Shown: positions 1 to 23,258 of the stretch, piece by piece
Position numbering within the stretch: the stretch's first letter is position 1
How the letters are laid out: every line of letters begins with the position of its first letter
From: a virus
Virus record (IMG/VR): IMGVR_UViG_3300045999_012878
Span: 1-23,258 of that record
Length of the DNA stretch: 23,258 bases
Reading direction: 5' to 3' (one strand)
Made by a program: the position numbers and the translations under genes
The notes under the pieces: model-generated
Seen by the model: only the letters and a program-made list of their open reading frames with translations
Databases searched by the model: none
What the model was told of the DNA's origin: nothing

Positions 1-215
1 AAAGAAGGGAACTTTTTAGGAAAACGTCTTTCAAACATTGCTCCTTCTTTTCCTAAAACTAACCAACCCTCAAGCATTGTTTTTACAACTGCTTGATATT
101 CTTTTTCGTCAAAATAAGGTCCGGCATATTGGACTAAGTCCTCTCCTGCTACCCATTTTTTTTCTGCATTCTTTTTTGCAATATGCTCTTGTACTAAGTT
201 TAAAATTTGATCCAT
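1..215 (-). CDS. DegT/DnrJ/EryC1-type sugar aminotransferase, N-terminal part (runs off window)
   Basis: The first 71 codons of a gene read leftward from ATG at 215-213 and remain open to the window edge. The translation has a polar start, then VQYAGPYFDEKEYQAVV, then a segment GWLVLGKEGAMFERRF. This matches the N-terminal layout of DegT/DnrJ/EryC1/StrS PLP-dependent aminotransferases and the related RfbH dehydratases: a 'PY.G..FDEKE' block followed by 'GWLtlG....eFE..F'. Members act on 3- or 4-keto nucleotide sugars. The PLP-binding Lys and other active-site residues lie outside the window, so aminotransferase and RfbH-type dehydratase cannot be separated. The longer leader before the FDEKE block resembles RfbH somewhat. 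It is the last visible gene of the sugar cassette, 20 bases downstream of the GT8-like gene. Family assignment rests on this short stretch only. Confidence 0.72.
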   Translation of the reverse strand, partial: MDQILNLVQEHIAKKNAEKKWVAGEDLVQYAGPYFDEKEYQAVVKTMLEGWLVLGKEGAMFERRFPKKFPS

Positions 216-235
216 GTAAATGTTTTTATTTTAAT

Positions 236-1195
236 TTACGAAAAAAATTCTGAACACCCACATTCTTCTTTAAAGAATTTAATAGTTTCTTGGTTAAAGA
301 TTTTAGTTTTGTATAAATGTGTTAATCTATTAAAATCTTCAAGAGGCCTACCATGCAAACCTTCAGCTATATGCCAAACTTTAATATGTTTATTATCATG
401 AGTGAATAATTTTTTATCTTTGACATAATAGTGAGAAATAGGAGCTTGACTGGGATTATGTAAAGCTAAATCAAAAATATGATTTGTATAATTAACTCCT
501 TTAGCTCTAACATTATAAACAACTTCACTTGTAGGATATGGACCATCTAAAATTCTAGTAGAATAAGTCCCTTCAGTCCAAATTAATTCATTAAAAGCAC
601 CTTGTTCACCAAAAACACTAGGATGGATAACCATTAATTCAACACATCTTTCTAAAGGTTTAATGTTATTAAAACATATTACCCCTGAATTTAAATTAGC
701 GCTGTCTTGTATTATTGTTCCATCTTCAAATTCTAAGGTATAAAAAGGAGTTTCAAAATATTCTGTTCTATCTTGAATATTATAATTTAAACTAGCTAAA
801 ATATCATGTTCATTATCTTCTAACATTTCATCAAATCGAGCACAAGTAATAGTATCAATATCTAAAATTATTAATTTGTCAGCTTTATAATATTTCATAG
901 TTTCATAGGCTAAAACAAATTTTTGTGCCACACTACTATTAACTAATTTAGGATTACCAAATAAAGTTAAATATTCTTCTAAATTATCATCATTAATATA
1001 AACCATTTCAATATCTGGGTGCCATTTTTTGAAGCTAGTTAAACAACAGTCTACATATTCTTTATAACGAGATTGATCATTTCCATGCATTTGACCCAAT
1101 TCAGTATATTTGTCTATCATTTGGGTATGATGTAAAAATTTATCTGTTGTTACATTACTAAAAACTGCTATAGTTTTTGGGGTTTGAGTTTTCAT
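236..1195 (-). CDS. GT8-like glycosyltransferase
   Basis: A 319-residue protein with the layout of a GT-A fold, retaining, GT8-type glycosyltransferase. LIILDIDTI at about 108-116 supplies a D-x-D metal/nucleotide-sugar site (D112, D114). ANLNSGVICFN (about 167-176) matches the family's 'xNSGvmlin' strand. GEQGAFNEL (about 197-204) resembles the 'DQ..lN' helix. KVWHIAEGLHG near 272-282 looks like the C-terminal His motif that contacts metal or diphosphate. There is no signal peptide or membrane segment, so it should act in the cytoplasm on a nucleotide sugar. It ends 20 bases before the aminotransferase gene and starts 12 bases after the GT10 gene. Acceptor and donor cannot be read from the sequence. 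Confidence 0.68.
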   Translation of the reverse strand: MKTQTPKTIAVFSNVTTDKFLHHTQMIDKYTELGQMHGNDQSRYKEYVDCCLTSFKKWHPDIEMVYINDDNLEEYLTLFGNPKLVNSSVAQKFVLAYETMKYYKADKLIILDIDTITCARFDEMLEDNEHDILASLNYNIQDRTEYFETPFYTLEFEDGTIIQDSANLNSGVICFNNIKPLERCVELMVIHPSVFGEQGAFNELIWTEGTYSTRILDGPYPTSEVVYNVRAKGVNYTNHIFDLALHNPSQAPISHYYVKDKKLFTHDNKHIKVWHIAEGLHGRPLEDFNRLTHLYKTKIFNQETIKFFKEECGCSEFFS

Positions 1196-1207
1196 TTTAT
1201 AAATTTT

Positions 1208-2074
1208 TTAAATGTTATTATAATCTACTATTTCTTGTATTTTTTCTCTAAATCGGTTAAATAAATCAGCATAATACTTAGCTATTTCATAATTATGATT
1301 AATAGCTTCTTTTTGGTTTTGGTAAAATTCAGGAGTTAATTTATTAACACTATCAATAATTTCATCTTCATTATTACAGTAAATGAAACCATCAGGGTTA
1401 TATCCTAATTCTTCTAAATTTGGACACCCCCAATAAATTGGAATTGTTTTTGATAAAAAAGCATCAATTATTTTTTCAGTATGATAACCTCGATTTGATG
1501 AATTTTCAATACAAATTGAAAACATACTTTCCCATAACCTTTTCTTTTCAGAACCTGGAGACTGACCTTCATATTGTCTAATGCTATGATGTCCTTCATT
1601 ATAATCGTAATCAGGAAGGGTATAATGCCATTGTTTAGGAATTATTATTTCTTCTTCACGTTTATATAATCTATGTCTAAGATGATGACCTTCAATGTAT
1701 TGTTTACCCCCACATAAAAAAGATACTTCAAAACGTTTATTGATCTTATCTACATTATTAACATATTCTTGATCCAACCAACTAATGCCGAAGGGAAAAA
1801 AATAAGCATTAGGACATGTGTCTAATATATCTTGCCCCCAAGTTAAAATAATATTAAATAAATGAGAATTTTGTTTAGCCCAATCATGAATACCAAATAA
1901 CTGATTAGGTTCCATTACCATTAAAATGTTATAAGAATTTATTAATAAATCATCATAAGACTGAATTGGGTAGTCGTTAAATATTGTAATAGATTTATTT
2001 AAAATTTCAGGATAGTCTTGTAAAGCTTCTTCCCATTGTTCTGCAGGGATAAAATTAGATAATATTTTAATCAT
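1208..2074 (-). CDS. GT10-type (alpha-1,3-fucosyltransferase family) glycosyltransferase
   Basis: A 288-residue protein whose C-terminal half carries the GT10 fucosyltransferase signature at about 185-216. FSICIENSSNRGYHTEKI is followed by DAFLSKTIPIYWG, including the E190/N191, Y197 and E200-K201 positions used for GDP-sugar binding in this family. The N-terminal half is a divergent Rossmann-like acceptor domain. Family members normally transfer L-fucose from GDP-L-fucose. A GDP-mannose 3,5-epimerase-like gene lies upstream in the same cassette, and its product GDP-L-galactose differs from GDP-L-fucose only at C6, so L-galactose is a reasonable alternative donor (inference). The start overlaps the end of the preceding gene by 8 bases. 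It has no heptad repeats or membrane anchor such as those of Helicobacter FucTs. Confidence 0.8.
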   Translation of the reverse strand: MIKILSNFIPAEQWEEALQDYPEILNKSITIFNDYPIQSYDDLLINSYNILMVMEPNQLFGIHDWAKQNSHLFNIILTWGQDILDTCPNAYFFPFGISWLDQEYVNNVDKINKRFEVSFLCGGKQYIEGHHLRHRLYKREEEIIIPKQWHYTLPDYDYNEGHHSIRQYEGQSPGSEKKRLWESMFSICIENSSNRGYHTEKIIDAFLSKTIPIYWGCPNLEELGYNPDGFIYCNNEDEIIDSVNKLTPEFYQNQKEAINHNYEIAKYYADLFNRFREKIQEIVDYNNI

Positions 2075-3200
2075 TAATTTGATAGTTTGGGAATTGTGTT
2101 AAATATTTGTTAATTATCATATCTTGAACTTCTTTATCAATTATATAATATTCAGAAGTATAAATCATTTCTAATATAGATTTAAGTCGGTACTGTAATA
2201 TTTCTTCTTCATTAATATTAGGATTTGAATCTATAAAAGATATTCTAGATCTCCAAACTAAAGGTAAATCTTCTAACATAAATTTATAATCAGTTCCTGA
2301 TTTATCATAGGCATAATAATTAGGATTTTTAGGGTTAATATTAGTCCATCCTTCTTTATAATCATCATATCCATATCTTATTTTAATATCTTTTTCAAAA
2401 AATCCTAAAGGGATATCAATTGCGGGGCATTGATTATTAGTAATAGGGGGATTTACATGTTGGTAACCATCAAAATGTCTACAAATTTCTTTTAATGGAG
2501 AGATAGTTTTATGAACAGGAACAGGTTTAATCTCAGCTAACCCTATACCAAAAAAATCAGGTCTTGGAAGTTTAATATGATTAAAATCTCCCTCAAACCA
2601 CCATTTATAATATAAATCTTTGGTTATAATTTGAATACTATCAAAATTTGTAGTTTCATTAGAAATATGATTAGAATGAATTTTATAATGTAATGCTTTT
2701 TGAGGTGTTAAAGTAGCATGTGTATCTAATCCCTGCCTTGCAGTTCTTATATTTTCGGGCCAATGAGAAAATTGAACAGAACATAATTCTTCATCTTTAA
2801 TTTCATTAACTAATTCTTTTAAATAATTAGTACTGCTATCAAAAAATATATGATCATGATTGCAATAAAACCAAATTAAATTATCATCTAATAAATCATA
2901 AGATTGTTTCCAATCATTTTGATACTCATTCCTTTGCCATTCTAAAATTAAATTAAAATTTTTAAATTCATCATTAATAAAGTCTTCTAATTCTTTTTGA
3001 CGAGGTTTATAAATTTCATCCAAAGATATTTTAAGTATAACTTTACTCCAAGGGTAAGCAACTGCTAGACTAGCTAATGAATATTTGAAAATATCAAAAT
3101 TTGAGAAGGATTTTAAATTTATTCTTGGTAATTGTTTTTGATAACCCCAATTTGGATTAACTGGGGTTTCAGTTATGAATGTATTACAAAATAAGATCAT
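2067..3200 (-). CDS. Unrecognised glycosyltransferase-like protein
   Basis: A 377-residue soluble protein that I do not recognise with confidence. The N-terminal 130 residues look like a GT-A nucleotide-sugar domain: a start with alternating hydrophobic strands, then NLIWFYCNHDHIFFDS at about 107-122, whose acidic/His cluster after a hydrophobic strand could be a D-x-D equivalent. The middle has conserved-looking aromatic and Pro-rich segments (SHWPENIRTARQ, DFFGIGLAEI). The C-terminal half is rich in Tyr and Asn. The start overlaps the HAD phosphatase gene by 17 bases and the end overlaps the GT10 gene by 8, so translation is probably coupled. Its place between a HAD phosphatase and GT10/GT8 genes supports a role in glycan assembly. 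An unrelated function is possible. Confidence 0.45.
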   Translation of the reverse strand: MILFCNTFITETPVNPNWGYQKQLPRINLKSFSNFDIFKYSLASLAVAYPWSKVILKISLDEIYKPRQKELEDFINDEFKNFNLILEWQRNEYQNDWKQSYDLLDDNLIWFYCNHDHIFFDSSTNYLKELVNEIKDEELCSVQFSHWPENIRTARQGLDTHATLTPQKALHYKIHSNHISNETTNFDSIQIITKDLYYKWWFEGDFNHIKLPRPDFFGIGLAEIKPVPVHKTISPLKEICRHFDGYQHVNPPITNNQCPAIDIPLGFFEKDIKIRYGYDDYKEGWTNINPKNPNYYAYDKSGTDYKFMLEDLPLVWRSRISFIDSNPNINEEEILQYRLKSILEMIYTSEYYIIDKEVQDMIINKYLTQFPNYQIND

Positions 3201-3543
3201 TTATACCTTTATTACGTTCTAAATTAATAGCAAATGCTGCTTCATTTCCATTAGGCTTATTATCATTAATTAATATTCTAGGTCCTCCACCTATACCCAT
3301 TATTAATTGGTCATAAATTATACCTAATTCTAATAATTGAGATTCAGTTGATTTTCTCATGGATTCTCTTCTACCTGTAATTAGAATTATGTTATACCCT
3401 TTAATATCCCATTCAATTAATTTTTCAATGGTTCCCGGGAGTAATTCTAATTTTTTGTTGGGAGAAGTGTTTAAAGTAGGGGCTTCATGTTTTACTAAAG
3501 TTCCATCTATATCACAAATAATGGTTTTAGGTCTGTTATCCAT
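3184..3543 (-). CDS. HAD-superfamily phosphatase
   Basis: A compact 119-residue HAD hydrolase. CDIDGTL gives the catalytic nucleophile D11 and the general acid D13. ILITGRR (53-59) is motif II with T56. Lys residues about 64-65 could be motif III. RILINDNKPNG (89-99) supplies the metal-binding acid D94. There is no room for a C1 or C2 cap, so a small cap-less phosphatase acting on a small or exposed phosphate is expected. Such enzymes recur in surface-sugar loci, where they remove a phosphate from an intermediate before or after nucleotide activation. The start codon overlaps the methyltransferase stop (TAATG) and the end overlaps the next gene by 17 bases. Substrate unknown. Confidence 0.75.
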   Translation of the reverse strand: MDNRPKTIICDIDGTLVKHEAPTLNTSPNKKLELLPGTIEKLIEWDIKGYNIILITGRRESMRKSTESQLLELGIIYDQLIMGIGGGPRILINDNKPNGNEAAFAINLERNKGINDLIL

Positions 3544-4679
3544 TATATAAAAATTATATTAGGGTTTATATTATTTAATATATCATTCTTTATTTCTTCA
3601 TTATACCCAGCTGCTCTAAGTATTACTACAGCTTGTTTTATATCCTTAAGTATTTTAGGAGAATTACAAAGTAGATTAGTACCATAAAGTCTTTTGCTTT
3701 GCTTTGTGGGGTCATTATCTAATATACATTCTATATTTTTTGTATTTAATCCAAAAGATATTAAGTACTGTGAAAAGATGTGTGCTCCAAATAGATATAC
3801 AGGTAGTTTGGTATCCTCTATTAGTTTGTTAATATTTGAAACATCTGTTTGGTGGGTATTAATATAATCCTCAAAAACTTGCTTATTATCTTTGTATAAA
3901 GTATTTGATAATTTAAATGTTACTTGGTTATTAGTCTTTTTAGCACAGTAGAAGATACTATGTTCTTCTTTAAAGTACTCCTTCTCTAGTAACTCAAAAC
4001 CATACTTAGCTAAGTAAAACTCTATATATGGTTCTGTAAGATATGCAGTATGTTCGAAATTAATACAGTTAGTATATTTTTTCTTTAACATAGCTTCCAT
4101 ATTTGGTAGAGTAAAAATTAACAAATTTCCTTCTTGTATAAAAGAAGCTTTATGTTCCATAAACTCATCTGGGTTGTATATATGTTCAAGTACATGAGAG
4201 TGTACTATAGCATCAAATTGTTTTTCTGATTTAAAGGTATTATCAAAAAATCTTGTAATAACCTCTACAGGTAGGTCCTCTGGAATTCTTGGATTAGGTT
4301 CTATAATAGTCCATTTAATTTCATTGTTTAATTGTAGTATCTTTTGTGCTAATATTCCATGTAAACCCCCAATTTCTAATACTTGTTTTGGAGCATATTT
4401 ATTTATAAATTCTGCAAATGATTGGTGATGTTCATTCCAGGCTGCCCCCATAGTTCCTGATCCATGTTCCTCACTGTATATTACTTCTAAAGGTAATAAT
4501 GGATTTAGCTGTATCATCCCTGATTCAGGACTAATCTTCCAATTCATATCTGCTAATATATCCTCTGAAGGATCATTTGTTGTACATCCCATGAATACTG
4601 GGAAGTTCTTAAAGGTATGTAGGTCTTCTAAAGTATTACCACCTAGTACTATATCGGCATTTCTAGTTATATAATTCAT
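3543..4679 (-). CDS. SAM-dependent methyltransferase, sugar C-methyltransferase-like
   Basis: A 378-residue three-part protein. Residues 1-95 resemble the N-terminal segment of sugar C-methyltransferases (Methyltransf_13 type), including GMIQLNPLLPLEVIYSEEHG and the W-x-x-H linker, but the usual zinc-binding Cys set is gone; only C32 is near position. Residues about 97-215 form a Rossmann methyltransferase: VLEIGGLHGIL (100-110) is SAM motif I and AIVHSHVLEHIYNPDEF is the family's 'hvLEHi.dP' block. The C-terminal part (about 290-378) with YLFGAHIFSQYLISFGL and CILDNDPTKQ resembles the second Rossmann-like domain of the same family. It overlaps the GatZ-like gene by 17 bases and the HAD gene by one. 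Methylation of a sugar or nucleotide-sugar intermediate is likely, substrate unknown. Confidence 0.68.
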   Translation of the reverse strand: MNYITRNADIVLGGNTLEDLHTFKNFPVFMGCTTNDPSEDILADMNWKISPESGMIQLNPLLPLEVIYSEEHGSGTMGAAWNEHHQSFAEFINKYAPKQVLEIGGLHGILAQKILQLNNEIKWTIIEPNPRIPEDLPVEVITRFFDNTFKSEKQFDAIVHSHVLEHIYNPDEFMEHKASFIQEGNLLIFTLPNMEAMLKKKYTNCINFEHTAYLTEPYIEFYLAKYGFELLEKEYFKEEHSIFYCAKKTNNQVTFKLSNTLYKDNKQVFEDYINTHQTDVSNINKLIEDTKLPVYLFGAHIFSQYLISFGLNTKNIECILDNDPTKQSKRLYGTNLLCNSPKILKDIKQAVVILRAAGYNEEIKNDILNNINPNIIFI

Positions 4680-5637
4680 TTAATTTATTTTTAATGTTAA
4701 ATTTAATTTGTTTATCTATATTAGGAAATTGAGATTTTATTTCAGATAAAAATTGAGGATTTGATAAAACATAATGTCCACAAATTTTTATTAAATCAAT
4801 TTTATTAGTAAATGGATCAAAATCTTCATTAACCCATTTTACCCATTTTTTAGATTCATAACATATGTTAAAAAACTTATCTAATATACTATCTTCTTTT
4901 ATGTTATCCAAATAAGTTTGTGTTTCTATTAAACCAAATTCAGGAGCTATATTAATAGCATCTAATCCTAAATCAAATTTTTCTTTAATAACAGAAACTG
5001 GAATATAATCACCATTATGTTCTTTAGATAGAAGATTATGTTTTTTAGCAACTGCAATCATATTCAATAATCTTTGACTATCATAATGACCAGTTTGATT
5101 TGTTCCTTTCAAAGATGTACCTGATTGGATTACTAGATATTTTATTTTTTTAAATAATCTAGGAGTAAGGGAAAGTTTTAAGTCTTGAACTAATTTATCT
5201 AATTCATCAGGTTCAAATCTTCTAATAGCTTCTTCAGTACCAATTTCAAATTCTATATTAGAATTAAGAGCACCACAAAGTTTGATCATATCAATAGTCC
5301 ATTCTAATCCTTTTTCATAATCAGGATATTTTTTCCAAGGATCTATATGAATCATATTTAAGTACTTACAATCATCAATTAATGATGATATTCCATTATC
5401 ATCAAATTGTCCTTGACCAGGTCCTGAATGATCTCTTTGTAGGGTGATAAAGTTGGATTTTCTCGTAACATAATTTGAAAAATTTTGAGTAGTCCAATCA
5501 TTTACATACCCTCCATTCTCTTCTATTTGCCTACGAGAAGGTATTAATCCTATAGTATTATGAGTTTCATTACAAAATTCAATTATAGTATCTACTACAT
5601 TTTTAGACATGGGTCCAATAAAATATTTTGTTACCAT
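4663..5637 (-). CDS. GatZ/KbaZ-like (tagatose-bisphosphate aldolase subunit-type) TIM-barrel protein
   Basis: A 324-residue protein whose strand-end motifs follow, in order, those of the non-catalytic subunit family of class II tagatose-1,6-bisphosphate aldolases. RRQIEENGGY (35-44) resembles 'sNQVNQFGGYtG'. RDHSGPGQG (68-76) resembles 'GDHLGPN.W'. MIHIDPW (95-101), EIGTEEAIR (131-139), YLVIQSGTS (about 167-174), KEHNGDY (205-211) and INIAPEFG (228-235) match later barrel positions. No partner GatY/KbaY gene lies in the window. The protein is shorter than GatZ (about 420 residues) and divergent, so it may be a stand-alone aldolase, lyase or isomerase acting on a phosphorylated sugar or polyol. 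It overlaps its upstream neighbour by one base (TAATG) and its downstream neighbour by 17, which ties it to the nucleotidyltransferase-kinase and methyltransferase. Fold confidence is moderate; the reaction is not known. Confidence 0.55.
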   Translation of the reverse strand: MVTKYFIGPMSKNVVDTIIEFCNETHNTIGLIPSRRQIEENGGYVNDWTTQNFSNYVTRKSNFITLQRDHSGPGQGQFDDNGISSLIDDCKYLNMIHIDPWKKYPDYEKGLEWTIDMIKLCGALNSNIEFEIGTEEAIRRFEPDELDKLVQDLKLSLTPRLFKKIKYLVIQSGTSLKGTNQTGHYDSQRLLNMIAVAKKHNLLSKEHNGDYIPVSVIKEKFDLGLDAINIAPEFGLIETQTYLDNIKEDSILDKFFNICYESKKWVKWVNEDFDPFTNKIDLIKICGHYVLSNPQFLSEIKSQFPNIDKQIKFNIKNKLNELYN

Positions 5638-7172
5638 TATTTTAGGTTTTTATGTAAATTGTATTTTCCGAAATTAAATAAAAAATTATTAAATGGGTAT
5701 TCATGGAGTGGGGCCATATTAATCCAAATTAATGAAGTTAATATATGAACTTTTTTTAAGTCATACAAATTTTCTACAATAAAAGAGTGTAATAATTCTT
5801 TACATTCATTTAAAGTACTATTAATTAATATATAACAATTATTTGAAGAAGGATTAAATAAATTTTTATTTACTATATCATGATTTACAGTTAAATTATG
5901 ATTTAATTTAGCCAAATCATAATACACATCTCCAATTTCTAAATCACCAGCAAAATCTTGTCTCCAATCAATTAAACAAAACCCATCAATGGTTTCAATA
6001 ACATTATCTAAAATAAAATCACCATGAAATTGACTAGGTAAACCCTCACATAACCAATCTATATCAATAGAATCAATTAGATCATAAATACCTTGAACAC
6101 ATTGTCCATTAATTTGATTACTTTCTTTATTATTTTTTAAATATTGAGCTACTCGTTGTTTAGTTTTTGTAATATAAAAATTATAACATTTTTTCTTAAA
6201 ATATTCATCTGATTTTTCTACCCATAAATTAGTTTGAGTCCAGTTTAAAAATTTATTAAATGATTTAGAATTAACAGACTTAGAAAAAAGTTTACCTTCA
6301 GCTTTCTGATATTTATAGAAATTTTCAGTTGAATCTAATATTTTAGGTACTAAATTTTCTAAATTAAATGCTCTAGTAACTCTATTTTTATTTATTATTG
6401 AGTTTGAAAAAAATTTAATTACAAAATCATCAAAGAAAAATATAGACTCATCTACTTTATCTAGTACTTCAATATTAGAATGAAATATTTTTCTAGTTTT
6501 ATTTAACTCTGTTGTATTTCCAATATCAAACCAATCTTCTCCACTAATTTCTTTTTTAAAGAAATTAACTTCAGATAACATATTATTAATAGCATGTACA
6601 TCTGATGTATCTTCATGTCCATTATTAATTAGTTTTTCTAAATTATAAAAAAATAATTCAAAATCTTTAATACCAGCTATACCAACATATGAGTAATCAA
6701 AATTTAATTCTCCTTTTTCATTTATATTAATTAATTTATTACCATCAACATGCAAAGTTCGGTATTGAGCTGGATCATTTTTATGAGATCCTATAATATA
6801 ATTTATATTGGGAAATTCAGGAGAATAGTTTGTTATTATAGTGTCTGAAGCATGGAATATAAAAGGAGAATTTATATTAGATTTGCATTGTAACAAGGAA
6901 TAACCTAAACTACTACCTGGTCCTTTATAATTATCTATTTCTATAAAAGTAAAATTATAATCAGGATATGCTAATTTAAGGAATTGTTTAACATAAGAAC
7001 CAAAATGACCAAGTGTAATTATAAATTCAATATCCTTAGGGTATGATTCTATAATATAAGAAATAGCAGGTTTATCTGCTATTCTTATTAGGGATTTATT
7101 AGTATAATTAGTTAATTCTCCTAATCTACTTCCTAGTCCACTTGTTGTTATTAATACTTTATAATCTACCAT
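5637..7172 (-). CDS. Bifunctional sugar/choline-type nucleotidyltransferase - APH-like kinase fusion
   Basis: A 511-residue two-domain enzyme. Residues 1 to about 230 are a nucleotidyltransferase: the glycine-rich signature TTSGLGSRLGELT (9-21), K26 in place of the 'K.l' Lys, FHASDTI (106-112) with the metal-binding Asp, and GEDWFDIGNTTEL (211-223) as the closing 'W.DiGtp..L' motif. Residues about 245-511 are an aminoglycoside phosphotransferase/choline kinase-like domain: QFHGDFILDN (381-390) is the catalytic Brenner loop, LIDWRQDF (400-407) gives the metal-binding Asp, followed by GDVYYDLAKL (414-423). One protein can therefore phosphorylate a small molecule and activate it with NTP, as LicA and LicC do separately for choline. 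It overlaps the cupin gene by 14 bases and the GatZ-like gene by one. The substrate cannot be named: sugar, polyol or amino alcohol. Confidence 0.75.
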   Translation of the reverse strand: MVDYKVLITTSGLGSRLGELTNYTNKSLIRIADKPAISYIIESYPKDIEFIITLGHFGSYVKQFLKLAYPDYNFTFIEIDNYKGPGSSLGYSLLQCKSNINSPFIFHASDTIITNYSPEFPNINYIIGSHKNDPAQYRTLHVDGNKLININEKGELNFDYSYVGIAGIKDFELFFYNLEKLINNGHEDTSDVHAINNMLSEVNFFKKEISGEDWFDIGNTTELNKTRKIFHSNIEVLDKVDESIFFFDDFVIKFFSNSIINKNRVTRAFNLENLVPKILDSTENFYKYQKAEGKLFSKSVNSKSFNKFLNWTQTNLWVEKSDEYFKKKCYNFYITKTKQRVAQYLKNNKESNQINGQCVQGIYDLIDSIDIDWLCEGLPSQFHGDFILDNVIETIDGFCLIDWRQDFAGDLEIGDVYYDLAKLNHNLTVNHDIVNKNLFNPSSNNCYILINSTLNECKELLHSFIVENLYDLKKVHILTSLIWINMAPLHEYPFNNFLFNFGKYNLHKNLK

Positions 7173-7503
7173 AATTATCTTCTAATCTTACAATATCATC
7201 TTCTCCAAAATAAGATCCTAATTGAACTTCAATAAAAACTAAATCTTCCTCTCCTGTGTTTTTAATTTGATGTTTAGCTGTCACAGGTATATGAAAGATA
7301 GTTCCGGGTCGGGCAGGAAAGATACTATCATCTAATTTTAAATATCCTGTACCTTTTACAACAACCCAAACTTCTTCTCGTTTAAAATGATATTGGTAAC
7401 TAGGAGCTTGTCCTGGTTTTATTACAATTTGTTTTACTTTACATAACTCACTATCTAGTAAGTTTTCAAACTGCCCCCAAGGTCTTTCTTCTTTATAGTT
7501 CAT
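7159..7503 (-). CDS. Mannose-6-phosphate isomerase type II-like cupin
   Basis: A 114-residue single-domain cupin closely matching the C-terminal isomerase domain of bifunctional mannose-1-phosphate guanylyltransferase/mannose-6-phosphate isomerases. It starts with RPWGQFENL, then KVKQIVIKPGQAPSYQYH with presumed metal ligands Q37, H39 and E44 (REEVWVVVKG). The fourth ligand is H78 (VTAKHQIKN), and it closes with IEVQLGSYFGEDDIVRLED. Such enzymes interconvert fructose-6-phosphate and mannose-6-phosphate, the entry to GDP-mannose. It starts 11 bases inside the end of the epimerase gene, which is the enzyme that would use GDP-mannose. No guanylyltransferase of the usual type is in view, so host GDP-mannose supply or the neighbouring nucleotidyltransferase would have to fill that step. 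Confidence 0.8.
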   Translation of the reverse strand: MNYKEERPWGQFENLLDSELCKVKQIVIKPGQAPSYQYHFKREEVWVVVKGTGYLKLDDSIFPARPGTIFHIPVTAKHQIKNTGEEDLVFIEVQLGSYFGEDDIVRLEDNYGRL

Positions 7504-8554
7504 TATTTACTTGTTTGTTAATCCATTTATAAGTTTTTTCCATACCAACTTTTAGAGGTTGTGATGGTTCCCATCCCATATGTTCTTTATAAAGTTTATT
7601 ATCTGAGTTTCTACCTCTAACTCCTACAGGGCATTTAAAACCATATTTTATTTTAAATTCATCTCCATAGATGTTTTTAACATATGCTCTTTTATTTGCT
7701 ACTTCAATAGCCATTTCAGCTAATTGATTAATAGTAACCATTTCTTCTGAACCTATATTAACTGGTCCTAAAAATTTATCTTGTCTCATAAAACGTAATA
7801 CAGCTTCAATACAATCGTCAATATACAAAAATGATCTTGTTTGTTGGCCATCACCCCACACTTCAATTTTATCATCCATTAAAGATTCAGCTACTTTTCT
7901 ACACATCGCAGCAGGTGCTTTTTCTTTGCCACCTCTCCATGTTCCATAGGGACCAAAAATATTATGGAAACGAGCTACTCTAACATCTAATTTATAATTT
8001 CTATTAAATGCTAAAAATAATCTTTCACTAAATAATTTTTCCCAACCATACTCTGAATCAGGGTTTGCGGGATAAGCTGATGATTCTTCACAATTGGGGT
8101 TGTTAGGATCTAATTGATTATGTTCTGGGTACATACATGCTGAAGAACTATAAAATACTCTTTTAACTGATTTTTTAGAAGCTTCATGAGCTACATTTAA
8201 ATTAATTAAGGCTGAATTATGCATTACATTAGCATCATTATCTCCTGTAAAAATGTAACCAGCACCACCCATATCAGCTGCTAATTGATATACTTCATCA
8301 AATGATCCTTGTTTATCATCTTCAGATTTTTGAATTGGTGAGTACATTACTCTTGATACTAACATAGGATCTCTTAAATCTCCACAGATATATTCATGGC
8401 ATATTTCATCATTATCAAAAAATTCATGATTAGGTTTAATATCAACTACTCTTACCCAAAACCCTTCTTGTTTTAATTTTTTAGCTAAGTGACCACCAAT
8501 AAATCCTCCACCACCTAATACCAAGGCAGTTTTTTTAATATCTGTTATTTTCAT
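7493..8554 (-). CDS. GDP-mannose 3,5-epimerase-like extended SDR enzyme
   Basis: A 353-residue NAD-dependent extended short-chain dehydrogenase/reductase. GGGGFIGGH (14-22) is the G-x-x-G-x-x-G dinucleotide motif. YQLAADMGGAGYIF (89-102), SSSACMYPE (136-144) and YGWEK (169-173, Tyr/Lys pair) follow. FHNIFGPYGTWRGGKEKAPA (196-215) and a late GVRGRNSDN block match plant GDP-mannose 3,5-epimerase almost motif for motif. C140 and K212 sit where that enzyme has its acid/base Cys and Lys. The expected reaction converts GDP-D-mannose to GDP-L-galactose and/or GDP-L-gulose. It overlaps the GT2 gene by 4 bases (ATGA) and the isomerase gene by 11. This is one of the firmest functional calls in the cassette, although substrate specificity needs biochemical proof. 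Confidence 0.85.
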   Translation of the reverse strand: MKITDIKKTALVLGGGGFIGGHLAKKLKQEGFWVRVVDIKPNHEFFDNDEICHEYICGDLRDPMLVSRVMYSPIQKSEDDKQGSFDEVYQLAADMGGAGYIFTGDNDANVMHNSALINLNVAHEASKKSVKRVFYSSSACMYPEHNQLDPNNPNCEESSAYPANPDSEYGWEKLFSERLFLAFNRNYKLDVRVARFHNIFGPYGTWRGGKEKAPAAMCRKVAESLMDDKIEVWGDGQQTRSFLYIDDCIEAVLRFMRQDKFLGPVNIGSEEMVTINQLAEMAIEVANKRAYVKNIYGDEFKIKYGFKCPVGVRGRNSDNKLYKEHMGWEPSQPLKVGMEKTYKWINKQVNNEL

Positions 8555-9168
8555 AATAAATCATATAAATTATTTTGTCTTTCTTGTCTTTCAATATGTT
8601 TTGGATGGTATAAACAATAATCATCCTCTAATGGTAAAGTAGCCCAAGTGCTATGACCCATTAGTACTTCATGTACTTTATTACCCCAATTAATTTTTGG
8701 TGTGTTTTGAAGTATACGAGGTTGTAAATCTGGGAAATTAACCCATCCTTTTTCATTTACATTCCATCTCCATCTTTGAATATGTTCTTGAGTTAATCCT
8801 TCTACAGTATTAATTCTAGGAAGTAAAAATACTTCGGTTGTAGGATTATCTTGTAAAATTAGATGTAAATTTTGTAAAAATTCAACATTTAAATATTCAT
8901 CAGCATCGATTTGAAAAATCCAATCTCCAGTACAATGTTTTTTTAAATTATTTTTAAATGCCGCGAAATTACCTTTTAAAGGGAATTCAATAACAGTTAT
9001 TCTACCATAAAATTGATCTAATACTTTATATACTTCAGATGTAGTATTACCTTGATCACATTGAACTACTATTTCATCTTCATCTCTTTTATTAGTAATA
9101 AGAATACTTAGTAATCTCATTAATTCTTCGTGTTCATTACAAACAGGAATTGCATAACTTATTCTCAT
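8551..9168 (-). CDS. GT2 family glycosyltransferase
   Basis: A 205-residue inverting GT-A glycosyltransferase. ISYAIPVCNEHEEL (3-16) is the typical N-terminal strand and loop. IFQIDADEYL (84-93) contains the D-x-D-E donor/metal site. Near the end, NKVHEVLMG (162-170) and the His/Arg/Gln-rich tail resemble the short SunS/WaaE-type GT2 proteins whose C-termini carry 'KvHE...' and 'H.k...RQ'. It has no membrane segment, so it is a soluble enzyme using a nucleotide sugar. Its last codon overlaps the start of the epimerase gene (ATGA), suggesting coupled translation, and the epimerase product is a candidate donor by context only. Confidence 0.82.
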   Translation of the reverse strand: MRISYAIPVCNEHEELMRLLSILITNKRDEDEIVVQCDQGNTTSEVYKVLDQFYGRITVIEFPLKGNFAAFKNNLKKHCTGDWIFQIDADEYLNVEFLQNLHLILQDNPTTEVFLLPRINTVEGLTQEHIQRWRWNVNEKGWVNFPDLQPRILQNTPKINWGNKVHEVLMGHSTWATLPLEDDYCLYHPKHIERQERQNNLYDLL

Positions 9169-9174
9169 ATTTTT

Positions 9175-9627
9175 TTAACTATAAAAACCTATATAATCTA
9201 AAGCTTCAATAAAATCATTTTGAGAAAAATTTTTTAAAGATTTAATATCTGTTTTATGAGTATAAAATTCTTCAGTACCAGGTATTTTAAATTTACCTTT
9301 TTCTTCTTCGCTTACTTCAACAGCTTTTACACCTGCCCATTGCCAATTATCCTTAGTATTACCATTCGCAAATACTGTTCCTTTATCCTGAATATTAATA
9401 GTAATTGGATACCATACTCTATTTTCTGAGTCTTTATTTTTGAGATCTTTATAAAGTTCAGGTAAGGTTTCTTCATAGGTTTCAAAATCAAATTCTCCTT
9501 CTTTCATTAAATCATTTGTTTGAAAACCACATCCAAAACAGAAATAATTGTTTTTTACTTCGTTTACAGGAGTGACATAACAAGCATCACTCCCGCAACG
9601 TGGGCATATAGATAATTTATCTTTCAT
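9175..9627 (-). CDS. Zinc-ribbon protein of unknown function
   Basis: A 150-residue acidic protein with an N-terminal zinc ribbon: C8-x2-C11 (SICPRCG) and C30-x2-C33 (YFCFGCG), the knuckles of a four-Cys site like those in primase-type or transcription-factor-type ribbons. The rest (about 45-150) has no motif I recognise. It contains VWYPITINIQDKGTVFANG and WQWAGVKAVEV, which look like a small beta domain. The start overlaps the stop of the upstream 181-residue gene by one base (TAATG). Placement between glycosyltransferases does not define a role; it could be a regulatory or nucleic-acid-binding protein. Confidence 0.6.
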   Translation of the reverse strand: MKDKLSICPRCGSDACYVTPVNEVKNNYFCFGCGFQTNDLMKEGEFDFETYEETLPELYKDLKNKDSENRVWYPITINIQDKGTVFANGNTKDNWQWAGVKAVEVSEEEKGKFKIPGTEEFYTHKTDIKSLKNFSQNDFIEALDYIGFYS

Positions 9628-10172
9628 TATTTTTTATTTATTATAAATGTTAAATCTTGTATTTTAATATCAAATTTATCTTTAGAAATAAATTTATCTA
9701 CCATGCGTTGAAATAAATTTTTTCTCATCATTCCTGCCCCATCATTAGTATAGGCTTTAAAAAATAAAATATTTAAATCAGAGTTTTCAAAATAAGGAAT
9801 TACTTCATCTCTGACTATTTTTGATACTGAATCTAAATAGTGTTTACCTTTTAAGCCTTCTTTAGTTTTGGCATATCCCTTTTCAGTTTCAGGAAAATAA
9901 AAATCTAATACCCAATATTTAGTGTCTAAACCTTGTTTTTTTAGTGTTACCACCATCTGAGGATCATTATCTTGTTTTTGTATTTTCCAAATCTTTTGAC
10001 CATCAGACATATTATTTTCTTCATATTCATAAGCTAGTTCAGGATTAAGAAATTCATATAAACCTCTATTAGCTTTATTGTAATATTCATTTAAACCATA
10101 AGTATGAAGGGTTTTAGTATCTTCAATAAATGATAATTCAACCCATCTATCTAAATCTTTTCTACCTTTCAT
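9627..10172 (-). CDS. Conserved-looking phage protein, unknown function
   Basis: A 181-residue soluble protein with no recognised domain. Its central block has regular strand/helix alternation (QMVVTLKKQGLDTKYWVLDF, DLNILFFKAYTNDGAGMMRKNLFQRM), and the segment NDGAGMMRKNLFQRMV looks acetyltransferase-like (R/Q-x-x-G-x-A/G region near a helix) but lacks a proper motif. The start overlaps the GT4 stop and the end overlaps the zinc-ribbon start, each by one base, so the three genes are translated as a tight string. Coding status is supported by length, overlaps and a normal amino-acid composition. Confidence 0.6.
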   Translation of the reverse strand: MKGRKDLDRWVELSFIEDTKTLHTYGLNEYYNKANRGLYEFLNPELAYEYEENNMSDGQKIWKIQKQDNDPQMVVTLKKQGLDTKYWVLDFYFPETEKGYAKTKEGLKGKHYLDSVSKIVRDEVIPYFENSDLNILFFKAYTNDGAGMMRKNLFQRMVDKFISKDKFDIKIQDLTFIINKK

Positions 10173-11479
10173 TATTCCACTTTTTTAAGTTTAGGCAATT
10201 CAATTTTTTTCAATTGAGGTAATTTTAATTGAACTTGTTTTGGAAACTCAGGTACATTAGTAGTTAATATAGTATCTAATTTTTCTTGCATTTTTTCAAA
10301 TGAAAAATTAGTTTTACAGTAATGAGCTAAACGTTTACCGTTATCTTGGTATTTTTTATAATTTTCAAAATAATCTCTTAATAATCCCCCTGCAAATCCA
10401 TAATCAACAGTAAACCATTGTGATCCTTCAATTAACATATCTTTAACTTGTGCTGATGGGTGAATATTAATTAAAGTACCAGGTATTAATGAAGTAAATT
10501 CAGGGTTTAAAAAATCTAAATGACCACTCCAATTTGAAGCAATTACGGGTTTTTTAGTTTGAGTAAATTCAAGTAATGGTCTACCAAATCCCTCACCTTT
10601 AGTAAAACTAACCATTGCTTTTATTTTGGAATGGTTATATAATTGATTCATTTCATCATCAGATATTTCACCATGAAACAAATAGATGTTAGGTAAATTT
10701 TTAGAATTTACTGATTTTCTAAGAGCGTCTAATTTTTTTAAAATATTATCTCTATCCACAATACTAGTTGGGCCTGACATTGTTTTTAGGATAAGTGCTG
10801 GTTTTTTAGATTTGTTTTTAAATGATTCTAAAAATGTTTTAATTAAACCACCTACATCTTTTCTGTCTTGGAATATATCTCCTTGTAGCCAATGACCTGT
10901 AAATAGGAAAGCAAATTCTTCTTTTACATTATCTAATGCTTGTTTAATCTCAGAAGCAGGAGTTAATGTAGCTGAAAAATATTTAGTTATATCTACTCCT
11001 TCAAATAATACTTCAATAGGAGCTGTTAATTCTACAGTACCTACTACTTGTTTAGTTCTATCATCTTGTTTTTGAAATTTAGAATCTTGGAATACTTTTT
11101 TAGCATGTTCAGAAGAAACTAAATTTAAATTCATTCTATTCATACCCTCAATCCATTGTGGAGCACAAACTGTAGTTTCAATACCTGCTGTAATCCCAAT
11201 ATTATATTTTCCTACAGGTTGAAATTCATTAGGTACAGTAATTTGAGCCCAAATATCAGGTTGTTGTGTTAATTGACCTGTTAAAATATGTGATTGTAAA
11301 AAACCCCATTCTTCTTGATGATTTTCAATAAAACCCCAAGGTGTATTTCCCCAACGTTGTGGTAATATTTTAACATCATATTTATCCAAATTAATTAACG
11401 CCTTAACTAAATCACGAGAACGTGAACCATAACCTGAGTATGTATCTATAGGGCAACTTATTATAAATGTATTTTTCAT
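10172..11479 (-). CDS. GT4-like (GT-B fold) glycosyltransferase
   Basis: A 435-residue GT-B enzyme. The N-terminal domain begins with a strand and the loop DTYSGYGSRSRDLVKAL (12-28), the donor/acceptor cleft glycine-rich loop. The C-terminal domain has FLFTGHWLQ (191-199), a Lys/Arg-rich helix, and SFTKGEGFGRPLLEF (291-305), the 'E-G-F-G-x-x-x-x-E' nucleotide-sugar motif of GT4 retaining enzymes. It is followed by KPVIASNWSGHLDFL. The last 20 or so residues are a repetitive basic tail with two LP-x-LKK units that is not part of the catalytic fold and could mediate binding to a partner or polymer. It sits 9 bases after the second GT4 gene, and the two probably act in sequence on the same glycan. 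Confidence 0.8.
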   Translation of the reverse strand: MKNTFIISCPIDTYSGYGSRSRDLVKALINLDKYDVKILPQRWGNTPWGFIENHQEEWGFLQSHILTGQLTQQPDIWAQITVPNEFQPVGKYNIGITAGIETTVCAPQWIEGMNRMNLNLVSSEHAKKVFQDSKFQKQDDRTKQVVGTVELTAPIEVLFEGVDITKYFSATLTPASEIKQALDNVKEEFAFLFTGHWLQGDIFQDRKDVGGLIKTFLESFKNKSKKPALILKTMSGPTSIVDRDNILKKLDALRKSVNSKNLPNIYLFHGEISDDEMNQLYNHSKIKAMVSFTKGEGFGRPLLEFTQTKKPVIASNWSGHLDFLNPEFTSLIPGTLINIHPSAQVKDMLIEGSQWFTVDYGFAGGLLRDYFENYKKYQDNGKRLAHYCKTNFSFEKMQEKLDTILTTNVPEFPKQVQLKLPQLKKIELPKLKKVE

Positions 11480-11488
11480 TTTATTATA

Positions 11489-12913
11489 TTAATACGTTAA
11501 TTTATGAACTAATTCTAGAGGTTCCAAATCTTCTATCATAAAAAATTCAAAAGATTTTTTAGGTACAAATTTTTCTAATGTTAAATCAATATCTTTAATT
11601 ACATTATTACACATCATTCTAGCACTCATACCAGATTCATCTGATGTTACCCATTCTCTAGCTGCTTTACCATTTTCTATTCTTTCTTCAGGGGTTAATT
11701 CATAAACTTGTTGAATTGCTTTTGCTAAATCTCTAAAATCTAATCTATCATCCCAAATATAAGGTGTTATTGGTGAGCCTACTAATGACATATTACTTGG
11801 AAATACAGGTACTGCCCATTTACCATGTTTTTTATAAGTACCAAAATGATTAGAAGGAAAATCAGGTGTAAAATCGATCCATTTACCATTTTCATCTTCA
11901 AAACGCATTTGATCTTGCATACCTCCAGTTACATTAGCTATAATCATTTTACCCGCCATCATAGCTTCAGTTAATGCTAATCCCCATCCTTCATTTGAAG
12001 AAGGTAATACAGTTACATCTGCAATATTATAAATTCTATTTAATTCAACAGTATCAATTCTTTGATCTGAAAAGAATATGTTTGAGTTAGGGCCAAATAG
12101 TAAAGTTTTTACTGCATCCAAATCTGTACCGTTCCCATCTACAACTTGGGTATGTAATACTAAGGCGATTTTATCTGCTTTTTCTTTAGGTAAAGAATCT
12201 AAAAATATTTTGTGAGCAGCCATTAAATCACTTACACATTTTCTTCTAATATTTCTAGAATTAAAAAATACTACAAAATCAAATTCTTTATCTCCAAATA
12301 ATTTTTTCTTAGTATCTTGCAATTGTGTTTTATCTTCTATAGGAAAAAAATGATTTTCATTAATACCATGAGGTATATAAGAGATAAGTTTACCATCTGC
12401 TCTTTTACCTAAAACCATTTCATTAATGTTTTTAGTTTGTTTTGAGATAGCTAATAAAGTATCACATGATTCATAAAAAGCTCTATTGTATAATGGAGCT
12501 GGTAAGTCATCCCAAATGTTTAAATAAATCATTGGGATTTGTTTTCTTACTTCATTTTCAATAGCAAATAACCAATCATAATATCTTGGGTCTGTAAAAA
12601 ACATTAAACCATCAGGTTTTTCATTTTTTAACATAAACCTAATCAAATCTGCATTTCCATATCCGTTATGAGGATAAAGAACTACATTAGAATCAGTAAG
12701 TTGGGTTTCAGTATCTGTTGCTTGGGATAGATCTAATCTTTGACCATGTTCAGGGTGATTAATAGCAGCTCCAATTATTACCCAATTGTAATGGTGGGAA
12801 GTTCCTAAAACTATTTCTCGGGCCATTGTAGCAATACCCGAATGCATTCTAATGTCGTCGCAAATGAATAATATTTTTTTTCTTTGCTCTTTAGGTAGAT
12901 AACCTTCTTTCAT
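11489..12913 (-). CDS. GT4 family glycosyltransferase
   Basis: A 474-residue GT-B enzyme. KKILFICDDIRMHSGIATM (12-30) is the N-terminal Rossmann strand with the glycine-rich loop. ISYIPHGINENHF (177-189) matches the interdomain 'v.yiPnGvd...F' segment. VVFFNSRNIRRK (214-225) carries the basic residues that bind the donor diphosphate. LPSSNEGWGLALTEAMMAG (303-321) is the E-x7-E motif of retaining GT4 enzymes, with E308 and E316. No signal peptide or membrane helix is present. It lies 11 bases after the small ribbon-helix-helix-like gene and heads the glycan cassette as transcribed. Substrates cannot be read off. Confidence 0.85.
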   Translation of the reverse strand: MKEGYLPKEQRKKILFICDDIRMHSGIATMAREIVLGTSHHYNWVIIGAAINHPEHGQRLDLSQATDTETQLTDSNVVLYPHNGYGNADLIRFMLKNEKPDGLMFFTDPRYYDWLFAIENEVRKQIPMIYLNIWDDLPAPLYNRAFYESCDTLLAISKQTKNINEMVLGKRADGKLISYIPHGINENHFFPIEDKTQLQDTKKKLFGDKEFDFVVFFNSRNIRRKCVSDLMAAHKIFLDSLPKEKADKIALVLHTQVVDGNGTDLDAVKTLLFGPNSNIFFSDQRIDTVELNRIYNIADVTVLPSSNEGWGLALTEAMMAGKMIIANVTGGMQDQMRFEDENGKWIDFTPDFPSNHFGTYKKHGKWAVPVFPSNMSLVGSPITPYIWDDRLDFRDLAKAIQQVYELTPEERIENGKAAREWVTSDESGMSARMMCNNVIKDIDLTLEKFVPKKSFEFFMIEDLEPLELVHKLTY

Positions 12914-12924
12914 AAACTAATTTA

Positions 12925-13113
12925 TTATTTTTCTAATTCTAAATTCATATGGTTGTGAACTAATTTTTGGAACTCAGGATCCGTTAAATACAGATGCATA
13001 CATCTGTCTGCTAATTTTTGTAAAGAGAACTTAGTTTTAATTGTCTCTATTTTAAAGGCTTCAAAAATATCTTTGTCTACCTTCACACTTGTTAGTTGTT
13101 GATTTTGTGACAT
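12925..13113 (-). CDS. Small ribbon-helix-helix-like protein
   Basis: A 62-residue protein. Residues 8-15 (TSVKVDKD) could form the DNA-contacting beta strand and the following DIFEAFKIETIKTKFSLQKLADRCMHLYLTD two helices, the spacing seen in ribbon-helix-helix (MetJ/Arc) regulators and antitoxins. No toxin-like partner is adjacent. It stands just before the glycan cassette and just after a 43-base A/T-rich gap, so a local regulatory role is conceivable but only inferred. Start ATG at 13113-13111 has no Shine-Dalgarno sequence upstream, like most genes here. Confidence 0.6.
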   Translation of the reverse strand: MSQNQQLTSVKVDKDIFEAFKIETIKTKFSLQKLADRCMHLYLTDPEFQKLVHNHMNLELEK

Positions 13114-13156
13114 AATTATTTATTTTTATTATTAACATATATAAATATATTAATAT

Positions 13157-14128
13157 TTAATAAAATGTGAAGGGTTTTTTAATTTCTTCATTCTTATCAC
13201 ACAAATCAGGATTATTTGAATAAGGACAAAAAGTACAGTTATGTTTACTTGGTTTTTTCTCTAATTTAATTTGATTATAATCTCCATCAGCTGTAAACAC
13301 TTGAGTTAAAAAACTCTCTAATAATTGTGTCGACTTATTTAATTTTACTTTACCAGCAGCTGGTTGGAATTCTTGGATTCGTTTTTGTGGGAAATCGCCA
13401 CCTTCATATACTTTTCTTCTAGTGATAAAATATTCAACTTCAATATTATCAATTGGAAAATTATATTGTTCAGCAAAAAATTTTTTATAAAGAATTAATT
13501 GAGACATTTTAATGTCATCTTTTTTTTCTTTATCGCCCCAACCTCTAGTTGAGGTTTTAATATCAAGAATTTTTATTGTATTAGTTGGTTCATGATAAAA
13601 TACTACATCTAAAAATCCATTAAATAAAACATTACTTAATTTTTTAATTGGATTTAAAACAATAGGTATTTCACATCCTACTAAATACCATCCTCTTTTT
13701 GAGAAATAAATCCCTTTTTTCTTTTTAATATAATCTAAAATTTGAAGACCATCATCACAAAATTCAGCTAATTCAGCAGCATTTGAAAAATGAACATTTT
13801 TATTCTTTTTATAAAATTCTTGATATTCTTCTCTTAATATTGTTTTAAATTCAGTTTCAATATCTAATCTATCAGCCGCTGCTCCACTTTCTTCATAAAA
13901 TACCGTTAGATAATGTTGAAGAGCACGGTGTAAAGCCGTACCAAATACTGCATGTATGCTGGGTTCAAAAACTTTATATCCATCTCTATATTTTAAACCC
14001 CAATGATGTGGGCAATTTAAAAATATACTTAATTGAGAATAAGATACTGATTTATGATAGGCATAATTTATCTCGGGTACAGTTACTTTTTGTAAGTCTT
14101 TTAATATTTTAGGGGGTTTTTTAGCCAA
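13157..14128 (-). CDS. Cas4/RecB-like PD-(D/E)XK nuclease with putative Fe-S cluster
   Basis: A 323-residue PD-(D/E)XK nuclease with all expected features in order: SYSQLSIFLNCPHHW (29-43) at the N-terminus, GTALHRAL with H67, FNGFLDVVF with D174, ILDIKTS with D189-x-K191, and the Q210-x3-Y214 helix motif. C39 together with C298, C301 and C310 (one Cys N-terminal, three C-terminal) is the arrangement that ligates a 4Fe-4S cluster in Cas4, AddB and Dna2-type nucleases. The start is a TTG at 14128-14126, overlapping the DUF3310 gene by 8 bases; it was chosen because the next in-frame residues lead directly into the domain. There are no cas genes or CRISPR repeats nearby, so a phage recombination/repair role or host DNA processing is more likely than adaptation. 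Confidence 0.85.
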   Translation of the reverse strand: MAKKPPKILKDLQKVTVPEINYAYHKSVSYSQLSIFLNCPHHWGLKYRDGYKVFEPSIHAVFGTALHRALQHYLTVFYEESGAAADRLDIETEFKTILREEYQEFYKKNKNVHFSNAAELAEFCDDGLQILDYIKKKKGIYFSKRGWYLVGCEIPIVLNPIKKLSNVLFNGFLDVVFYHEPTNTIKILDIKTSTRGWGDKEKKDDIKMSQLILYKKFFAEQYNFPIDNIEVEYFITRRKVYEGGDFPQKRIQEFQPAAGKVKLNKSTQLLESFLTQVFTADGDYNQIKLEKKPSKHNCTFCPYSNNPDLCDKNEEIKKPFTFY

Positions 14129-14411
14129 GTTTTTTTCGGTTTTGGATTTCTCTATCTAAATAAAATAGAGCTTTTTCTAAATCTTGTATAATATCATCTT
14201 TTTTCCCTGCTCTAGAAATATATTTAAGAGTATTCCCTAAACAAAATCCTAAATCCCAAGCCTCTATAACTTTAATTGCCTCATAAGGATCATCCTTTCC
14301 TCCATAATGTTTAGGATGATTAACCATTTCTTTTTCTAATTTATCTTGGCTTATAGTAATAGTAACTTCTCTTTGATTCATTTCTTCAAATTTTTTAATT
14401 ATATCACTCAT
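14121..14411 (-). CDS. DUF3310 family phage protein
   Basis: A 96-residue protein. From about residue 30 it has the DUF3310 signature: NHPKHYGG, then DPYEAIKVIEAW, LGFCLGNTLKYISRAGKK and DLEKALFYLDREI. The family is common in tailed phages, often next to nucleotide-metabolism or replication genes, and has been described as nucleotide kinase-like by annotation, but it has no P-loop here and its activity is not established. The 5' end overlaps the 74-residue ORF and the 3' end overlaps the nuclease gene, each by 8 bases. Confidence 0.85.
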   Translation of the reverse strand: MSDIIKKFEEMNQREVTITISQDKLEKEMVNHPKHYGGKDDPYEAIKVIEAWDLGFCLGNTLKYISRAGKKDDIIQDLEKALFYLDREIQNRKKLG

Positions 14412-14628
14412 AAGTAAAATACATTTGTAATATATCTAATCTATCTTCAGCATCAGCTAACATTCTTAATGCATCCTCAGCATTATTATAAAAATCATTT
14501 GTTGAATGATCCCCAATACCTGAAGGATTTTCTGAGAGAAGATTTAGAGTTAATAATGCTTTAGCTCTATCAGATTCAGCTGATTTTTTAAGCATTTTAT
14601 GTAAATATGGGTTTAAGGGTTGTCTCAT
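14404..14628 (-). CDS. Small hypothetical protein (74 residues)
   Basis: I do not recognise this protein. It appears all-helical, with a basic N-terminus (MRQPLNPYLHKMLKKSAES) and an acidic C-terminal half (DALRMLADAEDRLDILQMY). The start overlaps the clamp loader small-subunit stop by 4 bases (ATGA) and the end overlaps the DUF3310 gene by 8. Coding is supported by this tight packing and by the absence of any other frame that could fill the space. Confidence 0.6.
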   Translation of the reverse strand: MRQPLNPYLHKMLKKSAESDRAKALLTLNLLSENPSGIGDHSTNDFYNNAEDALRMLADAEDRLDILQMYFTYE

Positions 14629-15047
14629 TTTAATAGTTTTTTTATTTCTTTCTCTTCTTTTCCTAATTGTTGTAGGATTAAAGTTATATCTTGTTGGGTT
14701 AAAATATCACAATAATCTAAAACTTCTCTAGTACTTATTTTAAAATATTCAGATAGTAAATTTATTACTTCTTTTACATATTGTTGTTTTATAGGTTTTA
14801 TGTATTTATTAAAAAATTTTTGTTTAGGTAAAGTCTTGCAATAAAATTCATATAACTTTTGTTTTGGAAGTTGATATTCTTGAATCTCAGCTACTAGTTC
14901 AACATAGTTAGGATTCATTGAAATAATTTTATTAATCATAAAATTGTTAAAGATCTCATGCTCCTCATTCGAAAATGAGGACCATGATTCTTTATCATAA
15001 GATATTTGTTTTATCCAATCAAAAATATTATTGATTTTCTTCTCCAT
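14625..15047 (-). CDS. 62: Clamp loader small subunit, gp62-like
   Basis: A 140-residue protein with the pattern of T4-type gp62: an N-terminal IFDWIKQISYDKESW (8-22), FNNFMINKIISMNPNYVELVAEI in the middle, KTLPKQKFFNKYIKP, and a C-terminal helical block ending in STREVLDYCDIL and KEEKEIKKLLK. In T4 one gp62 joins four gp44 subunits to load the gp45 clamp. It is shorter than T4 gp62 (187 residues). It lies two genes after the gp44-like ATPase, with an 82-residue ORF in between that it overlaps by 20 bases. Sequence similarity in this family is weak, so the call rests on pattern plus position. Confidence 0.7.
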   Translation of the reverse strand: MEKKINNIFDWIKQISYDKESWSSFSNEEHEIFNNFMINKIISMNPNYVELVAEIQEYQLPKQKLYEFYCKTLPKQKFFNKYIKPIKQQYVKEVINLLSEYFKISTREVLDYCDILTQQDITLILQQLGKEEKEIKKLLK

Positions 15048-15276
15048 CTTCTAAAATGAATTTAAATTCATCAGGTAAACCATCTTTTAAAATTTCACCA
15101 GTTTCTGGATTAAAAAATACAGGAATAGGTAATACATTATCTTCATTAGTGCCTGTAATAAATTTAGATACTTTTCTTAGAAGAAATCCTTGTTGCCAGA
15201 TTTTACCTCCATTAGAAGTTAAAATTGGGGTTGTTTTGCTTAAATCTAAGCTCATTTGTGGTTGTTGATTTTCCAT
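15028..15276 (-). CDS. Small hypothetical protein between clamp loader genes
   Basis: An 82-residue protein that I do not recognise. It has a Gln-rich start, a basic centre (GFLLRKVSKFITG) and a strand-rich acidic end (VLPIPVFFNPETGEI, then DGLPDEFKFILEDGEE). It starts 2 bases after the gp44-like stop and overlaps the gp62-like start by 20 bases, thus separating two genes that adjoin in T4. It could be a small clamp loader accessory protein or unrelated. Confidence 0.6.
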   Translation of the reverse strand: MENQQPQMSLDLSKTTPILTSNGGKIWQQGFLLRKVSKFITGTNEDNVLPIPVFFNPETGEILKDGLPDEFKFILEDGEENQ

Positions 15277-15278
15277 TT

Positions 15279-16190
15279 TTATTTAGTTGTTAATAATTTT
15301 GATACGCAGGCACAAAAGGTAATTTCTTTATCAGGTGCCATAATTGATTTGTGTTGGTAATCTGCTATTATAAGAGTAGCAATTGCTGAATCGGTGTATT
15401 CATCAGCTCTCTCAAATAGTATTCTATATAACTCATTGTAATCTCTAATATTAGAATCCATTACTAACTGTCTTATAGTAGTAAAATTCTTAGTATTTTT
15501 AGTTTTTAGTAGTTCTATTACTTGATCAGATGTTTGTTTAAAATTAGAGAGTGATCTACTTTGTTGTAATTCTCCATTTTTAATGGATGATTGAAGTAAA
15601 TTCAAACATTTTCTAATATCAGGATATGTTTGTTTAATAATTCTTACTACATCAGCTTTAGTATAAGTAATACCTTCTAAATCTAAAATTTCAACACATT
15701 TAAATGCTACATCTTGCATTGATGGAGGAGTTAATTCAAACATAACAGTTCTAGATTGAATTGGATCAATTATTCTTTCTATAAAATTGCAAGTAAATAT
15801 AAAACGAGCATTTAAACTGTAAGTTTCAATAACATTACGTAAAGCAGCTTGAGCATTAATAGTTAAAAAATCAGCTTCATCCATTATAACCACTTTTTGT
15901 GGTTTAAAACTAGCGGCTGAAACAAACGATTTTACCTTATCTCTAATAGTATCAATACCGTTTTCATCAGAACAATTAATGTAAAGATAATCACAGTTAA
16001 TGTTGTTTACTATTAATTTGGCAGCAGTTGTTTTACCTGTACCTGCAGGTCCTGTAAGTAATAAGTGAGGGATATCATTAGAATCAATCCATTGTTGTAA
16101 TGAAGATTTAAAATCATCATTTCCAATATATCCTTCTAAGGTATCAGGTCTATACTTTTCGGTAAATAAGGTGTGTTTTTTATTGAACAT
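15279..16190 (-). CDS. 44: Clamp loader large subunit (AAA+ ATPase), gp44-like
   Basis: A 303-residue AAA+ clamp loader ATPase. TEKYRPDTLEGYIGND (10-25) is the RFC-box lead-in. GPAGTGKTT (47-55) is Walker A, VVIMDEADFL (100-109) is Walker B with the DEAD-type box, and FIFTCNF (130-136) is sensor 1. IQSRTVMFEL (144-153) stands where clamp loaders have the S-R-C arginine finger; Thr replaces Cys and the Arg is kept. The C-terminal third is the helical collar. With gp62 it would open and close the sliding clamp at primer ends, using ATP. The gene begins 43 bases after groEL, separated by a strong hairpin, so its expression relative to the chaperonin genes may be adjusted there. Confidence 0.9.
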   Translation of the reverse strand: MFNKKHTLFTEKYRPDTLEGYIGNDDFKSSLQQWIDSNDIPHLLLTGPAGTGKTTAAKLIVNNINCDYLYINCSDENGIDTIRDKVKSFVSAASFKPQKVVIMDEADFLTINAQAALRNVIETYSLNARFIFTCNFIERIIDPIQSRTVMFELTPPSMQDVAFKCVEILDLEGITYTKADVVRIIKQTYPDIRKCLNLLQSSIKNGELQQSRSLSNFKQTSDQVIELLKTKNTKNFTTIRQLVMDSNIRDYNELYRILFERADEYTDSAIATLIIADYQHKSIMAPDKEITFCACVSKLLTTK

Positions 16191-16206
16191 AACTTTTATA
16201 ATATAT

Positions 16207-16226
16207 GGAGCCTCTTTCGAGGCTCC
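16207..16226 (-). terminator. GC-rich hairpin with GAAA tetraloop after groEL
   Basis: A perfect 8-bp inverted repeat GGAGCCTC/GAGGCTCC with a four-base loop that reads GAAA on the transcribed strand, a GNRA tetraloop. It begins 7 bases after the groEL stop codon and is by far the most G+C-rich short element in the neighbourhood. On the transcribed strand it is followed by ATATATTATAAAAG, not a clean U-run, so simple intrinsic termination would be weak. RNA 3'-end protection, partial termination or processing between groEL and the clamp loader gene is equally plausible. Confidence 0.65.
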
Positions 16227-16233
16227 AAATTTA

Positions 16234-17874
16234 TTACATCATCCCTTGCATAGGATTGACTTCTTCTTTTTTGTCTTCTTTTTTCTCGTAAATTACAGAT
16301 TCGGTTGTTAAAATTGTACCCGCAACTGAAGCTGCATTTTCTAGTGCTACGCGGGTTACTTTTTTAGGATCGATAATACCTGCAGATTTGAAATTAATTG
16401 TTGATAAGTCTTTATAGTTAAGACCTTCCCAATTGCTTCCTTTTTCTGAGTCAGTTAGTTTGGAACCTAAGTATTGAACTTCTGTTAAATCATGCCCGGC
16501 ATTAGTTAAAATTCGTTGGAATGGAGCAGCTGCTGCTCTATAAACGATTTTCTTACCGTTTACAAAATCATTTGAACCTTCAAAAGTAATACCTTTACGA
16601 GCATATAATAAAGCAGTTCCACCACCAATTACAATACCTTCTTCTAAAGCGGCTTTTGTAGCGAATAAAGCATCTTCTACTCTATCTTTTTTCTCTTTGA
16701 TTTCAAGTTCACTATTACCACCTACGTTAATAATAGCTACCCCACCAATCATTTTACCTAAACGCTCTTGTAATTTTTCTTTCTCAAATGGTGAACCAGC
16801 GTCATCAATTTGTTTTTTAATTTCTTGAGCTCTAGTTTCAATTGCTTCTTCTGATCCTTTACCATCTACAATAGTAGTTTTTTCTTTACCAATTGTAGCA
16901 GTACGAGAAGTACCTAAACATTGTTTTAATGTACTAACATCAATTTTATCAAGTTTATGACCTTTATCTTTAGAAAGAACTTGACCTCCTGTAATAATAG
17001 CTAAATCTTCTAAAGCCATTGTTCTACGATCTCCAAATTCAGGAGCTTTAACTGCTACTACATTTACAATACCTCTCATTTTATTAACAATAGATACAGC
17101 TAATGCTTCTCCGTCAACATCTTCTGCTACTACTAATAATGCTCGTTTTTCAGTGTTAGCTAATGTTAAAGCTGGTACTAATTCATTTACTGTTGTTATT
17201 CTACCATTGTAAATTAAAATGTAAGGGTTTTCTAATACAGCAGTCATTGTATTATTATCAGTTACAAAATAAGGTGATTTGTAACCTCTATCAAATTGCA
17301 TTCCTTCAACAATTTCAAGTGAAGTTTCACCTGATTTAGATTCTTCAATTGCAACAATTCCATCTCTACCTACTTTTTCTAAAGCAGTAGCAATTAAGTT
17401 ACCAATTTCTTCATCATTATTACCTGAAATGGTAGCAACTTCTTTAATTTGTTGGTTATCAGAAATATCTTCTGTTAGGTTGTTAAGAGCTGATTTAAGT
17501 TCTTCTACAGCTGCATCAATTCCTTTTTTAATTTCGATTGGATTTTGACCTGCACTAACATGTTTTAATCCTTCTTCTAGAATGGCATAAGACAATAAAG
17601 TAGAAGTAGTAGTACCATCACCTACTTCATTTGCAGATTTAACTGATACTTTTTTAACTAATTCAGCACCAATTGATTCAATTGGATCTTCTAATTCTTT
17701 AAATTCTTTAGCTACAGATACACCGTCTTTGGTTACTGTTAATTGACCATAATCTCCTTTGATTAATACTGTTCTACCTGCTGGTCCTAAGGTAGAGGAT
17801 ACACTATCATTAAGTTTTTTAACTCCTGATAATAGTTTTGTTTTTAATTCTGTTCCGAATGCTGTTTCTGTCAT
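16234..17874 (-). CDS. groEL: Chaperonin GroEL (60 kDa, Cpn60)
   Basis: A full-length 546-residue group I chaperonin. ATP-site elements are present: STLGPAGR (27-34), TKDG with D50, VGDGTTTSTLL with D86, and EDALFATKAA with D401, matching E. coli D52, D87 and D398. Apical substrate-binding aromatics are kept (Y198, Y202, F203). A late GGGTALL block is also present. The normally near-invariant APGFGDRR reads APEFGDRR here (E279 for Gly). The C-terminal tail is short (NPMQGMM) rather than a long GGM repeat. It starts 2 bases after groES. Phage GroEL is uncommon; T4 brings only a co-chaperonin (gp31) for capsid folding. It would work with the adjacent GroES, probably on phage structural or replication proteins, and could form mixed or separate rings from the host chaperonin. 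Confidence 0.96.
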   Translation of the reverse strand: MTETAFGTELKTKLLSGVKKLNDSVSSTLGPAGRTVLIKGDYGQLTVTKDGVSVAKEFKELEDPIESIGAELVKKVSVKSANEVGDGTTTSTLLSYAILEEGLKHVSAGQNPIEIKKGIDAAVEELKSALNNLTEDISDNQQIKEVATISGNNDEEIGNLIATALEKVGRDGIVAIEESKSGETSLEIVEGMQFDRGYKSPYFVTDNNTMTAVLENPYILIYNGRITTVNELVPALTLANTEKRALLVVAEDVDGEALAVSIVNKMRGIVNVVAVKAPEFGDRRTMALEDLAIITGGQVLSKDKGHKLDKIDVSTLKQCLGTSRTATIGKEKTTIVDGKGSEEAIETRAQEIKKQIDDAGSPFEKEKLQERLGKMIGGVAIINVGGNSELEIKEKKDRVEDALFATKAALEEGIVIGGGTALLYARKGITFEGSNDFVNGKKIVYRAAAAPFQRILTNAGHDLTEVQYLGSKLTDSEKGSNWEGLNYKDLSTINFKSAGIIDPKKVTRVALENAASVAGTILTTESVIYEKKEDKKEEVNPMQGMM

Positions 17875-17876
17875 AA

Positions 17877-18170
17877 TTATTCTTCTATAACTGATAAAAT
17901 ATCATTTTGGTTAGCGATTAAATATTCTTCTCCTTCAAGTTTAACTTTGTGAGTTCCCATTGGTGGTAGTACAACTTTCATTCCTGCTCTTAGATCTGTA
18001 GGAGCATATTCTCCTTTGTTGTAGTTATAAACTTGGGATACAGCCAATATTTCTCCCATAATTGGTCTTTCATTCCCCATATCAGGGATAATGATGTTAC
18101 CCACCATCATTTCTGATTCTTCCATGGGTTTTAGAATAACATTACCGTTTCTCGGTTTTAATTTACTCAT
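17877..18170 (-). CDS. groES: Co-chaperonin GroES (Cpn10)
   Basis: A 97-residue Cpn10. KPRNGNVILKPME (5-17) is the first conserved strand. The mobile loop around 18-30 carries the hydrophobic tripeptide III (26-28), where E. coli GroES has IVL, for docking to the GroEL apical domain. MGEILAVS and AGMKVVLPPMGTHKVKLEGE (62-81) form the barrel, and the end NQNDILSVIEE matches the family ('...dIlavie'). It is unlike T4 gp31 in being of ordinary GroES length and pattern. The start overlaps the 100-residue ORF by 8 bases and the groEL start follows its stop by 2 bases, the usual ES-EL order. Confidence 0.95.
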   Translation of the reverse strand: MSKLKPRNGNVILKPMEESEMMVGNIIIPDMGNERPIMGEILAVSQVYNYNKGEYAPTDLRAGMKVVLPPMGTHKVKLEGEEYLIANQNDILSVIEE

Positions 18171-18465
18171 GATTAATTAAAGTTTTTAGATTGTTTAAAG
18201 TTGTTTCTAATTCAGTGATATACTCTTTAATAGTATAATTAGATTTTTTTTCTGTAACCTGTTCTTTAGCTATACGTTTTAAAGCACTAGATAAATGGGT
18301 ATAATACCCCATTGGCTTTTCTTTTTTAGTTTTAGGTTCAGTAAAAACTAAATTATAACTATCTTCATCAATGATAATTTTGTAATTTCCCATAGCAGGA
18401 TCTTCAATCATTGATCTTTTCTTAACTGTGCCTTTTTGTCGGCCTTTAAAATTGTAATTTGCCAT
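18163..18465 (-). CDS. Small phage protein of unknown function, first gene of the chaperonin operon
   Basis: A 100-residue protein with a basic N-terminus (MANYNFKGRQKGTVKKRS). A small strand-turn-strand core (NYKIIIDEDSYNLVF) is followed by YYTHLSSALKRIAKEQV and a helical C-terminus (YTIKEYITELETTLNNLKTL). This 'short beta hairpin, YY..L..AL..I, helix' pattern resembles small phage proteins often annotated as DUF5405-like; I treat this as a loose resemblance. It overlaps groES by 8 bases and follows an 81-base gap with hairpins, so any promoter for the chaperonin genes probably lies just upstream of it. Confidence 0.6.
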   Translation of the reverse strand: MANYNFKGRQKGTVKKRSMIEDPAMGNYKIIIDEDSYNLVFTEPKTKKEKPMGYYTHLSSALKRIAKEQVTEKKSNYTIKEYITELETTLNNLKTLINHE

Positions 18466-18480
18466 AACTTTTCTTATTTG

Positions 18481-18499
18481 TTTCGTATAAAATACGAAA
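18481..18499. repeat. Perfect 19-base palindrome upstream of the groES operon
   Basis: TTTCGTAT, three bases, then ATACGAAA: an 8-bp perfect inverted repeat centred 25 bases before the start of the 100-residue ORF. It could be an operator for a dimeric repressor or a leader-RNA hairpin. On the plus strand it is followed by GATTTTTTGGG, which would look like a terminator, but no rightward gene ends here. Confidence 0.6.
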
Positions 18500-18518
18500 G
18501 ATTTTTTGGGTATCCAAA
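18487..18518 (-). promoter_or_regulatory. Possible Bacteroidota-type promoter for the groES-groEL operon
   Basis: Reading leftward, TTTG (18518-18515), 20 bases, then TATTTTAT (18494-18487) loosely resembles the Bacteroidota -33/-7 pattern (TTTG, about 19, TAnnTTTG). Two of the last positions of the -7 box do not fit. It falls in one of only two gaps over 80 bases in the window and overlaps the 19-base palindrome, which would make sense for a regulated promoter. Chance occurrence in A/T-rich DNA is a real alternative. Confidence 0.22.
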
Positions 18519-18546
18519 CAAAACTTAACCTAAGGGCATAAGGTTA
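18514..18546 (-). terminator. Terminator-like hairpin after hsp20
   Basis: Immediately after the hsp20 TAA the transcribed strand reads TAACCT, nine bases (TATGCCCTT), AGGTTA, then AGTTTTGTTTGG. A 6-bp stem followed by a T-rich run fits a weak rho-independent terminator in an A/T-rich genome. The stem contains part of an 11-base element that recurs inverted upstream of hsp20. Confidence 0.45.
18528..18538. repeat. Left copy of 11-base inverted repeat flanking hsp20
   Basis: ACCTAAGGGCA on the plus strand, in the gap just downstream of hsp20. The exact reverse complement TGCCCTTAGGT occurs at 19008-19018 in the gap upstream of hsp20. The two copies bracket the gene. Confidence 0.6.
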
Positions 18547-18954
18547 TTATTTTATTTTTATTGATTTTGGTTTTGATTTTTCAGCTACAGGTATAGAAAT
18601 CTCTAGCAAACCATTTTCTAGTTTTGCTACTGCTAAAGATAAGTCATATTTAGCTGAAATTTTATAACCTAAATTAAAGGATTTTTTAGATAATCCTCTA
18701 TGAATTGTACCAGGGTGCAATTCTTTTTCTTCTGAAGGTTTGGTATAACTAATTTTTAAGATATCATCTTCAATATCTACTTTTACATCATCTTTAGAAA
18801 GACCGGTGCACGCTACTTCAAAATGAAGTCCGTCATCGTTATAAAAGATATTTAAAGGGTGAGGTTGTTTTGTGGTTGCTGCTGAACCGAATCCACTTGT
18901 AGGGTAAAAGAAATTGTGGAATAGAATGTCAAATTCATTAAAGTTTGTACTCAT
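18547..18954 (-). CDS. hsp20: Small heat-shock protein (Hsp20/alpha-crystallin family)
   Basis: A 135-residue holdase-type chaperone. A short variable N-terminus (1-33) with the phenylalanine-rich FDILFHNFFYP is followed by an alpha-crystallin beta sandwich: ACTGLSKDDVKVDIEDDILKI is cut here to its core GLSKDDVKVDIEDD (51-64), and the signature A-x3-N-G-L-L occurs at 110-117 (AKLENGLL). The C-terminal SIKIK contains the I-x-I motif (I132, I134) used for oligomer assembly. Hsp20 genes are known in T4-like cyanophages, where they are thought to protect proteins during virion assembly. It stands alone between two gaps of about 80 bases with hairpins and an inverted repeat, so it may be its own transcription unit. 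Confidence 0.9.
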   Translation of the reverse strand: MSTNFNEFDILFHNFFYPTSGFGSAATTKQPHPLNIFYNDDGLHFEVACTGLSKDDVKVDIEDDILKISYTKPSEEKELHPGTIHRGLSKKSFNLGYKISAKYDLSLAVAKLENGLLEISIPVAEKSKPKSIKIK

Positions 18955-18971
18955 ATTGATTTACGTTTTGT

Positions 18972-18988
18972 GAGTGCTTTAGCTACTC
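18972..18988 (-). promoter_or_regulatory. Small hairpin in the hsp20 leader
   Basis: The plus strand reads GAGTGC, TTTA, GC, one bulged T, ACTC. The transcript would fold as a 6-bp stem with one bulge and a four-base loop, 17 bases upstream of the hsp20 start. It might affect hsp20 translation or stability; RNA-thermometer behaviour is speculation, since the start codon itself is not visibly paired. Confidence 0.35.
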
Positions 18989-19007
18989 GTTATTAAATGA
19001 TTTAAAG

Positions 19008-19018
19008 TGCCCTTAGGT
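19008..19018. repeat. Right copy of 11-base inverted repeat flanking hsp20
   Basis: TGCCCTTAGGT on the plus strand, in the gap between the sliding-clamp gene and hsp20. It is the exact reverse complement of the copy at 18528-18538. Confidence 0.6.
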
Positions 19019-19036
19019 CATTTGTCATAAATATTA

Positions 19037-19759
19037 TTACTCATGTAAAGCTACAAGAAAATATTCAGCTTTTACACCTGCTTCTTCTAAGTTAACTTTC
19101 AATAAACCATCTTTATAAAGATATGCTTTACCAACTGCATCTTTGTTTACAGATATTATTTCTCTAAAATTAGAAGCACTAAATGCTACTGGTTTTACTT
19201 TATTGATGATTTTACCAGGTTCAGAAAAATTAACTTTATTTGAATAAGATGATTTTTCACCTATTGTAAAATTAACAACATCTTCATTTTGGAAATCTTT
19301 AGTTATTCCTATTTCAAAACGAGGTGGTTTATCTAATGCATTGTGTGCTTTAATATACTTTTGAGTAAAATCAAAATTAATATCAAATTCTAGATCATGT
19401 GGTGGTAAATTTGGAGCTACACCTGGATCCTGAATTAAACCTAGATCACTTAAATTATAAGATAAATCAAATTGATTATCACTAATATGTAATTTTAAAA
19501 AGTGGTTGTTTTGTTTTTCTAGTTTTAATTCAATAAAATCATTTGTAATATTAAGTAATTTAAGCAATTGACCAGTATTAAAGATACCAATCTCGCAATC
19601 TTCTAAGGTTATAGGCGCTATAACTTCTCCAATACAGTCTTTATTGTCAACTGCAAATTTAATGTGAGCTTCGTTGTTTTTTACCTTAAATTTAACTTGA
19701 GATGTTAAACCATTTAAATAAAAACTTTCAATAATTTGTGTTAATATTATTTTATCCAT
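19037..19759 (-). CDS. 45: DNA polymerase sliding clamp, gp45-like
   Basis: A 240-residue protein of the size of T4 gp45 (228 residues), with the two-domain beta-rich layout of trimeric phage clamps. Domain 1 (about 1-110) contains FNTGQLLKLLNI (60-71). The central interdomain stretch contains LGLIQDPGVAPNLPPHDLEF. Domain 2 has FSASNFREIISVNK. The ring encircles DNA and tethers the polymerase; in T4 it also activates late transcription. The start codon overlaps the stop of the polymerase C-terminal gene by one base (TAATG). Identification rests on motif order and its position between polymerase and clamp loader genes. Sequence similarity is low, as is usual in this family. Confidence 0.82.
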   Translation of the reverse strand: MDKIILTQIIESFYLNGLTSQVKFKVKNNEAHIKFAVDNKDCIGEVIAPITLEDCEIGIFNTGQLLKLLNITNDFIELKLEKQNNHFLKLHISDNQFDLSYNLSDLGLIQDPGVAPNLPPHDLEFDINFDFTQKYIKAHNALDKPPRFEIGITKDFQNEDVVNFTIGEKSSYSNKVNFSEPGKIINKVKPVAFSASNFREIISVNKDAVGKAYLYKDGLLKVNLEEAGVKAEYFLVALHE

Positions 19760-20694
19760 TAGTTGAATGTAAAAAATTTATGTATTAGTGGATTTGCAGG
19801 TGGTAATTGCCATTCTAAATCATCATAAAAACCTTGTAATTTGTTTTGTAATATAGTTTCAAAACTTTTACCTCTATCAATATATTCATTAATAAAATTT
19901 CTAATTTTATTAGCCATATCAAATTCTAGAAAAGCAATTGCTTCTATATTATACGGATTATTTTTTAAATAAACCCATTTTATTTTATCACCTTGTACAA
20001 TTTGACTATGTTTAGAATCTAATTGCCAAAATCTTAATAAATCATTATGTTTAATAGCTGCTTTAACTGATGCACCTGCTCCTTGTTTTATTTCAGATAA
20101 TATTTTACCTGGTCTAGGATGTGAAGCAATATATTCATTTAGTGTTTTAACTGCTGTTGGATTACCAATTAATGTAAAATCAACATCAGATGAAGTAGCT
20201 TCTTGTCTAAATTCATGAATTTTTTTATCTACGATACTTTGTGGAGTACCTTTAATAATTAGTTCAAGAATTTCTTGATAAAATTTACCAAAATATTTTG
20301 GAAAATTAGCTTTTTTAAATTCTAATCCTTTAATATCAAGTTCTTCTTTGATAATACCTTCTTTTTTAGTAATCCATTGTGCATAACGTCTTGTAGCTCT
20401 AAAATAAGCAGAACGAATAACACACTCGGTTTTCATTTCTAATCGGTGTGTACTAACATTAAAAGCTTCTTTAGCTAAAATGTTATAATATTCTGTTATA
20501 ATATCTTGATATTTAAGAGCTACTTTTTCTAATAAATCATCTTTTTCTTGATCAGTTTTCTCATCAAAATCAGGATATAAGTGTTTTAATAAAGGTTCAG
20601 CATTAAAATAATTAGAGTCTGTATCCACATAGGCGCAAAAATTAAAATCACCTTCATCACAAATCCACCATGGGGTATCTTCTAAATGTTTCAT
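19759..20694 (-). CDS. 43B: Family B DNA polymerase, C-terminal part (motif C, thumb)
   Basis: A 311-residue protein that completes the polymerase. CAYVDTDSNYF (20-30) is motif C, with the catalytic D24 and D26. RATRRYAQW (99-107) matches the K-K-R-Y palm/thumb motif. LDIKGLEFKKANFPKY (119-134) matches the 'lkimGmE...s..Pk' thumb block of T4/RB69 gp43, and the rest follows gp43 to its end. The tail IHKFFTFN is an aromatic clamp-binding type peptide like the C-terminus of gp43. Added to the N-terminal part (576 residues) the total is 887, close to T4 gp43 (898). The first 18 or so residues have no clear gp43 counterpart and may form the interface. It starts one base after the ORF87 stop and overlaps the clamp gene by one base. 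It cannot act alone because motifs A and B are on the other chain. Confidence 0.93.
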   Translation of the reverse strand: MKHLEDTPWWICDEGDFNFCAYVDTDSNYFNAEPLLKHLYPDFDEKTDQEKDDLLEKVALKYQDIITEYYNILAKEAFNVSTHRLEMKTECVIRSAYFRATRRYAQWITKKEGIIKEELDIKGLEFKKANFPKYFGKFYQEILELIIKGTPQSIVDKKIHEFRQEATSSDVDFTLIGNPTAVKTLNEYIASHPRPGKILSEIKQGAGASVKAAIKHNDLLRFWQLDSKHSQIVQGDKIKWVYLKNNPYNIEAIAFLEFDMANKIRNFINEYIDRGKSFETILQNKLQGFYDDLEWQLPPANPLIHKFFTFN

Positions 20695-20695
20695 A

Positions 20696-20959
20696 TTAAA
20701 ATGTTCTTTCTCCTGGTACTGGGGGTAAATTAATAGGCCTGTTACCTTTTGAATCTATATCAGATCTTTCTTTAAGAATTATTTCAAATGAATTTTTATT
20801 AATCTTACATCTGCCTCCTTGTTGTAGCATTTTTTTAAAAAATTTTTCTTGTAAAGCATCCCAACTTTTAGATAATTCAATAACTAATTGTTTTTCAACT
20901 TTAGAACCATTTATATAAATAGTAGTTCCATTTTTAATGGATTGTCCTTTTAATGCCAT
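20696..20959 (-). CDS. ORF87 lying between the two DNA polymerase parts
   Basis: An 87-residue, Lys-rich protein that I do not recognise. It contains a short strand pair (GTTIYINGSKVEKQLVI) and an amphipathic helix (SWDALQEKFFKKMLQQGG), then a strand segment (KINKNSFEIILKE) and a Pro-rich tail (INLPPVPGERTF). It has no intein blocks, no GIY-YIG, LAGLIDADG or HNH motif, and no polymerase sequence. Its start overlaps the stop of the N-terminal polymerase gene (TAATG) and the C-terminal gene starts one base after its stop, so all three are probably translated in fixed proportion. It could be a third polymerase subunit, a remnant of the element that split the gene, or a passenger. Confidence 0.7.
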   Translation of the reverse strand: MALKGQSIKNGTTIYINGSKVEKQLVIELSKSWDALQEKFFKKMLQQGGRCKINKNSFEIILKERSDIDSKGNRPINLPPVPGERTF

Positions 20960-22689
20960 TATATTTCTAATTTAATTTCTCCTCTTAATACTTTGTTCAT
21001 ATGTCTGTTAGCACAAAGTGCTGATTCTTGAATAATACGTTGTCCACTTAAAGTAATTGCTTCTGATAATATTACATTTCCATATCTAAATGTAGGTAAT
21101 GCAGTAGCACCATAAAGTGAATTAAGTAAGATTTTCATTGTATATTGTAATAAATGGTATTTTTCACCTCCTACTGTATCACCTGCTTTATAAGCTGCTT
21201 TCATTTTGTTTTTATATAAAACTCTTTCATCAAACCATTTATTCAAAATAGTTGATAATACGGACTCTTTATCTGTACGAAATATAACACCATTTGCTGA
21301 GATAGCCAAATTATATTGCTGAAGTAGTTTAACTATTTTAGAAGAAGTCCAATCAATTTTATTGAATTTATCTTTATTAGCAAACCATTCAGTAGTACGA
21401 GGTTTATCTTCAGTATCATTAATTAAATCATTTAAACCTAAACGATTATTTCTATCATTGAAATCAATAATTCTACCTACTAATGTTTCTTTACCAATAT
21501 TAAGAGACATAATAATTGAAGGATATAGCGAAGTTAAATCTTCATCAAACATGTAACGGTATAAACCTGCTTTAGGACAAAATAAATAACCTCCAGCATA
21601 ATTAGCTTTTTTAATAGGATTTCTATCTCTAGAAGGTGGTACTATACCTTCAGATAATAAAAACGCTGAAATTGCACCATCATGAATTTTAGATGATTGG
21701 TAAACATCATCATAATGGATTTTACCTTTATGTGATAAATTTTTAGTTAAACTAATATAATTGAATTTGTTGTCTAATGCTTTTAAGATTTCAACATCTC
21801 TAAAGTTATATTCAATAAATTTTTCTTTATCAGTTTCAAATAACCTATCTAAGCTACCTTCATATTCAATTTTAGATAATTTACAGTATCTTTCTCCTAA
21901 TGCATCTAATTTATAAGAAGGTTCATCAGCAAATGAATATTTTTTATGTAAACGAAGATAATCTAAAGAGTAAACACCTTCAATCCTTATAGGTTGATCT
22001 TCATCATAAATTATAACTCCATCATCTCTGGTGTATTTTTGTTCTTTAATTTTACCTATTGGAGATAAAGCACTAGCTCTACGTTCGCCTAATTGATTTA
22101 AAATTCTATAATAAAGATAAGGTATATCAAAATAATCACTATTATAACCAATTAAAATATCAGGACTAACTTTAGTTAAATAATTTAACCATTTATTTAA
22201 TAACTCTCTTTCATTAGGTACAGGGATAATATGTTTATTTCCTACAGTAGTTTTTTCAATTTTATTTTCTTTGTCTAAAATTAAAATATACCATTTATCT
22301 TCTTGTTTATGCCACCAAGCAATTGAAGTAACGGGTTTTGGTGCTTTTCTGATATATTCAGGAGTAAGAGCACCACCCATTTCAATCTCAATATCAAAAA
22401 ATATTTCTTGATGTGTAGTTGAAGGTTCATCATTTATACCGTACTTATCAATCAAAAATTTTTGATGTACAGGCATATCATGATAATGGATAAATGGATT
22501 ACTTCCTTCCCAATAAGTAACTCGTTTTAAGGGTTCTCCATTTAGACCAAAATGTGTAGCCTGGTCTTGGCCACACACTTCATAAGCATAGTTTTGGAAT
22601 TCATATTGTTCTACTCCATCATCGGTCCATAAGATAATATTATATCTGTTTTTACCCAATGAAGTAGTTGATATATTTTTATAACTCAT
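20959..22689 (-). CDS. 43A: Family B DNA polymerase, N-terminal part (3'-5' exonuclease, palm motifs A and B)
   Basis: A 576-residue protein corresponding to the first two thirds of T4-type gp43. FFDIEIE (97-103; D99, E101) is Exo I. GYNSDYFDIPYL (181-192; D185) is Exo II. YNFRDVEIL (294-302; D298) is Exo III. DLTSLYPSII (384-393; D384) is palm motif A. The fingers carry R489/K493, and KILLNSLYGA (519-528; K519, N523, Y526) is motif B. The chain stops at GEIKLEI shortly after motif B, just before motif C would come, so it has an exonuclease but an incomplete polymerase active site. It should assemble with the C-terminal product encoded 265 bases further on. The start has AAAGG 8 bases upstream, one of the few Shine-Dalgarno-like sites in the window. 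The previous gene ends 18 bases before it. Confidence 0.95.
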   Translation of the reverse strand: MSYKNISTTSLGKNRYNIILWTDDGVEQYEFQNYAYEVCGQDQATHFGLNGEPLKRVTYWEGSNPFIHYHDMPVHQKFLIDKYGINDEPSTTHQEIFFDIEIEMGGALTPEYIRKAPKPVTSIAWWHKQEDKWYILILDKENKIEKTTVGNKHIIPVPNERELLNKWLNYLTKVSPDILIGYNSDYFDIPYLYYRILNQLGERRASALSPIGKIKEQKYTRDDGVIIYDEDQPIRIEGVYSLDYLRLHKKYSFADEPSYKLDALGERYCKLSKIEYEGSLDRLFETDKEKFIEYNFRDVEILKALDNKFNYISLTKNLSHKGKIHYDDVYQSSKIHDGAISAFLLSEGIVPPSRDRNPIKKANYAGGYLFCPKAGLYRYMFDEDLTSLYPSIIMSLNIGKETLVGRIIDFNDRNNRLGLNDLINDTEDKPRTTEWFANKDKFNKIDWTSSKIVKLLQQYNLAISANGVIFRTDKESVLSTILNKWFDERVLYKNKMKAAYKAGDTVGGEKYHLLQYTMKILLNSLYGATALPTFRYGNVILSEAITLSGQRIIQESALCANRHMNKVLRGEIKLEI

Positions 22690-22707
22690 TATAACCTTTA
22701 TTTAATA

Positions 22708-22977
22708 TTATTTTTTATTTTTAGGATAATATTTTCTTTTTTTCTTAGGTGTAGTTATAGGAGTAGGGGTTACTATTTTTTCTTCTATTACTTGTCTTTC
22801 TTCAACATTATATAATTCTTTTTCAACTTGTTTTGAAAAACTTTCATCAATAGGTGTTAATACTTCTTTTTTTTCTGGTGTAGGATGGGTTTTAGATGCT
22901 AGATATTTTGTAACAAAATATGCTAGTACAATAAAAATTGATATTCCAAGTCCTACTTGTGCTAAAATTTGTGTCAT
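22708..22977 (-). CDS. Small single-pass membrane protein
   Basis: An 89-residue protein with one N-terminal membrane helix at about 8-26 (VGLGISIFIVLAYFVTKYL). It is followed by a Pro/Glu/Lys-rich, probably unstructured stretch and a strongly basic end (PKKKRKYYPKNKK). The likely topology is N-out, with the basic tail in the cytoplasm. I do not recognise a family. The position directly before the polymerase gene (18 bases) may reflect only packing; a link between replication and the membrane would be speculation. Confidence 0.6.
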   Translation of the reverse strand: MTQILAQVGLGISIFIVLAYFVTKYLASKTHPTPEKKEVLTPIDESFSKQVEKELYNVEERQVIEEKIVTPTPITTPKKKRKYYPKNKK

Positions 22978-22983
22978 AGTTTT

Positions 22984-23258
22984 TTAATTAAAAAATTGTT
23001 TTAAATTTGGTTTAAAATAGTTTATATTCTTCATTACTTTTCTATCTCTTGTTCTATATACAATGAAATAGTCTCCAACTTTTTCGTAATGACATTCTTC
23101 ACCTTGCTCACTCGATCTTTGAAGGACAGTTGCTTTAGCTTCGTCTTCAGTTCTACAAGCTTTTGATAAATTTGAAGCCTGTACCTCTTGATATGCCGGC
23201 CATATCTTATCCTTAAGGCCATGTAACATAGTACCGTTCCCAGTGGCAACATAAGTAA
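22984..23258 (-). CDS. C-terminal part of an unknown protein (gene enters from the right edge)
   Basis: An open frame ends at 22984 and continues upstream without a stop to the window edge, giving about 91 residues. There is an internal Met at 23229, but residues before it (TYVATGNGT) read as sensible protein, so the true start is probably outside. Visible segments include LKDKIWPAYQEVQ and a strand-rich ECHYEKVGDYFIVYRTRDRK. No family recognised. A 72-codon frame in the same place (23252-23034) is less protein-like and is taken as a shadow. Confidence 0.55.
   Translation of the reverse strand, partial: TYVATGNGTMLHGLKDKIWPAYQEVQASNLSKACRTEDEAKATVLQRSSEQGEECHYEKVGDYFIVYRTRDRKVMKNINYFKPNLKQFFN

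Follow-up and report, generated by a model that had tools for sequence, protein, structure and literature searches.

Analysis of a 23,258-nucleotide stretch of viral DNA (the window) points to an inherited phage GroES–GroEL pair that lies after an exchanged DNA polymerase and would be made early, accompanied by a separable late hsp20 unit whose message would be closed by a helix; we consider this combined reading probable. We place the window among the Immutovirus-like (divPolA1) T4-type phages, and the host of this T4-like phage is probably a member of the Bacteroidota. A first-pass annotation had described a complete chaperone set inside the replication module. The corrected account runs the other way: the chaperonins did not invade the replication module, but replication genes appear to have been exchanged around an old chaperonin locus.

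The annotated position of hsp20, groES and groEL between the sliding clamp and clamp-loader genes, all on the minus strand, is confirmed by open reading frames, profiles and a predicted clamp fold (Table 1). The frame at 19037-19759 gave zero profile hits and is assigned by its predicted fold, which makes it a predicted PCNA/gp45-type clamp. The family B polymerase is split in two, with orf87 (20696-20959) sitting between the parts. All three chaperone genes are real, but the set is looser than first described. The trio is not contiguous, since orf100 separates Hsp20 from GroES; a weak match of orf100 to phrog_154 (replication initiation protein) recurs in 12 of 12 relatives scanned. In addition, Hsp20 is missing from 6 of the 31 contigs with clamp, GroES, GroEL and gp44 (the window counted in), and hsp20 is thus dispensable.

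Table 1. Genes and sequence elements of the chaperone locus, in window coordinates
Feature	Position	Strand	Evidence or remark
Clamp loader small subunit, gp62-type	14625..15047	-	phrog_225, 1e-20
Clamp loader large subunit, gp44-type	15279..16190	-	phrog_168, 5e-85
Hairpin GGAGCCTC-GAAA-GAGGCTCC	16207..16226	-	closes chaperonin operon before gp44
groEL, type I chaperonin	16234..17874	-	546 aa; Pfam Cpn60_TCP1 1e-61
groES, GroES-type with mobile loop GNIIIP	17877..18170	-	97 aa; Pfam Cpn10 1e-18
orf100, conserved small ORF	18163..18465	-	100 aa; overlaps groES start; phrog_154 E 1.7e-5
Early-type promoter motif TTGG-N15-TTCGTATTTT	18489..18517	-	upstream of orf100-groES-groEL
hsp20 clasp 3' arm (TGCCCTTAGGTTA)	18526..18538	-	starts 8 bases past hsp20 stop codon; covariation
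hsp20, small heat-shock protein	18547..18954	-	135 aa; Pfam HSP20 3e-13; C-terminal I-K-I motif
Bulged-A hairpin GAGT-A-GC-TAAA-GC-ACTC	18972..18988	-	hsp20 leader, upstream of start codon
hsp20 clasp 5' arm (TGACCTAAGGGCA)	19008..19020	-	covariation
Late-type promoter motif AATATTTAT	19027..19035	-	directly after clamp gene, upstream of hsp20
Predicted sliding clamp (gp45/PCNA fold)	19037..19759	-	pLDDT 86; best PDB match E 7e-13
Family B DNA polymerase, split in two	19759..22689	-	parts 20959-22689 and 19759-20694

The clamp–GroES–GroEL–gp44 order is kept in 30 other IMG/VR contigs, 24 of which carry Hsp20. Assembly chimerism at 16200 or 18960, which the first-pass annotation had named as the finding that would overturn it, is excluded because the same junctions recur in these 30 contigs. 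Likewise, recent capture of groESL from a host is rejected by the GroEL tree, in which the GroELs of this phage group form a phage-only clade and are not nested in hosts. Phage elements, namely orf100 and the phage promoter motifs, are also interleaved with the chaperone genes. A slightly raised G+C content at the chaperone genes (0.31-0.33 vs about 0.27) would fit foreign DNA at 16200-18960, but such a rise is expected for a conserved GroEL. Either event is therefore ruled out by the shared junctions and the tree, and we assign it next to no probability. In DNA comparisons with deposited phages, groEL alone aligns (65-72%), and Hsp20 gave no tblastn match at 1e-5 among 50,697 phage records.

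Membership of the phage group rests on two near-complete relatives, G004 and G005, which carry the divPolA1 gene and T4-type Gp23, portal and TerL; the window, a fragment of 23 kb, lacks these genes. It does possess GroEL/GroES near the regular polymerase, a trait of divPolA1/Immutovirus-like phages. The placement of GroEL/GroES beside the swappable DNA polymerases of these phages has been published (PMC11348598), so the neighbourhood itself is not new; what is new is the regulatory signals around hsp20 and groES-groEL. In the window group, hsp20, groES and groEL are flanked by the split PolB, the clamp and the clamp loader, whereas in the PolA relatives PolA directly precedes hsp20–groES–groEL. 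Clamp, gp44, gp62 and PolB are missing from both the Immutovirus representative, Flavobacterium phage vB_FspM_immuto (immuto), and the relative G015; both carry PolA at this position. Because the chaperonins of Immutovirus and the PolA relatives come right after PolA, with no clamp or loader there, the replication genes seem to have changed around them, and an insertion of chaperones into a T4 replication cluster is not supported. We propose that the Immutovirus-like phage behind the window inherited a phage-dedicated GroES–GroEL pair and retained it at an ancient site directly downstream of its DNA polymerase. The polymerase at this locus would then have been exchanged between lineages, PolA for split PolB with gp45, gp44 and gp62 or the converse, in one or more swaps, leaving the chaperonins flanked by clamp and clamp-loader genes. 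One contig (L056) has PolB and a clamp, yet groups with the PolA set at an unsettled fork of the GroEL tree.

GroEL itself appears to be an old, vertically inherited component of these phages. The GroELs of the window group, the PolA group and immuto form one clade (support 100/100) outside all sampled bacteria. Identity between immuto and G004, G005 or G015 is 53-55% for GroEL, compared with 56-57% for MCP, 56-61% for TerL and 52-58% for RecA; the chaperonin has thus diverged much as capsid and terminase have. Its dN/dS is about 0.11, next to 0.11 for the clamp loader and 0.12 for the polymerase. The ATP-site residues (D52, D87, D398, GDGTTT, GG414-415 and D495) are all the same as in E. coli, and the apical GroES/substrate residues Y199, Y203, F204, L237, L259, V264 and N265 are retained, with conservative changes at two further apical positions (L234V, V263I). 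The annotated GroEL with intact ATP and substrate residues and GroES with a mobile loop were accordingly recognized correctly. The inter-ring residues E434, R452, S463 and V464 are not conserved (E434N and R452Q; S463 and V464 absent), and the ring architecture may therefore differ. At the level of sequence, homology, synteny, a single phage clade, purifying selection and intact active sites are established, and a functional, selected and phage-dedicated chaperonin pair is supported. GroES and GroEL would together encapsulate and fold phage proteins in the manner of a normal chaperonin.

The gene order invites the idea that the chaperonins specifically fold the replisome (clamp, loader and polymerase). 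They adjoin the polymerase gene whether it is PolA or PolB, and in the unrelated Cellulophaga phage phi40:1 Cpn10 and GroEL likewise follow PolA at a distance of a few genes. We nevertheless find this idea doubtful. Co-adaptation to a single replisome sits poorly with a polymerase and accessory factors that switched family while the chaperonins stayed. In the T4-type Vibrio phage phiKT1024, GroEL is found between the tail sheath and tail tube genes, so clients cannot be read from position, and the known client of T4 gp31 is the capsid protein gp23. The polymerase exchange thus offers a natural experiment for asking whether it is the replisome or the virion that phage chaperonins serve.

Two promoter classes, early and late, can be inferred from motif enrichment and gene context. 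The early-type motif has one match in the window (0.04 expected), at a position equivalent to that in relatives; in G005 it occurs in 29 of 116 upstream regions (0.3 expected), concentrated in small-ORF regions. The late-type motif occurs in 14/21, 23/39 and 10/21 structural upstream regions, against 0.7, 1.7 and 0.8 expected. groES-groEL would accordingly have its own sigma70-like promoter and be expressed early, and the operon would be set off from gp44 by a closing hairpin whose stem changes are compensated among relatives. The first-pass annotation had suggested dedicated folding of phage proteins early in infection. This agrees with a chaperonin pair under selection and with the early-type motif upstream of orf100-groES-groEL, but does not extend to Hsp20, which appears to form a separate late unit outside the early set.

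The hsp20 gene is enclosed by two complementary arms that form a helix, here called the clasp. It was found in 62 of 66 contigs, the remaining four being judged truncated, and in 36 of 36 contigs retrieved blind by the sequence of the leader hairpin. Arms from the same locus score 30.2 for pairing, compared with 15.3 when unrelated arms are swapped in. In a 12-pair helix, 91.7% of positions are paired and seven pairs have changed on both sides, while other registers reach 19-46%; covariation among the aligned sequences thus demonstrates base pairing of the arms. Manual choice of the arms in the alignment (A4) biases it towards structure; neither the swap control nor the blind retrieval depends on that choice. 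In genome-wide clasp rankings, hsp20 came first among 239 and first among 195 genes, with its raw score in G004 tied with one AT-rich match at another gene. The RNA fold has a z of -4.0, and in most contigs 13-24 bases separate the start of the TATTTAT motif from that of the 5' arm downstream. The clasp is not a general late-gene feature of the phage group, as late-motif sites overall score like shuffles. With no match in Rfam 15 and no description in the literature searched, this covarying helix represents an mRNA architecture not previously described for phages, present in dozens of environmental phage contigs.

We propose that hsp20 forms a separable unit, served by a late-type promoter, whose message would carry a leader hairpin and be closed by a helix between its 5' end and the region past the stop codon. 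Most likely, the clasp would shield this late mRNA against decay and insulate it from the groES-groEL message that follows. On balance, we favor a self-contained late RNA unit, in which the clasp encloses the gene and the bulged-A hairpin, as a new class of structured phage mRNA that would set stability or translation independently of early groES-groEL. Stems around 16S and 23S rRNA offer a precedent for a different role, RNase III-type processing that cuts the hsp20 mRNA from a polycistronic transcript. This remains a tentative option: the helix is long, surrounds the whole gene and falls exactly between hsp20 and the groES operon, but its core of 9-18 bp in many genomes is short for RNase III. 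A cassette end or recombination site, with the arms acting as DNA rather than RNA, is improbable. Although hsp20, both arms, the late motif and the hairpin are present or absent as a block, between clades only the complementarity is conserved and not the arm sequence. The loop also holds a second hairpin ahead of the start codon, with compensated changes of its own, and neither a recombinase nor a target duplication was seen.

RNA thermometers are common in the leaders of bacterial small heat-shock protein genes (PMC3669281), and in E. coli the IbpA protein binds its own leader (PMC10474464). Together with the conserved bulged-A hairpin shortly upstream of the hsp20 start codon, these systems suggest heat sensing by a ROSE-like thermometer, or self-repression of the IbpA kind. 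A heat sensor or self-repression site is nonetheless unlikely here, as the start codon lies outside both conserved elements, most hsp20 leaders lack an evident Shine-Dalgarno sequence to occlude, and searches for the ROSE and fourU thermometer families gave no relevant Rfam match to the leader even at E 5.

The closest known system is immuto, which shares divPolA1, SSB, RecA, DnaB, portal, TerL and MCP with the window group (34-62% identity). There, too, GroES-GroEL adjoins the regular polymerase, with the same downstream DUF3310, PD-(D/E)XK and glycosyltransferase genes. Unlike the window group, which has split PolB, gp45, gp44, gp62, Hsp20 and orf100, immuto has PolA, carries no clamp or clamp loader at the locus and has no Hsp20. 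Phage-borne chaperonins are also found in Bacteroides DAC19, T4-type Vibrio phages, Pseudomonas EL and Cellulophaga phi40:1. In the tree, the DAC19 and Vibrio phage proteins branch within the bacterial GroELs, indicating separate acquisitions, and the EL chaperonin shares about 22% identity with GroEL and shows no interaction with E. coli GroES (PMC7185714). As with T4 gp31, the window phage supplies a cap for a chaperonin; unlike gp31, this cap is GroES-like and encoded with its own GroEL, with one Cpn10 per genome. The premise that T4-type phages bring at most gp31 fails for the Vibrio phages with GroEL and for cyanophage S-ShM2 with hsp20. The S-ShM2 gene (PMC5028025) also resides in a T4-type replication cluster, between regA and gp43, but the flanking helix is absent from cyanophages (17.6 vs 16.7 shuffled and 18.0 swapped; 58 distinct loci), and the clasp is thus rejected as a general feature of phage hsp20 genes. 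Finally, the leader hairpins of T4 e, soc, 49 and I-TevI resemble the clasp in that RNA structure is tied to a nearby upstream late promoter. In those T4 genes the ribosome-binding site is locally sequestered, and late transcripts lack the 5' strand (PMC3014915). The hsp20 helix does not sequester the start codon or Shine-Dalgarno sequence with a strand upstream of the late start; instead, its 5' arm follows the late motif and finds its partner past the stop codon.

Among relatives of the window, hsp20, groES and groEL recur beside changing sets of replication genes. The first-pass annotation had reported a complete chaperone set between the sliding clamp and clamp loader genes; the three genes are present there, intact and on the minus strand, but a 100-aa ORF (orf100) is interposed, and Hsp20 is not universal. 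A scan of viral contigs with the window GroEL returned 80 relatives. The order clamp, GroES, GroEL, gp44 (a loader subunit) was found in 30 of these and in the window; hsp20 is present in 25 of the resulting 31 contigs and absent from six (L022, L024, L027-L030), in which only 50-60 bases separate the clamp gene from orf100. An assembly chimera, which the annotation had named as the finding that would overturn its reading, is ruled out by the recurrence of this junction order in 30 other contigs. The ORF upstream of the chaperones was identified as a sliding clamp by structure only: the AlphaFold prediction made from 12 relatives, with a pLDDT of 86, matched PCNA chains (best E 7e-13). The clamp loader genes were clear in profile searches, and orf100, between Hsp20 and GroES, weakly matched phrog_154 in all 12 relatives scanned (best 2e-7). 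Among close relatives, median dN/dS was 0.11 for GroEL, 0.24 for GroES, 0.12 for Hsp20, 0.29 for orf100 and 0.10-0.13 for the clamp, loader and polymerase.

Features of the window with their coordinates
Feature	Coordinates	Strand	Basis
Hsp20-GroES-GroEL set	16234-18954	-	
groEL	16234-17874	-	
orf100	18163-18465		
Early-type motif before orf100-groES-groEL	18489-18517	-	motif match, T for A once in the core
Clasp 3' arm TGCCCTTAGGTTA, just after hsp20 stop codon	18526-18538	-	complementarity to TGACCTAAGGGCA
Clasp 5' arm TGACCTAAGGGCA, in hsp20 leader	19008-19020	-	complementarity to TGCCCTTAGGTTA
Split family B polymerase	19759-22689		
Glycosyltransferase-like gene run	236-9168		

A careful maximum-likelihood tree was built from 60 GroELs, including 29 bacterial sequences from Bacteroidota and other phyla. 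The GroELs of the window group, of relatives with PolA before the chaperones (the PolA group) and of Flavobacterium phage immuto formed one clade (100/100) apart from all 29; for Bacteroides phage DAC19, and for those Vibrio phages that were retained in this tree, GroEL fell inside bacterial clades. A quick tree of 80 rows agreed, although some of its phage branches were very long and their positions uncertain. Given these placements, phages gained groEL several times, and the acquisition in the window clade is old; the recent host capture considered earlier is rejected, as the window GroEL lies in a phage clade outside the sampled bacteria. GroES- and substrate-binding residues are retained. 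Conservation across the phage clade is complete at the ATP site and lacking at the residues of the inter-ring contacts, so that a single ring or loosely paired rings are possible.

The window, a virus record of 23 kb, has near-complete relatives in G004 (173 kb) and G005 (168 kb), which belong to an uncultured T4-type lineage and both encode a T4-type Gp23 capsid protein. Their identity to immuto is 34-36% for divPolA1, 60-61% for TerL and 61-62% for the portal, and SSB, RecA, DnaB, primase, tail tube and baseplate wedge are also common to both. These common genes place G004 and G005 in the divPolA1 group, and from immuto's host we infer a probable Bacteroidota host. After the replication block, the window carries a run of genes resembling those for glycosyltransferases, an epimerase, a nucleotidyltransferase and a methyltransferase, partly common to immuto, which suggests phage-directed glycan or cell-surface modification.

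In relatives with about 60% GroEL identity, PolA lies directly upstream of hsp20-groES-groEL, and PolB was found in none of them except L056, a contig with an unsplit PolB (860 aa), clamp, hsp20, groES and groEL that ends shortly past groEL. By blastp, the window PolB, clamp, gp44 and gp62 have no homologue in immuto or the related genome G015. Between lineages, GroEL has diverged (53-55% identity to immuto) to a similar extent as the capsid (56-57%), terminase (56-61%) and RecA (52-58%). Parsimony favours constant chaperonins around which the replication genes were exchanged. In the window PolB, motif B (NSLYG) lies in the N part and motif C (DTDS) in the C part; the split falls between them, around an 87-aa ORF that recurs in relatives covering that region.

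The hsp20 gene is enclosed by a long-range helix, here called the clasp, between its leader and the sequence just past its stop codon. The arms vary by lineage (e.g., TGTGAGTAGGCC, TACTTGGTAGGCC, CAGGCAGGC, CGCAGGTACG, GACTCTAGGGCGAG) with complementarity kept, and the helix occurs in 62 of 66 contigs; in the other four (L037, L042, L057, L083), the 5' end of hsp20 is considered to be missing through truncation. Swapping arms between contigs lacking a common 7-mer halved the pairing score (30.2 to 15.3). The 12-pair helix was 91.7% paired across 14 distinct arm pairs, drawn from L056 and the PolA group, and seven of its pairs were altered on both sides; in shifted register, pairing was only 19-46%. 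For flanking complementarity, hsp20 ranked first among 195 genes in G015 and among 239 in G004, there with a raw-score tie to an AT-rich match elsewhere. Free folding of the window RNA recovered the clasp (z -4.0). Upstream of the start codon lies a second element, a hairpin in which a bulged A is followed by two base pairs and, in most cases, a loop of four bases; its stem is compensated (GTTC/GAAC, GCTC/GAGC, GAGT/ACTC, GCTG/CAGC). This hairpin might mediate autoregulation, by analogy with E. coli IbpA (PMC10474464), and the clasp might be a site of RNase III processing. When 2.9 million viral contigs were searched blindly with the 24-base hairpin sequence, 41 stretches were obtained, 38 of them newly fetched; of these 38, all 36 with a complete downstream ORF encoded Hsp20 with the arms and the late motif described below, although several of these contigs already belonged to the first set. 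In cyanophage hsp20, flanking complementarity did not exceed shuffles on average. No Rfam match to the hsp20 RNA structure was found, and T4 leader structures act differently (PMC3014915); within the resources searched, the clasp appears undescribed.

Two genome-wide promoter-like motifs divide putative early from late genes in G004 and G005 (L087-L104). In both, TTGG-N15-TTCGTATATT shows strong enrichment in front of genes; in G005 its core was observed in 29 of the 116 upstream regions vs 0.3 expected. This motif clusters in regions of small ORFs of unknown function, of the kind typical for early genes, and was not found in the structural regions; it precedes orf100-groES-groEL in the window and many relatives. 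ATATTTAT is enriched before structural genes, with 14/21, 23/39 and 10/21 vs 0.7, 1.7 and 0.8 expected, and also lies about 75-100 bases upstream of hsp20. From motif and context, we infer that these represent early and late promoter classes, respectively. A hairpin with compensated stem changes separates groEL from gp44 in 26 of 34 contigs; with the motifs, this closing hairpin makes the chaperonin operon look set off from its replication neighbours.

Beyond the genes, conservation, selection and base pairing established from these comparisons, a likely mode of action can be proposed. GroES-GroEL would be produced early, ready for the folding of abundant phage proteins at later stages, and Hsp20 late, at the peak of structural proteins, from an end-clasped message; the clasp would probably serve message stability and separation from groES-groEL.

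The basic chaperonin-polymerase association is already known for the divPolA1 group, since a published study reports GroEL or GroES chaperonins in all of its regular polymerase (PolA, PolB or PolC) neighbourhoods (PMC11348598). In the unrelated Bacteroidota phage phi40:1 (Cellulophaga), Cpn10 and GroEL, flanked by two exonuclease genes, lie a few genes downstream of PolA. In contrast, GroEL of the T4-type Vibrio phage phiKT1024 (L188, 5992-7572) lies between the tail sheath and tail tube genes, and this position in a tail gene block calls for caution in inferring clients from gene position. The arrangement of PolB, clamp and loader with Hsp20 is a variant of the known chaperonin-polymerase neighbourhood.

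What the first reader, a model, noticed from the sequence alone, without database searches (positions are those of the whole stretch)
19759..22689. DNA polymerase split into two genes exactly before motif C, with a foreign ORF between
The first chain holds the exonuclease and motifs A and B; the second holds motif C and the thumb, so neither can polymerise alone. Neither chain has intein blocks, so trans-splicing is not the explanation. Both halves keep every catalytic residue and the total length matches T4 gp43, so this looks like a working two-subunit enzyme, not decay. Split gene 43 has been described in some Aeromonas T4-type phages; a version in this phage type with a translated ORF in the seam would extend that.
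Basis: partly seen in the sequence, partly recalled or inferred. Interest (0 to 1): 0.85.

Follow-up and report, generated by a model that had tools for sequence, protein, structure and literature searches.

The report
Two-piece phage DNA polymerase with cargo
A widespread group of T4-type water phages makes its DNA polymerase as two separate proteins broken inside the active-site region, and the gap between the two genes carries optional extra genes; split polymerases are known elsewhere, but I found no description of this break point and its cargo in the papers I could search.

Summary
On the minus strand, gp43A (22689-20959; exonuclease, motifs A and B), an 87-aa ORF (20959-20696) and gp43B (20694-19759; motif C, thumb) follow each other. 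It is not a sequencing error: 134 distinct seams from viral contigs are broken at the same place, and both halves are under purifying selection (dN/dS about 0.1).

Best reading: a stable two-subunit gp43-type polymerase made from overlapping or abutting cistrons. The break lies in the palm loop before motif C, not where Aeromonas gp43A/B breaks (before motif B). gp43B starts with a conserved segment (MKHLEDTPWWIC) not seen in unsplit relatives.

ORF87 is neither a fixed third subunit nor simply foreign: it is a selected small gene family, mostly but not only in the seam, and absent from many split loci. The seam also holds endonuclease-like and sugar or amino-acid genes, up to 4.2 kb.

Eleven close relatives have a fused gene; trees lean towards re-fusion but do not settle it. 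Some distant relatives are broken in the same loop, with tails resembling decayed inteins. The origin of the split is open. Assembly and activity are inferred, not shown.

The parts
20959..22689 (-). gp43A: exonuclease domain, PolB motifs A and B (576 aa)
   Evidence: Pfam PF03104 and PF00136, phrog_262 86-567; alignment
20962..20982 (-). C-terminal tail of gp43A (GEIKLEI), variable between lineages
20957..20961 (-). TAATG: stop of gp43A overlapping the start of ORF87
20696..20959 (-). ORF87: small conserved gene in the seam, optional in relatives
   Evidence: family alignment A1, dN/dS 0.188, distribution
19759..20694 (-). gp43B: motif C (YVDTDS) and thumb (311 aa)
   Evidence: phrog_262 565-847; model matches RB69 gp43
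20647..20694 (-). N-terminal segment of gp43B (MKHLEDTPWWICDEGD), conserved in split loci; proposed docking segment
   Evidence: E5, P8, I11 identical in 96/96 loci; absent from unsplit homologues
19037..19759 (-). Next gene (240 aa), start overlaps the stop of gp43B; sliding clamp by position only (context)
   Evidence: no family match
15279..16190 (-). Clamp loader, gp44 type (context)
   Evidence: phrog_168, E 4.7e-85
14625..15047 (-). Clamp loader, gp62 type (context)
   Evidence: phrog_225, E 1.1e-20

Best explanation
This is a gp43-type family B replicative polymerase permanently encoded as two cistrons. gp43A (exonuclease, motifs A and B) and gp43B (motif C, thumb) are made from overlapping or abutting reading frames and are inferred to fold together through the palm into one active heterodimer, with the conserved N-terminus of gp43B and perhaps the C-tail of gp43A as the new interface. 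ORF87 and other genes in the seam are optional passengers in what has become an ordinary gene junction. Shown: the break, its conservation, selection on both halves, the optional cargo, and unsplit relatives. Inferred: assembly, activity, the role of the interface, and the origin of the break.
For: Same break in 134 distinct seams. All catalytic motifs kept. dN/dS 0.105 (A) and 0.124 (B). A single PolB in the long relatives searched and no DNA_pol_A match over the curated cut-off in four of them. The gp43B model matches RB69 gp43 in the PDB (best E 3.4e-11). B residues E5, P8 and I11 are identical in 96/96 loci. Overlapping ATGA or TAATG junctions. Precedent: split gp43A/B of Aeromonas phage 25 co-purify and are active (review PMC2988022).
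Against: No complex model and no biochemistry. The gp43B model is weak at its N-terminus (pLDDT about 50). An RNA-level event joining the halves is not excluded by sequence alone, although Rfam finds no intron in the window or in eight loci scanned.
Confidence: 0.88

Rival explanations
1. ORF87 is an obligatory third subunit that bridges the two halves.
For: It sits in 101 of 134 seams, is under purifying selection, and keeps overlapping stop/start junctions.
Against: 24 seams abut with nothing between; longer records of split phages without seam ORF87 have none elsewhere (partial genomes); it lies outside the seam in L228 and in the fused-polymerase phage L360.
Confidence: 0.07
2. Origin by intein decay: a split intein with an endonuclease gene broke the gene near motif C, the intein was lost, and the halves stayed apart.
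For: L338 has a split intein at motif C with an ORF between the halves; L285, L287 and L159 are broken in the same loop with gp43A tails resembling the end of an intein N-half (shuffle test against L338: 4, 0 and 13 of 5000); erratic intein excision is the published view for archaeal split PolB3 (PMC4104785).
Against: No intein remnant is recognisable in the window's clade; tails were chosen after inspection; one of two reference inteins did not match; Pfam does not recognise the tails.
Confidence: 0.35
3. Origin by a small frameshift in a loop, rescued by an overlapping ATG; ORF87 and other cargo moved in later.
For: Abutting loci have an ATGA overlap; fused relatives have a loop of similar length there, so little sequence had to be added.
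Against: ORF87 is present in most deep lineages of the clade, so the abutting state may be secondary.
Confidence: 0.4
4. Pseudogene, assembly or sequencing error.
For: None found.
Against: Same break in 134 seams from many contigs; both halves under purifying selection.
Confidence: 0.01

Closest known systems
Split gp43A/gp43B of Aeromonas phages 44RR and 25
   Same: T4-type PolB made from two adjacent genes; phage 25 has a homing endonuclease in the gap; the halves are reported to co-purify and be active (PMC2988022).
   Different: The break is before motif B, about 100 alignment columns upstream; the gap holds untranslated sequence (44RR) or an endonuclease (25), and gp43B of phage 25 also has a group I intron.
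Split PolB3 of Methanobacteriales (Kelman et al. 1999, cited in PMC4104785)
   Same: Family B polymerase in two genes, thought to descend from erratic intein excision.
   Different: Archaeal; the break residue was not compared here.
Split PolB with a split intein: Pseudomonas phage MIJ3 (PMC6892783), Nanoarchaeum equitans (PMC4104785)
   Same: Polymerase gene broken in two; in MIJ3 an endonuclease gene lies between.
   Different: Intein halves at the break can rejoin the protein; none is detected in the window's chains.
Split DNA polymerase of OM43 phages MEP401/MEP402 (PMC10580990)
   Same: Polymerase in two genes with a small ORF of unknown function between, recurrent in the group.
   Different: A different phage group related to Zobellviridae; no sequence comparison made here.
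Polymerase of Microcystis phage Mel-JY01 (PP395634)
   Same: Best match in the phage collection, with a related 250-aa gene downstream.
   Different: Single 848-aa chain, about 34% identical.

Membership tests
T4 gp43-type family B DNA polymerase | 3'-5' exonuclease domain and PolB motifs A, B and C | tested here: met
   Pfam/PHROG hits and alignment, spread over two chains
T4 gp43-type family B DNA polymerase | Palm/thumb fold of the C-terminal part | tested here: met
   gp43B model against RB69 gp43, best E 3.4e-11
T4 gp43-type family B DNA polymerase | Polymerase activity | not testable with these tools
   needs purified chains
Aeromonas split gp43A/gp43B | Break at the same residue | tested here: not met
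   44RR breaks before motif B, the window before motif C
Aeromonas split gp43A/gp43B | Chains co-purify and are active together | not testable with these tools
   experiment
Split-intein (fractured) PolB | Intein halves at the break | tested here: not met
   No intein family in gp43A, ORF87 or gp43B; present in the distant relative L338
Intron-split gene | Self-splicing intron RNA | tested here: not met
   No Rfam match in the window or in the eight loci scanned
Homing endonuclease (for ORF87) | Nuclease domain | tested here: not met
   No Pfam hit for the window's ORF87; only weak PHROG hits for some members, best E 0.0012, to a family of unknown function; low-confidence model without a PDB match
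Methanobacteriales split PolB3 | Break position | not tested
   sequence not fetched
T4-type (gp23) phage | gp23-type major capsid in the same genome | tested here: inconclusive
   Not testable in the 23 kb window, but found in four related split-polymerase records and in Mel-JY01

The most novel reading that the evidence does not exclude
The loop before motif C is a recurrent, reversible gene-fission point in phage polymerases: split-intein or endonuclease elements break it, remnants or new tails serve as the docking interface, the seam becomes a parking place for cargo genes, and some lineages have fused the gene again.
Probability: 0.25. Interest if true: 0.75.

Novelty: new variant of a known kind. 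Interest (0 to 1): 0.55.

Why it matters
It shows that a replicative polymerase can stay in two pieces across a large, diverse phage clade while the gap between the pieces takes up other genes. Fused and split close relatives side by side make it possible to test how an enzyme is cut in two, how a new interface evolves, and whether fission can be undone. The natural break next to the active site could also guide split-polymerase designs in the laboratory.

Tried and rejected
Sequencing error or pseudogene: rejected by 134 seams and by dN/dS. Intron: no Rfam match. Intein in the window: none. Same break as Aeromonas phages: rejected. ORF87 as endonuclease remnant or known fold: no credible family hit, model pLDDT 69.6, no PDB match. 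ORF87 as a required subunit: disfavoured by its distribution. ORF87 in isolated phages: no match. Seam DNA in plasmids: none. Ribosome-binding-site test of the seam starts: mixed (gp43B 42%, ORF87 19%, next gene 3%, random positions 17%). I first took every member of the clade to be split; the fused loci overturned that. I compared the seam with the next junction so as not to over-read the cargo: among loci found through gp43A or gp43B, 18 of 91 seams carry other cargo and 11 of 84 gp43B-to-next-gene junctions carry inserts, so the seam is not clearly special apart from ORF87.

Full report
What is there. On the minus strand of the 23,258-base viral record, gp43A (22689-20959), ORF87 (20959-20696) and gp43B (20694-19759) follow each other with overlapping or nearly touching stops and starts, and the next gene starts on the stop of gp43B. 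gp43A carries the exonuclease and motifs A and B; gp43B carries motif C and the thumb; together they match phrog_262 (856 positions) from 86 to 847. The gp43B model, built from 34 relatives, matches RB69 gp43 in the PDB. T4-type clamp-loader genes, GroEL, GroES and Hsp20 lie in the same cluster, and longer related records carry a gp23-type capsid.

It is real and conserved. tblastn layouts of the fetched loci show the break at the same place in 134 distinct seams; one search adds more split loci, partly from the same contigs. Both halves are under purifying selection (median dN/dS 0.105 and 0.124; ORF87 0.188). Only one PolB was found in each of the longer relatives searched.

Where the break falls. 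Aligned with unsplit T4-type polymerases it lies in the loop between the palm helix after motif B and the strand with motif C, where the split clade has about 20 extra residues. In 96 loci the start of gp43B is strongly conserved: E5, P8 and I11 in all, W9 in 93, C12 in 94. The Aeromonas 44RR break is well upstream, before motif B, so it is an independent event. A review reports that the phage 25 halves co-purify and are active (PMC2988022); another attributes archaeal split PolB3 genes to erratic intein excision (PMC4104785).

What lies in the seam. ORF87 is found by tblastn in 101 of 134 seams; 24 seams abut directly, typically with an ATGA overlap. Other cargo includes an HNH-like gene (L010, L013), a GIY-YIG gene (L055, L056), a T5orf172-domain gene (L136), a PLP-dependent enzyme, a cupin, a cytidylyltransferase-like gene, an aminotransferase and genes that look like glycosyltransferases; the longest seam is 4,214 bases. 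L022-L024 have gp43A tails like those of the HNH loci but no HNH gene, as if it had been lost. The sample is biased: 43 of the 134 seams were found through ORF87 itself. Of the 91 found through gp43A or gp43B, 60 have ORF87 and 18 have other cargo, against 11 of 84 inserts at the next junction.

What ORF87 is. The family aligns over its length with six invariant residues and has no Pfam hit and only weak PHROG hits. Its predicted fold is of low confidence and matches nothing in the PDB. It is not found in 44-110 kb records of several split phages, lies about 7 kb from a fused polymerase in L360 beside an exonuclease-like gene, and lies with no polymerase in L228. It is therefore an optional gene that favours this place. 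Its function is not known; a small accessory protein of the replication cluster is a guess from its neighbours.

Unsplit and differently broken relatives. A sister group is mostly single-chain (L140 and kin, Mel-JY01). Within and near it, L285, L287/L288 and L159 are broken in the same loop with other genes between, and their gp43A tails resemble the last part of an intein N-half (shuffle test against L338: 4, 0 and 13 of 5000). L338 has an intact-looking split intein at motif C with an ORF between the halves. Support is moderate: the tails were picked after seeing them, and of two reference inteins only one matched. Eleven closer relatives (L354, L355, L359-L367) have a fused gene with a loop of similar length but without PWWIC. 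Against the outgroups sampled earlier the split loci form one clade, but once the fused loci are added the trees place them beside the L100 subclade, inside the split group, which would mean re-fusion or two splits. AU tests of one split clade give p 0.049 to 0.26 depending on data and model, so this stays open.

Conclusion. The best explanation is a stable two-subunit enzyme (0.88), with ORF87 as an optional passenger. The origin is unresolved between intein decay (0.35) and a small frameshift rescued by an overlapping start (0.40). Split PolB genes are a known kind; this break point, its persistence in a large clade and its cargo seam make it a new variant. I found no paper describing it in the open-access library searched, which lacks most subscription journals.

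Noticed in passing
L287 about 3845-3849 (identical DNA in L288): Inside the motif C codons a TAATG stop-start interrupts YVDT|DSVF, so this polymerase would be in three or more pieces or broken.
   Followed up: partly
L159 (LR756508) 12001-19706: A 484 kb phage whose PolB has a Hint-like insert near motif B, a break before motif C with about 3 kb of other ORFs, and a complete intein at TD|TDS.
   Followed up: partly
L338 6001-10084: PolB broken at motif C by an intact-looking split intein with an ORF between the halves.
   Followed up: partly
window 16234-18954: GroEL, GroES and Hsp20 homologues sit inside the replication gene cluster.
   Followed up: no
window 236-12913: A run of sugar-related genes: glycosyltransferases, a nucleotide-sugar epimerase, a mannose-6-phosphate isomerase-like cupin and a methyltransferase.
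   Followed up: no
L022, L023, L024 seams: gp43A tails as in the HNH-carrying loci but no HNH gene; a possible scar of its loss.
   Followed up: partly
L351-L358: Relatives occur in contigs binned with Flavobacteriales, Flavobacteriaceae and Pelagibacter genomes; a weak hint at hosts, possibly mis-binning.
   Followed up: no

Follow-up and report, generated by a model that had tools for sequence, protein, structure and literature searches.

Locus organization

The stretch of viral DNA analyzed here (hereafter the window) comprises 23,258 nucleotides, positions 1 to 23,258 of IMG/VR virus record IMGVR_UViG_3300045999_012878. On its minus strand, the ORF list and the sequence place the two halves of a T4-type family B DNA polymerase around a small gene, in the order 43A, ORF87, 43B. 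The 43A gene (20959–22689, minus strand) encodes the exonuclease, motif A (DLTSLYPSII) and motif B (KILLNSLYGA), and 43B (19759–20694, minus strand) continues the same polymerase from motif C (YVDTDS) to the C-terminus. Between them, ORF87 (20696–20959, minus strand) encodes a basic protein of 87 amino acids, conserved over its N-terminal two thirds (QSIR, W and FFKKMLxQGG) and carrying a Pro-rich tail that ends in GERTF. One base is common to the 43A stop and the ORF87 start in a TAATG overlap (20961–20957, minus strand), and a single base (20695) separates the ORF87 stop codon, TAA, from the ATG of 43B (20692–20698, minus strand). GGAGAA in the final ORF87 codons could serve as a ribosome-binding site for 43B. 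The preliminary description of this locus had proposed the same order, with ORF87 translationally coupled to both halves; coordinates and sequence confirm the gene order and the stop/start arrangement, and they support coupling at the level of the overlaps, from which we infer the translational effect itself. Its account of ORF87 as basic with a Pro-rich tail also holds, with a predicted pI of 9.8 for the window protein and a median of 9.5 over 74 distinct relatives.

The polymerase split

The two halves match PHROG 262 in register, 43A at positions 86–567 and 43B at positions 565–847. Residue 568 of 43A aligns to residue 609 of the RB69 gp43 chain, which places the break between motifs B and C. 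The first ORF thus holds the exonuclease and motifs A and B, and the following one, in the same direction, holds motif C, as in a split T4-type gene 43. Scans that used 43B as the query, and were therefore independent of ORF87, yielded two sets of loci that we call clade I (the window and its relatives) and clade II. These are names of scan sets: the tree supports the clade II side and one group made up of the window and its L040–L079 relatives, and clade I additionally includes the L072–L087 and L088–L093 groups. Loci with an incomplete junction were left out (11 in clade I, 5 in clade II and 2 in the Mel-JY01 scan described below), and identical junctions were removed for non-redundant counts. 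The polymerase was split at every readable junction, in 70 of 81 clade I loci and 75 of 80 clade II loci, and the split is thus real and not a sequencing error. Where ORF87 is absent and the halves are joined by a 4-nt overlap, 43A and 43B lie in different frames and leave no space for an intron, which rules out the recovery of one chain by simple read-through or splicing.

Two unusual loci were seen in passing. In LR756508 (L096, 1364–9288), a huge-phage polymerase is apparently interrupted immediately ahead of motif C. About four ORFs separate its halves, and, as judged by eye, it has intein-like inserts at motif B and inside motif C. In L189 (2972–5884), a 970-aa 43A appears by eye to carry a large intein-like insert in its exonuclease region; this seam also contains ORF87.

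ORF87 as a gene

ORF87 is a real gene, more than a chance open frame. From base composition, an open frame of 87 codons would arise at a given position with P of about 0.0014. A single-sequence scan found ORF87 in 13 contigs at 76–87% identity, and in more distant contigs identity falls to about 37%. A 21-member profile was then scanned, from which the best 80 of 340 relatives were taken, as were the best 80 of 300 from a second profile led by a divergent copy (L145); bacterial genome collections contributed two further relatives. Among these best-ranked relatives, a polymerase half lies in the ORF87 locus in 106 of 107 distinct contigs. The exception is L145 itself, a 23-kb contig in which no 43B was found and ORF87 lies outside any visible seam. 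According to the preliminary description, homologues far from gene 43 with an unrelated function would count against its readings of ORF87; a homologue away from gene 43 thus occurs once in 107 contigs, on a contig without a visible polymerase. There, an FkbM-like methyltransferase gene overlaps at its end with ORF87 (6001–6270), which is followed downstream by genes that resemble queC/queE by eye. Median dN/dS over 252 non-independent pairs was 0.195 for ORF87, 0.124 for 43B and 0.133 for 43A; ORF87 is under purifying selection, somewhat looser than that on the polymerase halves. In L238 (1814–2075), ORF87 lies in two frames, through a frameshift or a sequencing error.

Searches for relatives of known function returned little. 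The window ORF87 had no profile match in Pfam or PHROGs at E ≤ 1. With its relatives included, Pfam, PHROGs, NCBIfam and PADLOC gave scattered weak matches, inconsistent among members and none convincing, so the profile search that had been suggested for ORF87 ended without a convincing match in any of these libraries. A PDB profile search gave weak matches only (best E 0.028). Two AlphaFold models reached pLDDT 68 and 72 and pTM 0.46 and 0.49, and Foldseek found nothing significant with them (best E 3.3 in PDB and 0.24 in BFVD). The sole tblastn matches among phage records, to Nodularia lysozymes at E 0.4, were taken as chance. A profile comparison between ORF87 and the C-terminal half of the polymerase was negative and so gives no sign that ORF87 is a piece of the polymerase. 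In the open literature, we recognized no report, from titles or the start of abstracts, of the ORF87 family or of metabolic cargo between polymerase halves.

Distribution of ORF87 and its exchange between phages

Among the 70 readable clade I junctions, ORF87 is present in 40, 43A joins 43B directly in 25, and other cargo alone is found in 5; in clade II it is present in 75 of 75, with the L238 copy frame-broken. Non-redundant seams with ORF87 number 36 of 59 and 62 of 62, respectively. Split loci without ORF87 therefore make up 30 of 145 informative loci (23 of 121 non-redundant), and ORF87 is not present in every split polymerase, contrary to what would be expected of a third subunit. Seven split contigs (27–110 kb) without ORF87 in the seam had no copy elsewhere on the contig.

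The nearest annotated phage polymerase, that of Microcystis phage Mel-JY01 (PP395634), is about 33–36% identical to the window polymerase and consists of one intact 848-aa chain; its 190-kb genome has no ORF87. A scan with Mel-JY01 covered 82 loci including two references, of which 78 were called intact by script, two lacked the region, and LR756508 was split. The script called the remaining locus, L350, split owing to a stop upstream of motif A; its stretch from motif B to motif C is continuous by eye, and thus we treated it as intact at the seam. None of the Mel-JY01-scan loci contained ORF87. Searches of whole contigs, hand-chosen, mostly among the longer ones and all possibly partial, found it in 0 of 20 long intact-polymerase contigs and in 21 of 21 split-polymerase contigs used as a control. 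Thus, to the question of whether relatives with an intact polymerase lack ORF87, the answer is that they do, in relatives that are distant and contigs that may be partial. Given this distance, absence from intact relatives is weak evidence, and the association of ORF87 with split polymerases could reflect a single ancestry.

We also compared polymerase residues between carriers and non-carriers of ORF87. No residue tracked ORF87 presence in 43A across the whole set, nor in 43B, which was compared within one clade. In that clade of 17 sequences, carriers were separated from non-carriers by 3 of the 139 columns that vary in 43A and by none of the 109 in 43B; in a recount with 12 sequences, a permutation that ignores kinship gave three columns in 1.5% of shuffles. 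The three 43A columns do not generalize outside the clade.

ORF87 moves between phages independently of the polymerase, by recombination, alone or with neighboring cargo. In the pair L111/L114, ORF87 is 99% identical whereas 43B is 66% and the end of 43A 63% identical; the corresponding values for L135/L150 are 98%, 66% and 63%. In both pairs, the DNA match extends into a neighboring DUF6165-like gene. Trees disagree with support as well, with those of ORF87 built on 87 columns: L199, on a contig binned as Flavobacteriaceae, is placed with strong support with L160 by 43B and with the L049/L088 group by ORF87, and the L049 group is close to the window clade in the 43B tree and separate from it in the ORF87 tree. 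Over 2701 non-independent pairs, identity in ORF87 correlated with that in 43B at 0.67, compared with 0.82 for 43A against 43B. Because of this independent movement, it is improbable that ORF87 is an indispensable third component of the polymerase.

These data bear on the proposal that ORF87 is a third component of the polymerase, a bridge or assembly factor that stabilizes the split enzyme, with lineages that lack it having compensated. Its restriction to split polymerases, its constancy in clade II with cargo before it, after it or both, its overlap with the 43A end in most seams (below) and, weakly, the three carrier-specific columns of that single clade agree with this proposal. We nevertheless consider it improbable, given the absence of ORF87 from 23 of the 59 non-redundant seams in clade I, the contigs among these without a copy elsewhere, and the swaps between polymerases 63–66% identical. 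An obligate third subunit in particular, the bridge across the palm suggested in the preliminary description, is unlikely because of the same empty seams and swaps together with the copy outside any visible seam; nor did a residue that tracks ORF87 emerge, over the whole set for 43A or within the one clade compared for 43B.

Contents of the seam

The seam between the polymerase halves houses a varied set of genes: DUF6165, a mannose-6-phosphate-isomerase-type cupin, cytidylyltransferase-like, PALP (cysteine-synthase-like) and epimerase genes, as well as DegT aminotransferase, GNAT, glycosyltransferase/FkbM, 2OG-oxygenase, HNH and GIY-YIG genes. In the 62 non-redundant clade II seams, DUF6165 occurs in 34, the cupin in 16 and the cytidylyltransferase in 13; these counts are approximate because the simple ORF caller missed ORF87 itself in 5 of the 62. 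Cargo in clade II is patchy, whereas ORF87 is constant. Over 75 clade II loci, ORF87 directly adjoins both halves in 11, is followed by cargo in 44 (29 + 9 + 6) and is preceded by cargo in 27 (18 + 9). The 43A–ORF87 junction is an overlap in 64 of 103 cases (31 TAATG and 33 ATGA), and in 18 of 23 seams without ORF87 a 4-nt overlap joins 43A to 43B. In five loci (L065, L078, L083, L085 and L052), a PLP-dependent cysteine-synthase-like gene sits between the halves, mostly with stop/start overlaps. The window itself has a mannose-6-phosphate-isomerase-type cupin at 7159–7503, of the Pfam family of the common seam cargo, within its sugar-gene region.

Such turnover raises the question of whether ORF87 is an ordinary neutral passenger like the other cargo. 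Its exchange independently of the polymerase, its absence from many clade I phages, the L145 copy outside a visible seam beside an FkbM-like methyltransferase gene and the frame-broken copy in L238 are in keeping with such a passenger, which we nonetheless regard as quite unlikely in view of the purifying selection and of its occurrence in 62 of 62 clade II seams, where the next commonest cargo reaches 34 of 62. Constancy amid gene turnover, together with the lack of any occurrence with an intact polymerase, is better explained by a role linked to the split enzyme than by a mere passenger.

Homing endonucleases, introns and inteins

Homing endonucleases are visitors to the seam, separate from ORF87. 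In L002/L025, an HNH-type gene separates an intact ORF87 from a 43A whose tail is altered, and a GIY-YIG gene lies beside a full-length ORF87 in L067/L068. The 43A tail is altered in a similar way in three further loci (L006, L011 and L013), where only a spacer of 49–63 nt adjoins an intact ORF87, and in L013 the spacer retains what appears to be the old 43A tail sequence; these spacers may mark sites from which a homing endonuclease gene was lost. ORF87 has no recurring nuclease (HNH, GIY-YIG, LAGLIDADG) or intein motif or profile, in agreement with the preliminary description, and the lone Tox-HNH-HHH match (E 0.11) came from 1 of 21 members. An Rfam covariance search found no intron, group I included, in the window stretch or in 12 relatives, and neither a splicing-domain profile in ORF87 nor a single open frame across the seam, as an intein would have, was found.

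That the polymerase gene was split by a homing endonuclease, intein or intron of which ORF87 is the reduced remnant has little probability in our view: the seam does attract homing endonucleases and the distant relative LR756508 has, by eye, intein-like segments near the same motifs, but ORF87 is conserved over its full length, and nuclease genes and probable scars adjoin it intact. A decayed invader, as the preliminary description had suggested, is thus unlikely because HNH and GIY-YIG genes adjoin intact ORF87 and because ORF87 is under purifying selection.

Discussion

On balance, we think it probable that this lineage has a two-chain polymerase cut between motifs B and C, that the seam is a permissive gene slot, and that ORF87 is its long-term resident, most likely a dispensable accessory protein. 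In this model, the polymerase would be stably made as two chains, and the 43A/43B junction would act as an operon slot that genes may enter or leave. The stop/start overlaps (TAATG or ATGA) at most junctions would preserve translational coupling in the direction from 43A to 43B. The two chains would then reassemble, by analogy with Aeromonas phage 25, in which the halves of a split gene 43 are reported to co-purify and to be active (PMC2988022). ORF87 would be a small basic resident of the slot, made together with the replicase and having an accessory role; perhaps it binds nucleic acid, a guess from its charge alone. A bolder version, which we hold to be possible though unlikely, is that ORF87 is a dedicated, exchangeable cofactor for assembly or activity of the split replicase that arose with the split, was kept in the seam by co-translation and has since become dispensable in some lineages, the seam having turned a polymerase gene into a slot for metabolic cargo.

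The two-chain polymerase with a permissive seam can be compared with known systems. As in Aeromonas phage 25, two neighboring genes, separated by a further one, encode a T4-type family B polymerase. However, the phage 25 43A (498 aa) stops before motif B and its 43B starts upstream of KILINSLYGA, whereas the window polymerase is cut between motifs B and C, so the two are not cut at the same site. The interposed gene also differs: in phage 25 it is the annotated homing endonuclease gene seg43, and here it is ORF87, plus metabolic cargo in relatives. The OM43 phages MEP401 and MEP402, with 43-kb genomes, are described as having a split polymerase with a small ORF14 between the halves (PMC10580990). 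By that description, they resemble the window in having two polymerase genes around one small ORF without known relatives, although theirs is a family A polymerase. In Jug phages, polymerase genes are reported to be frequently interrupted and split by endonuclease sequences (PMC12363816); the passages of that report on these interruptions mention endonuclease sequences and no metabolic cargo, unlike the seams described here.

Split phage polymerases were thus already known; here, the polymerase is cut elsewhere, and the cut is common to all members of a large group of uncultured phages in which the junction can be read. The seam amounts to a slot for other genes within a replication gene, with sugar-nucleotide, cysteine and polysaccharide genes between the halves of one active site. 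Because its content varies while the halves stay operon-linked, mostly by stop/start overlaps, the lineage offers a natural test of how far a split enzyme tolerates separation. ORF87, found only with split polymerases, poses the question of whether it acts on them.

Two features of the surrounding replication region may also be recorded. A 240-aa ORF at the usual position of the sliding clamp (19037–19759) had no Pfam or PHROG match. Between the polymerase and clamp-loader genes, the window carries Hsp20 and GroEL-type chaperonin genes identified with Pfam (15279–18954), and a 97-aa ORF beside GroEL resembles GroES by eye.
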